This document shows positions 1 through 64,000 of a stretch of DNA of 64,000 nucleotides, piece by piece. Source of the DNA: Vibrio sp. GTDB taxonomy: Bacteria > Pseudomonadota > Gammaproteobacteria > Enterobacterales > Vibrionaceae. The position numbers and the translations under genes are program-made. The notes under the pieces were generated by a model, which searched no databases, was not told where the DNA came from, and worked only from the letters and a program-made list of their open reading frames with translations. The number at the start of each line of letters is the position of its first letter. Position 1 is the first letter of the stretch. The DNA is taken from contig JAOICL010000005.1 of NCBI GenBank assembly GCA_028131545.1, forward strand, positions 1 to 64,000. The letters run 5' to 3'.

Positions 1-156
1 CGGTAGCGGCCGAAACCCTTTGATTGTGTTATCAGAAGTGAAATCTCGGTGATTGTTGAGTTTGTCATACACACGGTCATCACTATTCGCATCTTCAATG
101 AGAGGGTAATCAATACCGAACAAATAATAATCTTGATCTAAACAAATAATCGTCAT
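1..156 (-). CDS. Partial CDS (N-terminal ~52 aa, runs off left edge), unknown function
   Basis: ATG (reverse of 154-156) overlaps the TAA stop of the upstream lipoprotein gene (TAATG); open frame MTIICLDQDYYLFGIDYPLIEDANSDDRVYDKLNNHRDFTSDNTIKGFRPLP continues to the window edge. Confidence 0.6.
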   Translation of the reverse strand, partial: MTIICLDQDYYLFGIDYPLIEDANSDDRVYDKLNNHRDFTSDNTIKGFRPLP

Positions 157-1346
157 TATTGATTCCCTTCTAGTAATTTACCATCATTAGCATCCGCATT
201 GTAAAGGTTAGGGTTTGTTGTTCGGCGACCCGTTTGAATGACCACCCAAGACTGACGATAATCACCGTTATGAATATATTTATCGAGATTTTGGTAATTA
301 TAAAATCGCATTGTGGCAACACCTTGTTGCGTCATAAAACTATCATTACTTAAATTATTAGGTTTATGATATATATTCTTAAATTCTTCAGAAGTGGGTA
401 ACTCACGAATAATTGTTAAAGAATCAGTATCAATGACAAGTTTATGTAAAGAATTTTTCATCCAAGCGTATTTTCCATTAGGACTTATAATACGACTTGT
501 GTATGCTCGCTTTCCTAATGAATAACTATCACGGTATTTATCACTTGGTTTAATACCTTTTAATCTTGCACCAGTCTTAATATCGTAAATACCTAACCCA
601 ATATCCCCAACATAAACTAATTGGCCATTTCGGATTACGGCTGAATTAGAAAGCTTTAAAGGGGAGGTTGTTTTTGTTTGAGTGACTAGGTCGTAGCGAT
701 AGTAATGACCACCATTGGAATAATGAACCGCTTGGCTATCTTCTTCCCATACAAAAAAGGGCTTAGATCGAGATTTCCCAATGATCGTTGTTTCCTGCGT
801 TTGTAAATCAAAAATGGCTTTAAACAATCCGTCGGCATTACTGTAGGCGTAGGCGACATAGCGCATGTTCGGAGAGCGACGCAGTTCACCTTGCCGTACG
901 CCATCTACGGGGATAGCATCGGTTACAAGACGTAGATCGGTGCCATCAACCTTGATGCTCCAAATTTTATCCGCTTTTTCATATTTATCGCCTTTATGAT
1001 CGTTGTCCCACCAGAATTGAATGCGGGGCTTATCATAGGAGCTTGCGTCGTTTAAATCTTCTCGTGACCACTCTTTTGCTTTGTAAACCGCATAACTCGG
1101 TTTGCTCGGTATAATGCCGGGCTTATCTGGCGGAGATAAATCTTCTGAATATACGATGTAGTTATGCTCACTAATCCATTGACAGCGTTCACCAGTAACA
1201 TCGAAACGTTTTAATCGAGCATCTCTAAAGTGGCAAGGCTTGCCTTGAACCTGTTCTACTTGTGGTTGCACCGCAACCGATTCGGAATCGTCTTGGCAGC
1301 CGAGTAACAACCCGGTCAGTGCGGCAATAATAATGTGATAACGCAT
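156..1346 (-). CDS. Lipoprotein, possible beta-propeller/TolB-like
   Basis: 396 aa; N-terminal lipobox (ALTGLLLGC); repeated segments of the type IWSIKVDGTDLRLVTD resemble TolB-like propeller blades. Confidence 0.65.
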   Translation of the reverse strand: MRYHIIIAALTGLLLGCQDDSESVAVQPQVEQVQGKPCHFRDARLKRFDVTGERCQWISEHNYIVYSEDLSPPDKPGIIPSKPSYAVYKAKEWSREDLNDASSYDKPRIQFWWDNDHKGDKYEKADKIWSIKVDGTDLRLVTDAIPVDGVRQGELRRSPNMRYVAYAYSNADGLFKAIFDLQTQETTIIGKSRSKPFFVWEEDSQAVHYSNGGHYYRYDLVTQTKTTSPLKLSNSAVIRNGQLVYVGDIGLGIYDIKTGARLKGIKPSDKYRDSYSLGKRAYTSRIISPNGKYAWMKNSLHKLVIDTDSLTIIRELPTSEEFKNIYHKPNNLSNDSFMTQQGVATMRFYNYQNLDKYIHNGDYRQSWVVIQTGRRTTNPNLYNADANDGKLLEGNQ

Positions 1347-1689
1347 ATCTTTCCTATGGGGCTATCCCATGGCGGTGTTCAAAATCATTCATTCATTCGA
1401 TGAAGGCCATGGGTCGTGTAATGGTAAAGTCGTGCTCAACGTAAATTTAATTGCTTTATTAAGACGTTATACCACATTTCATATTCAACTCTGAGTCTAT
1501 CATTGTGAGAGTGAGAGGCGCATCAAACTGCGTGTTTTTGTCGGTTTTTTATGGGGTTTTCATCGTTAAAATGACGGTTTTTCTAGTGGAAATGACAGAG
1601 GTCATGGTACCCAACTAATGAAAAAATTGACTAGATTTATTGAATTACAGATTTAAGCCATAAAGATGAGAGTAATGGACTGACGATTA

Positions 1690-1836
1690 GTTGAAGATCA
1701 TCAAGATATCGTTAGCGTTTTCTTTGATTATTTTGAAACTCAAGGACATACACTGGATCATGCTATTAATGGAAAGCAAGGTGTAATGCTTTGCCAGAAT
1801 CATCATTACGATGTCATTATTCTGTGGTCGAATTGA
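1690..1836 (+). pseudogene. Remnant of a response-regulator receiver domain
   Basis: In-frame translation VEDHQDIVSVFFDYFETQGHTLDHAINGKQGVMLCQNHHYDVIIL resembles the first ~45 aa of an OmpR-type receiver domain; a TGA lies just upstream, and WSN-stop replaces the phospho-Asp region. Confidence 0.6.
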
Positions 1837-2102
1837 CGATAGAAGACATTGAACATTCATTTGCTCAAAATAGATTAGAGAGAATGCATACTTTTTTAGA
1901 ATCAGGCGCGACTGATGAAAAAGTCGCGACTTTACATTCAAAGGCTAATTCAGAAGCAAGGCAAGATCCTTTAACTTTTCATGATAAGACATGGGTTGTA
2001 ACGCATTTAAGCGATTTACGAAGTTGGATACCCGATATTCAGCAATTAGCTTATCATCAAGCGATTGAAATTGAGTATGGCGGAGCGACGGGGGAAAAGT
2101 GA
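1791..2102 (+). CDS. Hypothetical ORF or gene fragment (frame differs from the receiver remnant)
   Basis: Open frame LTIEDIEHSFAQNRLERMHTFLESG...; no recognised family; first part overlaps the receiver remnant. Confidence 0.3.
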   Translation: MPESSLRCHYSVVELTIEDIEHSFAQNRLERMHTFLESGATDEKVATLHSKANSEARQDPLTFHDKTWVVTHLSDLRSWIPDIQQLAYHQAIEIEYGGATGEK

Positions 2103-2360
2103 GTTGCCACAGTATGATTCCTTACTCATAATGAAGGTTTCATTGCCTATCAAAGGAGCATCACAGAATGTCTTATTATTTTAAAAATGAGACAGAAGAA
2201 GCATAACATTCCTTCCTTGAACTATTTATATTCATACTATTTCCAACCATAATGAATTTTATTATTGAATGTACTAACTATAAATTATTGAATAATAGGA
2301 ATGATTCCGATATCCATCTAAGATTACTTAAATATCATGTGTTTAACTTGAGTAATATTT

Positions 2361-4106
2361 ATGAAAGAATCGACATATAAAGACAATAGAAAGAAACTCA
2401 TTAAAGCGAGCCGCCTTCATAGCATTCATTGGATTATTATTGGGCTTTCTTTAGTTCTTACTTTTTCTGCTTGGTATTATTCAAAATTACAACTTGAACA
2501 GAAATTAGAATTAAAATTTAACCGTAATGCGGAACAAGTCGTTTCCCTTGTTAAAGAAAGAATGGAACTGTATGAAAATGCATTATGGGGAGGTGTTGCT
2601 TATGCTGACGCTAATAAGGAAGCCATTTCTTATTTAGATTGGCTATCCTATGCCAACAGCTTAAAGATAGATCAAGCCTACCCTGGAATTAATGGTATCG
2701 GTATTATTTATAATATTCAACAAGATCAATTAGACGATTACTTACAAGTTCAACGGTCGTTAAGGCCCGATTACGATATTCATCCTATTCACAAAGAAAC
2801 AGAATATTGGCCTATCACTTATGTAGAACCAGCAAAGCCAAACGCGAAAGCGATTGGACTTGATATGGCGTTTGAACACAATCGTTATTCTTCCATAAAA
2901 AAAGCCAGAGATACCGGCACCGCTCAGCTGACCGGACCGATTACCTTAGTTCAAGACTCAAAGAAAACACCTGGGTTTCTATTTTATACTCCATTTTATA
3001 AATATGGAGTAACACCCAAGACAGTAGATGAACGTAGAGAATATATTGTCGGTGTCACTTACGCTCCATTTATAATGAAGAATCTGATGCAAGGGACATT
3101 GGCAGAAAAAAACCGACAGGTGAGTATCGAGATACATGATGGTGATGAGGTGTTGTTCAATGATCATGAGGGGGGAGAAGATAATCAATATGATGTTAAC
3201 CCTCTGTTTAGTAAAATGATGGATCTGGACTTCTATGGCCGTACATGGACATTCACATTAACCTCTAATCTTGGTTTTAGAGAAGAAGCTGCTTCAGATC
3301 AACCTTACTTTATCTTGATTGCTGGATTGACTATTGATTCACTATTATTAGGTTTATTTATTTTCTTATCGCGTGCAAATCGACAAGCTTTATTTTATGC
3401 AGACGAGATGACCAATGAATTGACTGAAAAAACTCTAAATCTAGAGAAGTCGAATAAAGACTTAGAGCAGTTTTCTTATGTTGCATCACACGATCTTAAA
3501 TCACCTTTGAATGCAATGAAGCAATTATCTGAATGGATAGTCGAAGATTGTGAAGATATATTACCGGATAATTCTAAAAAACATCTTACTTTACTGTCAC
3601 AAAGAAGTGAAAGAATGATGACCTTACTGAATGATTTATTGGATTATTCGCGCTCAGGGACAAAAAAATATGACAATGAAACGGTGAACATACAGGCACT
3701 GTCGCAAGACATCTTGTTTATGCTAGGTGGGAGTACCCAATTTACATGTCATTGTGATGACGTTGTGATCAATATACCTAAAAAACCCTTTGAAATTGTA
3801 TTACGGAATTTAATTTCTAATGCAATAAAACATCATGATAAAGAGACAGGTAACATTACGGTGTCCTACTTATCATCGGGTGACAATCACAAGATTACTG
3901 TGACCGATGATGGACCCGGCATTCCACAGGAGTTTCATAGCAAGGCATTAGAAATGTTTCAAACACTGCAACCAAGAGATCGCGTGGAAGGCAGTGGAAT
4001 GGGGCTCGCTATCATTAAACGTATTGTTGAAAATTATGATGGGTATGTTGAGATTCAATCCGATGGCACGCAAGGTACTAGCATTATTTTGATATGGAAA
4101 AAGTAA
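2361..4106 (+). CDS. CHASE-domain sensor histidine kinase
   Basis: 581 aa; N-terminal TM, CHASE-like extracytoplasmic region, second TM, HisKA (LEQFSYVASHDLKSPLNAM), HATPase (NLISNAIKHH, DDGPGIP, GSGMGLAIIKRIVENYDG). Confidence 0.9.
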   Translation: MKESTYKDNRKKLIKASRLHSIHWIIIGLSLVLTFSAWYYSKLQLEQKLELKFNRNAEQVVSLVKERMELYENALWGGVAYADANKEAISYLDWLSYANSLKIDQAYPGINGIGIIYNIQQDQLDDYLQVQRSLRPDYDIHPIHKETEYWPITYVEPAKPNAKAIGLDMAFEHNRYSSIKKARDTGTAQLTGPITLVQDSKKTPGFLFYTPFYKYGVTPKTVDERREYIVGVTYAPFIMKNLMQGTLAEKNRQVSIEIHDGDEVLFNDHEGGEDNQYDVNPLFSKMMDLDFYGRTWTFTLTSNLGFREEAASDQPYFILIAGLTIDSLLLGLFIFLSRANRQALFYADEMTNELTEKTLNLEKSNKDLEQFSYVASHDLKSPLNAMKQLSEWIVEDCEDILPDNSKKHLTLLSQRSERMMTLLNDLLDYSRSGTKKYDNETVNIQALSQDILFMLGGSTQFTCHCDDVVINIPKKPFEIVLRNLISNAIKHHDKETGNITVSYLSSGDNHKITVTDDGPGIPQEFHSKALEMFQTLQPRDRVEGSGMGLAIIKRIVENYDGYVEIQSDGTQGTSIILIWKK

Positions 4107-4115
4107 GAGGGAATT

Positions 4116-4541
4116 ATGGTTAAGGAAGCACAGGAAGTTTCTATTTTATTGATCGAAGATGATGATGTTGATGCCATGAGTATTGAACGGAGTTTTAGAA
4201 AAAAGAGAATATCTAATCCTATTATTCGAGCCTACGATGGTATTGAAGCACTGGAATTTCTTAATAATGAAAACGTTGAACGCCCAATTATAATTTTACT
4301 TGATTTACAGTTACCTAGAATGAACGGCATTGAGTTTTTAAAGCGATTACGAGCTGATGAGAAACTAACGGATTTAGTGGTGTTTGTATTAACAACGTCT
4401 AAAGCGGAAGAAGACATTGTTGCAAGTTATAAACAGCATATCGCCGGGTATTTTGTCAAAGGCGAAACAGGTGCTGGGTTTTTAAGTGTGGTTGATATGC
4501 TCGATTGTTACTGGAAAGTGGTCTATTTACCGAAGAAATAA
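4116..4541 (+). CDS. CheY/Rcp1-type single-domain response regulator
   Basis: 141 aa; ILLIEDDDVDA, LLDLQLPRMNGIEFLKRLR, FVLTTS, GYFVKG receiver motifs. Confidence 0.9.
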   Translation: MVKEAQEVSILLIEDDDVDAMSIERSFRKKRISNPIIRAYDGIEALEFLNNENVERPIIILLDLQLPRMNGIEFLKRLRADEKLTDLVVFVLTTSKAEEDIVASYKQHIAGYFVKGETGAGFLSVVDMLDCYWKVVYLPKK

Positions 4542-4552
4542 CAACACGATAG

Positions 4553-6277
4553 ATGGTTTCATATATGAATATATTGATTGTCGACGATGATGTCGTGGAT
4601 AGAGAAAGCGTCATTCGCTCTCTCTCAAAAAGTGATTTAAGTTACACTTATAATGAAGTTGAAAGCGTCTCAGATGCAATAATTGCAATAAACAGGACTC
4701 AATATGATGTGATCTTATTGGATTATAATTTACCAAGAGAGAATGGTATTGCGTTATTACATCAAATAAAAAACGACAGCGACAATAAAAATATTGCGAT
4801 TATTATGATGAGTAGCTCAGAAAATGATGATCTGGCTCTAGAATGTGTTAATGCGGGCGCTCAAGATTTTCTTATTAAATCCGACATCAATAGCTTTCGT
4901 TTACAAAGAGCGATTAAGAATGCACAAGTTCGACATGAGCTTGAAAGCAAGCTATTTAATAGTTACGAAAGTGTGAAATCCCTTGCTGAAAAAGACAGTC
5001 TGACCAATTTACCGAATCGATACAGTTTTGATAAAACACTATCAAATATTGATCATAATACCGATTCTTCTGTGTCTTTATTACTCCTTGATTTAGATCA
5101 TTTTAAATACATAAATGACAGTTATGGGCATAATGTCGGTGATGATGTTTTGGTGCATATAGCCAATGAAGTGAGTTCGATATTAACTGAACACTGTCAT
5201 TTTTATCGATTGGGTGGTGATGAGTTTGCTATTTTGCTCACTAGTGACGATTCCGATCATGATTCAATTTTATTGGCTAATACTATTATTAATCAATTAG
5301 ATGAACCCTTTCTAGCGAATGAGGTACCGATATCATTGGGAATGAGTATTGGTATTTCTACCTATTTAAAGGATACCAACAATACCAGTGATTTATTTAA
5401 ATACGCCGATATTGCGATGTATTATTCAAAAGGGAATGGTCGTAATCAAGCAACTTCATTTCAACATCATATGAAGCAGGCGTTTCTGCATGATTTTAAT
5501 ATTGAAGCAGGGATTAGACAGTCCCTAGAGAAAAAGGAATTTAAACTCCATTATCAACCGGTAATGAATTTAACGTCACAAACAATAGTGGGCTTTGAAG
5601 CATTAATTCGCTGGAATCATAACGGGCAAGCGATTAACCCTGAACAATTTATTCCTGTTGCAGAGAAATCGTTGCTAATCCATGAATTAGGACGATGGGT
5701 TATTAAAAGTGCGATTGAACAGTTTAGTGAATGGTGTGATGGTCGTTTTGATTCCCAAAGTAATCCCCCTGTTACAATGGCCATTAACCTTTCTTCGGTT
5801 CAGTTAACCAGACTGGATCTTGTCGAATATATTGTTGATATAGCGGAATCAAATAAAGTTGCTTTGAATCGATTGGAATTTGAAATTACAGAAACAGCGT
5901 TAATTGATAATTCTCAAGTTGTTAATCAAGTGATTAACGGACTCAGTCATTTAGGGTGTCGAATCTCTCTCGATGATTTTGGTACGGGATTCTCTTCTAT
6001 ATCTCATTTACATCGATTTCCCATTGATATTGTCAAACTTGATAAATCAATTGTGTCGGATGATTCAGAAAAATCTAGAGAGTTATTACGTGGTTTAATT
6101 CTTATGGTGCAGTCGCTTAACCTCGATATTATTGCAGAAGGAATTGAAAATAAAGATGACTTTTTGACTTGTCTAAATTTGGGTATAGAGCGGGCACAAG
6201 GGTATTATTTCTCTAGGCCAGTCGCGGCGGAAGACATTGTTCAGCTAGTCATAGAGGCAAAGAAAGGCGAGAGCTAA
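4553..6277 (+). CDS. REC-GGDEF-EAL bifunctional c-di-GMP protein
   Basis: REC (ILIVDDDVVDRES, LLDYNLPRENG), GGDEF (LGGDEFAILL), EAL (GFEALIRW, DDFGTGFSSISHL). Likely start at the internal ATG at 4565. Confidence 0.92.
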   Translation: MVSYMNILIVDDDVVDRESVIRSLSKSDLSYTYNEVESVSDAIIAINRTQYDVILLDYNLPRENGIALLHQIKNDSDNKNIAIIMMSSSENDDLALECVNAGAQDFLIKSDINSFRLQRAIKNAQVRHELESKLFNSYESVKSLAEKDSLTNLPNRYSFDKTLSNIDHNTDSSVSLLLLDLDHFKYINDSYGHNVGDDVLVHIANEVSSILTEHCHFYRLGGDEFAILLTSDDSDHDSILLANTIINQLDEPFLANEVPISLGMSIGISTYLKDTNNTSDLFKYADIAMYYSKGNGRNQATSFQHHMKQAFLHDFNIEAGIRQSLEKKEFKLHYQPVMNLTSQTIVGFEALIRWNHNGQAINPEQFIPVAEKSLLIHELGRWVIKSAIEQFSEWCDGRFDSQSNPPVTMAINLSSVQLTRLDLVEYIVDIAESNKVALNRLEFEITETALIDNSQVVNQVINGLSHLGCRISLDDFGTGFSSISHLHRFPIDIVKLDKSIVSDDSEKSRELLRGLILMVQSLNLDIIAEGIENKDDFLTCLNLGIERAQGYYFSRPVAAEDIVQLVIEAKKGES

Positions 6278-6325
6278 ACGGCATCAGAGTATCGATTTTA
6301 TATAAATAGAATAATAGGTAATAAA

Positions 6326-6353
6326 AAAGGGTGCCGATTCCATGGCACCCTTT
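6326..6353. terminator. Rho-independent terminator-like hairpin after the GGDEF-EAL gene
   Basis: aaagggtgcc gattccat ggcaccctt inverted repeat with flanking A/T runs, between convergent genes. Confidence 0.65.
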
Positions 6354-6392
6354 CCCTTTGTATCCAATCAAACTTAATATGTTCATTTAAAT

Positions 6393-6437
6393 TTGATATT
6401 ACTTAACATGGTATTATTTAATATGGTGTTACTTAAT
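6393..6437. repeat. 15-bp imperfect tandem repeat (3 copies)
   Basis: ttgatattacttaac / atggtattatttaat / atggtgttacttaat. Confidence 0.5.
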
Positions 6438-6453
6438 ATAGTATAGAGTAAAG

Positions 6454-7839
6454 TTAAGCTTTAACTTCTTCAGTTGTTGATTGTACTTCTTCTTTATTTA
6501 ATCGACTTGCTAATACACGATTGGTAATCGTACCGGCTGTCATTGAACCCGAGACATTAAGCGCAGTACGTGCCATATCAATAAGCGGTTCGACAGAGAT
6601 TAATAATGCAGCGATAGTAACCGGTAATCCCATTGCAGGTAATACAATCAATGCAGCGAAGGTTGCACCACCACCGACACCGGCGATACCGAAAGAACTG
6701 ATTACAATCACAGCAACTAACGGTAATAAAAAGTCAAACGTTAGTGGGTCAATACCCAGTGTAGGCGCAACCATGACAGCAAGCATTGCAGGGTAAATAC
6801 CCGCACAACCATTTTGACCAATCGTCGCACCAAATGATGCCGATAGATTAGCAATCGCAGGTGGAACATTCAGCTTGTTAATTTGAGTTTCAACGTTCAA
6901 TGGAATCGTTGCTGCTGAACTACGAGAGCTAAAGGCAAAGGTAAGTACAGGCCAGATTTTTTTGAAATATTCTTTTGGACTCACACCTGATAGAGCAAGT
7001 AATAAGCCATGTACAAGGAACATTACACCAATCGCAACATAAGAGGCAACGATGAATCCAAGTAGATTTAGAATATCAGCGGCACTTGATGAGGCAACCA
7101 CTTTAGTCATTAGAGCGGCGATACCGTAAGGTGTTAGAGAAATAACCATGCGTACTAAACCCATCACGATGGATTGGATAGCATCAATACCAGTACGGAT
7201 TGGTGATTCAAGCTCAGGTTTGTCAGCAATGACTTTGCGAGCAGATAAACCCAAGAATACACCAAAGATAACCACAGCAATGATTGATGTCGAACGCATC
7301 CCGGCCAAATCTGCAAATGGATTCGTTGGAATAAAGCTGACTAGCATCTGTGGAATAGTCAGGTCACTGACTGTTGCTGCTCGTGTATCTAATGCCGCAA
7401 TTCGAGCCGTTTCACGAGCGCCTTCAGTTAAACCTTCAGCGGTTAGGCCAAATGAGCTTGCAGCGAACACACCGACAACAGCCGAAATCGCCGTTGTAAA
7501 TAAAAGAATACCAATAACTAAAAATGAAATTTTACCAAGAGATCCATTTTGTTCGATACGGAGTACCGCTGCGATCATTGAAATAAAGACCAATGGCATG
7601 ATGATCATTTTTAATAATGCAACGTATGAACCACCGACAACGCCAACCCAAGATAATACTTCTTTGATTGCGTCGGAACCTTCACCAACAGTTAATTGTA
7701 AAAGTAAGCCAAAAGAGGAACCTAAAATTAAACCGACTAGAACTTTAAATGACAGTGTTTTTTCTTTTTTGTGCATCCCAGCTAAGAAAACAAGAATGCC
7801 AGCAAAAACTGCAAGTAGTGCAGCAACCGCAAGTGACAT
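6454..7839 (-). CDS. tcyP: Dicarboxylate/amino acid:cation symporter, TcyP-like (L-cystine)
   Basis: 461 aa polytopic protein with DAACS-family signatures ([36 protein letters not shown]). Confidence 0.8.
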
Positions 7840-7990
7840 AACGACCCCTTAATATGACGTTGTTCGAAATAAAATGTAATGAAATGTTAAGTAAGGGATA
7901 CAACCTATAGGTAAATGAGCGAAAGTTAAAATTCGATAAGATTATGTCATATAATTTTTAGATATAAGAGCGTTTAAGGAAGAGCATAAT

Positions 7991-9154
7991 ATGAGTTCCA
8001 AACGATTTATTTTAGATAAAGTATTAGGTAAACAAGTGTGGAATGAAGGTGAAGTCGTTGTTGAGCATGATTTGACTATTTTCCAGCATTATCGGGGGGT
8101 TATCGAATTCATTCCAGAGAACATTATGGGGCATGTAATTTTATCTTGTGGTGTTCATGGTGATGAAACCTTGCCAATCGAGTGGTTAGATTCTTTAGTG
8201 GAAGCTCTTTATAAAGGTGAAATGAAACTGCACTATCGTTTGTTGATCATCTTTGCTCACCCTAAAGCGATTGATGACAATGTACGATTTGTTGATTTCA
8301 ATTTAAATCGCCTGTTTTCTGACACCATTATCGATGTTGAAGAACAAAAGCAAATGGCAGCCAATTCCGGTCAAGGTCATGAATTAAAGATTGTTCGAAA
8401 ATTAAAAGAAGTCGTCGCTGATTTTTATATGAACTCTGATGATGATAAACGTTGGCATTTGGATCTTCATTGTTCGATACGACCGTCTGTTTATCGTCAA
8501 TTTTCAATTCTTCCATTTAGTGAGACGTCCCATCATCATAATGAATTTATCGAATTGTTGAATACGGCGGGTATAGAAGCTCATGTTTTTTCTCGTAAGC
8601 CATCAGGTACTTTTAGCTGGTTTACGCATGATGTTTATCAATCAAACTCAGTCACGTTAGAACTCGGGGAGCTTCATCCAATCGGAGAGAATAATCTCAA
8701 TCAGCTTGAGTTATTTGATAAAGTGATACGTTCTTGGTTAGAAGATGGAGAGATTAAAAAACATCATGCTTCTCATGATGAGGTCAAGGTCGCTCATACT
8801 CAACTTAGCAATCTATCTCTAAATAACAGTCCATCTCTAAATAGCCATTCATCACTAAATAACCGTCCATCTCTAAAAATACCTTACTTCATTGTTGATA
8901 AAGTGATAACCAAACAGTCAGAAGAATTTAATTTTACTTTCTCAGATCAGGCGGTTAATTTTACTTTGATTGAGAAAAATTCAATCTATGGCTATGACGG
9001 CGAGTCAGTGTTACAAACAGGTAAGTCACCGCTCTATATTATTTTCCCTAATCCTTCAGTCGAGGTAGGGCAAAGAGCAGGACTTCTATTAAAGCAATCG
9101 GAGATAACCATTAATGAGAAAGGAACGATCGTTATAGATAAATTATGGTGGTGA
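7991..9154 (+). CDS. astE: Succinylglutamate desuccinylase
   Basis: AstE/AspA zinc carboxypeptidase motifs CGVHGDETLPIEW, DFNLNRLF, HLDLHCSIRPS, TLELGELHPIG. Confidence 0.88.
   Translation: MSSKRFILDKVLGKQVWNEGEVVVEHDLTIFQHYRGVIEFIPENIMGHVILSCGVHGDETLPIEWLDSLVEALYKGEMKLHYRLLIIFAHPKAIDDNVRFVDFNLNRLFSDTIIDVEEQKQMAANSGQGHELKIVRKLKEVVADFYMNSDDDKRWHLDLHCSIRPSVYRQFSILPFSETSHHHNEFIELLNTAGIEAHVFSRKPSGTFSWFTHDVYQSNSVTLELGELHPIGENNLNQLELFDKVIRSWLEDGEIKKHHASHDEVKVAHTQLSNLSLNNSPSLNSHSSLNNRPSLKIPYFIVDKVITKQSEEFNFTFSDQAVNFTLIEKNSIYGYDGESVLQTGKSPLYIIFPNPSVEVGQRAGLLLKQSEITINEKGTIVIDKLWW
8813..8880 (+). repeat. 18-bp in-frame tandem repeat in astE
   Basis: ctatctctaaataacagt / ccatctctaaatagccat / tcatcactaaataaccgt / ccatctctaaa, encoding LSLNNS-PSLNSH-SSLNNR-PSLK. 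Confidence 0.75.
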
Positions 9155-9201
9155 TGATGGATGTGGTATATGTCGAGAAACTAGGGATTATGATTCTTTT
9201 C

Positions 9202-9241
9202 AACGTTTGCAGTTAAATAAATACATTTAGCTGCAAACGTT
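9202..9241. terminator. 17-bp inverted repeat between convergent genes; possible bidirectional transcription end
   Basis: aacgtttgcagttaaat aaatac atttagctgcaaacgtt (one G-T mismatch), without a clear U-tract. Confidence 0.4.
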
Positions 9242-9255
9242 ATGTCGTCTACGGT

Positions 9256-9837
9256 TTATCTGTCTGCGACAAGTGTTTCTAAAGCAGCTGGGCGATAATA
9301 AACCGATTTTAATACTTTACCTTTACGTATTGTTTTATTCGGAGAAACGAAATCTTCAGCGCATTTCGCGATAATATAATCTCCTTTGATGACTTTTTCT
9401 AAAGTAATACCTTCTTTAGCATAATGAGTTTCAGTATCTTTAAATTCTTGATCTGTGCGACACACCTTGCTCATATTACTAGAATGCACTTCATCCCAAC
9501 AAGGTTCAAAGTGGATACCACGATTGATGGCGACGTTAAGAAGAACATCAATAAAGTAGCTGATTGTAGGAGTATCATTGATATCTTTGCTGCCTAAATG
9601 AACTAATCGACCCATAAGAACGTAAACGCTATCAACAATTGCATCGGCTTGTTCTATTTTGCTGTCCGCTTCAGCAAGCTCGGTCATTTCTTCAATAATC
9701 AGTGAAGAATGAAGAGTATCAGCGGACGAATCTAAGGTCTTCGGGGCGGTAACGGGTAAATCGAAAGTAAAACGAAACTCTTCAATATCTTGATAAAGCT
9801 TGGTAAAAAACGTTTGAGTTAATTGGCTGTATTCCAT
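9256..9837 (-). CDS. MazG/PRA-PH-like all-alpha NTP pyrophosphohydrolase
   Basis: EEMTELAEA...QADAIVDSVYVLMG matches the EExxE...ExxD metal-binding arrangement. Confidence 0.65.
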   Translation of the reverse strand: MEYSQLTQTFFTKLYQDIEEFRFTFDLPVTAPKTLDSSADTLHSSLIIEEMTELAEADSKIEQADAIVDSVYVLMGRLVHLGSKDINDTPTISYFIDVLLNVAINRGIHFEPCWDEVHSSNMSKVCRTDQEFKDTETHYAKEGITLEKVIKGDYIIAKCAEDFVSPNKTIRKGKVLKSVYYRPAALETLVADR

Positions 9838-9866
9838 GGTAAACCTGTATAATTAAATAATAAAGA

Positions 9867-10430
9867 TTACTGAAAGAGATGAGGGAATAAATGATGTTTC
9901 TCTTCATCAGATAGCGTGTTGACACGATTAATGTTGTTGTCTGGAATCGATTCAGGATCAGGGTAATGTGCCAGTACTTTCTCCATACTCTCTTCACGAA
10001 TTAAATGAAAGATAGGGTAAGGTGAACGATTGGTTAAATTCTCACTGTCATCAGGCTGAGTACCCGCAAAGTAATAATCAGGGTGGAAGGTGGCAACTTG
10101 GTAAATTCCCTCCCAATCATACTGCTTCAATAAAGATTCCACCCAATCGATATACCAATTATAATCATTAAAATCACCCAGTAGAAAAGGGATGACCACT
10201 AATGTGGTATCTAACTGAGTGGCTGGTGTATTATCCAGCTCAACTAATTGCAAGCGAATATCTTCTAAGAGACAGTCTTCATTGGTAGATTGACTGACAT
10301 GGATCTTAATTTGGTTATTACGCTTAGGCTTTGCAGCAAAGGGGCAAAGGTTTAATCCAATAACCACATTATCTAACCATTGCTCAACTTCATCATGAAT
10401 GCGTTGAGTATCAGTAGTGTTTGAAGTCAT
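9867..10430 (-). CDS. DUF1415 family protein
   Basis: 187 aa; VEQWLDNVVIGLNLCPFAAKP N-terminus and YQVATFHPDYYFAGT typical of DUF1415. Confidence 0.8.
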   Translation of the reverse strand: MTSNTTDTQRIHDEVEQWLDNVVIGLNLCPFAAKPKRNNQIKIHVSQSTNEDCLLEDIRLQLVELDNTPATQLDTTLVVIPFLLGDFNDYNWYIDWVESLLKQYDWEGIYQVATFHPDYYFAGTQPDDSENLTNRSPYPIFHLIREESMEKVLAHYPDPESIPDNNINRVNTLSDEEKHHLFPHLFQ

Positions 10431-10441
10431 ACAATATCCAA

Positions 10442-10669
10442 TTAAGAGTGATATATCTTTTCAAAATTTGATGGTTTCCAACCCAACATCACACGATCAC
10501 CAATTTTTAGAACGGGTACCGAGCGAGCACCTAGGGCATCTAGCTCTTTACGTCCTCGCTGCATCTTCGCATTACATAAGCGGTATGGGATTTTTTTACT
10601 GTCTAGATATCGTTGTGCATCTTTACAATGCGGGCACTTATCGGTGACGTACAATACAACTCTTTTCAT
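10442..10669 (-). CDS. Glutaredoxin-like protein
   Basis: 75 aa from the internal ATG: MKRVVLYVTDKCPHCKDAQRYLDSKKIPY, CPHC active site; RSVPVLKIGDRV. ORF-track start (10798) looks too long. Confidence 0.8.
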   Translation of the reverse strand: MKRVVLYVTDKCPHCKDAQRYLDSKKIPYRLCNAKMQRGRKELDALGARSVPVLKIGDRVMLGWKPSNFEKIYHS

Positions 10670-10786
10670 TTTATGTCTCAATAACCTATGATATTGAATT
10701 AATGATAATACGTATAATAGACTCTGTAAATTATGAGAGTGATTCATCTTAATATATTCAAGTGTGGATGAACGAGGAGCGATGCT

Positions 10787-11791
10787 TTGAAGTTTCAAAA
10801 AATAAACGCAATAAAGGGGTTATGTAAAGAAAATCCTTTAGAAGAGCGTTATCAGTTTAAGCAACTAACGCAGTCTATGCCTGAGTTGAAAAGTCATATT
10901 ATCAATAATCCACGAGGAGAGATGAGTATTGATTTCTCTAATCCACTCTCGGTTAAACTATTGAATAAGGCATTACTTAAGTATTACTTCAACATAAAGG
11001 ATTGGGATATTCCAAAGGGGTATTTATGCCCACCGATTCCAAGTCGATCGGATTATATATATCGACTACTGCTTCTACTTGGTATGACAAAAGGAAAGGG
11101 GAATAAAGAAAGCATCAACAAAGCCGAAAACAATACAAGATCATCGATGATCTCAATGTTAGATATAGGGACAGGGGCAAATCTCGTGTATCCAATCGTT
11201 GCTTGCTCAGGGTTAGGATGGAGGGTCGTTGGAGCCGATATAGATCCGATATCGGTAAAAAATGCGAAAAAAATCGTGAGTGAAAATGGTGATACAATGA
11301 ATAATACCGACATTCGTTTACAAAAGGATCCTAAGTGTCTATTTATAGGAGTCATTAAAAACGATGAGTATTTTGATGTAACGGTCTGTAATCCTCCATT
11401 TCATAAATCGGCTGAAGAGGCGGCAGAAGGAAACCAAAGAAAAAGAAGTAATTTATCAAAGAATCAAGATAAAAGACGATCTGATCTTATGAAGGAAGCT
11501 GATAAACCTTCAAGAAGGAATAACAGGTCAAAATTAGAATTAAACTTTGGCGGTCAAAATACGGAATTATGGGCTCCAGGTGGTGAACTTGGTTTCATTA
11601 AAAGAATGATGTTTGAAAGTCGCCATTATAGAAATCAAGTAGGCTGGTTTACAACCTTGATATCAAAAAAAGAAAACGTAAGACCGATGAAAAAATGGGC
11701 ACAAGAAATGGGTGCGAAAGAAGTCAAAGTCATTGAAATGATGCATGGACAGAAAATAACCCGCATATTCTCATGGACATACACACAGTAG
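10787..11791 (+). CDS. rlmF: 23S rRNA (adenine1618-N6)-methyltransferase
   Basis: LDIGTGANLVYP, VVGADIDPISVKNAK, VCNPPFHKSAEEA, LNFGGQNTELWAPGGE motifs. Confidence 0.9.
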   Translation: MKFQKINAIKGLCKENPLEERYQFKQLTQSMPELKSHIINNPRGEMSIDFSNPLSVKLLNKALLKYYFNIKDWDIPKGYLCPPIPSRSDYIYRLLLLLGMTKGKGNKESINKAENNTRSSMISMLDIGTGANLVYPIVACSGLGWRVVGADIDPISVKNAKKIVSENGDTMNNTDIRLQKDPKCLFIGVIKNDEYFDVTVCNPPFHKSAEEAAEGNQRKRSNLSKNQDKRRSDLMKEADKPSRRNNRSKLELNFGGQNTELWAPGGELGFIKRMMFESRHYRNQVGWFTTLISKKENVRPMKKWAQEMGAKEVKVIEMMHGQKITRIFSWTYTQ

Positions 11792-12015
11792 TCAAAAAGT
11801 TAATATAACAAGTTATCCACATATTTATTAAGATATTAACAGGTAAAAAAGCCATTTTATGCACAGTTCATTCTTTATTAGTGAGATAAATGTAACAGTA
11901 AATTTTAAAAGTGATATATGCGTCATAAGTGAGATGTTGGCTTGTTGGTTTGTCAGGGTATTGTAAAATTTATGTAAATAGAAAGACAATGATGAACCGA
12001 ACAAGGACTCTTTAT

Positions 12016-12897
12016 ATGGCTAGTAACCTTAAAGTGAAAGAACAGGAAACGAAAAGTGCTACTGTTGAAGCAATATATATGAAAGAGGTCTCTAAGCACT
12101 CTCTTCTTAAAGCAGAAGAAGAAAAAGAAGTCGCAATCGAAGTCAAAAAAGGATGCCTAGAAGCAAGACAGCGCATGATTAATGCGAATCTTCGTCTCGT
12201 TGTAACGGTAGCGAAAAAACACATTGGACGTGGTATCGATTTTGGAGATCTTATTAATGAAGGCAATATCGGCTTAATGCACGCAGTTGAAAAATTTGAT
12301 CCTGATTTAGGGTATCGCTTTTCAACCTATGCAATGTGGTGGATCAAGCAGTCGATTGATCGCGCCATCATGAATCAAGGCCGAACCATTCGAATTCCAG
12401 TGCATAAGATCAAAGAAATCAGACAATGTTATTATGCAAAAACCAATTTACAAAAATCAGGTGTATCAGAGCCAAGCGATGAAGAGATTGCTACTCAGTT
12501 AGGTATTGCACCTGAAAAAGTGTCAGAGATGTTAAAGTTAAGTGAAGACTCTATCTCCCTTGATCAGAACTGGGGCACCAGTGATTCAGACAATGCGAAC
12601 TTATTGAATACAGTTCATGATGATGATGTATACGATCATCCTGAACAAACGATGATGGATCAAAATTTAAATAAAGCATTGCTTGATATTGTTAAACAAT
12701 TGCCAGAACGTCACCAAAACATTATCAACCTGCGTTATGGGTTAATTGATGGTGAACCTAAAACTCTTGAAGAAGTGTCGAAAATATTAGTCATCAGCCG
12801 TGAACGAGTCAGACAGATCCAAAATCAAACATTACAAATCTTACGTGATAAATTACATCACCAGAAGATCAATAAAGAAAGCTTAGCGAGTGTGTAA
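12016..12897 (+). CDS. RpoS-family (group 2 sigma-70) sigma factor, possibly RpoQ-like
   Basis: Regions 2 ([62 protein letters not shown]) and 4 ([27 protein letters not shown]). ATG 12016 chosen for the AAGGA SD at 12003; ATG 11989/11992 also possible. Not flanked by nlpD/mutS as canonical rpoS is. Confidence 0.82.
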
Positions 12898-12940
12898 TCC
12901 TTTTTGTTTCCCTATTTAACATTCGATAATTTTCTTTAAT

Positions 12941-12975
12941 AAAAAGCCAGAGTATGATGAACTCTGGCTTTTTTG
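12941..12975 (+). terminator. Rho-independent terminator
   Basis: aaaaagccagagt atgatga actctggctttttt. Confidence 0.9.
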
Positions 12976-12977
12976 TT

Positions 12978-13718
12978 TTAAGACGCTTTTAAATTGGCTC
13001 GCTTGGCTAAAAACTTATCAAGTTGATTTTGATATTTGATCTGGAGTGCGCGGTTTCCTGCCTTTTTTTCAAGTTTGATTAACATTTCAAGCGAGGGCTT
13101 TCGCATACCGTAACGTTGTTGAAATTGAAACAAGCGTAAACGAGCATCATTGTAGGCGCCTTGTTCTATTTCTAATTTGGCTAATTGTAATAAAGACCGT
13201 GGTCTATTTGGATCATGATCTAATGCTCGTTGAAAATAAGTGCGAGCTTTATCTGTATGACCCGATTTGGTTGAGCAATATCCGGCATTTTCATAACTTG
13301 CAGCGATAAGATAATAGTAGGGTTGGTCTATTGCTTGATTGAAATATCGGTCGGCTTTCTTATATTCGCCATGTTTGCACAAAAAGGTGGCGAAGTTATT
13401 CATAACGTTTCCATTTTTTGGGTTATCGTCAATAGCATCTTCATACATTTCACGTGCAGAAGTTGTTTCACCGACTTTTTCAAAGTAATGCGCCATTGAT
13501 AATTGTGCTCGATAGTACTCAGGGGAAAAATAGAGTGCCCGTTCTAAGTTTTCACGTGCTTTAATCATATTTCCTTGCCTCATATAACCGAGTCCAAGTT
13601 CAATTCGTGTTTCGGCTTTTTCTTTTTTAGATACTTTGATTTCAGGTTCGGGTTTATCTGTAACCGTGACACACGCGGTTAATAAAAGACAACATGATAA
13701 AGTAAAAATAGGGCGCAT
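12978..13718 (-). CDS. PilW/PilF-like TPR lipoprotein
   Basis: 246 aa; lipobox CLLLTAC; TPR repeats (YMRQGNMIKARENLERALYFSPEY; NNFATFLCKHGEYKKADRYFNQAI) matching PilW/PilF. Confidence 0.75.
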   Translation of the reverse strand: MRPIFTLSCCLLLTACVTVTDKPEPEIKVSKKEKAETRIELGLGYMRQGNMIKARENLERALYFSPEYYRAQLSMAHYFEKVGETTSAREMYEDAIDDNPKNGNVMNNFATFLCKHGEYKKADRYFNQAIDQPYYYLIAASYENAGYCSTKSGHTDKARTYFQRALDHDPNRPRSLLQLAKLEIEQGAYNDARLRLFQFQQRYGMRKPSLEMLIKLEKKAGNRALQIKYQNQLDKFLAKRANLKAS

Positions 13719-13990
13719 ACAGTGTTCCTTGCTCTCGCTGAGTCACGTGAGTTGGTATTCACTCAGTATGACGTTCAAAAATCCTTTCCTTCTATTTTAG
13801 TAATAATAATTCGTAGGCAGATAGCCAAGTCATAGCCATGCGATCAAGGTGGCATTTTGTCTTTTGTTGAATGAAATATTAATTTTACAAAGACTTGATG
13901 TTATTTTACTTTTTCTTGATTCCTAAAAAGTTGTAAAAAGGTAGAGTACATCACATATTTTGGTGAACTTAACAACGAGAGATAACAATA

Positions 13991-14485
13991 ATGCGTCAAT
14001 GGATTTTAGCTTTAAGCGTACTCCTATTAACAGCTTGCACAGCGACACAAGAAGAGAATAAAAATAAGAATGCACAAAATACGCAAGGTGATGTGGAAGT
14101 GAGGCTTATTGTAAATTCGGTTGATGCTGATTGTGATAACTGTGCGTTATCGGTTAAAGCAGAGGGAAGTACGTTAGAACATAGTATCCATCCTTCAGGT
14201 GCGGATTACTCAATTGAAACGATTACACATGCGAATGCAATGATTACTATTCATCCAGGTGTAATGACAGATAATGGCTTTGAACTTGAAACATCATCTA
14301 AGACAACGGCCGTTTTTCTCAATAGCCAGTTACCTCAAGATATCAGTGGAACACAATCTTCAGTGGTTTTATGTATGGATTATTCATTTACAGATTCAAC
14401 TATCGTAGATATGTATGAAGGCTACAAAACTGATACTGGTTGTGAAGCACTATCGAATGAATCTGATATGGCAATGAGAATGTAA
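13991..14485 (+). CDS. Hypothetical lipoprotein
   Basis: 164 aa with lipobox (LSVLLLTAC); no recognised domain. Confidence 0.6.
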   Translation: MRQWILALSVLLLTACTATQEENKNKNAQNTQGDVEVRLIVNSVDADCDNCALSVKAEGSTLEHSIHPSGADYSIETITHANAMITIHPGVMTDNGFELETSSKTTAVFLNSQLPQDISGTQSSVVLCMDYSFTDSTIVDMYEGYKTDTGCEALSNESDMAMRM

Positions 14486-14530
14486 GTAAAATATTAAATA
14501 ATTCAATCATTTAATTCTGACTCAATTTTA

Positions 14531-14570
14531 ATATATGTGGTCTCTGGAACAGTCTAGAGACCACATATAT
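14531..14570. terminator. Perfect 15-bp inverted repeat between convergent genes
   Basis: atatatgtggtctct ggaacagtct agagaccacatatat. Confidence 0.65.
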
Positions 14571-14578
14571 GCGAAAAA

Positions 14579-15523
14579 TTAATCGTTATTCTGTGTAAAA
14601 TGATTGATATCAAATGTCTCTAAATCATATGGTGTCTGTTGGTATACGCAGTAATTTAGCCAATTTGAAAATAATAAATGGCCATGACTGCGCCAAGAAG
14701 CACATGCAGGATTATCTGGGTTATTATTTGGATAATAATTAACCGGGATCATCGGTTCTTGTCCTTCACCAAGATCGCGTACATATTCATTATGTAAGGT
14801 TGATGCATCGTATTCTGGATGACCAGTAACAAAGACGTTTCGTTTGTCTTTTGTTGACGCGAGATAAACGCCTGCAATATCCGAAGTCGCTAGTATATCA
14901 AGATCGGTTTGCTCTTTAAGGTAATTGATAGAAAAGTCAGCATAGCGAGAATGCGGAGCGAGAAACTCATCATCAAATCCACGAAGCAAAGGATGATGGT
15001 TATCATGACTACGATGAGAGTAGACACCGGAAAGTTTTTCTTTTCTCGTTTTCTTTGGAAGATTGTAGAGTAGCTTTAAACCCGCTTGAGCAGCCCAACA
15101 TACATATAATGTTGATGTGACGTGGTTTTTTGCCCACTTCATGATCGTTTCTAAATGATCCCAATAGTAAACATCTTCAAACTGGACCAGACCTAATGGA
15201 GCTCCGGTGATGATGAGCCCATCAAAATTTCTATTCTTTACGGTATCAAACTGTCTATAAAAAGCATCTAGATGTTCTTCAGGGGTATTTTTACTCGGTC
15301 GGTCATCGATTCTTAATAATTCCACATCGACTTGAAGTGGGCTATTGGACAGAAGACGTAGAAATTGAGTTTCAGTCTCTATTTTTTTTGGCATTAAGTT
15401 TAAGATCAACACTTTTAAAGGGCGGATCTCCTGTGAGTTCGCGCGCGATACGTCCATCACGAAGATATTTTCTTTTTTTAATGTATCAGATGCAGGTAAT
15501 AAATCTGGAATCTTAATCGGCAT
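14579..15523 (-). CDS. metA: Homoserine O-succinyltransferase
   Basis: 314 aa; [11 protein letters not shown]...[59 protein letters not shown]. Confidence 0.93.
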
Positions 15524-15539
15524 AATGGGCTCCTAATTC

Positions 15540-15581
15540 TTTACATTCCCATATGGCATCATCCGTTGATGTAAATGCCAT
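15540..15581 (-). promoter_or_regulatory. Two interleaved inverted repeats in the metA leader (candidate RNA switch/pseudoknot)
   Basis: Minus strand: ATGGCAT-TTACAT-CAACGGATG-ATGCCAT-ATGGGA-ATGTAAA-GAATT-AGGAG-CCCATT-ATG; ATGGCAT pairs with ATGCCAT and TTTACAT with ATGTAAA, upstream of the SD. Confidence 0.35.
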
Positions 15582-15705
15582 GAATAATTTCAATATCGAG
15601 TTAGGTAATGAAACTCGATTAAATCGATCGCTTTACAGTAGATATTATCATGCTTGACCATTATCATGAATGAAAAATCAGTAATTGATATACAGGATAC
15701 CACTT

Positions 15706-16128
15706 ATGGGAAAACGTAGCCCTTTGGTCGAAATGACTTCCTATGGCATCTATACACAATGGGATTCTCGCTCTAAATCGTTACCAAAAATTCAAAACTT
15801 TACAACGGATGTTGCTGCTGACATTGATGTAGAGTTTGGATTCATTATCAATATTAAGAGAGCGAAAGGAAAAGTGATTGAGTTTTGCATTCAACATCCA
15901 GGTATTCTCGGTAAAAAAGGAGAAGCATTGGAGGCTTTTACAGGGGATGTTCATATTAATAACAATGACTGGGAATTTTATCTTGGCGATACAATATGGG
16001 ATCCCATTGAAGATAAAATAGGGCCGTGGATTATGTCAATTTCATTAGATGGCGTGGTCATTGCCAAGAAAACATTCCATGTACATGCACAGGATGAAGG
16101 GCATTTCTGGAAAAAGCGAGGGTTCTAA
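15706..16128 (+). CDS. DUF3859 family protein
   Basis: MGKRSPLVEMTSYGIYTQWDSRSK...FGFIINIKRAKGKVIEFCIQHPGI...GPWIMSISLDG; start taken at the ATG before GKRSP. Confidence 0.7.
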   Translation: MGKRSPLVEMTSYGIYTQWDSRSKSLPKIQNFTTDVAADIDVEFGFIINIKRAKGKVIEFCIQHPGILGKKGEALEAFTGDVHINNNDWEFYLGDTIWDPIEDKIGPWIMSISLDGVVIAKKTFHVHAQDEGHFWKKRGF

Positions 16129-16284
16129 TCTTATTGGTGGTAGCGATGTTCTATATGAGACACTGTCTTGTATACGCGTGTATGCTACCTTCTTTGTTGT
16201 GATAGTGTTCTGTATTTTAGTCTTGTTCGCAGTTGTTATGTCTTTCTCAATCTACACTCATAGATACATTTTGAGGGGGATAAT

Positions 16285-18507
16285 ATGTTTAAGAAAACAT
16301 CGATTGCAGCATCAATTATGATGCTTTTTCCTACGTTAGCGATGGCTGCTGATGAATGGCAACCAAAGAGTTATTCAGGAGGGAACCAAGTTTGTTATAA
16401 TGGTGAGCTATATCAAGCCAAATGGTGGGCTGGTAGTAGAAGCATACCCAACCCTAATGGCGCGACATCACCATCACAAAGTGGTTGGGGAAGTAATCCA
16501 TGGTTACCGTTAGGTTCTTCAGCACAATGTACAGGAGGAGAACCAGAGCCGGAACCAGAACCAGAGCCGGAACCAGATAATGAAGCACCTCAAGCTGACG
16601 CTGGTCCAAACATCACCTTACAAGAGGCTGAAACACACTTTGTTCTTAATGGCTCAAGATCCTATGACGCAGATAATGATGAATTAACGTATCAATGGGA
16701 ATCATTAACAACAGGCGCTCAAATCACTTCTTCTTCAGGGATTAACGCCTCCATATCCATTACCAATTACCAATATTTAACGGAATACCGATTTAGGTTG
16801 ACGGTGTCAGATGGTCAAGCAGAAGATAGGGATATTATCTCTGTATTTACACCGGCTGAAATGATTGTTGTATCAAACAATGCACCGGTAGCTGATGCTG
16901 GACAGTCCATCGCTTTGAATACTCAAGTAGAATCGGGTTGGCTTGATGGAACTCAATCTTTTGATCAAGATGATGATGTATTGACTTATCAATGGGAACA
17001 ACTCTCTGGCCCTGCGGCCGATATCTCAAACCCGACTTATGCGTTAACACGATTTACATTAAACAATTATGAATATGAGACAGATTATGTCTTTAGAATA
17101 ACAGTTAATGACGGAGAGTTGACTTCTTCAGATACTGTCGTTGTATCGACAGCAAAAGAACCGGATGTTATTCCTGATGGTGATATTATTCCGAGAACCG
17201 TCTTTGTACAACCGATAGGCGATGGTGCGACGTTAATTGATCAGCAGTTACGTTTCTGGCGACCAAGTCCAATGACATCGACGGGTTTTTATGTCACCCG
17301 AGGTGAACAAGTCACGATCAATGTTGATTATCAAGGTACAAATGCAGCATCAAATCGAGTGCAAGCGTTTATCACCGTGCCACATAACCGTAAGCATGCT
17401 TTTAGTGGTTCTCAAGCGGTGAACTTAAATCAAGGTAGTAATACGTTTAATATCACCCAAGAGGGTATTTTGTACTATTACATTAATTCTTCAAGTAATA
17501 ACAACAATGTGAAAGTGACTCTTTCTTCCGGTGGACGTGAGTTCCCTCGATTTATATCGGGTGTTCATACTCAATCCGATTGGAATTATATGGTCAGTCA
17601 ATTTACTGATTCGCCTTATATTGAATTGGTAGGCGACAAGATGATGTTAACGGCTAGACGATCTGCCGTACTTCAGGCGTTGGATGGACGCAGTCCAGAT
17701 GTCACATTAGATTTATGGGATAATATAGTCTCGATTGCAGAGGAGCAATACGCCTTAACATCATCAAACCAAAATAGTGTACACCGTGAAATTCCTCATC
17801 GATTCCACTTTGTTGATGGTATTCCACCAGTAGGTGTACAAAATAATGATACGTGTTACGGGGAGTTAAATGCTTGGACATATCGTCTTCAATCTTGTAC
17901 CAATGGTGCGACTCAAAAAATACTCGATCCAGATATTTTAGGTTCAGTGAATGGTTGGGGACCTTGGCATGAGTTAGGCCATCATATGCAGATGACATCA
18001 TTCACACCAAGTTATCTATCAGGTTCGACAGCTGGAGTTGGAGATTTTACGGAAGTTACGGTTAATCTAACGTCGCTATTAGTGAATCAGCGATTAGGTA
18101 TCACTCCTAGATTTGAACGCTGGGGTGATTGGAATAAACATGTTGTGCCTTATCTAAATCAATCGTCAAATAAAAATATTAGTACGGCTAATAATTGGGT
18201 ACAACTGGGCATGTTTTGGCAATTACACTTAACATTTGGAGAAGCGTTTTATCAAGAACTCGCAACCAATGCGCGCAATAATTATCAAGTCATGGGGAGT
18301 ATTTCAAATAGCAATCGTCTTCAAAGCTTTATTGTTGAAGCAAGCAAAGCGAGTGGGTATGATTTAAGACCCTACTTTGATAAATGGGGACTTGTTTCTA
18401 ATTCAAGTACTCATTCAACAATGAATAATCTCAATTTGAAAACATTATCAGATCCTATTTGGGATAATAGGGATACAGATATCCGTTATCGATTATCGAT
18501 ACAATAA
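16285..18507 (+). CDS. Secreted M60-like zinc metallopeptidase with N-terminal CBM5/12 and two PKD-like domains
   Basis: 740 aa; signal peptide; CBM5/12 (EWQPKSYSGGNQVCYNGELYQAKWWAGSRS...WLPLG); PEPEPEPEPEP linker; two PKD-like repeats (ADAGPNITLQ.., ADAGQSIALN..); M60 region with HEXXH (GPWHELGHHMQM). Confidence 0.88.
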   Translation: MFKKTSIAASIMMLFPTLAMAADEWQPKSYSGGNQVCYNGELYQAKWWAGSRSIPNPNGATSPSQSGWGSNPWLPLGSSAQCTGGEPEPEPEPEPEPDNEAPQADAGPNITLQEAETHFVLNGSRSYDADNDELTYQWESLTTGAQITSSSGINASISITNYQYLTEYRFRLTVSDGQAEDRDIISVFTPAEMIVVSNNAPVADAGQSIALNTQVESGWLDGTQSFDQDDDVLTYQWEQLSGPAADISNPTYALTRFTLNNYEYETDYVFRITVNDGELTSSDTVVVSTAKEPDVIPDGDIIPRTVFVQPIGDGATLIDQQLRFWRPSPMTSTGFYVTRGEQVTINVDYQGTNAASNRVQAFITVPHNRKHAFSGSQAVNLNQGSNTFNITQEGILYYYINSSSNNNNVKVTLSSGGREFPRFISGVHTQSDWNYMVSQFTDSPYIELVGDKMMLTARRSAVLQALDGRSPDVTLDLWDNIVSIAEEQYALTSSNQNSVHREIPHRFHFVDGIPPVGVQNNDTCYGELNAWTYRLQSCTNGATQKILDPDILGSVNGWGPWHELGHHMQMTSFTPSYLSGSTAGVGDFTEVTVNLTSLLVNQRLGITPRFERWGDWNKHVVPYLNQSSNKNISTANNWVQLGMFWQLHLTFGEAFYQELATNARNNYQVMGSISNSNRLQSFIVEASKASGYDLRPYFDKWGLVSNSSTHSTMNNLNLKTLSDPIWDNRDTDIRYRLSIQ

Positions 18508-18520
18508 TATTAAAGAGATG

Positions 18521-18552
18521 AAAAAAGGTGAGTATTATACTCACCTTTTTTA
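18521..18552. terminator. Bidirectional rho-independent terminator
   Basis: aaaaaaggtgagta ttata ctcacctttttta between convergent genes. Confidence 0.88.
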
Positions 18553-18613
18553 TTGTTATTATATCGACGACTTCATGTGAAAGGTGTCGATGCTTTAAGC
18601 ATGAATGGTCGAG

Positions 18614-19339
18614 TTAAGTTAACATATCATGTCCAAGCTCAAAATTAAGAGAGCCTTTGGAAAAAGCATGGATTTTAGCAAGATCAGTTTCAATTAGGTG
18701 CTCATAACGGGTAGGGATATGCACCGTAACCATGTTAGTTTCTTTTAAAAAACGAAATGTTTTCGCCAATGCTACCCAGTCAGTATACGCCGTTAATTGG
18801 TGACCATGTCGTTGTTCAAAGCTGGCATAGCGTGGTGTTAATTGAGTACATGAGCTAGTGACTTTAGAGTTAATCGGACACACCGTTCCAAAATCAATTA
18901 AGGTGGCAGATTGTTCGGTAACAATAATATTACTTGGTTTAATATCGGCATGGATAAAGCCAAGGTTGTGTAAGGACTGAATTTGATGCTCTAAGCTGGT
19001 AATTATTTTAGAGTCAGAGACATGGGCAAGGTTTAAAGGTGTACCTTGAAAGTGGGGCTGTATTAAAAAGATGCCTTGTTGCCCCTTGTTTAGGTTGAAA
19101 TAGCCATGCTCCAGTAAACGATGCCTAAACAGGGGGGTGTCAGAATAAAAGTGTATCTCATTACGTAGTGCGATTCGATGTTGAAATACTAACGCAAATT
19201 TTATTATGCACTCACCATACTTAACATGTTGACATAGATAGACATAAGGAGTGATTGCTTTAATTAAAGAGCAATCCTTTGGCATAATAGTCTGATATTG
19301 ATGCATATTAGGCTTGTGTTCGATATTCATTGTCATCAT
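18614..19339 (-). CDS. Minimal Ser/Thr protein kinase, T6SS-associated
   Basis: 241 aa; GFIHADIKPSNIIV catalytic loop, LIDFGTV (DFG), CIIKFA (VAIK-like Lys); ATGA overlap with the tssM stop. Confidence 0.75.
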   Translation of the reverse strand: MMTMNIEHKPNMHQYQTIMPKDCSLIKAITPYVYLCQHVKYGECIIKFALVFQHRIALRNEIHFYSDTPLFRHRLLEHGYFNLNKGQQGIFLIQPHFQGTPLNLAHVSDSKIITSLEHQIQSLHNLGFIHADIKPSNIIVTEQSATLIDFGTVCPINSKVTSSCTQLTPRYASFEQRHGHQLTAYTDWVALAKTFRFLKETNMVTVHIPTRYEHLIETDLAKIHAFSKGSLNFELGHDMLT

Positions 19340-22300
19340 ATTTTTGGTGGTAGATTGAAACCAGTAAAGAAATCTTGCTTAAAGGGGTTTATTTTACCAC
19401 GGGTTTTAATCAATAAAGTGACCGCACTCTCGCCAGAAGAAAATTCTGCGAATGAAGTATCAGAATTTGTACGAGTAATGTGAGGTTGCAATAAACGTAA
19501 CCAATTCCAGCTACCAGAGTAATCTTGGTTCGCAATCAAAGACTGTTGAGACTTCATCGTAAATTGAAGTACATCGTTTTCAATGTCATCACCTTTCCAT
19601 AGCTCTTTTTTCCATAGCTTTGGTCCATGACGATAACGGAAGATAGGCTTCGAACTGGATATTTGAAACTCTGTTAAAGTCGGTGACATTTCATTGGCTT
19701 TGATTTGAAACTCAATAGAGACATTTTGAGGATCATTGATAAATAATGCCTTTTGAATGTTTTTACCCTTATCGTACATATTCCAGACATTTTGAGAAAT
19801 ACGGACACCGCTATTTCTTATTAAACCAGGTAAGTAAGGGACAAGATCCCTATCTTTTAAGAAAGATCGTAGATTCTTTTGATAAAAACTGTCTAATGTA
19901 CCACCGCTCTTAAAGAAGAGTTGTACATCTGCAATATCAGCGTCAACGTCTGATTCTTGCGTAAAAGGATAATAGGCTTGAATTGTCTGCTCATAAGGTG
20001 TCCAAACCATTCTTTCCCATTCATTATTAAGATATTCTTTAGTTAAATTAATAATTAAGCGATTAGTTTGATTCGCTATATCGCGAGTAACGGATTTACT
20101 GAGCTTATCTTGTTGATTCAAAGACGTTAAATTTGCCAATGTTTCAATTGGATTTTCAGCTGGTAAAGTCGCGGAGAGTTGTAAGAAAGCCATTTCTTGT
20201 GGGTTATTGCTTTCATAATACGCGCTAAGCCATTCTTTTACCTTATTAAAATGAGTGATTAGGTTATCAATAGGAGCTATTTTTTGCTCGTTAGGTTCGA
20301 GCTGCTGATGTATTGATTCAAAAGATAAACGTATCTGACGAGCGGATTCCTTTTTCTCGATATCAACAGGGGTAACATCTTCAGGCTTAGTGTCTGCTTC
20401 CAGCTTCATCTGAACAGGGGAGGTGAATTTACTGATCACTGAATAATAGTTATATAGTGGATTCTTGATATTCAATGTCACTAAGTTCAAATGTTGATTC
20501 AATAGAGTCGTACTGGTGAGACGCTTCAACTTAACGTTAGCGACAAATTCTTTCCAGAAAGCAATATAATCATTTTGATAGTTCTTTTTAAGCTCTCTAC
20601 TGATTCTGTATAACTCAGCAGTACTTGGAACTCCTCCAGTAACCCCTTCATAAGCGGTTAATGCTTCTTTAAGTAGATCTGAATCGACAGAGAGATTTAA
20701 TTCATTAAAGCCAGTCGGTGTATATAAGAAAGGAACGAGGTAGCCGATATAACCAGGAGTGAACTCAAAAAGCTGATTGAAATTTTCACCGAGTTCGCTA
20801 CGAATATCGATTCTTACATTTTGACTTGCCAGTTCCATGACATGTTCATAGAGTAATTGATCGATACCAGTTTGATTGATCACCTTCTGAGCAAGAGTTT
20901 GTAAATCGTAATTGGCTTTAATCGGAACCATGTTTTCTGTGAAAACATCATGTAGAAGAATTTTTAATTGTGCAACATTACTTGCATCGGCTTCACCTTG
21001 GTTTTCTAAAGCTTCAATGAAATAGATGTTTAACTCTTCAATATTAGAGCGATTTTGATTGAATAAAGTACGGTAGTTATTCAGTAATGATAGAGTTTTC
21101 GCTTGATCTTCTAGATTGACATAAACAAACAGATCCTTTTCAAGCGTGTTTTGAAGTGAAGGCAACAGCACTTGATTTAGCTCCGCAAGGTAAGCAGATT
21201 CAACTTGATCTTTTATCGTTGATCTTGGCATGAAGGGTAAAATATACCAAGGATCGTCTTGAAGATATAAATTGTAAATACGCTGTAATGAATAGAGCTT
21301 TGGAATATTATCAGACATATTTTCGATATCATAGGGAGCGTTTGCAATGTCTTCTTTGTAGCGATCCAAAAGAGTATGAGCTCGTTCTTCCCTTTCACTT
21401 TGATAATTAAAATCAAGTTTAATTACTGCTATCGTACTGACTAATAAAGCAAATAATAAACAAGTATAAGATAATTGGGTAAACCAAAGAAAGTTTTCTT
21501 TACGACGATTTACGCCGACAATATCACGTTCTTGAAGGAATACTTGAGTGGGTAGGTTTTGAATGAATAGGTTCTGTTGCGCACCGATATGTTCATTTTG
21601 AGGGTAGCTCTCATTACCTAAGCTTTCATTGACAACGGTTGCTAACAGATCTGTTTCTTCAATTGAACGAATGTTATGAGTAAAATAAAATCCACGAAAT
21701 TGTAATCCGTCGATTAATTGTTCACTCCGGTACAAGCGCTTGAAGAAGCGCCATAGATTTTGTTTAATTAATCCAAACTGAAAAGGGGCTGCCGCAATGG
21801 AATTACGATATTCTTGATTTAACTGGCTGGCCATTGAAAGGCTAATATTAGAGGTTAGTTGTTGGATTAAATGGTCAAATTCCTTATTGAACCATTCAGC
21901 ATCAATACCACCGTGTTTATTATAGGGGGTTGTAGCACCAAATACGTCATCGCGCTTAGTTTCATCAAACGCTGAAAAATAATGACAAAAATCAGCAATA
22001 CTGCCCATGTTGGACATGATGTTGTAAATCGGAATGTTTAAACCAAAAGCTTCATTGTATGATAATAGAGTCAGTTTATAATGATCGGCCATCAAATTAA
22101 GCGTGTCATTACTGTCTTGCAACGAGAGTACATCTGTCAATAAAAGGGCGCCATTAACGGCTTGTCTAGGACGGCATTTCAATAAACACTGTTTGATAGC
22201 TTCTACATATTCTGGCTGTTGATCATCGCCTGTGCTGATTGAAATACAAATTGAATTCTCTGAGCTCCAAAATAATATAGGGAAATCGATGTCATTACCA

Positions 22301-22707
22301 AAATCATCCGCGTTATAGGCTTCATACCCCATATAAGAAAGTATGGATTTATCATTGGTAATATCTTCGCTGAAGACAAGATAAATAGGGATGTCATAGC
22401 GAGTAAGAACATTTTTTTTCTTACATTGCTGTTTAATCATCCTTGTAAAATGCTTAATAAGTCGCTTTTTTCTAAGGTTAATTAATAAAGTGTTGTCATC
22501 AATTTTTGGTTTGTTTTTTGATTTAATGAAAAGGTAAAGACCAATTGAGCTTGCTAAAGCAAGGATGAGACTGACACCTAACGTCCACGAGAACCATTGG
22601 TTCAAAGGTGTAAAATAGGCCAACAAGCTACCTGTAATAAGAATGAAGACAAAGAGGCCGAAGGAAAATAATATCGGTTTCACGGTCTTTCCTTGTTTTG
22701 AAGCCAT
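19336..22707 (-). CDS. tssM: T6SS membrane subunit TssM (IcmF/VasK)
   Basis: 1123 aa; two N-terminal TMs, a third near residues 420-440, IcmF-like periplasmic region; position in T6SS operon. Confidence 0.9.
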   Translation of the reverse strand: MASKQGKTVKPILFSFGLFVFILITGSLLAYFTPLNQWFSWTLGVSLILALASSIGLYLFIKSKNKPKIDDNTLLINLRKKRLIKHFTRMIKQQCKKKNVLTRYDIPIYLVFSEDITNDKSILSYMGYEAYNADDFGNDIDFPILFWSSENSICISISTGDDQQPEYVEAIKQCLLKCRPRQAVNGALLLTDVLSLQDSNDTLNLMADHYKLTLLSYNEAFGLNIPIYNIMSNMGSIADFCHYFSAFDETKRDDVFGATTPYNKHGGIDAEWFNKEFDHLIQQLTSNISLSMASQLNQEYRNSIAAAPFQFGLIKQNLWRFFKRLYRSEQLIDGLQFRGFYFTHNIRSIEETDLLATVVNESLGNESYPQNEHIGAQQNLFIQNLPTQVFLQERDIVGVNRRKENFLWFTQLSYTCLLFALLVSTIAVIKLDFNYQSEREERAHTLLDRYKEDIANAPYDIENMSDNIPKLYSLQRIYNLYLQDDPWYILPFMPRSTIKDQVESAYLAELNQVLLPSLQNTLEKDLFVYVNLEDQAKTLSLLNNYRTLFNQNRSNIEELNIYFIEALENQGEADASNVAQLKILLHDVFTENMVPIKANYDLQTLAQKVINQTGIDQLLYEHVMELASQNVRIDIRSELGENFNQLFEFTPGYIGYLVPFLYTPTGFNELNLSVDSDLLKEALTAYEGVTGGVPSTAELYRISRELKKNYQNDYIAFWKEFVANVKLKRLTSTTLLNQHLNLVTLNIKNPLYNYYSVISKFTSPVQMKLEADTKPEDVTPVDIEKKESARQIRLSFESIHQQLEPNEQKIAPIDNLITHFNKVKEWLSAYYESNNPQEMAFLQLSATLPAENPIETLANLTSLNQQDKLSKSVTRDIANQTNRLIINLTKEYLNNEWERMVWTPYEQTIQAYYPFTQESDVDADIADVQLFFKSGGTLDSFYQKNLRSFLKDRDLVPYLPGLIRNSGVRISQNVWNMYDKGKNIQKALFINDPQNVSIEFQIKANEMSPTLTEFQISSSKPIFRYRHGPKLWKKELWKGDDIENDVLQFTMKSQQSLIANQDYSGSWNWLRLLQPHITRTNSDTSFAEFSSGESAVTLLIKTRGKINPFKQDFFTGFNLPPKI

Positions 22708-22738
22708 AAATAAGGTGCTCCTATCCTAAGTGAATGCG

Positions 22739-23896
22739 TTATTTAGAGTTTTTGATGATTAAAGAGCTGACACTTTCATGTGTTTGATACCACTTTTGAA
22801 TGTTATTAGCCTCTTCACGGCTATCGGCACGAATAATAACTCTAAAGTAGGATTTAAATTCTTCAATAGTTGGTCTAAAAGGACTGGTTTTGAGGTTTTC
22901 AACAAATGAAACTGACTCGGATTGTAGATTGAAAGTGGCCAACTGAACTGTCCAAGAAGAGAGAAGCTCGTCATTGGAGATAACAGGAGAGGTGAAGTCT
23001 GATTGTTGTGTCGAAACAAAATCGAGATCCTCGTCATCACTAATGAAAACGATATCAGCCGTTTGATTAGAGAGAACGTATTTCTGGCTATAATCTTCTA
23101 AGAAGACGAAATCTCTTGAACGTTGAGGTAAAGATTGTTGATACCAAAAGTTAGTCACAACAATAGCGGTGCCAACTAAACAGCCAAATATCAAGGTACT
23201 GATAAAAAACTTTTTATGTCGTGTCGGTTTACGTATGGTGGGTAAATTCGTTTTAATATGACTGGTTAATCCACCACTTTGTCGGTATATACTAATCACT
23301 TGCTCAAGTTGATGAGTAATACTTTTAAGGTCATCATTACCAAGATCGCGATATTTCCCTCTAAATCCGATACTTAAAAATATGTAAATGACCTCAAGTA
23401 AATCGACCATTTTTTGTGGTTGGCGTAACGCTTTCTCTGTGACGGTATAAAAAAGTTCGCCCCCATTACGCATGCCAAATAATTCACTGAGTAGCGTTTT
23501 ATTTTCCCATGAAACGTCTTCACCCCATTGTGTATAATTAATGAATTCGTCTAATACTACCGCATACAAAAAACATAATTTATCAATAACAGCGACAGGA
23601 TAGTGAAGTTCATTACCTTTTGCTTTAAGGGAGTTTATTTGATCTTTTAGAATAAAACGAAAATCAGCTAAATTATCAGGCTGAGGAATCGTTTTTATTT
23701 TTAAAATAAGGGCAAGTAACTCGCTACTGATATTCAATAATTGGTTTTCAGCTTTATCAAAATGTTTCAGAAACTCTTTTTGACCTTCTTGAGAATAAGC
23801 TGGGACCGTTAAGAAGGTCGCTCCATTATCAGAAACTTCTATTACTTTTTGTTTATTGCTGTCCCAAGCAATCGTTTCATCATCAAGATAATTCAT
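22739..23896 (-). CDS. tssL: T6SS TssL (DotU/VasF) with C-terminal SPOR-like domain
   Basis: DotU motifs (YAVVLDEFINYTQWG, GELFYTVTEKALRQP, YIFLSIGFRGKYRD), single TM, then SSWTVQLATFNLQSESVSFVENLK...YFRVIIRADSREEANNIQKWYQ resembling SPOR. Confidence 0.88.
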   Translation of the reverse strand: MNYLDDETIAWDSNKQKVIEVSDNGATFLTVPAYSQEGQKEFLKHFDKAENQLLNISSELLALILKIKTIPQPDNLADFRFILKDQINSLKAKGNELHYPVAVIDKLCFLYAVVLDEFINYTQWGEDVSWENKTLLSELFGMRNGGELFYTVTEKALRQPQKMVDLLEVIYIFLSIGFRGKYRDLGNDDLKSITHQLEQVISIYRQSGGLTSHIKTNLPTIRKPTRHKKFFISTLIFGCLVGTAIVVTNFWYQQSLPQRSRDFVFLEDYSQKYVLSNQTADIVFISDDEDLDFVSTQQSDFTSPVISNDELLSSWTVQLATFNLQSESVSFVENLKTSPFRPTIEEFKSYFRVIIRADSREEANNIQKWYQTHESVSSLIIKNSK

Positions 23897-23900
23897 ATGA

Positions 23901-25232
23901 CTACCTTAGGGCGTATAAAACAGCATCGAAGTTTGGAACTCGACTATCGACATGGAGTGCAATAGCATCTCGTGTATTGAGCATTTCTTGCCATGATTTA
24001 TCTGTTGTGTCGACCTCAAAATACGCAGTGCCTTGCATTGGTTTTAATTCGCTAGGTGCGACAGGTAGTGGTGTAAGTTTAACACCTGATAATGCGCTTC
24101 TAACTATCTCAACAATTTTTGAATTACTAGATAGCTTTGCAGATTCAGGGAATACATCTAGCAAATCTGAGACGCTTAACGTTGATTTAACACTTAATAC
24201 GAATCGACGTGTCGCAACGGAATTACTGTCTTTAATCATTGTTCTTAGTAAACGTCGTTTTTCAAATAGCGCATCATCCCAATTGAATTCAATCACTGAA
24301 TCTTGTTGGACAAGAGTCAGCATATTTCTTAAATTAGAAAATAGCGGGTTAAAATTTGAATACAATGAATCTAAGCGAAGAGGTTTTGCATCGGAAGCTA
24401 GTTGAGGCTGCAATGCCTGTAAAGCAGCTTCATAGGTTTTCAATTTTTGATAAATATCATGGGTGGGTACTTTAGGATTTTGTAATGTGATATCAAACCA
24501 AGGTAACCATGAATTCAATGTTTGGAACCACAGGTAATCTTGCATGAGCGACTGAGCACTCTTTTGACCTTGTCCAGCTTCAATACGATTTAAAAGACTG
24601 GTTGCTCGACTGTTTGTCAGTACTTGAATCTCTTTTAATTTTTCTACGATAAATTGAGATGCACCATAATGAAGACAGCTAGGAATAAATGATTTATCTA
24701 ACATAACCTCACCATTTTCACTGCATTCAAGAACCTTAGCGATAGGGACTAACGTAAAGCCAGATACATCTTCATTCTCTAGTTTAATTGAGATGTTTAG
24801 CTGAGCGATGCTGACTTCGACACTGGCATTTTCTGAAGTGGTTGTATCAAAGATATCAATTGACTTAGTGCTGTAACGGCTCTGTGAATTTAAGTCCGAC
24901 GTAAAATCATCATTTCCACGTAAAGAAATAGGAAGGGCTAAGTAAATAACACTATTGACGGTATTATCGGGAATAATACCGACGATATCAGTGGATAAAT
25001 TAAATTGAGTACCATCAGGGAAAATGCCAGAGCATTGGCTTAACACAAATTTACCTATTTTAAGCATATCCGTGTTTATAGAAAATTGTGTTAAACCATA
25101 ATAGGGTGCAATACCAGCTACCGTTTCTATTTGTTTATGTATGTAATTCTCTACATATCGATCTTGTTGCTGAAAGTGTTGTGGGGCGATAAACATACCT
25201 TCTTGCCACACTACTTTTTGATTTGCATCCAT
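23901..25232 (-). CDS. tssK: T6SS baseplate subunit TssK (VasE)
   Basis: MDANQKVVWQEGMFIAPQHFQQQDRYVENY typical TssK N-terminus; start moved to the ATG at 25232. Confidence 0.92.
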   Translation of the reverse strand: MDANQKVVWQEGMFIAPQHFQQQDRYVENYIHKQIETVAGIAPYYGLTQFSINTDMLKIGKFVLSQCSGIFPDGTQFNLSTDIVGIIPDNTVNSVIYLALPISLRGNDDFTSDLNSQSRYSTKSIDIFDTTTSENASVEVSIAQLNISIKLENEDVSGFTLVPIAKVLECSENGEVMLDKSFIPSCLHYGASQFIVEKLKEIQVLTNSRATSLLNRIEAGQGQKSAQSLMQDYLWFQTLNSWLPWFDITLQNPKVPTHDIYQKLKTYEAALQALQPQLASDAKPLRLDSLYSNFNPLFSNLRNMLTLVQQDSVIEFNWDDALFEKRRLLRTMIKDSNSVATRRFVLSVKSTLSVSDLLDVFPESAKLSSNSKIVEIVRSALSGVKLTPLPVAPSELKPMQGTAYFEVDTTDKSWQEMLNTRDAIALHVDSRVPNFDAVLYALR

Positions 25233-25285
25233 GTCTAAACCTTTTAGTTTTCTTTTTATAGGTAATTGATAAGTGTTATGTGTCT

Positions 25286-25777
25286 TTAAAAAATATGCCA
25301 CCAAGGTGACTTTGGTGTAATGACAGCAATATCAATTGTATTTTTATTGATATCTAAAGACAGGTATTGTTCTTCATCATTAGGCACTGACGTGATTGAT
25401 TTTGTTTGGCTGTTTTTAAATTGTGTAAATTCAGCAATAACGGCAATAAACTGTGTTTTTTTATCAATCGAAATCATTTTATCGACTTGGCTATCTGGTA
25501 GGATGATCGGTAATATTTCTTTTGAAATCAGATTATTGGCAAGTAATTCCGCATCATTATTGTAGAGATCAATAAAAGGGATCTGCTTAAAGCTTTGCTG
25601 ATCAGTTAACTGATAGATACGGACTAATATTGGGTTTGCACTGCTTTTCTCACTTGGATTGGAACTCGCATCTGCACTTATGTTTAGAGCATAACTAACA
25701 GATGTTGGTTCAGGTGAGGTACTGCAACCCATCGTTAATGCACTCAACATCAATAGAAATAACAATCTCATTACCAT
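25286..25777 (-). CDS. tssJ: T6SS outer-membrane lipoprotein TssJ (VasD)
   Basis: 163 aa lipoprotein (ALTMGC); NPILVRIYQLTDQQSFKQIPFIDLY typical of TssJ. Confidence 0.9.
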   Translation of the reverse strand: MVMRLLFLLMLSALTMGCSTSPEPTSVSYALNISADASSNPSEKSSANPILVRIYQLTDQQSFKQIPFIDLYNNDAELLANNLISKEILPIILPDSQVDKMISIDKKTQFIAVIAEFTQFKNSQTKSITSVPNDEEQYLSLDINKNTIDIAVITPKSPWWHIF

Positions 25778-26715
25778 TCCTCTTTGTTCTTTTGCATATT
25801 TTCTAAAAATAATGCTTTGAACTGACGGCGATATTCACCATTGTCATATCTATTTTGAAAATGTTTTTTGTATATTCTCCAGTACTTTCTCTGCTTACTT
25901 GTAAATAAACTACTGCCTATGTATTCATCAAATTGACTTTCTAAATAGGTAGGAGACATTTCACTCAAAAACTGTTCTATGGTTTCTTCTAATACATCTA
26001 AAAGCTGTGCATTAGGGATCATAGGGGTGTTATAACTCTGCTGAGAATTTTCAGTAATGGAGACTAACTTATTAATAGAAGCCTCAATCGAGTTAGGGAT
26101 TGGAGATGCAGAGATAAATTCATGTGCTGCACTTTGCTTTTTTATCGGTTCAGGCTTAATCTCATGGATTTCGATATGTTGCTTAACTTCATCAGATTCA
26201 AGGTCTTCAAAAGGGTCGAGAGAAAAAGGGTCATCCGATAGAATATGATTTTGAGAAAATGACTTTTCGTCTTTCGAAGATGGAGTGACATCTTCCGAAT
26301 CAAGGAAATCAAGATCATCGTTATTTACCTCAATGTTAAATTGAGATAGAAATGGGTCATTGTCTGGATCTTCTTTTTTACTATCAACATTCTCTGTTAC
26401 AGCCATGGTTGTAACCAATAAGCTGTATTGTTCTAGCTTAATGATATCGCCGTCTGATATTGGGTATTGTCTTTGATTTGATAATGGCTTGTCATTAAGC
26501 ATCAAAGGGTTCACGCCCATTCCTTGGAATAAATACCCTTGGTCAGATAAAACTATCTTAGCGTGAACACGAGATATACGTTTCTCTTGATCGGGAAGAA
26601 CAACGTCACACTGTGGTGAGCGTCCAATTTCTCCGCCGTTTTGTGGTAAATAGAAAACTCGTGAAGTCACAACCTCATTTTGTGGTACTGAAATGAGATG
26701 AATACTGATTCCCAT
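25771..26715 (-). CDS. tagH: FHA-domain T6SS-associated protein (TagH-like)
   Basis: FHA motif (GEIGRSPQCDVVLPDQEKRISRVHAKIVL) and TagH-like C-terminal region. Confidence 0.87.
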   Translation of the reverse strand: MGISIHLISVPQNEVVTSRVFYLPQNGGEIGRSPQCDVVLPDQEKRISRVHAKIVLSDQGYLFQGMGVNPLMLNDKPLSNQRQYPISDGDIIKLEQYSLLVTTMAVTENVDSKKEDPDNDPFLSQFNIEVNNDDLDFLDSEDVTPSSKDEKSFSQNHILSDDPFSLDPFEDLESDEVKQHIEIHEIKPEPIKKQSAAHEFISASPIPNSIEASINKLVSITENSQQSYNTPMIPNAQLLDVLEETIEQFLSEMSPTYLESQFDEYIGSSLFTSKQRKYWRIYKKHFQNRYDNGEYRRQFKALFLENMQKNKEEW

Positions 26716-26718
26716 AAG

Positions 26719-27480
26719 CTATCCTTCGCATTGTATGACTGCTTTATTGAAGCTGGTTAGAAAGCCGGTGTATTTTTGGAGAAACCGGTTTGAAAAATAT
26801 ACGCCCATATCTTTATTTTCAACATTAGTCGAACGGAAGTAGTCATTAGGTAACTCTGCGTTCTTAAGTTCAGATTTAAAGACAAGCTCATCTTCTAAAG
26901 CAACATCAATTTCCCTTTGTTTTAGAAGCTTTAATAATACTTTAGCATCTCGAGGCTGTTTGACGACATTAAAACCATGACGCTTTAACCAAAACCACTT
27001 ACTTGACCCAAATTTAGCTGAAAACTTAAGTTTAACTTTACTTAATTCATCTACCTTAGCTTGTACTCCAGGTCCGAAGTACCAGTTAAGCTTTTGTTGA
27101 GCTATGGTCGTTGATAATGTTGCATATTCATCTCTTTCTTGAGTTTTTGTTGCGACGAAGAATCCATGATGTGCACCACTATGAACTTTTAATTGAGCAT
27201 TAGACCATTTAGTCATCGTAATCTGATAGGGTTGCCCCATGTTACCTAACGCACATTTTACTTTGTCTAATGCGATGCCAAACATATCGCCATCATTGTG
27301 CACCTGATAGGGAGCCCATGCTTGGGTGGTTAGTAATAATCGATTAGGACCATTAGCTGCATAAGTTGATGAACTAAATGCTGTTAAGGCTAAAATAAGA
27401 CACATCGATATAGGTAGATCATTAGAAATAATCCGGTTCACTATGTTGTTTGAGTGACGTTTGTGATGTTTTATCATCAT
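26719..27480 (-). CDS. Extracellular solute-binding protein family 3-like
   Basis: 253 aa; signal peptide; LLTTQAWAPYQVHNDGDMFGIALDKVKCAL..., typical SBP_bac_3 N-terminus. Confidence 0.75.
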   Translation of the reverse strand: MMIKHHKRHSNNIVNRIISNDLPISMCLILALTAFSSSTYAANGPNRLLLTTQAWAPYQVHNDGDMFGIALDKVKCALGNMGQPYQITMTKWSNAQLKVHSGAHHGFFVATKTQERDEYATLSTTIAQQKLNWYFGPGVQAKVDELSKVKLKFSAKFGSSKWFWLKRHGFNVVKQPRDAKVLLKLLKQREIDVALEDELVFKSELKNAELPNDYFRSTNVENKDMGVYFSNRFLQKYTGFLTSFNKAVIQCEG

Positions 27481-28499
27481 TGGTTATCTCCAATGAGTTC
27501 CGACATTTTAAGAATAGAAACAGGAGGGTAGTAATCTAACTTTTTTGCAGCATTCATATTAACAATATAGGAATACTCACTCATGGCTTCAATCGGGATA
27601 TCTTTAACATTAATGTGATCAAATAGAATTTGCTTCGCTTTATAACCAGCAAATTGGCCAACATTGTAATAACGACTTACTATACCCAATAGAGCATTAT
27701 TTTTTCTTATTGGACTTTCAGTGGCTGAGAAGGTCATTAAATTGGCATCGTGTATTTGACTCACGATAACTTTACTATTCGAAATCACAAAAGAGTCTGG
27801 TGGTAAGTAAACCAGGTCAATATTATCCTCTTTCATTCTTTTTAAGTTCGACTGAAGGGAGCTAATATCAGGTTTTCCATCGGTAATTGAAAATGGATAT
27901 AAATGAACTCTCATTTTATGTTTGAAAGAATTTAAATGTAACTTATTTGCAGTAATGACAGAATTGTCTTCTTGAGGATTGAACAAAACCCCAATTTTTT
28001 TCACATGATTTAATTGTTTAATCGCTTTCAGCTGTACGGTATGAGGAACGATGTGGCTGACACCGGTGAAGTTTCTTGAGTGCTCATTTTTATCGCCAAC
28101 CAGCTTAGAGCCGACCGGATCAGTAACAATACTAAATACACTTGGAGTGCTTCCATTTAAGCTAAATTCTGTTGGGTTATACTCGGTTCCAATTAATGTA
28201 CGGGTGACAGTGGTACCAAAGGTATATACGAGATCAGGTTGTATCGTGTTGAGTGCTTTAATATTCGCATTGAGTTTATTTTTGTCTTTCTCAGCATCTA
28301 AATAAACAAATTTAACATTCCCCGTTCTATTGAGGTAATCCATAAATCCTCTTTCTGCGTCAGTAATACCACGCCAAAGAAGTAATGCGACGGTTTTCTG
28401 ATCTTCATCCGTTGCTGTAGATGCTAAAGCCAGTGTTGGAGAGAACAGTGTATTTAAAATAAAACTTAAGGTAATAAGTTGTTTGATTAATGTTGACAT
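27477..28499 (-). CDS. ABC-type substrate-binding protein (TrpX/PF04392-like)
   Basis: 340 aa; signal peptide; TVALLLWRGITDAERGF...IQPDLVYTFGTTVTRTLIGT...KKIGVLFNPQEDNSVIT. Confidence 0.8.
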   Translation of the reverse strand: MSTLIKQLITLSFILNTLFSPTLALASTATDEDQKTVALLLWRGITDAERGFMDYLNRTGNVKFVYLDAEKDKNKLNANIKALNTIQPDLVYTFGTTVTRTLIGTEYNPTEFSLNGSTPSVFSIVTDPVGSKLVGDKNEHSRNFTGVSHIVPHTVQLKAIKQLNHVKKIGVLFNPQEDNSVITANKLHLNSFKHKMRVHLYPFSITDGKPDISSLQSNLKRMKEDNIDLVYLPPDSFVISNSKVIVSQIHDANLMTFSATESPIRKNNALLGIVSRYYNVGQFAGYKAKQILFDHINVKDIPIEAMSEYSYIVNMNAAKKLDYYPPVSILKMSELIGDNQ

Positions 28500-28500
28500 A

Positions 28501-31044
28501 TTAAGCCTCCGCTACGCGCTTATCCATGCGCGTAAACACGGTATATGAAAAGAGAAGAATGATTGAGCTTATAAATAGGATCACACCAAAGATGATGATC
28601 GTTTCGTTATAACTGAATGTACTCAGTAAAATCCCCGCTAATATAGGGCCAGTAATATTACCAATACGTTCTGTTAACCTAAAGATCCCAATGATTTTAC
28701 CTCTTTCAATGCCTTGATTACTCATTAGGTCAATGACAAGAGGGATTTGAGGCGAAACGCAGATACCATGTGCGATACCGACAAAAATAACAATTAAGAG
28801 TACGCCAGAAGTTCCATCTAAAAAGTAGACATTTAACATGGCAATAGACGAAATTAAACCACCTAAAACAATGAAGGCAATTTTGTTTTTGAACTTATCA
28901 ACGAGTGCAGCACTTATAGGAGCAATTAAAATAATAGCGAGTCCATAAGTCATGATGACGCGACCAGAAACAGAGCTACTTTCTCCCATATCTTGCAGGT
29001 ACACTGGGCAAATATAGTATAAAAATCCAGTTAAAATAATTTTGGCCGGAATAGCGCTAAACAAAGTGATGAGTGCAAAATATTTGTTTTTTAGTAATAT
29101 TTTAAAATCTTGTAGTTTAACTGGTTGTCCTACCGTCTCACTTTGTTTGCTTTCGAAGAAGGAAGCGATTAATAGTACCCCTAATAAAGCCAGTAACCCC
29201 GATAGTATAAATGTCGGGGCGTAACCGAGTTTGTCTGCAAGAATACCCCCAATAGCAGCACCACAAAGTGAACCTGAGAAAAAGGATGAAAGGAATGTCG
29301 CCATACCTTTTGTACGATTTTTATCGGTAGTTGTATCCGATACATATCCCTGAGCTGAGATGAAGACAATACCGTATCCAACCGCAGTAATTGCTCTGGT
29401 TAATAATAATATTTCTATATTCGTAACAAAGGCAGTGATAGTAAGACCTATTGCGGTAATAATACCACCGGTCATTAGAGAGAAACGACGTCCTACTTTA
29501 TCTGACCAGTAACCAGCAAAAGGTAAAGAAATAGCCCAACACAGCATGAATAAAGAAATCGGCAAACTGGTAATTAAACTTTGTGGAATGATGTTCGACA
29601 TTGAATCAAGATTTGAAACATAATGCGGGAAAAAGGCTAAAGAAGCCGCTTCAGCGAATACTAATAGAAATAGAGGTAATCGAATGAATCGATAATCTTG
29701 ATTATCAAGCAACGTAGTCTTTTTTGACTTAGCTGCACTGCTCACAAGGTTATTGATGTTTTGTGTGAGCGCACTTATTTCATCTTTGGAACGAATTGCC
29801 GCAGTATGCAATCCAACAGTTAAATTATCCTTGGATAACAAACGTTTAATTTGTTGTAATGGGGATAAAATCATATATTGGCATAAAAATAAAATGATTT
29901 CGGTTACTACAAGACATGATGTGATTAAGACCGTAATCATATCCATTAAACTATCTTCAAGAATGTTACCGATGATATTACCATCAGTCGCGATTTTTAA
30001 TTCTATTGCAGAATCTGGAGATAAAACTAATGAACTTGTCTGTTTTAAATCTTCAGTACTGGAACCAGGCGAATACGTATAAATGGAGTCTTTATTTTGA
30101 TTTAAGCTGATGGCTAATAATTCTTCGTGCCTATCGACGTAGAAAGCAAACTCACTCTCTAAGCCATTTAATCGTTCAATCGGTACACCATTATCAACGA
30201 GGCGATCGATCATCGTGGATAGCGCATCACCAATTAAATGGGATTTTTGTTCGAGTTTCGGTTCATATACCTTTGAAAAAGCATGCAGCGATTGATATGA
30301 AGCACCGAAATTGGCCACAATAGTAAGAACTATAGCAAGAGTGATAATGAAGAAAGGGTAATGCTTCGTTCTTATTTTTCTTTTATGCTGAGTTTGTTGA
30401 GCATTAAAAGCCTCTTGAGTTTCTTCAAATATATTAAACACATTCGCGCCATTGGTTTGAAATTGTTCCGAAGCAGAACGGGCGGTATTTATTCGAGTGA
30501 GGATATTATTTAAAAAAAAGCGAAGTATAATAAAGCCAAATAGGGCACAGCCCGTTACCCAAATAGTCGCATACAATATTTGCTTTTCTAATAGAGCTAA
30601 TTGACTTTCGTACAAGGCTTTCGGTGAGTAATGAAGCTGTAATTTACCTTCATTTAAACCAAAAGTATTCGTAATAGGGAGGGAGATCTCTCGATTATCG
30701 GGTTCTATCTCACCGGTTGAAAATAAAACCTGATTATTCATATCCACAACAGATAAGGATGTGATTCCAGAAACAAGCTGAATACGTCTGTCTAATAAAG
30801 ATTGAATGTTATTAATAGAAGCTAAGGGTAAACCGAGGTTTATCGCTTGCTGTATATCATTTTGAGTTTCCTCAACCACAATTTGATAAGTTGAATCACT
30901 GGTTTCAGTGAGTCTCTTTTCAAAATTAAGATAATTGAGGGTCGTATTGAGCCCAATCGAAAAGAGTAAAACAGCTACGATAGCGAGCGATAATTTGGCA
31001 CGTAGTGATAAAGAAACTTTAACTGCTTGTTCTTTTAATTCCAT
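28501..31044 (-). CDS. Sensor-HAMP-MFS transporter fusion
   Basis: 847 aa; TM-periplasmic-TM, second TM-periplasmic-TM, HAMP-like linker (ILSPLQQIKRLLS...RSKDEISALTQNINNLV), then a ~12-TM MFS domain with motif A (GYWSDKVGRRFSLMTG). Confidence 0.8.
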   Translation of the reverse strand: MELKEQAVKVSLSLRAKLSLAIVAVLLFSIGLNTTLNYLNFEKRLTETSDSTYQIVVEETQNDIQQAINLGLPLASINNIQSLLDRRIQLVSGITSLSVVDMNNQVLFSTGEIEPDNREISLPITNTFGLNEGKLQLHYSPKALYESQLALLEKQILYATIWVTGCALFGFIILRFFLNNILTRINTARSASEQFQTNGANVFNIFEETQEAFNAQQTQHKRKIRTKHYPFFIITLAIVLTIVANFGASYQSLHAFSKVYEPKLEQKSHLIGDALSTMIDRLVDNGVPIERLNGLESEFAFYVDRHEELLAISLNQNKDSIYTYSPGSSTEDLKQTSSLVLSPDSAIELKIATDGNIIGNILEDSLMDMITVLITSCLVVTEIILFLCQYMILSPLQQIKRLLSKDNLTVGLHTAAIRSKDEISALTQNINNLVSSAAKSKKTTLLDNQDYRFIRLPLFLLVFAEAASLAFFPHYVSNLDSMSNIIPQSLITSLPISLFMLCWAISLPFAGYWSDKVGRRFSLMTGGIITAIGLTITAFVTNIEILLLTRAITAVGYGIVFISAQGYVSDTTTDKNRTKGMATFLSSFFSGSLCGAAIGGILADKLGYAPTFILSGLLALLGVLLIASFFESKQSETVGQPVKLQDFKILLKNKYFALITLFSAIPAKIILTGFLYYICPVYLQDMGESSSVSGRVIMTYGLAIILIAPISAALVDKFKNKIAFIVLGGLISSIAMLNVYFLDGTSGVLLIVIFVGIAHGICVSPQIPLVIDLMSNQGIERGKIIGIFRLTERIGNITGPILAGILLSTFSYNETIIIFGVILFISSIILLFSYTVFTRMDKRVAEA

Positions 31045-31073
31045 TTTACTCTTTTCCTTAGTACAACTTTATA

Positions 31074-33677
31074 TTATTGAATGGTTAACTCAAAATCTTC
31101 TTTGGAAGAGCTTGAGCTGACTTCAACATGCGTGATAGGTTCTTCTCTACTTAGCCTCAGGATGCATTCCTCAGCAAGCCTTGGCATCAAAGAGCGGTTG
31201 ATAATTTGTTCAACAGCACGCCCACCTGTGGTTGGATCCGTATTTTTACTGACAACATAATCAATAAAATTCGAATCCCAAGTGAAACTTGCCTGATATT
31301 GCTCGGCAATCTTTTTCTTAATCCGATTTAACGATATTTCAGTAATCTTACCTAACTCTTCATCATTGAGTGGGTAATAAGGAACAACAGTAGTACGGCC
31401 TAAAAATGCAGGTTTAAAGTATTGCTGTAAATCCGGACGAATTTTTTCAAGCAATTCATTGTTGTCTAGGCGTACATCATTATCATCACAAACGTCACAT
31501 ATTGCTTGGTCTGCTGCATTAGACGTCATAATTATTATAGTATTCTTAAAGTCTACCGTACGGCCTTCGCTATCTTTAATGTGTCCTTTATCAAAAATTT
31601 GATAAAAGAGGTCATGAACACCGGGGTGTGCTTTTTCCATTTCGTCTAATAATAGAACAGAATACGGATTACGGCGGATAGCTTCTGTTAGAACTCCCCC
31701 TTCACCAAAACCAACATACCCAGCAGGTGAACCCAGAAGCATAGAAATTTTATGTTCTTCTTTGAATTCCGTCATGTTGATAACAGTTAGGTCATTGCTA
31801 CCACCATAAAGTTGCTCCGCTAATGCCATGGCTGTTTCTGTTTTACCAACACCACTTGGGCCACACATAAGAAAAACACCTATGGGTTTACGTCCATCGG
31901 TTAATCCCGCTCGTGAAATGCGAATAGCTTTAGCAAGCTCTTGTTTAGCAACATTTTGACCAATGACACGTTGGTTCAATTGATCCTCAAGTGATAATAG
32001 CTTTTTAATCTCATCACTCATCATGCTACCAACAGGGATGCCAGTCCAATTAGAGATAACTTGAGCAATCGTTGCGTCATCTACCATGGCATTGACTAAG
32101 GGGTCTTCATTTTGAAGTTTGGTAAGCTGATCGAGCAGTGAGTTCATTTCACTCTGTTTATTCGTATCAACGGTTTCTTCTTCGGAAAGCCCCATAATTT
32201 CAGATTGTAATGACTTAATTTGCTCAACAAGTTTGATTTCTTCTTTCCATCGACTGTTATAGGCAACGAGTTTTTCTTCGTTAGCGGCAATGGTCTTTTC
32301 CAGTTCAGAAATAGGATCTTCCCGATGACCAAATAAAGCTTGTTCTTTTTCTAGAGCAACTTTTTCATTTTTTTCATAACGAATGGTTTGTTCAAGAGAT
32401 TCAATCACCTCTGGCTTTGCACCTTGAGTTAATGCAATACGGGCACTGGCGGTATCTAATAGGCTAATGGCTTTATCAGGCAATTGACGGCTTGGCAGAT
32501 AACGGATCGATAAATTGACTGATGCTTCGATAGCTGATTCTGCAATATAAGCACCATGGTGTTTTTGAAGTGATGCAGCAACACCACGAAGCATTTGCAT
32601 CGCATCTTCAGCATTCGGTTCTTCAATAGTGACAATTTGGAAGCGACGAGTGAGTGCTGGATCCTTCTCGAAATATTTTTTGTATTCAGCCCAAGTTGTT
32701 GCAGCAATGGTTTTAAATTCACCACGAGCTAGTGCTGGTTTTAATAAGTTAGCCGCATCATTTTGCCCGGCTGCACCGCCTGCACCGATGAGAGTATGGG
32801 CTTCATCGATAAAAACAATAATGGGCTTCTCTGAATTCTTAACTTCATTGATGACATCTTTTAAGCGGTTTTCGAATTCACCTTTAACACTCGCACCGGC
32901 TTGTAATAAACCCAAGTCTAATGAGTGTATTTGTACGCCTTGTAATGCAGAAGGCACTTCATCGGCTGCAATGCGTAATGCCAAGCCTTCAACAACAGCA
33001 GTTTTACCAACACCAGGTTCACCAACCATAATTGGGTTGTTTTGTCTTTTACGACAAAGTATATCGATGGCTTTTCTTACTTCTGAATTACGGCCTGATA
33101 TTGGGTCAATATTTCCGTCAATGGCTTCTTGGGTAAGGTTAATCGTATATTTACTTAATGCATCGTTGCCAGTGGGTGATTGGCCACTAGACGCTTCACC
33201 CGTTTGTGCTGTTGCAACAGACGCCTGTTGGATAAAACCTTGTAACGATTCAATGGAAATGTCTTTTAAGGTCTCGTAAGGAGTGGTACTAACACCTAAT
33301 ACATTCTGCTGAAGTAAGGCATGAACAAGGTGTAAGCTAATGATTTCACCATGTGCATAGTTAACGGAGGCTAGCATCCAAGCATCTTTAGCTAATTCAG
33401 TGAGTTCATGACTCAACGTTGGCTGACCTTCACTACCTCGTGGTAAACGAGTTAAGCGATTGGTGAGCTCAGCTACAAATTGCTCTTGTGGTATTTTTTG
33501 ACTGTTGAGAAGAGCGAGTAATTCCTTATCGTTTTGTGATATTAACTGTAAAAGCCAATGTTCAATTTCGATTGCTGCTACACCTTGATTCATTGCAGCG
33601 CCAGCTGAAACCTCTAAGGCTTTTTTCAAATCAAGAGAGAGTTTTCCAACAAGTTTCGTGAGGGTCACTTGAGCCAT
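31074..33677 (-). CDS. clpV: T6SS AAA+ ATPase ClpV/TssH
   Basis: 867 aa; two Walker A/B ATPase modules (GEPGVGKTAVVEGLA; GPSGVGKTETAMALAEQLYGG) and ClpV N-domain. Confidence 0.95.
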   Translation of the reverse strand: MAQVTLTKLVGKLSLDLKKALEVSAGAAMNQGVAAIEIEHWLLQLISQNDKELLALLNSQKIPQEQFVAELTNRLTRLPRGSEGQPTLSHELTELAKDAWMLASVNYAHGEIISLHLVHALLQQNVLGVSTTPYETLKDISIESLQGFIQQASVATAQTGEASSGQSPTGNDALSKYTINLTQEAIDGNIDPISGRNSEVRKAIDILCRKRQNNPIMVGEPGVGKTAVVEGLALRIAADEVPSALQGVQIHSLDLGLLQAGASVKGEFENRLKDVINEVKNSEKPIIVFIDEAHTLIGAGGAAGQNDAANLLKPALARGEFKTIAATTWAEYKKYFEKDPALTRRFQIVTIEEPNAEDAMQMLRGVAASLQKHHGAYIAESAIEASVNLSIRYLPSRQLPDKAISLLDTASARIALTQGAKPEVIESLEQTIRYEKNEKVALEKEQALFGHREDPISELEKTIAANEEKLVAYNSRWKEEIKLVEQIKSLQSEIMGLSEEETVDTNKQSEMNSLLDQLTKLQNEDPLVNAMVDDATIAQVISNWTGIPVGSMMSDEIKKLLSLEDQLNQRVIGQNVAKQELAKAIRISRAGLTDGRKPIGVFLMCGPSGVGKTETAMALAEQLYGGSNDLTVINMTEFKEEHKISMLLGSPAGYVGFGEGGVLTEAIRRNPYSVLLLDEMEKAHPGVHDLFYQIFDKGHIKDSEGRTVDFKNTIIIMTSNAADQAICDVCDDNDVRLDNNELLEKIRPDLQQYFKPAFLGRTTVVPYYPLNDEELGKITEISLNRIKKKIAEQYQASFTWDSNFIDYVVSKNTDPTTGGRAVEQIINRSLMPRLAEECILRLSREEPITHVEVSSSSSKEDFELTIQ

Positions 33678-33710
33678 ACTTTCATTCCTTGTATTGCATA
33701 TTAAGATGAA

Positions 33711-34664
33711 TTACTTCAGAAGTAGTTTCATCATTTTCTCTGGTTGCCTTTCGGGTGATAAGCAATCCACTTCGCCTAAGTGTGCAGCTACATAAGCATT
33801 ACTCGAGAGCATCGGTTGCTTAATGTAACTGCGTTTAACATTAAGATAGATAAAAATTGGAGTATTATCACGGGTAAATAATTGAATAAGTTCTCTAATT
33901 TTATTTCCAATATGCGCATCGGTTTGTATCTGTGTTAACTCGTTCGCATTTTTAGGAGTGATAGTGATATTAAGTCGACTAAAAAAGGTGAGACACGTTT
34001 TGCCAAGTAAGAAACCATGTCCAATCGAATTATTACCTGATTCGTGATAACGTAATTGTGTCAGAGAATCTCGAGGGAGTTGTTTTCGTTCATGAAATAA
34101 GCAGTTTACGTCGATTTCATAGCAAAAGTAATCATTCAAAACACGCTTTAATACATTGATATTTCTTGTTTTTTGACTTAACAGAAGCGTGTATTGAAAA
34201 TAATCATCTTGATCGGCGGATAAAGCACCTAAATTGAGCAACCGTTTAATTTTATCGGGTACTCTTTCATTTTCTAAAATTAACCACTTACGAGTTTCTA
34301 AAAGATGCATCATTTCTAGATGTCGATGATTGAATACATCGAGAAAGTCACGGAGTGCATTATTTTCTTGGTGTATCGCGCTAAGCATTTCTTCGTAAAT
34401 ATAACTGGGTACGACACCATAAATGCCAGAGAGTGCTTGTTTCGCTATGGTTAGCTGAATATATCTTGGTTGTTGCTCTATATTGGTAATGTCGCTGATT
34501 AAACCATAGGGCATAGCTTCCGCTTTTAAACGTATATCGGCACTTGGGCTTTGTATCCCAAGTGCTTTTTGTTGTTTAGATAAAGAATGTAATAAGCGAA
34601 TGGCTTGAGTAAAATCATAGTGTTTATGATTTTTGGCTAAATCTTGTAATACATTCATAAGCAA
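33711..34664 (-). CDS. tssG: T6SS baseplate subunit TssG
   Basis: 317 aa; YDFTQAIRLLHSL start; VPSYIYEEML; typical TssG position and motifs. Confidence 0.9.
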   Translation of the reverse strand: MLMNVLQDLAKNHKHYDFTQAIRLLHSLSKQQKALGIQSPSADIRLKAEAMPYGLISDITNIEQQPRYIQLTIAKQALSGIYGVVPSYIYEEMLSAIHQENNALRDFLDVFNHRHLEMMHLLETRKWLILENERVPDKIKRLLNLGALSADQDDYFQYTLLLSQKTRNINVLKRVLNDYFCYEIDVNCLFHERKQLPRDSLTQLRYHESGNNSIGHGFLLGKTCLTFFSRLNITITPKNANELTQIQTDAHIGNKIRELIQLFTRDNTPIFIYLNVKRSYIKQPMLSSNAYVAAHLGEVDCLSPERQPEKMMKLLLK

Positions 34665-36406
34665 AGGGTGCTTCCATGGATCTTAGGAAAAGTTTTAATA
34701 AAGCCATCACGACCATATTGTTTAATTTTGAGTTGAATAAAGCGGTCAAAACTACAAAATTGTTGGAAAAATGTATTTAAGACTTCAGCAAAGGCGTGAA
34801 AAGAGTGGTGAGTGTCCAATGTAATAATGACTTCGGTTCCTGTCGCAAAAACATTCGTATTTAATGTTCTAAATGAAGCAACTTGTGAGCGAAATTGAAC
34901 GTCTTTGATGGCCTTGACTTCCGGTGCATTGATCTGAGGTCGAATACATAATGCGAGCATTTGTTTAAGGTGTTGCGTTTTATCATCTGCTTGCATTATT
35001 GAGCTTAAGTTCGCATTAAGTAAACCAATAAATTGCCAATGTAAATTATGTTCAATTTCATGAGGAATAGGAGCTGATGGTAGGTATATTGGAGCAAGAT
35101 CAGAAGGTAAGTCGATAGGCTCAAGACACTCAAGAGTAGAATCTAACTGACAAGCTTGTTTACCATTTGAACACAGTAATCGAGTTCCAAAAAGCTGATT
35201 AAACTCTATATGTTCTGATTGTTGAGATTTACTTATAACAAGATGATGTTGGCCATCAGAACTTTTTTTAGATTGCCAGGTATCGGCACGTTGCGAGGCA
35301 TATTTTTGTTTGAATAAAGGGGTTAACGGTTTTTCACCGTTAGGAGTAACTTCAAACACAGAGAGAATGTCAATGATTTCACAAGGGTGGTCGGAGTGGC
35401 TGTCAGCGTTAACCGGCATCGATAAAGTACGCTCATCATAGCTAATTGGCTCACCTATTTGTTCAAAAAGATTGATTGCGGGAACCACATTTAATCGAAA
35501 TACATTATGATCAAATAAACGGATAAATTCTGATGGAATCGATCCCATGAATAAATTGATTTTAATCTCATCCGAATGGCATTTTTGTAAGGCTTTATCA
35601 AAGTTATCTATATAGAAGAATTGTTTTTTTTCTTTAAAAGAGAAAAACTCAGTAAGGAGATCAAATCCAAGAAATTCATTTCCATGATGGGGTAAATAGG
35701 TGAATGAAGGATCACTAATTCTATTTTTAAGTTGATCTTTTTTTAGAGGAATATGATGTGTGTATTCAGGGTCACTGATAGTAATACATTGTGTATTACT
35801 CAATAGTAATTCAACTAAAGAATCGGCGTTGTTTTCGAAACCTTGTACATAGAAATGGAAGGCCTCAGTCGATAAATGAGAAAAATGAACGTCAGGATCA
35901 CCTGTTTTTAATGTCAGTTGAATAATACCATTACTGTGCTCGGTGTTTTTAGGACGATTAAAACCAAATGGGGCACTGAGTGCTTGTGTATCACTAAGAG
36001 AGTAAGGCTCAATGCTAAAATCACATACGGTTTGAAATTGACAATCATTACTTTCAATGGAACCGTTAAAACGACTTTGTTTGGGAATGTTAATTCTTTC
36101 AGCTGGGGCGTCTTTGGTATTCAACGCTAAATATGCAACACTTGGAATGGTTTGAAGGTAACTTGGATACAGAACTTTTAATAAACCAGCCAAAACTTCT
36201 GGTAATTGATCATTAAGTTGTTTTTGAGTATTCGCATTTAAATAAGCAACGCCATCTAACAATCGTGCTAGGCTAGGATCTTCGATCTGACCTTGATGAA
36301 TGTTAAGATCTTCAGCTTCAGATGGATAGTCTTTGCTGTAACGCCCAAGAGATCGCTTTACAACGGCTAGTTCCTGTTCGTAATAGCGTAATATAGGATC
36401 AGTCAT
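34655..36406 (-). CDS. tssF: T6SS baseplate subunit TssF
   Basis: MTDPILRYYEQELAVVKRSLGRYSKDYPSEAEDL...DPSLARLLDGVAYLNANTQKQLND; start moved to the ATG at 36406. Confidence 0.93.
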   Translation of the reverse strand: MTDPILRYYEQELAVVKRSLGRYSKDYPSEAEDLNIHQGQIEDPSLARLLDGVAYLNANTQKQLNDQLPEVLAGLLKVLYPSYLQTIPSVAYLALNTKDAPAERINIPKQSRFNGSIESNDCQFQTVCDFSIEPYSLSDTQALSAPFGFNRPKNTEHSNGIIQLTLKTGDPDVHFSHLSTEAFHFYVQGFENNADSLVELLLSNTQCITISDPEYTHHIPLKKDQLKNRISDPSFTYLPHHGNEFLGFDLLTEFFSFKEKKQFFYIDNFDKALQKCHSDEIKINLFMGSIPSEFIRLFDHNVFRLNVVPAINLFEQIGEPISYDERTLSMPVNADSHSDHPCEIIDILSVFEVTPNGEKPLTPLFKQKYASQRADTWQSKKSSDGQHHLVISKSQQSEHIEFNQLFGTRLLCSNGKQACQLDSTLECLEPIDLPSDLAPIYLPSAPIPHEIEHNLHWQFIGLLNANLSSIMQADDKTQHLKQMLALCIRPQINAPEVKAIKDVQFRSQVASFRTLNTNVFATGTEVIITLDTHHSFHAFAEVLNTFFQQFCSFDRFIQLKIKQYGRDGFIKTFPKIHGSTLCL

Positions 36407-36836
36407 AGTTTTCTTCCTCCACTGAAGATGTGAAATCACTTAAAGCAATTCTGGAATCAAAGTTCAGTTCTTGAAGGCCAAAATCATCTTGGTAATGGGC
36501 TGAAATACTGAAATGAAGCGCATTTTGACCTTCTTTATGCTCATGTAAAATCACTTGGATATCTTGTAATCTAGGTTCAAAATTTTCAATCCAGCCTTTA
36601 ATTTTTATCGCGAGCTGTGAGCGATCTAAACTGGCGCTTAAAAGTTGAACATCTTCAACACCAAAATTAATAATAGAACGGTTAACTTCGGTTAATCGGT
36701 AGTCCTTTGCGATTAATGGGACTTCTGCTTCGAATAACTTGGATAAATGGTACTGAATATCATGAATTTTTAACTTAGGCTCAGAACCAAGTGTATTAAC
36801 TTCTTTAGACTGACAAAATGTTTTCCAAAAACTCAT
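36399..36836 (-). CDS. tssE: T6SS baseplate subunit TssE (gp25-like)
   Basis: 145 aa gp25-like; INFGVEDVQLLSASLDRSQLAIKIKGWIENFEPRLQDIQV. Confidence 0.9.
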   Translation of the reverse strand: MSFWKTFCQSKEVNTLGSEPKLKIHDIQYHLSKLFEAEVPLIAKDYRLTEVNRSIINFGVEDVQLLSASLDRSQLAIKIKGWIENFEPRLQDIQVILHEHKEGQNALHFSISAHYQDDFGLQELNFDSRIALSDFTSSVEEENYD

Positions 36837-36859
36837 GATAATGATTCCAACAGCTGTGA

Positions 36860-38245
36860 TTAAGCTTCTTCAATCTCGGTAGATAAAACTACTTCACCGT
36901 TAAAGTGATCAAATTGGTATTGTGGAACAATACGTAACGTACAGGCATAGGTTCCTGGCGAATGTTCAGATTCAGTAATAACAATTTTAGCGTGTCGAAG
37001 AGGGTATTTGGCGAGTGTTTCTTCGTCAGCATTGGTTACGTTACTTGCATATCGTTCAATCCATTCAGTCAGCATGACTTCACATTCTCGAGCGGTATAA
37101 GAACTCCCTAATAAATCCCTAACTTTCACTTTTAAATAATGTGCAATACGACATGACATGAGTGTCGTTTGTATCTGAGTTAATACTTTATCATTATCAT
37201 TGGTTCCAGCTAACCAAGCAGAGTTATTACCATTAAAGTAATATTTATTGGTTAATGGACTTAACGTTAAGGGTATGAAACCCTGTTGGCTATAAAATGT
37301 AGATAGCTGCCCAGATAAATTAATATTTGTAATAGGGGAGGTGAGGAAGTTATCTGAATGCAGGTTCGGAACATTAATCACGGCACCTTGGTATTTTTCA
37401 CTCCAACGAGACTTAAGAAAACCAAACCAATTCACACGCTGGTATTCACGCATAATGGTTGCTAGGAAAGGAAAGATAGAACTTCCCCACAAACCATCGC
37501 CTTCTTCATTATAAACAAAGCCAGCAGCATAATTTTTATATTGTTTTCTTACCAATATAAAAGGCAAAGTTAAAGCAATGAATTTAGAGCTGGTTTGTTT
37601 TCTTAAATTTTGTAATGACTCATAATCAGGGCCTTGAAGTATTTTTTCTATTCGAGTGGTATCTGATAACCAATCTGCTCCAGATTCGACAAAAAAAGAT
37701 GGGCTTGGTGTTAAAACCATCGGACACAGTGTGCTTTCTCCTAGCTTACCGATGAGCTCTAATGTAAACAAATCGTCGTAATCGGAATCAAAATCCATAT
37801 CTAGAGAGATAGGTTGTGTAAAACCAATGCAGCCAAAGGGCTGACCACCGGCTTGATTCAACTCTTTATTACCAATTTTGTTATAGAGCTTGGATGACTT
37901 AATTGAATAAGCTTGGTTTAAGTCAGAGGACACCTCTTCCCAACTTGCATTCAGGAGTTTTAACTTAACGCGTTGATAATTGATTGGTAAGTGAGCAATG
38001 GCCGATAAACTAAGCCAATTTCGATGTAAAGATCGAAAGTCAGTGTGATGAATAATGGCATCAACCTGTTGGGATAGTTGCTTATCTATTTGAGCGATAA
38101 GGTTAAGAATTTTACATTTCAGCAGTTGTTCAGATTTAAGAAAAGAAGAATCATAATCAAACAATAAAGATAATGCCTCGCGTAGGAATTCATTATCTTT
38201 ATTGTCTAGTTCAAGGAGAGAATTTAATAGATCAGTATACTGCAT
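36860..38245 (-). CDS. Second TssC-like sheath protein (divergent tandem paralogue)
   Basis: 461 aa; TssC/EvpB-like architecture: FRSLHRNWLSLSAI, SKLYNKIGNKELNQAGGQPFGCIGF, SCRIAHYLKVKVRDLLGS; adjacent to canonical tssC. Confidence 0.82.
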   Translation of the reverse strand: MQYTDLLNSLLELDNKDNEFLREALSLLFDYDSSFLKSEQLLKCKILNLIAQIDKQLSQQVDAIIHHTDFRSLHRNWLSLSAIAHLPINYQRVKLKLLNASWEEVSSDLNQAYSIKSSKLYNKIGNKELNQAGGQPFGCIGFTQPISLDMDFDSDYDDLFTLELIGKLGESTLCPMVLTPSPSFFVESGADWLSDTTRIEKILQGPDYESLQNLRKQTSSKFIALTLPFILVRKQYKNYAAGFVYNEEGDGLWGSSIFPFLATIMREYQRVNWFGFLKSRWSEKYQGAVINVPNLHSDNFLTSPITNINLSGQLSTFYSQQGFIPLTLSPLTNKYYFNGNNSAWLAGTNDNDKVLTQIQTTLMSCRIAHYLKVKVRDLLGSSYTARECEVMLTEWIERYASNVTNADEETLAKYPLRHAKIVITESEHSPGTYACTLRIVPQYQFDHFNGEVVLSTEIEEA

Positions 38246-38257
38246 AGAGATAAAATA

Positions 38258-38275
38258 GGCCGGGCGGAGCCGGCC
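38258..38275 (-). promoter_or_regulatory. GC-rich intergenic hairpin between tssC and the tssC-like gene
   Basis: GGCCGGGCGGAGCCGGCC (minus strand GGCCGGCTCCGCCCGGCC followed by TATTTTATC) in an AT-rich operon. Confidence 0.55.
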
Positions 38276-38313
38276 ATACCTATATTAATGATATCGATGA
38301 AGATTGATGTGGT

Positions 38314-39798
38314 TTAACCAGGGATCTTAGCAACCATGCGAACAGAGGTTGTTAATTCTTCTAATTGTAACCATGGACGTAAGTGAGCTACAGCGGAATA
38401 AGCACCTGGCTTACCTGGCTGCTCAACCACTTCAATACGAGATTCACATAGCGGTGTTTTTGCTCTTTGCTCATTACCAATAGCACCTGAGTTGGTATAT
38501 TGGTCAATCCAAAGTTGTAATTCACGTTTGATATCTGGAGCTTCTAGGTTAGAACCTAACTTATCTCGTCCCATTACTTTAAGGTAATGTGCGATACGTC
38601 CACTCGCCATAATGTAAGGTAAACGAGCAGAGATAGCTGCGTTCGCTGTTGCATCTGGGTCTGTGAATGTTTTTGGCTTCTGAGCTGTTTGACCGCCAAT
38701 AAAGACACCGTAGTTCGTGTTTTTATAGTGAACTAAAGGTAAGAATCCTAGATCGCTCAGCTCTTTTTCACGCTCATCAGTCAGGTTAACTTCAATTGGG
38801 CATTGTTGAACAAGATCGCCAGCTTCAGTTTTGTAAGTTAGGTTTGGTAAGTTTTCTACTTTACCGCCATTGTCTAAACCACGGATAGCAGTACACCAAC
38901 CAGAAGCCGTATAAGATTGACTCATTTTCAGGCCAAGATCATAAGCGGCATTTGACCAAACGATTTCATCATTATTTTTAGGATTTGGATTACCATCCAT
39001 ATCCACGTCAAGCTCTTCGTATTCGAAAAGGTCGGTACCTAAACCTTTAGCTCCGTATGGCATACGAGCCATTGTACGTGGAAGTGTTAGGGTCACATAT
39101 CGAGCATCATCACTTTCTCGGAATGAATTCCAAGCCGCATAGGCAGGTGAATCAAAACCTGCAGCAACCGGTTTATTTTCATTGAAAGTCGTAAAATCAT
39201 TAAACTCGAACATTTCTGCATTCGCGGCAGCAACAAAAGGTGCGTGACATGCTGCTGCAACTTCACCCATGTAGCGCATTAACGCAACATCTTCATCGCT
39301 AGCACTGAATTCGTAGTCACCAATGAATGTTCCATAGGGCTCACCACCTGCAGTACCAAATTCACCTTGATAAACAGCATTAAATAGTGGACTACGGTCA
39401 ATAGCAGGAGCATCTTCAAACTGCTCTAAAAGCTCTTCTTTCGTATAATCAACCATTTTGATTTTTAAAGAAGGACCTAATTCACTTTCTTTAACCATTT
39501 TTTGTAGACCACGCCAAGAACCTTCTAGTTTTTGGAAGTCATCTTGTTGCATTACAGCTGAGAGCTGTTTGGATAATTTCTTATCAATTTCAGCTATGGC
39601 ATTCTCAATCGTTTTCGTAACATTTTTATCCCACGTTACGGTACCAGAGAGAGCTTGTTGAGTTAAAACGGAGAATAACTCTTTTGTCGTGTCGGCAGGT
39701 GTTTGAGTTGTGGCCTCAATCGCTCTATCAAGAAAACTAAGGCTCTCACCTTCACCTTCAGCGGCGGTTTGTGTTTGATTTTCAGCTTCAGTGCTCAT
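38314..39798 (-). CDS. tssC: T6SS contractile sheath large subunit TssC (VipB)
   Basis: 494 aa; FQKLEGSWRGLQKMV, FNAVYQGEFGTAGGEPYGTFIGDYEF, SGRIAHYLKVMGRDKLGS. Confidence 0.96.
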   Translation of the reverse strand: MSTEAENQTQTAAEGEGESLSFLDRAIEATTQTPADTTKELFSVLTQQALSGTVTWDKNVTKTIENAIAEIDKKLSKQLSAVMQQDDFQKLEGSWRGLQKMVKESELGPSLKIKMVDYTKEELLEQFEDAPAIDRSPLFNAVYQGEFGTAGGEPYGTFIGDYEFSASDEDVALMRYMGEVAAACHAPFVAAANAEMFEFNDFTTFNENKPVAAGFDSPAYAAWNSFRESDDARYVTLTLPRTMARMPYGAKGLGTDLFEYEELDVDMDGNPNPKNNDEIVWSNAAYDLGLKMSQSYTASGWCTAIRGLDNGGKVENLPNLTYKTEAGDLVQQCPIEVNLTDEREKELSDLGFLPLVHYKNTNYGVFIGGQTAQKPKTFTDPDATANAAISARLPYIMASGRIAHYLKVMGRDKLGSNLEAPDIKRELQLWIDQYTNSGAIGNEQRAKTPLCESRIEVVEQPGKPGAYSAVAHLRPWLQLEELTTSVRMVAKIPG

Positions 39799-40304
39799 TA
39801 TTCACCTCCTTCTTCTTTCGAAACGCCAAGCTCTTCGGATAGGGCATTAATGGTATCAGCGCTTTGTAATACTTCTTTCAGTAGTTTTTCTAGGTCACGA
39901 GAACGATCAGCTTTAGATAGAAGTACTTTTAATTGATTACGCGTTTCTACTAACTTTTTCAGCGGTTCGACCTGTTCAATGATAGATTCTGGTCCGAAAT
40001 CTTTCATCGAATTGATTTTCAGATTAGCTTCAAATTGACTGTCATCATCAGCTAATACATTATCAACCTTTAAGGATAACTCAGGACCAACTCGTTTCAT
40101 TACCGTATCAAAGTTGTCTTTATCAACGTTATAAAACGTACGATCTTCTAAGTCTTCCTTATCTTGTTTATGGCCTGAGTAGTCCCCAATCACTCCCATA
40201 ACAAATGGGAGTTCCTTGGTTTCCACTGCGCCGTTGGTTTCCACGTCATAAGTAATACTTACGCGGTTTTTGCTTACGCGTTTATGCTGTGAATTCAAAG
40301 CCAC
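39798..40304 (-). CDS. tssB: T6SS contractile sheath small subunit TssB (VipA)
   Basis: 168 aa; RVSITYDVETNGAVETKELPFVMGVIGDYSG typical TssB. Confidence 0.95.
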   Translation of the reverse strand: MALNSQHKRVSKNRVSITYDVETNGAVETKELPFVMGVIGDYSGHKQDKEDLEDRTFYNVDKDNFDTVMKRVGPELSLKVDNVLADDDSQFEANLKINSMKDFGPESIIEQVEPLKKLVETRNQLKVLLSKADRSRDLEKLLKEVLQSADTINALSEELGVSKEEGGE

Positions 40305-40331
40305 AGTGAATCTCCTTATATGTGAGTGCTA

Positions 40332-40856
40332 TTAAGATGCAGACGAAGTGATTTTAGCCGTTGTTGCATCAAAACCGACTTCTGGGCCTTTTTCGATCTT
40401 ACCGGCATCATTTTCGTTGTAATATGCTTTAGAAATTTTGGTATAAGTTAAACTCATTGATTCCGATGGAAGCGAACCATCTGAACCTGTCATGTTGTAA
40501 CTCGCCATACGAGCAGATTCTAAGGTAACAATTAGGTAAGGATCGGCGCCAGAACCTTCACGATTAGGTTTTGTCATTACGATTTCAATTTTTTTACCTT
40601 CAGCTCCTGGTGCGTATAAGAACGTCGTTAGATAAGGAGAAGCACCGTCACAAACTCGAGTGATGTTAACTTCACCTAAAGCAACCATACCTTGGTCTGC
40701 GTTATTGGCATTACCTACGTCAATTCCTACGCCGCGAACAGCGCCCCAACTAATGGATCCAATTGCGAAAAATCCATCTTTACCACCAATTTTCTCTACT
40801 GTTGCTGCACCACTAGCAATTTTCTGACCATCGATGCGCATGTAAATAGAAGCCAT
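40332..40856 (-). CDS. hcp: T6SS tube protein Hcp
   Basis: 174 aa Hcp family: MASIYMRIDGQKI...ASPYLTTFLYAPGAEGKKIEIVMTKPNREG...LPSESMSLTYTKISKAYY. Confidence 0.9.
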   Translation of the reverse strand: MASIYMRIDGQKIASGAATVEKIGGKDGFFAIGSISWGAVRGVGIDVGNANNADQGMVALGEVNITRVCDGASPYLTTFLYAPGAEGKKIEIVMTKPNREGSGADPYLIVTLESARMASYNMTGSDGSLPSESMSLTYTKISKAYYNENDAGKIEKGPEVGFDATTAKITSSAS

Positions 40857-40915
40857 AATGACTCTCCTTCATATAAGTCGGGTTTATACCATTGTCTCTA
40901 GAAGTAGGACTATTA

Positions 40916-42322
40916 TCAGAAAGAAAAGTCTGAAATAGGGCTATCGTCTGAATCTTTGGTATTCTTTTTTTGATCTTCTGGAGTTGCCTCTTTCGGTTGA
41001 GTGGGAACTCCAGATTCATCTTCTGATTCAACTTTTATTGGTGTTGAATCATGGGATTCTTCTTTTACTACGGGTTGTTCTGGCTGTTTAACCCGAGGAG
41101 TAGCGATGGTAAATGTCTTTTTATTTGATATATCTTTGGAAGACAAGTTATCCATCCCTGACAGTAAATTAATATGGTCGATCGCTTGTGATTCTGCACC
41201 GATCATTTCTTGTAATAATTCAGGTAGACTTAAATAACCCCAACGTATTGCTCTTTCCAATAAAAATGGAACGGGGCTATGTGGTTCTGTTTCCTTGAAG
41301 TATTCGGCTATCTTTCTTAGCTCTTGGAATGCTTGATCCCGATGTACAATATCTCCAGCTTTGGCAACGACCACTTGTTGTGTTCGTGGTGTGGTCGCAG
41401 TAGGAGAGGATGGCAACGCTTCTGTTGTATTGGAGTCTAAATCATCAGCACTGTCATTTTGTGTAAGGTGCTCTATAGTAGCGACAGGCTCTTCTTCTTT
41501 AATTTCTCGATAGGTGTCATCGAAAGGCCATGGCTCAAATCGCTCTGGTACCAGGTATTGAATCGCATTAATTAAATCAGAAATATTCGACTTTATGTGC
41601 TTAAAGCTAATTACTTGCGCACCGATTTTATGACATTGCTCAGCGATTAACTTTTCTGTGTCGTCGAGTGCGACATAGGCTTGAGCTAAATTCATTAAAT
41701 TATTTTCAGTATCGCCATCAAAAGACGAAAGAGCACGAGACTTTAACTCGGTTAACGTGCCTTCTTTTTCTGATTTTAAAAAATCGGTGTAGGTAATATC
41801 GCCAATAAAGCCTAGCATCAGTATAGATTGATAGATGGCCGTAGAATCATTAGTTTCACCGACGAGTTGTAGAAGAGGGCGAGTTCTAAATTCAGCTCTT
41901 TCTTTCGCAATACCCACTTCGTCAGTTGCTTTAAGTTTATTTTCTGGTTGAAAGGGGTTAAGTGATTCCCAGAAAATCTCAACCCATGTTTTTAAAACCG
42001 TCGTCGATTGTGCTAGATGGAGGAAAGGTTCAGGGGTAAATAATTGTGAGCTAATATACCAACCGATGAGTTCGAGATCTTTTGTGTCGTTACTCAATGC
42101 ATTTTCAGTTACGTTTCGTAGTTCCTTCCATGCATTATCATTCGTTTCAAGTATATCTTGGTCAGAAGAAGCATCTGGTGTTTCAACTAATTTTCGGAAA
42201 GCAGATTGTGAGTTATTGTAAGCATTACGCAGACTACGATAAGCCGTTCGATCTAATTTTAAATACGTACCACAAGGTGAATCATCAGAAATTGGATTTA
42301 AAAGGTTGTCGATTTCTATCAT
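40916..42322 (-). CDS. tssA: T6SS protein TssA (ImpA N-terminal domain)
   Basis: MIEIDNLLNPISDDSPCGTYLKLDRTAYRSLRNAYN; TssA/ImpA domain; HSPVPFLLERAIRWGYLSLPELLQEMI; start moved to the ATG at 42322. Confidence 0.9.
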   Translation of the reverse strand: MIEIDNLLNPISDDSPCGTYLKLDRTAYRSLRNAYNNSQSAFRKLVETPDASSDQDILETNDNAWKELRNVTENALSNDTKDLELIGWYISSQLFTPEPFLHLAQSTTVLKTWVEIFWESLNPFQPENKLKATDEVGIAKERAEFRTRPLLQLVGETNDSTAIYQSILMLGFIGDITYTDFLKSEKEGTLTELKSRALSSFDGDTENNLMNLAQAYVALDDTEKLIAEQCHKIGAQVISFKHIKSNISDLINAIQYLVPERFEPWPFDDTYREIKEEEPVATIEHLTQNDSADDLDSNTTEALPSSPTATTPRTQQVVVAKAGDIVHRDQAFQELRKIAEYFKETEPHSPVPFLLERAIRWGYLSLPELLQEMIGAESQAIDHINLLSGMDNLSSKDISNKKTFTIATPRVKQPEQPVVKEESHDSTPIKVESEDESGVPTQPKEATPEDQKKNTKDSDDSPISDFSF

Positions 42323-42378
42323 AGCTAATCCATTACATAACTTCAAAAATTACAATAGCTTACTGTTTGAAGTGTTAT

Positions 42379-42400
42379 TTATTGATAACTTTTAGTGTAG
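42379..42400. promoter_or_regulatory. Possible LuxR/HapR-family half-site upstream of tssA
   Basis: TTATTGATAA matches the left half of the LuxR/HapR consensus TTATTGATAAATTTATCAATAA; right half poorly conserved. Confidence 0.25.
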
Positions 42401-42523
42401 GGCAGAGTAGAGAAAAAACTCTTTATTAATTAAAAAAACTTATTCTTTTTTGATATAAACAAATAACTTTGAGATGGTTCACGTTATGAAGCCAATTTGT
42501 TGAAAATGAAACCGAGTGTATTA

Positions 42524-42826
42524 TTAGCCTCCGATGAGTACGGTTGGTGCTCCTGCTACAATAGAGCCACCATGGGATGTGGTGTCCCCCATACGCGCGG
42601 CTGGTTTGTTATTAATGAGAACCGTAGCGCTGCCTTTTACAATAGAGTCAGGAGGGCCGACGCAAACACATGAGTCACCCATAACCGCTTGAGGCATATT
42701 ACATACGAGAACAGTGACGGCTCCTGGTCCAACGATAGGGCCTCCGACGTGTGGAATAGGAGGGGTACCGGGTGTTTGCATCGGGCAAACATGCATATCG
42801 GTTAAACGTGCAGCAGGCAATGTCAT
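42524..42826 (-). CDS. PAAR-domain T6SS spike protein
   Basis: 100 aa; MTLPAARLTDMHVCPMQTPGTPPIPHVGGPIVGPGAVTVLVCN...AARMGDTTSHGGSIVAGAPTVLIGG. Confidence 0.95.
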   Translation of the reverse strand: MTLPAARLTDMHVCPMQTPGTPPIPHVGGPIVGPGAVTVLVCNMPQAVMGDSCVCVGPPDSIVKGSATVLINNKPAARMGDTTSHGGSIVAGAPTVLIGG

Positions 42827-42893
42827 GGTAAGTTCCTCTACAGGTACTGTGAATGGTTGTTACTTAATGCATTAAATGGGTATCTTTTGCTTT

Positions 42894-42952
42894 ATTACAT
42901 ATTACATATTACATATTACATATTACATATTACATATTACATATTACATATT
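42894..42952. repeat. Heptanucleotide tandem repeat (ATTACAT)x8
   Basis: Eight perfect attacat copies (42894-42949) plus att, upstream of the PAAR start codon. Confidence 0.97.
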
Positions 42953-43013
42953 AGGTATTACGATTATGGTTATGTATGAATTGAAAATGAACATTCAATC
43001 TTAGCTTAAATCA

Positions 43014-43592
43014 TTAGATTTGCCCTGAGCCACCACTGGCGATATCCAGTGCAATATGTATCGACTTATTATAATATTCTTCCGAGTTATCCCATTCAGG
43101 CAGTGCTGCAGAATGAGCAATGGCTCCGGCGATTGCTTTACAGTAGAGGTCAGCTTCGGGTAATACCGTGGGCTGATCTGGTGCAATAATACTGCCAGAA
43201 CCATTCCAGAATACAGCCTGAGCTAACCATGAAGGTCCACAGCTTAATTCCAGTTTATTCGCTAAATATTCTGCTTTTCTGCGGCTTTCTTCTGAAGGTT
43301 GTTTTACCCACTGTTCAATGGTGTCTAACGCTGTTGTTTGTATCCCTTTCCAATCTGCTTGTCTTAACGCCAATGTTTTATACCCCCACCAAATACCTTC
43401 ACGTACGGGCAAAGCATGAGCAATTAAAGCAACCAACTCAATCTTCATCTTCTTTTCTTTTAAGATGCTGATGGCATCCGCTAACAAAGTATCCTCGGTA
43501 AACAGTTCGCTAATATCATTTTCCAGATTTAATCGAGGTACGACTTGAGCAGCATGAGTGTAAATAAGTTTTTTATACATAATATCAATCAT
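43014..43592 (-). CDS. Conserved T6SS-associated hypothetical (DUF6931-like)
   Basis: 192 aa between vgrG and PAAR; VALIAHALPVREGIWWGYKTLALRQADW resembles proteins often encoded beside VgrG/PAAR. Confidence 0.6.
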   Translation of the reverse strand: MIDIMYKKLIYTHAAQVVPRLNLENDISELFTEDTLLADAISILKEKKMKIELVALIAHALPVREGIWWGYKTLALRQADWKGIQTTALDTIEQWVKQPSEESRRKAEYLANKLELSCGPSWLAQAVFWNGSGSIIAPDQPTVLPEADLYCKAIAGAIAHSAALPEWDNSEEYYNKSIHIALDIASGGSGQI

Positions 43593-43624
43593 CTAATAGT
43601 GGTATGTGTTAATCAGTGTCTACG

Positions 43625-45631
43625 TTAGTTCACTTTGACTATTGTGCCTTTAATTTCACCCATTAGGCCGCCATTAAATGTTCCTTTTAAACCGGATTTA
43701 AACTCAGCACTTAACGAGCCTTCGGCTTTAAGGGTTGTGCTGGCTTTCATTGCTATGCTGGTTCCTTTAATCGTATTCGAACCGGAGGCTTGTAAGGTTG
43801 TTGTTGCACCGGTTACTTTATTGGCTGAAGTCGCTTTCGAATTGACGTTAGTACCTTGCAAATTCAAGGTGCTGCTGGCTTTGATATCAATATTACTGGC
43901 TTTGATTTCAATTTTTGAGCTACTCATTGTAATAGAGCTGCTGCCGACTTTTAATTCAATTTCGCTGTCAGCTTCAAGTGAAATCGTTTTCGCTGTTTCA
44001 GACAATGCATCGGTTACCGCGAGAGTGTATTTATCTTTTGCAGTAACAGACATTGCTTTAGTGGTTGTATTTTTATACTCACCTTCGACGGTTTCAGTCA
44101 CGTTATTGGTCACTTTGGTCGTCATATCATTGTTGACTTCAGTGGTCAGATCTTTAGCAGCATGAAGGTAAATTAACTCATTATCTTTCTTATCATCAAA
44201 GTACCATTCATTGGCTTCTCCCTTTAATTTGGTTTTAAAACCCGATTTTGTTGTATTTGCGGTTTTATAGGGAGGTACGTGCTTACTGTTATAAACACTG
44301 CCCGTAATAACGGGTTGGTCAGGGTCACCATCAATAAACGAAACCAATACTTCTTGGCCAACCCTTGGAATGAATTGTGAACCATACCCTGAACCCGCTA
44401 GCATTTGTGCGACACGAACATAACAACTGGTTTTATCGCCTTGTGACTCCGTATCCCAATGAAATTGAATTCGAACTCTTCCTTCAGCGTCTTGGTTTAT
44501 CTCTCCAGCTGTAGACCCGGCTACGGTTGCACTCTGTAAACCATGTACTTTGACTTTGTCTGCTGGAACAGGATAGTAAGGCGTTGATTTAGGTATACAG
44601 CGTATCTCTGATTCGCATAAACCTTCATCATTATAAGTGGCTGTATGATAGGTCACTGAATAGTCACCAAGCATCGATTTATCTAGGTGAGCGCTAAGTG
44701 AGAAGTACTGCCCAAGATAAAACTCATCATGTTCAGCGTGTGCTGTAACAATATTATATTCTTGTTCGATTTGCTCTATACGTCGCTTTACGAGATTGCT
44801 AGCAAGGTCTGTTTTAGCCCCAGATACGCCGAGTGGAGGGTAATGAATTTGCTTAAGTTTGCTGTTGTTACCTATAGAGTGACTTGATGTCTTAGCTTTG
44901 CTCGTGACTAGTTTGGTTTGTGAGTAATCATAGGCTGTGAGTTCAATGCTGGCTCCATGAAAATGAGATGCTGGCATCCATTGCATAATCATGGGGTTTT
45001 TACCCGTTCTAGCTTCAGTCATATCAAATTTATTGATTTTTGCCTTATCGAAGGGGGATTGAGCATCTTGTATGATCAATTTGTGTCCGCTACTGCTTTG
45101 TTCAAAAAAGTAGACTAGGCCTTCTTCAGACAATAAACGGGTAATAAAATCAAAGTCGGATTCATTGTACTGTAAACAATACTCTCGTTTTGTACTTGGC
45201 GCTCCATTGATCGTGAATTTCCCAGAAAAGCCCGCATTATTAAATATATCGGTAACAATATCTTTGGTGGTTTTTTCTTGGTAAACACGGAAGGCATGAG
45301 TGTGCTTTAACAGCCATAACCAAGGTGCGACGGTTAATTCATAGCTCGCATACTGGAGACTAGATTCCATTTCGACTTGTTGAATGGAGGTGATAATACC
45401 GTGATAGCTACGTGCTAATGATAAATTACCATTGTTATTATCATAACAATTAAAGCCGATTTCTTGACCGAGTTGTTGATTAATAACAAAGGTTGAAGAA
45501 ACTAACCGTGCATTGATCGTATAAGGCTCTGAAAGGCTTTCCTCAATGGAAAGTTGACTGATAAGATGTTCCTTATCTTTGTAATCCTTAGCTGAAAGCG
45601 TGCTAGATGAAGCGGATAACAGTTCCGTCAT
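43625..45631 (-). CDS. vgrG: T6SS spike protein VgrG (TssI)
   Basis: MTELLSASSSTLSAKDYKDKEHLISQLSIEESLSEPYTINARLVS; FHWDTESQGDKTSCYVRVAQMLAGSGYGSQFIPRVGQEVLVSFIDGDPDQPVITGSVYN; start moved to the ATG at 45631. Confidence 0.96.
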   Translation of the reverse strand: MTELLSASSSTLSAKDYKDKEHLISQLSIEESLSEPYTINARLVSSTFVINQQLGQEIGFNCYDNNNGNLSLARSYHGIITSIQQVEMESSLQYASYELTVAPWLWLLKHTHAFRVYQEKTTKDIVTDIFNNAGFSGKFTINGAPSTKREYCLQYNESDFDFITRLLSEEGLVYFFEQSSSGHKLIIQDAQSPFDKAKINKFDMTEARTGKNPMIMQWMPASHFHGASIELTAYDYSQTKLVTSKAKTSSHSIGNNSKLKQIHYPPLGVSGAKTDLASNLVKRRIEQIEQEYNIVTAHAEHDEFYLGQYFSLSAHLDKSMLGDYSVTYHTATYNDEGLCESEIRCIPKSTPYYPVPADKVKVHGLQSATVAGSTAGEINQDAEGRVRIQFHWDTESQGDKTSCYVRVAQMLAGSGYGSQFIPRVGQEVLVSFIDGDPDQPVITGSVYNSKHVPPYKTANTTKSGFKTKLKGEANEWYFDDKKDNELIYLHAAKDLTTEVNNDMTTKVTNNVTETVEGEYKNTTTKAMSVTAKDKYTLAVTDALSETAKTISLEADSEIELKVGSSSITMSSSKIEIKASNIDIKASSTLNLQGTNVNSKATSANKVTGATTTLQASGSNTIKGTSIAMKASTTLKAEGSLSAEFKSGLKGTFNGGLMGEIKGTIVKVN

Positions 45632-45653
45632 TGCGATCGTCCTTTGTTTCACA

Positions 45654-45698
45654 AAAATCAAGAGATAACTATCAAGATAGATGGTATCTCTTGATTTT
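45654..45698. repeat. 14-bp inverted repeat in the vgrG / Nudix divergent intergenic region
   Basis: aaaatcaagagata ... tatctcttgatttt (arms 45654-45667 and 45685-45698). Confidence 0.7.
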
Positions 45699-45800
45699 CA
45701 ATTGAACATGATCGTCTTGGGTGCCCGCTAAATTACGTTTTAGTGCGATAGGGGGATACAGTTTTATGTCTTTTGTATTAATGGAATCGGAATAATAAAA

Positions 45801-47249
45801 ATGGATTTATTTTCTAAGTTACGAATAACACAGTGGTTAAGTGTTATTTTATCTTTGTATGTCTTTTCGTCTTATGCAGAGAATGTCAGTCAGAAAGAAT
45901 TAAAAGGCGCTCTGTGTTTAATTAATACGGAGCAGGGCGTTGTTCATATTCGAGATCAATTGACGGGTAAGTTTTCTATTCCTGGTGGTACAATCATTGA
46001 CCAGGAAGATCCGAAACAAGCGGCTATTAGAGAAACTTGGGAAGAAACAGGATTGGTTGTTACCCCAACATCCGTAGTGGGTTACTTAGGAAAAGCCGTT
46101 GTTTATGAGTGTCTTGCTGATTCCACGATCGTTGCCTTCGATAAGGCAGGTACGTTTGGTTATAAGCTTCCTATATGGTTTGCCCCTCACTATGCAGTTG
46201 AAGCATCTTCGGTTCAACTTATTGACTTAAATAAACAAATGTCGAATTTTGCTCTAGAACATTACCGATTTCCTGACCAAGTGAATCAAGTTAATGCGTT
46301 AGCAGAAAGATTGGTTCAACAGGAAGTCACCTTTGTACAACATCTTATTGACGCAGCGCCTCAGTTTCAAAGAGGGGAGATGTATTATACCTATCCTCTA
46401 TTTAAAGATTTAAGCCTTCAATCTTATCTAATAGATAAATTGATGATGAGCATCAATATGATGGCTCTAGTGGGCTTTATTTTTGCAATGTATGTTTTTC
46501 GTGGGTTTGATTTAGCGAGTGTGGCTTTAACTGGGACGGTTTTAACCATAGGTTTATCCTTGGTTGCTCAACAAGGAATCAAATTACCCATTCCTTTGGA
46601 GTATACGCCTTTTATCACCGAAAATGCTTCTTTAGGTTTACCAAGCATTGTGTTTGCTCTATTTGGTTTTGTTATCGTATTCGTCCGAAAAATGGCGATC
46701 ATTCGAGAGCTGGATAATACGCATTTTAAATTATGTTTCATTGCATTTGGATGGGGTATATTTAGTCTTAATGCGCTTTATGGATTAGTGTCGTTTAAAC
46801 TCCTATTGTCTGATATTGTGATTGCTTGCTCATTGGGGGCGTTAGTCGGGTGGCACTTCAGCAAGTTAACCAAACAAGATGATTTACCTTTTATTTCCAT
46901 CATCCAATCAATGAGCTTTTGGTTAGTTTTGACAATAGGTTTTGCTGTTATGGTTGTGTATTGGGGGACATTATCATTAAGTATATTGTTTGCTTTGTCT
47001 TTATCTATTCTAGGATGTTTACAACTTAAACAGGGCTTACCTCAGCAGTTATCGAGTTCTTCAGCGTTACTTATTATTGGTTTTATGCTGGCGCTACAGT
47101 TAGGGTATCACTTCATATTAGGACCTTTTCTAATGGATTCGACTTTACAGGTTTATGTTATTGAGGTTTTATTCTTACCCGTATTTCTTTTGTTTTCTTT
47201 ATCCTATTTGTTATGGCTCTCTAAGAGAACCAAGTCAGTTGATCAATAG
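45801..47249 (+). CDS. Membrane protein: exported Nudix domain fused to a PAP2-like (apparently degenerate) membrane domain
   Basis: 482 aa; signal/TM; Nudix box GGTIIDQEDPKQAAIRETWEETGL; C-terminal multi-TM region with PAP2-like layout (GLPSIV, LNALYGLVSFKLLLSDIVIACSLGALVGW). Confidence 0.78.
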   Translation: MDLFSKLRITQWLSVILSLYVFSSYAENVSQKELKGALCLINTEQGVVHIRDQLTGKFSIPGGTIIDQEDPKQAAIRETWEETGLVVTPTSVVGYLGKAVVYECLADSTIVAFDKAGTFGYKLPIWFAPHYAVEASSVQLIDLNKQMSNFALEHYRFPDQVNQVNALAERLVQQEVTFVQHLIDAAPQFQRGEMYYTYPLFKDLSLQSYLIDKLMMSINMMALVGFIFAMYVFRGFDLASVALTGTVLTIGLSLVAQQGIKLPIPLEYTPFITENASLGLPSIVFALFGFVIVFVRKMAIIRELDNTHFKLCFIAFGWGIFSLNALYGLVSFKLLLSDIVIACSLGALVGWHFSKLTKQDDLPFISIIQSMSFWLVLTIGFAVMVVYWGTLSLSILFALSLSILGCLQLKQGLPQQLSSSSALLIIGFMLALQLGYHFILGPFLMDSTLQVYVIEVLFLPVFLLFSLSYLLWLSKRTKSVDQ

Positions 47250-47260
47250 AGAGCAGTATA

Positions 47261-47302
47261 AAAAAGGCGATGATGTGTTGGTTGATACATCATCGCCTTT
47301 TT
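47261..47302. terminator. Bidirectional rho-independent terminator
   Basis: aaaaaggcgatgatgt gttggttgat acatcatcgcctttttt. Confidence 0.9.
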
Positions 47303-47315
47303 TACTTATTTATTT

Positions 47316-47357
47316 ACACAACACAACACAACACAACACAACACAACACAACACAAC
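47316..47357. repeat. Pentanucleotide tandem repeat (ACACA)x8
   Basis: Eight perfect acaca units followed by ac, between convergent genes. Confidence 0.95.
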
Positions 47358-47377
47358 GACAATAAACTCGTTATGGT

Positions 47378-48493
47378 TTAATCAACTAATTGATAATCTG
47401 CTTTTAATATTTGAATGATTTCTGTTCTTGGGTCATTGGGTAAATGAATCGGGTGACCGGTGATTTTTTCAGCGATGGATAAATACGTCTCAGATAGATC
47501 CTTGAAGGCTTCCAATGGTAATGCGTTATTTTTAGCCAACGCTTCTCTTTCCTTCATTCTCTCTTTATTTAAAAGGATATCCGGATCAGGAAAATGAGAG
47601 AGCAGGAATTGTCTAAACCCTTCTTTTGAATTTTCCACGATATGGCCATTTCCATAAGCCGTTTTATCCCATATTCTCGATGAATCTGGTGTGCCGACCT
47701 CGTCCATGTAGATGAGTTTATCTTGGCCAGATTTATCTTTAACGTAACCAAATTCAAACTTAGTGTCGACGAATACTTGATCCAATTCATTCAAATGCTC
47801 AGAAATAACATCGAATCCTTCCGTCAGGTACTTTTCGTATAGCGTAATATCATCTGTAGATTTGAAGTTGAATGCATCGAAATGTTGTTCGATGTCTTGG
47901 CGAGTAATATTAACATCATCGACCTCCGGTACATTAGGAATACCCTTTAAAATCCCTTTAGTTGACGGAGTAATGAGAATGTCATCAAGCTTACTATCTT
48001 GTGATAACCCGTCAGGTAATTGAATACCACAGAATTCACGTTCCCCGTTACTATAAGCTCGCCACATTGAACCCGTAATATACTGACGAGCAATCGCCTC
48101 AACTTTAATGGGAGTTGCTTTTTGTACAATCCAAACAAATGGGTGGGGGATATCGAGTATGTGGCTATCAGCTAAGCCGGCTTGTTTAAATTGTTCAAAC
48201 CAATAATTAGAAATCGCGTTTAATGCAGCCCCTTTACCTGGAACGCCAGCTAAACCATTGTCACTATGCCAAATACAATCGAATGCAGATATGCGATCAC
48301 TAATCACCATGATGGCAAGAGGTAAGTCATCAGCAACATCGTAATTTTTTTCTTTAATTAGACGTTTGCTATCTTCTTCTGTTAACCAGTAGACTGAACG
48401 GACTTTTCCACTATGTACCGGTTTATGGGTGCGAATAGGCAAGTCATCATTTTTTGAAAGAACTTTTGCTGATAAATCCATCTTAATGTCCAT
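47378..48493 (-). CDS. purC: Phosphoribosylaminoimidazole-succinocarboxamide synthase
   Basis: 371 aa; [53 protein letters not shown]. Confidence 0.93.
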
Positions 48494-48611
48494 TATTCAA
48501 ATTATTTTAAAGGAACATTCCTTTATATTATTGCTGCACTCGTTTCGATATACGTTGCTGCAGGTTACTTACTTTGAATATCATAACAGAAACAAAATTG
48601 ACTTCCATAGA

Positions 48612-48631
48612 AAAAGCAAACGTTTGCTTTT
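48612..48631. promoter_or_regulatory. PurR operator upstream of purC
   Basis: Perfect palindrome aaaaGCAAACGTTTGCtttt matching the PurR consensus core GCAAACGTTTGC, ~120 bp upstream of the purC start. Confidence 0.88.
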
Positions 48632-48658
48632 GGTATTTAGACGGTATAATGAACAGAG

Positions 48659-49087
48659 TTAGTGAATGTAGTCAGGTGTGTCACAATTTGAAAATATGAC
48701 AGTACATTGGTTATTTAACGCAAGACGTTGTAGTTCGAGACGTTGTGCGTAGGGAATGTTAGAAGAAGCGATAATAGCCGATGCATTATGGGACAAAATA
48801 GCTTGTTTAATGAGGTCTGTTTCTCCAGCGTATTTGGATGAACCGATAAAACTGATCTTAGTCAATGTGATCGAGTGATGAGTAAAAGTATGTTTCGTTA
48901 TCCCGTGACACTGAGGAGTCACATAAATCCATTTTTGTTCGTTTGAGAGTAAAGCAAGTCGTTCAAGCTCATATTCATTCAATAATGACGTAGTGACATT
49001 GGGTCTGTTTTTTTCATCTATCGATAGGCTTAACGTTGATGGATGAAGAAGGTATTGGGTCGTTAAGTGATTTTTATACTCTAACAT
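48659..49087 (-). CDS. sulA: SulA-like SOS cell-division inhibitor
   Basis: SulA-like segment NEQKWIYVTPQ...ITLTKISFIGSSKYAGETDLIKQAILSHNASAIIASSNIPYAQRLELQRLALNNQCTVIFSN; preceded by a LexA box. Confidence 0.75.
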   Translation of the reverse strand: MLEYKNHLTTQYLLHPSTLSLSIDEKNRPNVTTSLLNEYELERLALLSNEQKWIYVTPQCHGITKHTFTHHSITLTKISFIGSSKYAGETDLIKQAILSHNASAIIASSNIPYAQRLELQRLALNNQCTVIFSNCDTPDYIH

Positions 49088-49109
49088 GACTAAGCTCCAC
49101 TGCACTCTA

Positions 49110-49125
49110 TTGTATGTATATACAG
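49110..49125 (-). promoter_or_regulatory. LexA (SOS) box
   Basis: Minus strand CTGTATATACATACAA, near match to CTGT-N8-ACAG, 23 bp upstream of the sulA ATG. Confidence 0.83.
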
Positions 49126-49166
49126 TACATCAATCACCAATACTGTTCAAGTATACAGTGGTTAGA

Positions 49167-50216
49167 TCACTTTATTTTTTGATGGTGCGCAATAATTTTT
49201 AATGCCGTATTCAATCGTTGCATCTCAAAATGACTACCGTGTCGATCTGGGTGGTAGATTCGAGTTAATTGTTTAAAGCGCTCTTTCAGAGTGTGTTTAT
49301 CTAACGGGCTATCTGAAGAAAACCCAAATAAGGCGTAGGCTTGTTTGATGTTGTCTAGTTGCTGGATTTGAGTTAATTGTTGTTTTAGAGATTGGTTTTC
49401 ACTATGTGTTTCTTTGAGCCGTGTTAACGCTTTATGCAGTTTAATTTTATACTCTTCATTATTCGATACGCTCTTAATGCGTTTTTTCTTTTTTCTTATT
49501 AAGTAAACGAAAAAGACGACAGTAATAAATAAGATAATAATAGAAATATAAACATTACTGATAGGGTGAGTATCTTGGAGTTCAGTGCTATCTATTGGGG
49601 GTTCACTGGATTGAAGGTTTTTCTGTTCAAATGTAGAAAAAGAATCTATTTGTTCTTTTTTCTTAGATAGGTATTCTTTTTCTAGTAAGTGGGTATAAGC
49701 GTCACTTTCACCATTTGAGATACTAAATGCAAGACGGTACATGAGTTTCGCTGTAAAAGTATTTTGCTTTGATTGATAAAAGCTCCCGACTTTTTCGAGT
49801 GCTTCTTGCCGCTTCGCTGAATCTGAGTTATTTAAGATAGAAGAGAATAACCAAAATAGAGATTCATCATAAGACAGGCTGCTCCGGCTTATATCCGACC
49901 CTTGTAAGCTGTGGTTTAATGAATCATGGTTATTAAATATCAACATCCCTAAACGAAACTGTGCCGGTTCCCATCCAGCCTTGGCTGATTTTTCTAGCCA
50001 ATAAAAGCCTTCAATAACATGTTTTGTAATACTTTTAGGTTGAAGATCGGTCTGTTTATTGAGACTAAAAGGGGTTAAAGAGAGGTAATGTTCACCTAAT
50101 TGATAATGATGTTCAGGATCGTCACTTTGTGAAAACAGTAAGAGATCTTTGCTATCGAGCTCTGCAAAGGAATAAGTACTGAATAAAGTAAGGAGTAAAG
50201 TGAACAATAAACTCAA
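49167..50216 (-). CDS. Sel1/TPR-like periplasmic region, TM, C-terminal J-domain
   Basis: Signal peptide; Sel1-like (GFYWLEKSAKAGWEPAQFRLGMLIF); TM (ISIIILFITVVFFVYLIRKKKK); J-domain with HPD (LKERFKQLTRIYHPDRHG). Confidence 0.75.
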   Translation of the reverse strand: MSLLFTLLLTLFSTYSFAELDSKDLLLFSQSDDPEHHYQLGEHYLSLTPFSLNKQTDLQPKSITKHVIEGFYWLEKSAKAGWEPAQFRLGMLIFNNHDSLNHSLQGSDISRSSLSYDESLFWLFSSILNNSDSAKRQEALEKVGSFYQSKQNTFTAKLMYRLAFSISNGESDAYTHLLEKEYLSKKKEQIDSFSTFEQKNLQSSEPPIDSTELQDTHPISNVYISIIILFITVVFFVYLIRKKKKRIKSVSNNEEYKIKLHKALTRLKETHSENQSLKQQLTQIQQLDNIKQAYALFGFSSDSPLDKHTLKERFKQLTRIYHPDRHGSHFEMQRLNTALKIIAHHQKIK

Positions 50217-50278
50217 GCAGATAACCTGTTAATTTTTAGATGACTGCTTGAGTATAACTATTGAATGATTATCTTGCC

Positions 50279-50947
50279 TTATTTTAGAGGCAGGATTTTA
50301 ATCTCTACACGTCGATTACATGCTTTACCATTGTTGGTGTTATTAGAACAAATGGGGTGTCTTTCACCGTATCCACGAGATATGGCACGCCCAGAGGCAA
50401 CATGATTTGATACGAGGTAAGAACGAACGCTTTCTGCTCGTTTCTCTGATAATGATTGGTTGTAGCTATCTTTACCTGAGCTATCAGTAAAGCCTTCGAT
50501 CACAAGGCTTGTGTCTTTATATTCGGCTAAAATTTTAGACACGCCACGTAACGTGTTTTTGATACTGGAATCCAGCTGGTGAGAGTTTGAAGAAAATCCA
50601 ATGCCATTTTTCATTCGTAATCGTAGTTGATTTTCACCGACTCGTTCCACTTGTACGCCAGAATTGAGTAACTCTTGACGAAGTGCTTCTTCTTGTTGGT
50701 CAAAGTAATAACCAATACCACCACCAACGGCAGCACCACCGGCAGCCCCCCAAAGGGCATTTTGACGACGCTCAGTTGCGTTATCACCGGATGCTAATCC
50801 AAGGGCGACACCGGAAAGTGCGCCAAGTATAGCGCCTTGCGTTGTAGGATTGGTTTCTTCTTCGCCGGTTGTTGCGTTTTGGCGTTTAGTGGCTTGGCAG
50901 CCAGAAAGAAGGATAAGAGTCGCAAGGGCTAAAGCGGTTGTTTTCAA
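50279..50947 (-). CDS. OmpA-family lipoprotein (YiaD-like) with glycine zipper
   Basis: 222 aa; lipobox LILLSGC; glycine-zipper region; OmpA C-terminal motifs (LVIEGFTDSSGKDSYNQSLSEKRAESVRSYL). Confidence 0.88.
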   Translation of the reverse strand: MKTTALALATLILLSGCQATKRQNATTGEEETNPTTQGAILGALSGVALGLASGDNATERRQNALWGAAGGAAVGGGIGYYFDQQEEALRQELLNSGVQVERVGENQLRLRMKNGIGFSSNSHQLDSSIKNTLRGVSKILAEYKDTSLVIEGFTDSSGKDSYNQSLSEKRAESVRSYLVSNHVASGRAISRGYGERHPICSNNTNNGKACNRRVEIKILPLK

Positions 50948-51073
50948 AATGTATTCTCCATTATATTCATAATTACACCCTCAACCATGAGGGAGTTATA
51001 TGGAAAATAAACATTTTATTTACATTGTCAACGTAGGTTTAGAATATTGACAATGTCTTGATATAACTGATTT

Positions 51074-51757
51074 TTATTTGAGCAGTCTTCGCGAAGGAGT
51101 GCCATCTACGGGGCGATTAACCGAAATGGTACGACCTTTTTTTAACCCTTTTTCATAGTCGTCAGTTATGTTTTTCATGGCTTCTTTTAATTGCTTTTTG
51201 AAGGTTTCACGATCAATGTTCTTAAATTCTTTATCGATATAGTCATTGATCTTATTGTTGGATTTATCATCGGGCGTAATAATTGGAAGCTTTTCTAAAG
51301 CGCCTTCAATCCAACCTGCGAGAAAGGAATTGACCCTACGACTGACTTCCGTATTTGAAGTGCCTGAGCCAGCAAAGCTATTTCTAAATTGGCCAGTTTG
51401 CTCATTCATTTCTCTATAAATAATATCAAATGCGAAAGCTGCAAATATAGCGCGATCGGCTTCACCGATAAATTCACACTGTTTTAACCCTTTGTGATTG
51501 AGTAATACCGCCTCGACACCAAAGCGAGTATTGATGCCTCGAATAATTTTTAGCACGGTAGAGCTAATACTTGTTGGGAGAAGATGCGTCGATTTTGTTT
51601 TCCCTAACTTAATAAACTCAATATCGTCTTTATCTAAGCCATATTTTTGCATGAGTCTATGTGCCATCTTGATGGCATTAGCGGCTTCATTGACGTTTGC
51701 TGAGTTACCTAACTCTAGACACTTAGCAATTTTCTTGAGTGCTTTTTGTTTATCCAT
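51074..51757 (-). CDS. DUF2786 domain protein
   Basis: KKIAKCLELGNSANVNEAANAIKMAHRLMQKYGLDKDDI typical of DUF2786. Confidence 0.8.
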   Translation of the reverse strand: MDKQKALKKIAKCLELGNSANVNEAANAIKMAHRLMQKYGLDKDDIEFIKLGKTKSTHLLPTSISSTVLKIIRGINTRFGVEAVLLNHKGLKQCEFIGEADRAIFAAFAFDIIYREMNEQTGQFRNSFAGSGTSNTEVSRRVNSFLAGWIEGALEKLPIITPDDKSNNKINDYIDKEFKNIDRETFKKQLKEAMKNITDDYEKGLKKGRTISVNRPVDGTPSRRLLK

Positions 51758-51870
51758 AGGAATTCAATCGAGTGATTAATTTGGGGGGTTATTCTAATAG
51801 AGAAGGGCGTCTTTGTCACGGCAACACCCTATTTTATCGAAATCAAATATCTTAAATAACAGTGACCATA

Positions 51871-52497
51871 CTAAATCCCTAATTCATCTAAGAGAGAGTC
51901 GGTATCATCATTAATCGAACTACTACTTGGTGTCGTATCCTTTGAAAAAATATCGATGAACTCTGTACGATCCATTGCAAATTCAATATAAAAGTTATGA
52001 TGCTGCTGGGTGGTGAAGGAAACTCTTCGTGCTTGTGGTTTATCGAGATTGGAATCAACTTGTAAAGTCACTTGTTGATTCAAAGCCATCATTTTAGGTT
52101 GGCTTTGCGTTATATTAACCTGTAAGGTTTCTTGGATTTGATGTGTAAAATGCCCAATACATTGATTCATTAATTCTCCAAGTACATTCCCTACATCATC
52201 AGAGTTGTGATGAGTGGAGAGCTCTTCTTCGGGAATCCCCATATTGGTCATGTACTGGTGATACACATCCAGAGCGGATTCGCTATTAAAATTAAAAATC
52301 ACAAGCCCCGAAAACCCGCCATCAAAAACAACAAAGCAACCAAAATCAGGTTTTAAGCAGGTTTTGGTTATCTTTTGAACTTTTGTAGAGTGAGAGACAA
52401 CACTACCAGTAGCGGTGGATAATGTATTTGATACACTGGTACATAAAATACGCAGAATATCATCGTGAGTCGTGATGGAATTTTTTTTTGTTGACAC
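51871..52497 (-). CDS. DUF3334 family protein (CheX-like)
   Basis: KITKTCLKPDFGCFVVFDGGFSGLVIFNF...DDVGNVLGELMNQCIGHFT. Confidence 0.75.
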   Translation of the reverse strand: MSTKKNSITTHDDILRILCTSVSNTLSTATGSVVSHSTKVQKITKTCLKPDFGCFVVFDGGFSGLVIFNFNSESALDVYHQYMTNMGIPEEELSTHHNSDDVGNVLGELMNQCIGHFTHQIQETLQVNITQSQPKMMALNQQVTLQVDSNLDKPQARRVSFTTQQHHNFYIEFAMDRTEFIDIFSKDTTPSSSSINDDTDSLLDELGI

Positions 52498-52634
52498 AGG
52501 GTTACCTCTAAAACATGAAGATTGTTCGAAAAGCTGCCAGTAAGTATAGCTCGAAAGTGAGAATTAGTTTTTCTCTCGCAATCTTTAGGTTAAAGTAAAA
52601 TACATCTACGGGAATAAATTAAAGCAGGACGCTA

Positions 52635-55600
52635 ATGTTACCGATTTTGAATGAGACACCTCAACTTTCTTCATTGACTCAAGATTACCTTAACCTTCTA
52701 TCGACCTCTGGTTTCTTAGGCGATATTGAAACCAGTTATGCAAGCCGTCTTGCCGTCGCAACAGACAACAGTGTTTATCAACAGTTACCTGCTGCAGTGG
52801 TGTTACCCAAATCAACACAGGATGTAATTCTCCTAGGAGAAATCGCCCACAGCCATGATAAATTTCAATCGATTTCATTTTCACCACGAGGCGGTGGTAC
52901 TGGAACGAATGGTCAATCCCTGACTCATGGCATTATTGTTGATACCACTCGATACATGAATAAAGTTCTTGAAATCAACGAGAAAGAAGGGTGGGCACGA
53001 GTTCAAACCGGAGTGATTAAAGATCAATTAAATGATGCTGTACGACCATTTGGCTACTTTTTTTCTCCCGATCTGTCGACGAGTAATCGTGCAACGATTG
53101 GTGGTATGATTAATACGGATGCCTCAGGCCAAGGTTCATTGCGTTATGGTAAAACGTCAGACCATGTCATTTCATTGCAAGCGGTATTCAGTGACGGTTC
53201 GCAACTAGAAAGTGCATCAAACGTCGCCACAAGTGGTTTTGCACGCTCTGCCGTGACCCAAACTGAGACCATTTGTCGAGATAACCGTAATGAAGTACTT
53301 GAAAAGTTCCCGCCGCTTAATCGCTTCTTAACTGGCTATGATTTAAAACATGCCATTCATGAAGATAATAGTTTTGATTTTACTAGGGTGTTATGCGGTG
53401 CAGAGGGGTCATTAGCCTTTATTACCGAAGCAACACTCAATCTAACACCGATACCGAAACAAAGGGTGTTGGTTAATGTGAAATACGACAGCTTCAATGC
53501 CGCATTGAGAAATGCTCCCTTTATGGTAGAAGCAGAAGCCCTTTCAGTTGAAACGATTGATTCCAAAGTCTTGAATCTAGCAAAAGAAGATATTGTTTGG
53601 TCGACCGTGAGTGACTTATTTACTGATGTTGAAGGCAAAATCATGCTAGGCATTAATATGGTGGAATTTGCTGGTGATGATATCCCTTCAGTAATGAATC
53701 AAGTCAGTGGATTAACACGCAAGATCGATGCTCTTATGGAAGATGGAACAGCGGGGATCATTGGCTATCAAGTGTGCGACGATCTTGCTGGCATTAATAA
53801 AATTTATACTATGCGAAAGAAGGCAGTAGGTTTGTTAGGTGCAACAAAAGGAGCCGCTAAACCGATTGCTTTTGCCGAAGATACTTGTGTTCCTCCTGAA
53901 AATCTAGCTGACTTCATTGTTGAATTTAGAGAATTACTGGATCAACATGGGCTGCATTATGGCATGTTTGGGCATGTTGATGCCGGTGTCTTACATGTTC
54001 GACCCGCCTTAGATATGTGTGATCCTGACCAAGAAGCACTCATGCATCAAATATCCGATGAAGTTGTAAAATTAGTGGCTAAATATGGCGGCTTAATGTG
54101 GGGAGAACATGGAAAAGGATATCGTTCAGAGTATGGACCTGCATTCTTTGGTGATTACCTCTTTAATGAATTACGAAAAGTTAAGGGAGCATGTGACCCC
54201 CTTAACCGAATGAACCCAGGGAAAGTGTGTACCCCTTACGAATCTGAAGCGCAATTAGTTAAAGTTAATAGTGTAAAACGTGGGACTTACGATAGACAAA
54301 TTCCTATTACGGTGCGAGATAGCTTCACTCCGGCTATGGAATGTAATGGTAATGGGTTATGTTTTAATTATGATACGGCATCCCCTATGTGCCCATCGAT
54401 GAAAGTATCCTACGATCGCAGGCACTCGCCAAAGGGACGAGCGGGTTTGGTTCGAGAATGGCTGAGGCAGCTTTCGGAGAAAGGGGTCGATATTTTAGAT
54501 TTGGAGAAAAATTCACTGCAATCGACATCTTCAATTAAATTAATGATTGATAGAATCAGACATACCGTCAATAAACGCCACCATTATGACTTTTCTCATG
54601 AAGTCTTTGAGGCGTTAAATGGCTGTTTAGCGTGTAAAGCGTGCGCGAGTCAATGTCCTATTAAAGTCGATGTTCCGAGCTTTCGCTCTCGATTTATGAA
54701 TCTCTATTACACGCGTTACCAACGACCGATAAAAGATTATTTAGTGGCCAATATTGAGAATGCTTTACCCTATCTAGCAAGATACCCTCAATTGAGTAAT
54801 CGTATGCTGAATAATGTGGTATCACAAAAAGTATCAAAACACTGGGTAGGGTTTGTTGATGCACCCATGTTATCGACACCTAATTTATCTAAAAGATTAA
54901 AACATATAGACACGTTAGATATATCAAAATTTCAGCGTTTATCTGAACAAGAACGTGCGAATAAAGTCATTATCGTGCAAGACCCTTTTACCAGTTTTTA
55001 TGAAGCACAGCTGATTGAAGATTTTGTGTCATTGATTCTCAAGTTAGGTAAGACACCGGTAATATTACCTTTTAAACCGAATGGTAAAGCTCAGCATGTA
55101 AAAGGGTTTTTACAGCAATTTGCTAAAACTGCTCAATCAACAGCGGAATACCTAAATGAGGTAGCCGATTTAGGTGTGCCTCTGGTGGGTGTCGATGCTG
55201 CGTTAGTGTTGTGTTATAGAGATGAATATAACGAAGTTCTTGCTGAACAGCGCGGTGATTTTAATGTTCAGCTTGCCCATGAATGGTTAGTGTCAGAAAT
55301 CTCGGACCGTAAGGTGAGCAAGTCGGTAAATACAGAAGAATCGTATTATTTACTAGGACATTGTACGGAAAAGACCAAGTTACCTAATACCGAAAAGGAA
55401 TGGGTGGCTATTTTTAAACATTCAGGGTTAGACTTAACGATCGTACCAGTTGGGTGTTGTGGTATGGCAGGGACCTTTGGTCATGAAGTCGACAAGCTTC
55501 AGACATCGAATGATATTTATAATTTAAGCTGGCAAGCCGCTTTAGATAGATTACCAAAAGAACACTGCCTAATGACGGGGTATTCTTGCCGTAGTCAAGT

Positions 55601-55661
55601 TAAACGATTTGAAGGGTATCAGCCTAAGCATCCTATCCAAATTTTAAATCAAAACCTTTAG
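52635..55661 (+). CDS. ydiJ: FAD-binding/Fe-S oxidoreductase, YdiJ family (D-2-hydroxyglutarate dehydrogenase-like)
   Basis: 1008 aa; FAD-binding PCMH (SFSPRGGGTGTNGQSL, SNRATIGGMINTDASG), [4Fe-4S] motif (CLACKACASQCPIKVD), CCG-type C-terminal region. Confidence 0.9.
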   Translation: MLPILNETPQLSSLTQDYLNLLSTSGFLGDIETSYASRLAVATDNSVYQQLPAAVVLPKSTQDVILLGEIAHSHDKFQSISFSPRGGGTGTNGQSLTHGIIVDTTRYMNKVLEINEKEGWARVQTGVIKDQLNDAVRPFGYFFSPDLSTSNRATIGGMINTDASGQGSLRYGKTSDHVISLQAVFSDGSQLESASNVATSGFARSAVTQTETICRDNRNEVLEKFPPLNRFLTGYDLKHAIHEDNSFDFTRVLCGAEGSLAFITEATLNLTPIPKQRVLVNVKYDSFNAALRNAPFMVEAEALSVETIDSKVLNLAKEDIVWSTVSDLFTDVEGKIMLGINMVEFAGDDIPSVMNQVSGLTRKIDALMEDGTAGIIGYQVCDDLAGINKIYTMRKKAVGLLGATKGAAKPIAFAEDTCVPPENLADFIVEFRELLDQHGLHYGMFGHVDAGVLHVRPALDMCDPDQEALMHQISDEVVKLVAKYGGLMWGEHGKGYRSEYGPAFFGDYLFNELRKVKGACDPLNRMNPGKVCTPYESEAQLVKVNSVKRGTYDRQIPITVRDSFTPAMECNGNGLCFNYDTASPMCPSMKVSYDRRHSPKGRAGLVREWLRQLSEKGVDILDLEKNSLQSTSSIKLMIDRIRHTVNKRHHYDFSHEVFEALNGCLACKACASQCPIKVDVPSFRSRFMNLYYTRYQRPIKDYLVANIENALPYLARYPQLSNRMLNNVVSQKVSKHWVGFVDAPMLSTPNLSKRLKHIDTLDISKFQRLSEQERANKVIIVQDPFTSFYEAQLIEDFVSLILKLGKTPVILPFKPNGKAQHVKGFLQQFAKTAQSTAEYLNEVADLGVPLVGVDAALVLCYRDEYNEVLAEQRGDFNVQLAHEWLVSEISDRKVSKSVNTEESYYLLGHCTEKTKLPNTEKEWVAIFKHSGLDLTIVPVGCCGMAGTFGHEVDKLQTSNDIYNLSWQAALDRLPKEHCLMTGYSCRSQVKRFEGYQPKHPIQILNQNL

Positions 55662-55723
55662 AGAAAAGCATCAGTGTGCTGGCTATCGTCTTTTATTGAC
55701 AAAGTACATTGAATATAACTAGT

Positions 55724-55752
55724 AAAACAGAGAGCATTACTGCTCTTTGTTT
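55724..55752 (+). terminator. Terminator-like hairpin after ydiJ
   Basis: aaacagagagca tta c tgctctttgttt with one mismatch and trailing T residues. Confidence 0.65.
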
Positions 55753-55806
55753 AGATTTTAAGGTATTAGTTCGTTGATGACAGCACTTTCAAGGTGATTG
55801 TCATCA

Positions 55807-56295
55807 TTAACTATTGACGCTTTGATCAACAAACGAGTCATTTAATTCGTGAATCACTTCGTATGGAATATATAGACGCTCGGAGCCTGATTCGAAATGT
55901 ACATTGACTTCATAACAACCAGCATACTCTTTACTGGTTGTGATTATTTCACCATATCCTTCCGATGTCAGGACAGTATCACCAGAGAAAAATAGTGGGC
56001 GGATATTATGGCGCATCATCCAATGAGCAACTTCTCTACGGAGTAGTTGGCTGACTGAATAAATAAATAAATCAAAAGATAAAATGGATTTTAGGTCATT
56101 TGGTATATCGCTTTCGGTATGTTCATTGAGAAATTGAATTAGCTCAAATGAATCGTCAAACTTCGTCGCATTTTTGAAGAGTAAGCGACCTGCTGATTTT
56201 GATAGCACCATTGAATGAGTAATATCTTCAACCAGCATAAATAGGCTAGTAAAAGATGGTGTGGTTGGTCGTGCTGGAATTGAGCTTGACGGCAT
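55807..56295 (-). CDS. Hypothetical protein downstream of the BLUF gene
   Basis: 162 aa open frame on the same strand as the BLUF gene, 79 bp downstream; no recognised domain. Confidence 0.5.
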   Translation of the reverse strand: MPSSSIPARPTTPSFTSLFMLVEDITHSMVLSKSAGRLLFKNATKFDDSFELIQFLNEHTESDIPNDLKSILSFDLFIYSVSQLLRREVAHWMMRHNIRPLFFSGDTVLTSEGYGEIITTSKEYAGCYEVNVHFESGSERLYIPYEVIHELNDSFVDQSVNS

Positions 56296-56374
56296 AACAA
56301 TGCTCCAAATGTATTGGTAATTAGGTAATGATTAAATCCTAGTCGTTGCAAATGTCAGTATTGTTAATGTTGGG

Positions 56375-56839
56375 TCAAGTCTGATTAAGTGTAATTAATT
56401 CATTTTGCTTCTCTGCGACACGTTGGATAAAACATTTTATATCTTCACTCCATTTTTCTGTTGAGTAGTTGGGTGTTGGTCCACTAAGGAGCGTATCTAT
56501 AAGGTGGCTTTCTATATCGATATGAGATAAATCGGATTGTTTAATCCATTCCATATCCCATGTGAAAAATAATTTCCTATCGATGTCTTCAATAATGAGA
56601 TCGCAGAAGATGCGATGCCGAGCATCTGACTCTATTGAGCTATACAGTTCATCAATGCTTGATTCGTCTCCTTCAATATACTGAAAGAAAATAGTATCTT
56701 GAAAGTATAAAAATCCAGTAATGCCATGCTTTTGATTGTTCAGTTGCGCATGTAGAGATAAGGCAGAAAGCCCCTTAGATAAAAATTCGGCACTTGCTTG
56801 GCTAACATAAACGATAGATTTCATCATACTCTCACTCAT
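56375..56839 (-). CDS. BLUF-domain photoreceptor
   Basis: 154 aa; SIVYVSQASAEF (flavin-proximal Tyr), LNNQKHGITGFLYF, FFQYIEGDES (Gln), DARHRIFCDLI, FTWDMEW. Confidence 0.9.
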   Translation of the reverse strand: MSESMMKSIVYVSQASAEFLSKGLSALSLHAQLNNQKHGITGFLYFQDTIFFQYIEGDESSIDELYSSIESDARHRIFCDLIIEDIDRKLFFTWDMEWIKQSDLSHIDIESHLIDTLLSGPTPNYSTEKWSEDIKCFIQRVAEKQNELITLNQT

Positions 56840-57065
56840 TCTAAATCACTCACTAATCATAGTTAATCAAGGCATGTTCGCAAGTGAAGCGAATTGAATT
56901 TTTGGTTGATATAGACATCAAAGTTAACGACATTCACATAATTTATTCTGGAAGGTGTTTGTATTCAATGAAGATTATAAAGAACTTTATTTAAATATTT
57001 TGAAGGAAGAACAGATAAATAAAACTTAGCTACAATTACTGTATCGTTTTGGAGTTGATATAATT

Positions 57066-58766
57066 ATGAATATTCTACTAGTTGATGATTCTCACATAGA
57101 CAGAGAAGTGATTAAGCTAGCGCTAAGTGAGCATGCTCAACCTTACCAAATACAGGAGTCGGATAGTGTGGCCATGGCATTAAATTGCCTAAGTAATTCC
57201 TCGTTTGATCTTATTTTATTGGATTATAACCTGATCGATGGTGAAGGTTCCAAAGTTTTAAACATGCTGATTGAACAGCGAGAAAAATATCATTCAGCAC
57301 CTGTTATTATGCTCAGTCATTTTGAACGTTCAGAGATCGCTATTAAATGTATTCAGTTAGGAGCAGAGGATTTTCTTATTAAAAAGGAAGCGACATCTGA
57401 TCGTCTCCGTCGAGCCATATTTCAAGCTACGACACGCTATTCTTTAAAGGAAAAACTCACGGATTCGCTGCAACTAACGAGAGAGTTAGCTGAGCGAGAC
57501 CAATTAACTAATTTGATGAATCGTTGGGTTTTTGAAAATGCTGTAGAGCAAGATATTGCCAACAGTAATGGGATGTTCATCGGTTCCCTATTGATTTTTG
57601 ACGTTGATAATTTTAAGCACATAAATGATACCTACGGACATTATTTAGGCGATGCCGTTTTAAAATTTATTGCCTCTTCATTCCAGTCACTTCTTAATGA
57701 AGAAGAGCATTTTTCTCGTTTAGGTGGGGATGAATTTGCTATTTTCCTACAAGATGACCCGACATTTATACGCACTAAACATATTATAGAGCTCATGAAG
57801 GAGCAGCTATTAGAAGATGTGGTGGTATTAGGGGTTGATCTTAATTTATCCGTGAGTATTGGTGCATTTTCTGGGAATCAATTGGAAGAAGAGATATCAA
57901 AAAGTAAAATAATGCGATATGCCGATATTGCTATGTATCGTTCGAAATTAAAAAAAGGAACGGTTTCAACTTATTACGATACGGCTTTTCAAGATGAACT
58001 CGATAATAAAAAGAAAATGCTAGCATTGGTGGATGAAGCCATTGATACAGAAGCTTTCTATCTTGAATATCAACCCATTATAAATAGAGCAGGTGAGAGC
58101 ATTTCAGGATGCGAAGTGTTAATCAGAGGTAAAGTAGGAGAGGTGCAGCTACGGCCGGATATTTTTATTCCGATAGCAGAAGAGACTAATCGTATTGATA
58201 TCATTGGACGTTGGGTGATTAAAACAGCATTTGAGCAATACCATAATTGGAAAAATGTACTTCCAGAACACTTTATATTGAGTATCAACTTATCGGTGAA
58301 ACAGCTATTAAAACCGACCTTTTTAGGCTGGGTTAAAAAGACATTAAGGCAATATGAAATAGAAGCGGACAAAATAGAATTTGAAGTAACGGAAACCGCA
58401 GTCATTGATGATATCGATTTAGTATCAGAACGCTTGAATGAGTTGAGAGAGGTGGGTTTTCATATTGCGCTTGATGACTTTGGAACAGGGTATTCATCGA
58501 TATCTCATTTAAGCCATCTTCCCTTTGATACGATTAAAGTGGATAAAAGTATTGTACCTACTGATGCTTCAACAGAAAAGCAGCTAAGACTGTTTAAAAG
58601 TTTGGTGCAATTAATTAAAAATCTAGAATGTACCTCGATAGTGGAGGGAGTTGAAACAAAATTAACGGTGCAGATTTGTCGGATGCAAGAAGTTGATCTT
58701 CTACAGGGGTATTACTTTTCTAGGCCAGTGTCAGCAGATAATTTTGCTGAGCAATACTTACATTAA
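57066..58766 (+). CDS. REC-GGDEF-EAL protein with variant EVL signature
   Basis: 566 aa; REC (ILLVDDSHIDRE, LLDYNLIDGEG), LGGDEFAIFL, GCEVLIRG in place of EAL, NLSVKQL, DDFGTGYSSISHL, KVDKSIV. Confidence 0.92.
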   Translation: MNILLVDDSHIDREVIKLALSEHAQPYQIQESDSVAMALNCLSNSSFDLILLDYNLIDGEGSKVLNMLIEQREKYHSAPVIMLSHFERSEIAIKCIQLGAEDFLIKKEATSDRLRRAIFQATTRYSLKEKLTDSLQLTRELAERDQLTNLMNRWVFENAVEQDIANSNGMFIGSLLIFDVDNFKHINDTYGHYLGDAVLKFIASSFQSLLNEEEHFSRLGGDEFAIFLQDDPTFIRTKHIIELMKEQLLEDVVVLGVDLNLSVSIGAFSGNQLEEEISKSKIMRYADIAMYRSKLKKGTVSTYYDTAFQDELDNKKKMLALVDEAIDTEAFYLEYQPIINRAGESISGCEVLIRGKVGEVQLRPDIFIPIAEETNRIDIIGRWVIKTAFEQYHNWKNVLPEHFILSINLSVKQLLKPTFLGWVKKTLRQYEIEADKIEFEVTETAVIDDIDLVSERLNELREVGFHIALDDFGTGYSSISHLSHLPFDTIKVDKSIVPTDASTEKQLRLFKSLVQLIKNLECTSIVEGVETKLTVQICRMQEVDLLQGYYFSRPVSADNFAEQYLH

Positions 58767-59049
58767 AGAGAGCGTTCCTTACTGTAATCTGTTGTAACGA
58801 GAATTTTCTGTTGCATCTAAAGTTTTGCATGAGATCAAAGATACATTTTGATAATGCTGGCATTATATAGATTATGGAAGTATCTATGAAATAAGTCATA
58901 CTCGTTTGTCATAGTGTGTTTTGCGTTAATTCTTATTTGTGACATGTAATCCAAATGATGAATTTAAGCATGTTGATTTGAAATTGTGTTTGTATATGAC
59001 CTTCATTCATGGACTCCTAAGATTGTTTATTTATGTAAAGGATAGATCA

Positions 59050-59391
59050 ATGAAAGGCATCGTCGTAAAAGCACATCGTTCAAAATACCCTGATCCTATA
59101 GAGTTTAATTCCGGTGAAAAAGTCATACTAGCCTACTTAAACAGAGAAGCATTCGGTTGGGTTAAAGTTAAAACTCAAGATAAAAAATGTGGTTGGGTTC
59201 CGACAGAATTGATTGATATTAATGAATATGAAAGCACGGCCATTACTAGGCGAAATTATAATTCACGAGAATTAAATTCGTGCGTGGATGATATGATCGA
59301 GATTGTTGAAGAATTAAATAGTTGGTATTTAGCCGCGAATCAATTAGGAGAAGTCGGTTGGTTACCTGCCCGCAAAGTATCTTTAGCATAA
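59050..59391 (+). CDS. SH3-like domain protein
   Basis: Two SH3-like repeats (KAHRSKYPDPIEFNSGEKVILAYLNREAFGWVKVKTQDKKCGWVPTELI; ELNSWYLAANQLGEVGWLPARKV); start at ATG 59050. Confidence 0.65.
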   Translation: MKGIVVKAHRSKYPDPIEFNSGEKVILAYLNREAFGWVKVKTQDKKCGWVPTELIDINEYESTAITRRNYNSRELNSCVDDMIEIVEELNSWYLAANQLGEVGWLPARKVSLA

Positions 59392-59431
59392 GGTTATTTT
59401 ACTATTAGCTAAAATTGGTTGAATTTATGTT

Positions 59432-59460
59432 AAAGCCATTCATTTATGAATGGCTTTTTT
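59432..59460 (+). terminator. Rho-independent terminator
   Basis: aaagccattcat ttatgaatggcttttt. Confidence 0.85.
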
Positions 59461-59545
59461 CATATTTATTAATTGATATTTCTTTAGAATGGTATTGAGA
59501 TTTAAATGAAATCCTATAGGTTAAATTAACTTTGGTTGTTGTTAT

Positions 59546-59561
59546 TGTGATTCAAATCACA
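59546..59561 (+). promoter_or_regulatory. Consensus CRP site
   Basis: TGTGATTCAAATCACA, exact TGTGA-N6-TCACA, ~75 bp upstream of the ATG at 59637. Confidence 0.78.
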
Positions 59562-59636
59562 TTTGTAGTTATTTTTTGAGCGAAAAGTGAGTGGTGCTCT
59601 AGATTTAGATCACAAAGCGTACAAAGGGTATTTCTC

Positions 59637-62600
59637 ATGTCCAAAGCACTTACTTTCACAGTTTTAGCAACGTCGGTTGCAGCAAGCTTTTCAGTTTCAG
59701 CCGCTGAAGAGTGGCAAGGAAAAAGTTATGGGGGTGGCTCCCAAGTTTGTTATGACAATAATCTTTATGAAGCAAAATGGTGGGCAAGTTCTAGTACCAC
59801 ACCCGATCCCAATGGACCAACCAATGAAAATCAACCCGGTTGGGGTACTCAGCCTTGGCTTTTGATAGAAGGCTCTTCAGAATGTGCTACTGATCCAGAA
59901 CCAGAAAATAACCCACCGATAATTCAAGTCAGTACCCTTTTAAACCTCACATCTCCACTGTCTGATTATCAATTACAAGCAACCGCAACCGATCTTGATA
60001 ACGATACTTTATCCTATGTATGGACAAAAATATCAGGTTCTAACGACGTGAGTATGGCAGGTAGTTCGACCGCATCACCTCGTATTAGCATCCCTTCGTT
60101 GGAAAGTAATCAAACATTTGTGTATCAACTTGAAGTGAGTGATGGCACAGCCACAGTGAGTGAGACGATTACACTGCAGATTCAGGCTGATCCAGAAACG
60201 CTGAACTCGGAGCCGATTGCTAATGTTGTTCAAAGTGTTCTATCCGTTCAATCTCCAAGCAATAATGTTCAATTAGATGCATCAAACTCCTATGACCCTG
60301 ATAGCGACGCTTTATCCTTTATTTGGTCACAAGTATCTGGGCCGACGGTTTCAATTCAAAATCAAACCAGTGCAGTTGCGATGATTAACATCCCTGAGCT
60401 GCAAGAAGATGCTAACTATACATTTAAAGTGGCTGTCAGTGATGGTGAATTAACATCCGAAAAAACGGTCACGGTTCAGGCGACAACAGTCACTGTTAAT
60501 ATCGCACCAGTATTGAGCTGGGAGAAAGCGAAATTGAAATCTGCGGCCGGAAGAGTCGTTTCATTTAATATTTCGGTTGAAGATGAGCAACCGAGTCAAA
60601 TGAAGTACAGATGGAAACAAACAGTAGGGGATTTATCCATCCCGATAGAAAATAATAATGCGTTAGACGCTAAGTTTGATTTACGTGGTGCTAGTGCTGG
60701 TGACTATAAATTCCGTTTAGTTGCGACTGACTCAGAAGGATTAAAAGCGAAAAAAACATTTACGGTGACAGTGAATGATACAGCCATCAGTAATGGTTCA
60801 TTTATTGGTAAAACGTATCGCGAAATGATCACTGATGAATCGGCAGATGAATTTCATTTTACCGTATCCATTAATGATATTGGCCTCGTGTCCCCAGAGG
60901 TGATTGATTGTGTTGTTGAACTCAGTAATGTAACCAATGGCCGACTTGCAGAAGCCTTGGCAGAATGCATAAATACACAGTCGGATCTTATTCAAATTGG
61001 CCAAAAGCAAGAAGATGGTTCACTCCTTGTTGTACGCAGTAATAGTGCGAATAAAATTTGGGCAATGACCAATACAATGAGCGTTGATGTTGAATTTAAA
61101 GAACCTTTAATTGAGCAAGGTTCGGTAACTTTTAGTTATCCACCAACGGCTATTGTGACCGACTGGACAGGAAACTCACGAGAGGTAGATACCTTTGCAG
61201 AGGCCGCTTTAAATGAACATTTTGAAGCTACATTTACAAGCCAATCAGGTGATGTTTTTAGTTTTAATAGTCAAGTTGGTTCTGATTTTTCAGCCAATTT
61301 AAAGCCAGGAACTTATCAGTTATGGATAGAAATGCAAGGTGCTTGGCAAAGTATTAACTCTTTACAAACGATTAATATCATCGATGATCAAATAGAAAAC
61401 ATTGAAGTATTTGTTAAGCCTTCAATTGATACCGATACCTTATCAGCAGTTGGTAATGTGAGTATAGAGCCGATTATCGATGGTATTTTTCAACCTCGTC
61501 AAATGGTGTATGGGGATGGGTATTTATTTGTTGGTGCTTCTGCGATTTTTGATGAATATGGGGACAGAGGCAATAAAGTTTACGCGGTTCCATTTGATCA
61601 CACAACAGGGGAGGTCGGCACCCCGATTATCCTTGCTGATGAACTATTAGAGGGCCATGGTGTTGCTTATCGTAATGGTCATCTGTATTACTCTACAGCC
61701 ATGCACATTATGGTGATAAAAGATGTATTAACTCAGTTATCAACGCCAATACCTGAAATTGTTACTGCGTTACCAGCAGCAGAGGGTAACTTTGAATTAC
61801 TGAGTAATGCACAAAGAAACATTGGTTTATTTTGGCACCAAAAACACACATTAAAATTTAACTCTCAAGATCCGAATGATGCTTCGTTATACGTTTCCAT
61901 TGGTTCTCCTTGTAATGTTTGTATTATTGATGAAGAGCCGGAATACGGAACCATAGTTAAAATTGACGTTGAAACCGGAGAAAGTCATATTGTCGCTAAT
62001 GGTATTCGAAATACCGTTGGTTTTGATTGGGATCCTGAAACCGGTGACATTTGGTTTACGGATAATAATCGTCAAATATCGGATAATACCCCAGTGTATT
62101 ACCCTGGTGAAATAAATAAGATTTTAGCGTCAGATCTTGAACAAAATACGGTACCTCACTTTGGATTCCCATACCTTTCAGGTATTAGTACCAGCGGATT
62201 AACGAAAGAGCAATTTGCCGGAACATCAAGCACATCAGGTGTTAATTATTTACCTGAAGGAGCGATATTCACCGACTTACAAGAAAACGAGATCAACCTA
62301 AGTGATTACCATGCTCCAGAATTCGAACTTGAAGCGGGCTCTGCGGCATTAGGTTTACAGTTTTGGCAGCCTAATACCGAGTCATCAAATCGCTCTATAA
62401 TCTATGCTACGCATGGTCCTGGTGATGGCGACCGTGCGGGTTATGAATTGCGTCAGTTAACTCTGGATTCAGTGGGTTCTCCTATTTTTGATAAGGCATT
62501 AGTCACAGGGTTCAAACAATCGGGTGGTATTGTCGGTAAACCAGTAGAAATGCTGACATTACCCGATAATTCAATGCTTGTATCTGATGACCATGGTAAT

Positions 62601-64000
62601 ACGATTTATCGAGTGTCGTACGATGAACAAGCGGATACAGGTAGTGTTCAATTTTCCATTTCCATGGATGAAGAAAATGCGAATGATCTAGCGGAAATGA
62701 ATTTGGTTCAGCCAAATGGTATTAGCCGTCGATTATATGTTGATGTCAACGAAAGTAACCTAGTACTTGAAGGATTGGCATTGGGTAATTATCAATTGGT
62801 CATTGCTCAATATGGAGAGTTAAATCCATCTCAATCTGTCATTCCTTTCTCGATTACCAACAATGATTCTCCAACGATAGTGTCATGGAGCTATCAAGAC
62901 AATCAAGTTCAAGAAGGCTTTGGGACGATTACGGTGGATGCCCCAGAGAAACCGTCTGGTTCAGGCAGTTACTATACGTTGGTTCTAGAGCCTTCAATTG
63001 AAGGGCCGTTACCGGATTTAGCTGAACAAAGTAATGTGGTTTATGATCCTGTGACCGGTCAGTATACGATTGAATTGGAATGGGGGATAGAGCAAACATT
63101 ATTCTTACCAGCAGGTTCTTATAATGTGTATCCAAGTTATACCGGATCGTCGGTACCGAGTGATAAAATTCAATCGATAACTATCATTGAAGGCGAAAGC
63201 TCACCACAAGAAATTGAGATTGAATACACTGAGTTTGAATCAAACCAAGCTTATTTTAACTATGTATACAATGAATCTTGTGCACAGTGCCATGAATCCC
63301 ATAATGCCCCTTCATTATTCTCTGGCCCGTCGGATACGATGGTGGCTAACTACACATTGAATCAAGACGCAATTCAAGAAAAAGTCGCTCAAATGGATGC
63401 ATTTGGTTGGGCTATTTGCGATGTGAATTGTCAAGAAACAATGGCGACTTATCTAGAGGAACTTTGGGTTAACGATTTGCCATCGATAGATGAGCCGGTT
63501 GGCGATATTAATGCCGATAGAGGATTACGATTATTATCGTCTAGAGAATACGTTAATACTATTCGGGATGTGTTTAATATCAATATTGATTCTTCTCTCT
63601 TACCCGTTGATCGCTTTTCAGGCACTTTTTACAGTAACCCGATTATTGAAGGGCAGATCAACAGTAGTGATATGAGTAAATATGCTGAAGCCGCGATAAC
63701 GATACAAAGTCAATTAGATATCAATGCCGTCAGTAATTGCCCGACGGTGGATCCTAATGCCTTGATACCAAGCTGGGAAAACCGTATCTATGGTACTCAA
63801 GATAAAGGTGTTCAGGTCGTTCATAATGGTATCGTATATGAAAATAATTATTGGACAAATGCAGAGCCAGGGCCATCAACATCGGCACCAACGGGGCAGC
63901 CTTGGATTGAAATTGGTCCAGCGGTTTCAGATCCAAGCCGAAGTCCTGAAGCAGTCGAAGCCTGTTTCTCTACCTGGGTTGCTAATACCGGTGAGAAATT
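59637..64000 (+). CDS. Very large secreted protein (partial, open at right edge): CBM5/12 + PKD-like repeats + sorbosone/glucose-dehydrogenase-like propeller + c-type heme motif + DUF1587-like + second CBM5/12
   Basis: Manual translation from ATG 59637 shows no stop to 64000 (at least 1454 codons). Signal peptide MSKALTFTVLATSVAASFSVSAA; CBM5/12 EWQGKSYGGGSQVCYDNNLYEAKWWASSSTTP...WLLIEG; PKD-like repeats; propeller region (GIFQPRQMVYGDGYLFVGAS..., GIRNTVGFDWDPETGDIWFTDNN); SCAQCHESH; RGLRLLSSREYVNTIRDVFNI; second CBM. Confidence 0.88.
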   Translation, partial: MSKALTFTVLATSVAASFSVSAAEEWQGKSYGGGSQVCYDNNLYEAKWWASSSTTPDPNGPTNENQPGWGTQPWLLIEGSSECATDPEPENNPPIIQVSTLLNLTSPLSDYQLQATATDLDNDTLSYVWTKISGSNDVSMAGSSTASPRISIPSLESNQTFVYQLEVSDGTATVSETITLQIQADPETLNSEPIANVVQSVLSVQSPSNNVQLDASNSYDPDSDALSFIWSQVSGPTVSIQNQTSAVAMINIPELQEDANYTFKVAVSDGELTSEKTVTVQATTVTVNIAPVLSWEKAKLKSAAGRVVSFNISVEDEQPSQMKYRWKQTVGDLSIPIENNNALDAKFDLRGASAGDYKFRLVATDSEGLKAKKTFTVTVNDTAISNGSFIGKTYREMITDESADEFHFTVSINDIGLVSPEVIDCVVELSNVTNGRLAEALAECINTQSDLIQIGQKQEDGSLLVVRSNSANKIWAMTNTMSVDVEFKEPLIEQGSVTFSYPPTAIVTDWTGNSREVDTFAEAALNEHFEATFTSQSGDVFSFNSQVGSDFSANLKPGTYQLWIEMQGAWQSINSLQTINIIDDQIENIEVFVKPSIDTDTLSAVGNVSIEPIIDGIFQPRQMVYGDGYLFVGASAIFDEYGDRGNKVYAVPFDHTTGEVGTPIILADELLEGHGVAYRNGHLYYSTAMHIMVIKDVLTQLSTPIPEIVTALPAAEGNFELLSNAQRNIGLFWHQKHTLKFNSQDPNDASLYVSIGSPCNVCIIDEEPEYGTIVKIDVETGESHIVANGIRNTVGFDWDPETGDIWFTDNNRQISDNTPVYYPGEINKILASDLEQNTVPHFGFPYLSGISTSGLTKEQFAGTSSTSGVNYLPEGAIFTDLQENEINLSDYHAPEFELEAGSAALGLQFWQPNTESSNRSIIYATHGPGDGDRAGYELRQLTLDSVGSPIFDKALVTGFKQSGGIVGKPVEMLTLPDNSMLVSDDHGNTIYRVSYDEQADTGSVQFSISMDEENANDLAEMNLVQPNGISRRLYVDVNESNLVLEGLALGNYQLVIAQYGELNPSQSVIPFSITNNDSPTIVSWSYQDNQVQEGFGTITVDAPEKPSGSGSYYTLVLEPSIEGPLPDLAEQSNVVYDPVTGQYTIELEWGIEQTLFLPAGSYNVYPSYTGSSVPSDKIQSITIIEGESSPQEIEIEYTEFESNQAYFNYVYNESCAQCHESHNAPSLFSGPSDTMVANYTLNQDAIQEKVAQMDAFGWAICDVNCQETMATYLEELWVNDLPSIDEPVGDINADRGLRLLSSREYVNTIRDVFNINIDSSLLPVDRFSGTFYSNPIIEGQINSSDMSKYAEAAITIQSQLDINAVSNCPTVDPNALIPSWENRIYGTQDKGVQVVHNGIVYENNYWTNAEPGPSTSAPTGQPWIEIGPAVSDPSRSPEAVEACFSTWVANTGEK

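Follow-up and report, generated by a model that had tools for sequence, protein, structure and literature searches.

The gene under study in the window (the whole 64,000-nucleotide stretch of Vibrio sp. DNA that was analysed) encodes two homologous periplasmic sensor units fused, through a HAMP-like linker, to an MFS domain with transport-type residues under strong purifying selection; it is paired with a gene for a binding protein of the ABC_sub_bind family, the two have descended congruently, and their association with T6SS operons is a repeated one. HAMP domains and paired sensor units usually act on kinases, cyclases or chemoreceptors, and the unusual feature here is that they run directly into a transporter. 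We propose that the two genes form a unit, namely a sensor-gated MFS carrier partnered by the binding protein, for which export is likelier than import, and we give this reading about an even chance of being correct. It draws on the constant pairing, the congruent trees, the joint presence or absence of the two genes and their occurrence in three T6SS clades, and likewise on the conserved MFS charges, the low dN/dS, the DHA1-exporter relatives and the ligase and epimerase genes found beside homologues.

Architecture of the sensor-MFS protein

The open reading frame occupies exactly the coordinates given in the initial annotation, on the minus strand, and is organised as follows (residue limits are approximate).

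28501..31044, minus strand: sensor-HAMP-MFS gene (sensor-MFS), 847 aa, the gene under study
30946..30999, minus strand: TM1, residues 16-33, opening sensor unit 1 (averaged hydropathy, 34 orthologues)
30577..30945, minus strand: periplasmic loop 1, residues 34-156, sensor unit 1 (hydropathy and profile comparison)
30511..30576, minus strand: TM2, residues 157-178 (averaged hydropathy)
30358..30510, minus strand: cytoplasmic linker 1, residues 179-229, weakly conserved, without HAMP signature
30301..30357, minus strand: TM3, residues 230-248 (averaged hydropathy)
29944..30300, minus strand: periplasmic loop 2, residues 249-367, sensor unit 2, homologous to unit 1
29875..29943, minus strand: TM4, residues 368-390 (averaged hydropathy)
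29719..29874, minus strand: HAMP-like linker, residues 391-442 (PF00672 scores, clade A signature)
28525..29679, minus strand: MFS domain, residues 456-840, with motif A, motif B Arg, TM5 Gly motif and conserved intramembrane charges

Hydropathy averaged over the 34 orthologues places transmembrane centres at about residues 27, 165, 238 and 379 ahead of the MFS domain, in agreement with the two TM-periplasm-TM units first proposed, and gives two periplasmic loops of about 120 aa each. MFS proteins have a cytoplasmic N terminus, which the even number of preceding helices fits. The two units are homologous to each other (hhalign probability 97.7%, E 2e-12, 147 columns, from a comparison of diverse alignments, A5 against A4); the signal was weak from clade A only and became clear once diverse rows had been added. 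The sensor is thus a tandem duplication. Its description as chemoreceptor-like is not confirmed: neither unit matched a Pfam Cache/PDC model or a PDB chain; the sole hint of a Cache fold is a weak sCache_3_2 match in one relative (E 0.048). The window protein has no MCPsignal match that would indicate a cytoplasmic MCP signalling hairpin, its C-terminal part being the MFS domain, and AlphaFold models built without homologues, one of the whole protein (pLDDT 37) and one of loop 1 (pLDDT 45), were unusable.

The HAMP-like linker of the initial annotation is present after TM4 in a divergent form, and it is not universal. No Pfam family was matched in the N-terminal half of the window protein, PF00672 being the sole match at the linker and falling below its curated cut-off of 25 (E 0.024, 15.4 bits). 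Relatives score better, at 8.9e-5 in L030, 1.6e-5 in L122 (25.6 bits, which passes) and 7.9e-11 in Azospirillum L044 (42.6 bits, which passes); the HAMP signature P-x(about 26)-D-E-[ILF]-G is conserved in clade A, and clade C lacks the linker. Judged from these profiles, the HAMP reading is probably correct, though the domain is divergent in the window protein and is not essential to the family.

The MFS domain was also recognised correctly. Residues 459-777 match PF07690 (MFS_1; E 6.8e-48, 163.8 bits against a cut-off of 33.4), and motif A, between TM2 and TM3 of the domain, reads GYWSDKVGRR; it is intact in clade A and degenerate in clade C. Across 73 members, E465 (TM1), R550 (TM4), K668 (TM7), E792/R793 (TM11) and two glycines of TM5 are 88-100% conserved, the motif B arginine R550 reaching 99%, and TM5 (GSLCGAAIGG) retains the glycines of motif C without its proline. 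The nearest solved chains are DHA1-type exporters, the NCBIfam matches belong to several MFS families, and the solved and curated proteins among the nearest relatives include NorA, VMAT, MdtG and Bcr. DHA1-type H+ antiporters (NorA, MdtG, Bcr/CflA, VMAT), which are among the best NCBIfam and PDB matches, share with the sensor-MFS the MFS core, the motif B arginine in TM4, an acidic residue in TM1 and a motif C-like glycine motif in TM5; to our knowledge, no DHA1 carrier has tandem periplasmic sensor units, a HAMP domain or a partner binding protein. Among close pairs, the MFS half has a dN/dS of 0.007-0.023 and the sensor half one of 0.02-0.075, compared with 0.01-0.027 in TssH; the values are rough because synonymous sites are partly saturated. 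Given the retained intramembrane charges and a dN/dS near 0.01, the MFS core is probably a working transporter, although the conserved charges leave the direction of transport unfixed. On the same grounds, with a constraint similar to that on TssH, we disfavour a dead carrier.

The T6SS operon and the binding-protein partner

As initially annotated, the gene lies in a T6SS operon, which Pfam and NCBIfam identifications bear out on both flanks, and its immediate neighbours are tssH/clpV on one side and the ABC_sub_bind gene on the other.

18614..26715, minus strand: downstream T6SS genes (FHA, TssJ, TssK, TssL, TssM and a short protein-kinase-like gene)
26719..27480, minus strand: SBP3, a second periplasmic binding-like protein, SBP_bac_3-like (E 0.0018)
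27477..28499, minus strand: ABC_sub_bind (PF04392) binding protein, 340 aa, with a signal-peptide-like N terminus
31074..33677, minus strand: TssH/ClpV
33711..45661, minus strand: upstream T6SS genes (TssG, TssF, TssE, second TssC, TssC, TssB, Hcp, TssA, PAAR, DUF6931 and VgrG)

Hcp, the two TssC, TssF, TssG, TssH, TssJ, TssK, TssL, TssM, TssA, VgrG and FHA were identified by Pfam/NCBIfam, and TssB, TssE and PAAR were assigned through synteny with annotated clusters. A gap of 1 nt separates the sensor-MFS stop codon from the ABC_sub_bind start codon, and the SBP3 gene overlaps the ABC_sub_bind gene by 4 nt, so that the three are probably co-translated.

Several other genes of the operon merit description. 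A second TssC/VipB-like sheath gene (36860-38245) beside the main tssC is conserved in all related clusters, where the DUF6931 protein (43014-43592) and the PAAR-type protein (gene at 42524) beside VgrG also recur. TssL (DotU; 22739-23896) carries a C-terminal SPOR domain (E 3.7e-4), and the protein-kinase-like gene that ends the operon (18614-19339, 241 aa) matches just the latter portion of the kinase profile. SBP3 (26719-27480), which has relatives in 68 of 197 Vibrio genomes, is kept in every examined T6SS of the same type, even in those without the pair, and may represent a constant, as yet uncharacterised accessory of these systems.

The ABC_sub_bind gene was overlooked in the initial annotation as a constant, co-evolving partner. 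It adjoins the sensor-MFS gene in all 57 Vibrio T6SS loci (see below) and in nearly every locus elsewhere, and no ABC permease or ATPase was noted beside it in the loci examined; the binding-protein gene is thus constantly linked to a membrane carrier gene, as in binding-protein-dependent transporters. Outside T6SS, 17 adjoining ABC_sub_bind proteins cluster together, and further such neighbours occur in L046 (by annotation), L147, L148, L150, L151 and L152; L149 has no clear ABC_sub_bind gene, and none was seen in L124, a locus whose sequence stops a short way from the gene.

Both genes of the pair occur together or are missing together. With SBP3 as bait, we found five sister T6SSs (L128-L132), with TssC about 90% identical, in which SBP3 comes immediately after tssH and both pair genes are absent; L134 also lacks the pair, L136 has the ATP-grasp gene without it, and no intact T6SS with a single pair member was seen among those examined. 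This joint presence and absence marks the pair as an optional accessory cassette, SBP3 being the steadier element. The candidate role of a T6SS-specific part or core component is rejected, since L128-L132, L134 and L136 do without the pair. It had been suggested that the gene couples an extracellular signal to transport or to T6SS firing; the recurrence of the sensor-HAMP-MFS fusion in T6SS operons stands, and the tie to firing is not supported, as sister T6SSs lack the gene and homologues outside T6SS sit beside other outputs.

Distribution and descent of the pair

At E 1e-25 or better, relatives occur in 58 of 197 Vibrio genomes, which gave 60 loci once pieces of broken genes and repeated contigs had been merged. 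All 60 contexts were read, and 57 are T6SS operons, so that homologues are far from confined to other settings. Clade A (34 loci; orthologues 47-61% identical to the window protein) has the invariant order tssH - sensor-MFS - ABC_sub_bind - SBP3 - FHA. In clade B (9 loci) the T6SS operon opens with sensor1 - sensor2-MFS - ABC_sub_bind - VgrG, sensor unit 1 being a separate upstream gene of 238-289 aa (L031, L043, L096-L103), and in clade C (14 loci) the order is tssH - ATP-grasp - sensor-MFS - ABC_sub_bind - SBP3 - FHA. The three remaining Vibrio loci (L104, L105, L120) are outside T6SS and still have the ABC_sub_bind gene. In two Vibrio loci, L093 (G670) and L103 (G713), the sensor-MFS gene is split into two frames, and the adjoining T6SS genes look intact.

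Beyond the genus, homologues are found in several families and phyla, with matches in 19 of 296 genomes at the level of the order, 8 of 369 for the class and 10 of 349 for the phylum; at the thresholds used, these counts describe samples that include Vibrio and are not frequencies. Relatives occur in plasmid records of Azospirillum, Aureimonas and Nitratidesulfovibrio, and also on V. crassostreae p2 and a V. gigantis plasmid. On the Nitratidesulfovibrio vulgaris plasmid (L050), ABC_sub_bind and sensor-MFS genes are found with a T3SS island that includes STAS and ATP-binding partner-switch genes. The viral and phage collections held no relative, and a single-protein search of genome contigs returned only one generic MFS.

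Trees built for the MFS core and for the binding protein recover matching main groups: L122 joins clade A; L104, L105, L120 and L127 join clade B; L036, L123, L125 and L126 join clade C; and L032, L034, L042, L046 and L047 form a further group. Distances in the two proteins are correlated (Mantel r 0.78 over 36 loci, and 0.67 over 18 loci with one representative per T6SS clade, with 0 of 5000 permutations as high in either case); the permutation ignores relatedness, and the congruent trees attest joint descent rather than direct contact. The T6SS members form three clades interspersed with non-T6SS members, and AU tests reject a single T6SS group both for the MFS domain (p 2e-136) and for the binding protein (p 4e-38), results to be read with caution given the long branches. 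Thus, either the pair came into T6SS operons on at least three occasions, or it left them and came back.

Candidate functions and known systems

In the proposed sensor-gated carrier, the ABC_sub_bind protein would be exported to the periplasm, where it would bind a small ligand and may dock on the tandem sensor units; gating could then come about by movement of the transmembrane helices, relayed by the HAMP-like linker to the start of the MFS domain. The likeliest identity of this domain is a proton-coupled carrier of DHA1 type, which probably exports a small amino-acid- or dipeptide-like molecule, both the direction and the substrate class being presumed. This gate would not be uniform across the family, as clade C is without HAMP and has a degenerate motif A. 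Acquired at least three times by vibrio T6SS operons, the unit would be made along with the T6SS as an accessory, not as a part of the machine, and would presumably benefit the T6SS-bearing cell; the implication for vibrios would be that some small molecule is transported or perceived specifically at times of T6SS production.

Outside T6SS, the neighbours of the pair are of two kinds, makers of amino-acid-like products and signal outputs. The former are ATP-grasp/D-Ala-D-Ala-ligase-like genes (L036, L044, L148 and L150, as also in clade C), a DAP-epimerase-like gene (L032, L033) and a GCS2 ligase (L047); the latter are SpoIIE with an RsbW-like ATPase (L034, L151), SpoIIE (L047, L152), adenylate/guanylate cyclases (L122, L123), hybrid histidine kinases (L032, L044) and GGDEF-EAL proteins (L033, L148, L150). 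Beside L104, L105 and L120, neither a signalling gene nor an enzyme gene was recognised. In combination with an MFS domain that resembles exporters, the two kinds of neighbour favour, on qualitative grounds, a unit for which a small amino-acid-type molecule is both cargo and stimulus. As the window operon contains no ligase gene, the case for export of a product rests on relatives. Metallophore export, considered on account of the DAP-epimerase-like gene of L032 and L033, was set aside because these loci showed no further recognisable gene for a pathway of this kind.

Two further features of these loci were observed. A family of 479-595 aa proteins with no Pfam match and an invariant A-N-H-x-G motif adjoins several non-T6SS sensor-MFS genes (L032:7644-9236, L033:7714-9351, L034:9647-11089, L042:5511-6950, L046:10415-12202). 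In L151 (11859-14664), a second sensor-1 gene is followed by a 675 aa protein that weakly resembles the sensor-MFS family and matches nothing in Pfam; it may be a decayed copy next to the intact gene.

The signal outputs also bear on the alternative that survives best, which we nevertheless consider rather unlikely: a transceptor, in which the MFS domain and the binding protein form a ligand-sensing input to a partner output and transport is secondary. Its outputs would be the FHA and kinase-like proteins in T6SS and, elsewhere, the SpoIIE phosphatase, cyclase, hybrid kinase or GGDEF-EAL protein. Such genes, and the RsbW-like ATPase, do adjoin the non-T6SS loci, HAMP domains and paired sensor units are elements of signalling, and the degenerate motif A of clade C would be in keeping with a lesser role of transport. 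However, many of the adjoining kinases, cyclases and phosphatases have Cache/HAMP sensors of their own, genuine transport is suggested by the charged residues within the membrane and the very low dN/dS of the MFS half, and some T6SSs of the same type do without the pair.

Periplasmic binding proteins usually serve uptake, as established for ABC and TRAP systems, and this is an argument for an importer of a nutrient or cofactor, for instance from T6SS-lysed cells, with the sensor units as docking sites. The T6SS setting would fit such scavenging from killed neighbours; yet no catabolic gene lies between the T6SS genes, the closest MFS relatives are mostly exporters, and the ligase and epimerase neighbours suggest synthesis and not breakdown, all of which makes import improbable. 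An ordinary drug-efflux MFS that hitch-hikes with decorative N-terminal units, functionally unconnected with either the binding protein or the T6SS, would explain why this T6SS type can dispense with the pair and why two Vibrio copies are broken (L093, L103), but is very hard to reconcile with the identical placement in 34 of 34 clade A loci of the genus at 47-61% identity to the window protein, with at least three separate T6SS associations, with the congruent partner trees and with the strong purifying selection.

The preferred sensor-gated carrier has partial parallels. TRAP and TTT transporters likewise combine a periplasmic binding protein and a membrane carrier not driven by ATP in one operon, whereas here the membrane part is an MFS protein, the binding protein belongs to PF04392 and docking would be on the sensor units. 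With a binding protein that co-evolves with it, the MFS would join ABC, TRAP and TTT as carriers served by binding proteins. In LuxPQ-type receptors, a binding protein also docks on a periplasmic membrane sensor, but the output is a histidine kinase and not a transporter. More broadly, and tentatively, the family may represent a class of externally gated MFS proteins, in which a binding protein acts on tandem sensors and these on a HAMP relay, exporting or sensing a self-made amino-acid-type signal, with T6SS, SpoIIE partner switching, cAMP, c-di-GMP and phosphorelay as outputs. Naturally matched T6SSs with and without the pair, together with the split genes of clade B, make the question directly testable.

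A transporter and a signalling part also share one polypeptide in the SLC5/STAC histidine kinases (CbrA, CrbS, RpuS; PMC9100948); there, the SLC5 transporter comes first and the output is a kinase, whereas in the sensor-MFS the sensor and HAMP come first, the transporter is C-terminal and there is no kinase. Our search of the open-licence literature found no MFS protein with a sensor-HAMP front end or a dedicated binding protein, which is not proof of absence, and neither this architecture nor the conserved pairing was found in published descriptions of Vibrio clusters. Those compared were VflT6SS1, V. proteolyticus T6SS2/T6SS3 and V. splendidus VS_1337-VS_1318; V. parahaemolyticus T6SS2 was rejected as a published equivalent, as its listed genes (VPA1024-VPA1046) include no transporter. 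In V. splendidus, VS_1324/VS_1325 lie beside clpB VS_1326 and are missing in V. fluvialis and V. furnissii, and the left junction of VflT6SS1 has an MFS gene and an ABC periplasmic component (PMC5371669). Such gene differences are recorded on T6SS maps without explanation (PMC5666596, PMC5371669). From their position, we infer that the mapped genes belong to the sensor-MFS/ABC_sub_bind family, and the pair would give a meaning to these differences between clpV and fha.

What the first reader, a model, noticed from the sequence alone, without database searches (positions are those of the whole stretch)
59637..64000. Unlisted giant exported redox protein with chitin-binding modules, propeller dehydrogenase-like domain and c-type heme motif
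Seen in sequence: a single uninterrupted frame absent from the ORF track, encoding signal peptide, CBM5/12, several PKD-like domains, a region with sorbosone/glucose-dehydrogenase (NHL/PQQ-type) features, CXXCH (TGT GCA CAG TGC CAT at 63279-63293), a DUF1587-like segment (RLLSSREYVNTIRDVF) and another CBM5/12. Established: CBM5/12 modules commonly bind chitin; CXXCH binds covalent heme c; DUF1587 occurs with DUF1592/1588/1585 in large cytochrome-type proteins. Inference: a substrate-anchored oxidoreductase acting on chitin or another polysaccharide, possibly passing electrons to or from a surface partner such as an LPMO. I do not recognise a characterised protein with this architecture.
Basis: partly seen in the sequence, partly recalled or inferred. 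Interest (0 to 1): 0.87.

Follow-up and report, generated by a model that had tools for sequence, protein, structure and literature searches.

The report
Chitin-anchored cytochrome redox giant, Vibrionaceae
A marine Vibrio-family bacterium encodes a very large exported protein that combines chitin-binding modules, a sugar-dehydrogenase-like propeller and two haem c sites, with a conserved partner gene directly after it; it is a chitin version of poorly understood bacterial redox proteins known from cellulose degraders, and it could reveal how bacteria attack tough polysaccharides oxidatively.

Summary
The gene is intact, 1834 aa (the window cuts it at aa 1454), and its core architecture recurs in four other Vibrionaceae. 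Order: signal peptide, CBM5/12, three PKD domains, a weak GbpA_2-like stretch, a propeller of AA12 (PQQ pyranose dehydrogenase) fold, an X183-like cytochrome c, then DUF1587/1595/1592/1588/1585 with a second CXXCH. The second CBM5/12 is nested inside DUF1595, between its two bracketing cysteines. A Tat-type DUF1552 gene starts 5 bp downstream.

A partly characterised protein of this architecture exists: Teredinibacter TERTU_3803 (CBM10/CBM2-propeller-X183-X132), related to Cellvibrio Cbp2D. And a PQQ dehydrogenase is unlikely: all 11 fused propellers keep the catalytic His and Arg-Asn but have Gln at the calcium-ligand Asp; 10 of 11 lack a PQQ-contacting His. The TERTU_3803 propeller did not bind PQQ.

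Relatives swap the targeting module (CBM2, CBM26, CBM5/12, CBM96/LamG) while the haem-PSD core and the DUF1552/DUF1501 partner stay. Best reading: a chitin-targeted member of this redox family, acting in oxidative chitin attack. Catalytic site and electron acceptor remain unproven.

The parts
59637..59702 (+). Sec-type signal peptide, approx. residues 1-22 (MSKALTFTVLATSVAASFSVSA)
   Evidence: Read from the translation; the cleavage site is inferred by eye.
59712..59879 (+). N-terminal CBM5/12 (residues ~26-81, contains the AKWW motif)
   Evidence: PF02839 15.8 bits, below cut-off; weak phmmer match to the chitinase domain 2rts (E=0.05).
59904..60776 (+). Three PKD domains (residues ~90-380)
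   Evidence: PF22352 8.9e-35, three stretches; KIAA0319L PKD structures 4.5e-9.
60801..61094 (+). GbpA domain-2-like module (residues ~389-486)
   Evidence: PF18416 E=3.4e-5, just below cut-off; in the Vibrio maritimus relative it is over cut-off, 1.2e-10.
61398..62651 (+). Propeller of AA12/sGDH fold (residues ~588-1005)
   Evidence: AF2 pLDDT 85.7; Foldseek PDB top hits 6i1t, 6jt5 (AA12), then sGDH/Asd. H734, R791, N792, H926, K968 kept; Ca-ligand Asp position is Q813, PQQ-contacting His position is G901.
62652..63218 (+). Beta-sandwich region at the X173 position (residues ~1006-1194)
   Evidence: Secondary structure of the AF2 model. Correspondence to X173 is inferred from order only.
63219..63479 (+). 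Cytochrome c, X183-like (residues ~1195-1281); CXXCH at 63279-63293, conserved Met and CDxxxC pair
   Evidence: PF13442 weak; profile match to 8q1v/8q1w, T. turnerae X183 domains; C, C, H and M invariant in relatives.
63528..63707 (+). PSD3 / DUF1587
   Evidence: 31.3 bits, over cut-off; 26.2 bits in the whole protein.
63741..63962 (+). CBM5/12 nested in the cysteine-bracketed loop of PSD5/DUF1595 (between C1368 and C1443)
   Evidence: 6z40 CBM5 profile match 7.2e-9; loop comparison with relatives lacking it; the PSD5 match is confined to its last 17 positions.
63963..64000 (+). Start of the remainder of the gene, which lies outside the window: PSD4/DUF1592 (1503-1627), PSCyt3/DUF1588 with second haem motif CWGCH (1709), PSD2/DUF1585; stop codon ends at contig position 65141. 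Next gene, contig 65147-66397, is DUF1552 with a Tat signal.

Best explanation
This is the chitin-targeted member of a family of exported haem c redox proteins of the Cbp2D/TERTU_3803 kind. The N-terminal CBM5/12 (with PKD spacers and probably the GbpA_2-like module) and the nested CBM5/12 hold the protein on chitin. The conserved core (X183-type haem c, then PSD3-PSD5-PSD4-PSCyt3-PSD2 with a second haem c) and the Tat-exported DUF1552 partner form the working part. It takes part in oxidative attack on chitin, either by oxidising sugar units itself or by moving electrons between the chitin surface, the LPMO and an outside acceptor. The propeller has the AA12 fold but has probably lost PQQ/Ca2+ catalysis; it is most likely a sugar- or chain-end-binding module, or uses another cofactor. 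Shown here: domain order, fold of the propeller, haem motifs, nested CBM, partner gene, swap of CBMs among relatives. Inferred: chitin as substrate, haem incorporation, location outside the cell, oxidative role, direction of electron flow.
For: Same core plus an adjacent DUF1552/DUF1501 gene in all 23 loci examined, with different targeting modules: CBM5/12 here and in G168; CBM2 in G272, G339, G570, G582; CBM26 in G341, G580 and Pseudoalteromonas; CBM96/LamG in V. maritimus. In G168 the orthologue sits beside a divergent GH18+CBM5/12 chitinase. The own genome encodes an AA10 LPMO that ends in a CBM5/12-like segment. The CBM is nested in a loop of the PSD module, so that module is held at the chitin. 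AA12 fold. Literature: cbp2D/cbp2E are required for growth on insoluble cellulose (PMC12542752), and both proteins were found in the C. japonicus secretome on chitin (PMC8981238).
Against: No activity has been shown for any PSD/X132 domain. Only 4 of 199 Vibrionaceae genomes carry a close orthologue (plus one broken copy), though chitin use is general in that family (own knowledge), so the protein is dispensable for ordinary chitin growth. In the own genome the immediate neighbours are not chitin genes. X183 domains of T. turnerae did not feed the LPMO (PMC10916295). CBM5/12 modules can also bind cellulose.
Confidence: 0.6

Rival explanations
1. It is a PQQ-dependent dehydrogenase of AA12 type: the propeller oxidises chito-oligosaccharides, passes electrons through the two haems, and so drives the AA10 LPMO, as the fungal cytochrome-AA12-CBM1 pyranose dehydrogenase does.
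For: Best fold matches are AA12 enzymes; the His base, the Arg-Asn pair, the second His and the Arg/Lys near the C-terminal end of the propeller are kept; the fungal analogue drives LPMOs (PMC5960967, title and abstract); an LPMO is present in the genome.
Against: The calcium-ligand Asp is Gln in 11 of 11 fused propellers, against Asp in 14 of 15 single-domain relatives; the C7-carboxylate His is lost in 10 of 11. The TERTU_3803 propeller bound no PQQ with or without Ca2+. No PqqE over cut-off in 14 genomes, though PQQ can be taken up from outside and no positive control rang.
Confidence: 0.15
2. It is chiefly an electron donor or relay for the LPMO, with no catalysis of its own; the propeller and CBMs only place the haems.
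For: CjX183 reduces bacterial LPMOs (PMC8981238); haem 1 here matches X183; the genome has an AA10.
Against: TtX183 domains did not support LPMO activity (PMC10916295). The large PSD module and a dedicated Tat-exported partner are more than a relay needs.
Confidence: 0.2
3. It serves extracellular respiration or redox signalling on particles: chitin is only the anchor, and the haems pass electrons to an outside acceptor.
For: Multi-haem outer proteins commonly do this; PMC10916295 proposes it for TERTU_2913/3803.
Against: Only two haem motifs, far apart in sequence; no porin-cytochrome genes in the stretch examined; targeting modules that follow digestible polysaccharides.
Confidence: 0.1

Closest known systems
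TERTU_3803 of Teredinibacter turnerae (PMC10916295)
   Same: Exported; CBMs, then a GSDH/SMP-30-like propeller with a following domain, X183 haem c, a small Pfam DUF segment and X132 with CXXCH, in the same kind of order.
   Different: CBM10/CBM2 and an X122 domain, not CBM5/12 plus PKD; no CBM reported inside X132. A DUF1552 partner is not mentioned in the sections read.
Cbp2D/Cbp2E of Cellvibrio japonicus (PMC8981238, PMC12542752)
   Same: CBM-bearing exported protein with X183 and X132 haem domains and DUF1587.
   Different: YceI (X158) quinone-binding domain in place of the propeller; CBM2. Cbp2D-like loci found here carry an adjacent DUF1552 gene, which is not in the published model as read.
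CcPDH of Coprinopsis cinerea (AA8-AA12-CBM1; PMC6881789)
   Same: Same logic: carbohydrate-binding module, propeller dehydrogenase fold and cytochrome in one chain.
   Different: Cytochrome b, not c; intact PQQ/Ca2+ site; no PSD module; fungal and not homologous as a whole.
Planctomycete-specific PSCyt3/PSD proteins with conserved neighbours (PMC5615132)
   Same: PSD3, PSD4, PSCyt3, PSD2 type domains, a conserved unknown neighbour, occasional CBMs.
   Different: Those were predicted periplasmic or cytoplasmic and of unknown role; no AA12-type propeller or nested CBM5/12 is described in the passages read.

Membership tests
Cbp2D/TERTU_3803-type exported redox proteins | X183-type haem c domain | tested here: met
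   Profile match to 8q1v/8q1w, E about 0.002, with shared CXXCH, Met and two further Cys.
Cbp2D/TERTU_3803-type exported redox proteins | DUF1587 plus X132 region with CXXCH | tested here: met
   DUF1587, 1592, 1588 over cut-off and CXXCH 1709. That X132 equals PSD4-PSCyt3-PSD2 is inferred from position and Pfam labels.
Cbp2D/TERTU_3803-type exported redox proteins | Carbohydrate-binding module and signal peptide | tested here: met
   CBM5/12; signal peptide by eye.
CAZy AA12 (PQQ pyranose dehydrogenases) | Propeller of sGDH type | tested here: met
   Foldseek top hits AA12, E=2.5e-16.
CAZy AA12 (PQQ pyranose dehydrogenases) | Catalytic His and Arg/Asx dyad | tested here: met
   H734, R791, N792; reference residues from PMC6881810.
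CAZy AA12 (PQQ pyranose dehydrogenases) | Calcium-ligand Asp/Glu and PQQ-contacting His | tested here: not met
   Q813 and G901 at the positions of TrAA12 D242 and H330.
CAZy AA12 (PQQ pyranose dehydrogenases) | PQQ binding and sugar oxidation | not testable with these tools
   Needs purified protein.
PSCyt3/PSD proteins with DUF1552 partner | PSD3-PSD5-PSD4-PSCyt3-PSD2 order and adjacent DUF1552 | tested here: met
   DUF1595 is interrupted by a CBM; DUF1552 E=8.4e-28. PSD5 and PSD2 are below their cut-offs in this protein.
CBM5/12 | Sequence similarity to chitin-binding CBM5 | tested here: met
   6z40 E=7.2e-9 for the internal copy; the N-terminal copy is weak. Chitin binding itself untested.

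The most novel reading that the evidence does not exclude
The haem c PSD/PSCyt3 module together with its Tat-exported DUF1552 (or DUF1501) partner is an undescribed two-protein oxidative enzyme for polysaccharides, aimed at chitin, cellulose, starch or algal glycans by swappable binding modules, and not just an LPMO helper.
Probability: 0.3. Interest if true: 0.85.

Novelty: new variant of a known kind. Interest (0 to 1): 0.55.

Why it matters
How bacteria feed electrons to, or work beside, LPMOs on insoluble polysaccharides is open, and Cbp2D/E were recently reported essential on insoluble cellulose for reasons that may go beyond the LPMO. A chitin version in vibrios widens the question to another major polysaccharide. 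The conserved DUF1552/DUF1501 partner, absent from the published models as read, is a concrete missing component that can be deleted or co-expressed; its absence might explain why isolated domains of TERTU_3803 showed no activity. The nested CBM points to the PSD module as the part that meets the substrate.

Tried and rejected
Sequencing or assembly fusion: rejected, same order in independent genomes. 'Absent from the ORF track' as meaningful: rejected, the ORF runs off the window. Ordinary PQQ dehydrogenase: disfavoured by residue losses. A genome-collection scan with the whole protein found only three weak hits to its CBM region in Bacillota. Family-wide searches for a fused propeller around G272 and G339 found none at a strict threshold, so the nearest relative with the same propeller type outside Vibrionaceae was not retrieved; TERTU_3803 itself could not be fetched. 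Structure search of the haem-PSD module gave no PDB match below E=0.001 and, weakly, only chitin-binding domains for the nested CBM; the model is moderate (pLDDT 72.6), so a new fold is not claimed. PqqE gave only below-cut-off hits in all genomes including the controls, so absence of PQQ synthesis is likely but lacks a positive control. One comparison call failed from a wrong frame, so the GbpA_2-like module was not compared directly with a GbpA protein.
Full report
What is there. The open frame at 59637 continues beyond the window. In the source contig (G000:C78) it runs 59637-65141 and codes for 1834 aa without an internal stop. That the frame was 'unlisted' most likely reflects only that it runs off the window's end. 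Five bases downstream lies a 416-aa gene with a twin-arginine signal and a DUF1552 domain, E=8.4e-28.

Domains. Pfam gives three PKD domains, DUF1587, DUF1592 and DUF1588 over their cut-offs. DUF1585, DUF1595, GSDH, cytochrome c, GbpA_2 and CBM5/12 are below them. Several of the weak ones were tested by other means. The propeller region (residues 588-1290, with 25 relatives) gave an AlphaFold2 model of pLDDT 85.7. Its best PDB matches are the AA12 enzymes of Trichoderma reesei (6i1t, E=2.5e-16) and Coprinopsis cinerea (6jt5), then bacterial soluble PQQ sugar dehydrogenases. The first haem domain matches 8q1v and 8q1w; I take these to be the X183 domains of Teredinibacter turnerae described in PMC10916295, an identification from memory and from the match in motif. 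The internal CBM matches 6z40, E=7.2e-9, the CBM5 of CjLPMO10A (named). Both CXXCH motifs and a Met after the first one are invariant in the aligned relatives.

A nested chitin-binding module. In the relatives from other families, DUF1595 holds a short loop bracketed by two cysteines (for example CGQQDAAC in G272). In this protein and its four close orthologues a CBM5/12 sits between those cysteines. A second subfamily in Vibrionaceae lacks both the cysteines and the insertion. The Pfam DUF1595 match here covers only its last 17 positions, as expected for an interrupted domain. Placing a CBM inside a domain, not on a linker, suggests that the PSD module itself works at the chitin surface. That last step is inference.

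Distribution. Of 199 Vibrionaceae genomes, four (G168, G143, G040, G167) hold close orthologues of 46-47% identity, and one more (G011) a copy split over several frames. G143 and G040 hold nearly the same gene, flanked by transposase-like ORFs (the label is by eye). Further subfamilies, 27-37% identical over the propeller-haem region, occur in G020, G188, G065, G143 chromosome 2, G134 and G113. G134 corresponds to Photobacterium sp. DA100 by record length and position, which places the window in Vibrionaceae; that its genus is Vibrio is inferred. In 369 gammaproteobacterial genomes the propeller profile finds mostly single-domain dehydrogenase-like proteins of about 400 aa. The haem-PSD profile at E<=1e-20 finds only four outside this genome.

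The targeting module is swapped, the core and partner are not. Redox giants and their relatives carry CBM2 (G272, G339, G570, G582), four CBM26 starch-binding modules with an over-cut-off GSDH domain (G341, G580; three CBM26 in Pseudoalteromonas sp. Bsw20308), CBM96/LamG and an over-cut-off GbpA_2 domain (Vibrio maritimus plasmid), or CBM5/12 (this protein and G168). In all 23 loci looked at, a DUF1552 or DUF1501 gene follows directly. Not every one of those was scanned against Pfam; the rest were judged by alignment or by similarity of the translated start. In G570 and G582 the arrangement is a CBM2-PKD-YceI or YceI gene, then CBM2-YceI-haem-PSD, then DUF1552, that is, a Cbp2E/Cbp2D-like pair with a third gene. 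The V. maritimus plasmid locus also carries its own tatABC genes upstream, which fits a Tat-exported partner.

Is the propeller a PQQ enzyme? In TrAA12 the reference residues are His153 (base), Arg220/Asp221, Ser240 and Asp242 (calcium), His330 and His350 (PMC6881810; equivalents in CcPDH, PMC6881789). Mapped through the alignment, the 11 fused propellers keep the base, the Arg-Asn pair and the His350 equivalent in all cases. They have Gln in 11 of 11 at the Asp242 position, where 14 of 15 single-domain relatives have Asp. Ten of 11 lack the His330 equivalent, which 15 of 15 single-domain relatives keep. The mapping of Arg57 and of the C-terminal Arg is by motif only. The fused proteins are related to each other, so this may be one ancestral loss. 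It agrees with the experiment on TERTU_3803, whose propeller bound no PQQ and showed no glucose dehydrogenase activity (PMC10916295). No PqqE over cut-off was found in 14 genomes, including those with orthologues.

How it may work. [quoted passage not shown] CjX183 alone can reduce LPMOs (PMC8981238); the TtX183 domains could not (PMC10916295). In the freshwater Verrucomicrobia study, PSCyt genes with CBMs and conserved unknown neighbours were noted, with no known function (PMC5615132). The reading that fits all of this best is a chitin-held, haem-carrying redox machine in which the PSD module and its DUF1552 partner are the conserved working part. DUF1552 and DUF1501 are, from memory, placed by Pfam near the alkaline phosphatase/sulfatase fold; this was not tested. 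Tat export suggests that the partner is folded, perhaps with a metal, before export (inference).

Support from context for chitin: two CBM5/12, a GbpA_2-like stretch, a GH18+CBM5/12 chitinase beside the G168 orthologue, and an AA10 LPMO with a C-terminal CBM5/12-like segment elsewhere in the genome (that segment was recognised by eye). Against: the immediate neighbours in this genome are unrelated, and most vibrios do without the gene.

Verdict. The architecture is not unknown; it is a chitin-directed variant of a known, poorly understood kind. The two points that go beyond the literature read here are the nested CBM5/12 and the constant DUF1552/DUF1501 partner across variants with different CBMs. 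The literature search covered open-access papers only.

Noticed in passing
window 19336-45661 (-): Type VI secretion gene cluster (TssM, VasE/TssK, TssF, VipB sheath, ImpA-type, VgrG). An 847-aa ORF with a major-facilitator transporter domain at aa 459-777 (28501-31044) lies inside it.
   Followed up: no
window 16285-18507 (+): CBM5/12-PKD-M60 (enhancin-like) metalloprotease whose N-terminal part is 37% identical to that of the redox protein; apparently a shared chitin-binding front end.
   Followed up: partly
L101 (Vibrio maritimus BH16 plasmid, NZ_CP090440.1) 2158-14635: Plasmid-borne tatABC upstream of a 2327-aa redox giant (GbpA_2, GSDH-like, CBM96, LamG, haems) followed by DUF1501.
   Followed up: partly
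L085, L095, L100: Starch-type relatives: three or four CBM26, a bacterial-type GSDH domain over cut-off with canonical-looking His and GHRN motifs, haems, PSD module, DUF1552; these may be true PQQ enzymes, unlike the Vibrionaceae fused ones.
   Followed up: partly
L040 (G011) 4722-12361: Orthologue split into several frames while the DUF1552 partner (64% identical) is intact; next to it a CBM5/12-like, PKD and StcE-sandwich metalloprotease-like protein.
   Followed up: no
L036 (G168) 13279-16215: GH18+CBM5/12 chitinase divergent from the redox gene, and an NPP1 (necrosis-inducing-like) protein next to it.
   Followed up: no
L097 and L098: Cbp2E/Cbp2D-like operons with DUF1552 as a third gene, not mentioned in the papers read.
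   Followed up: partly
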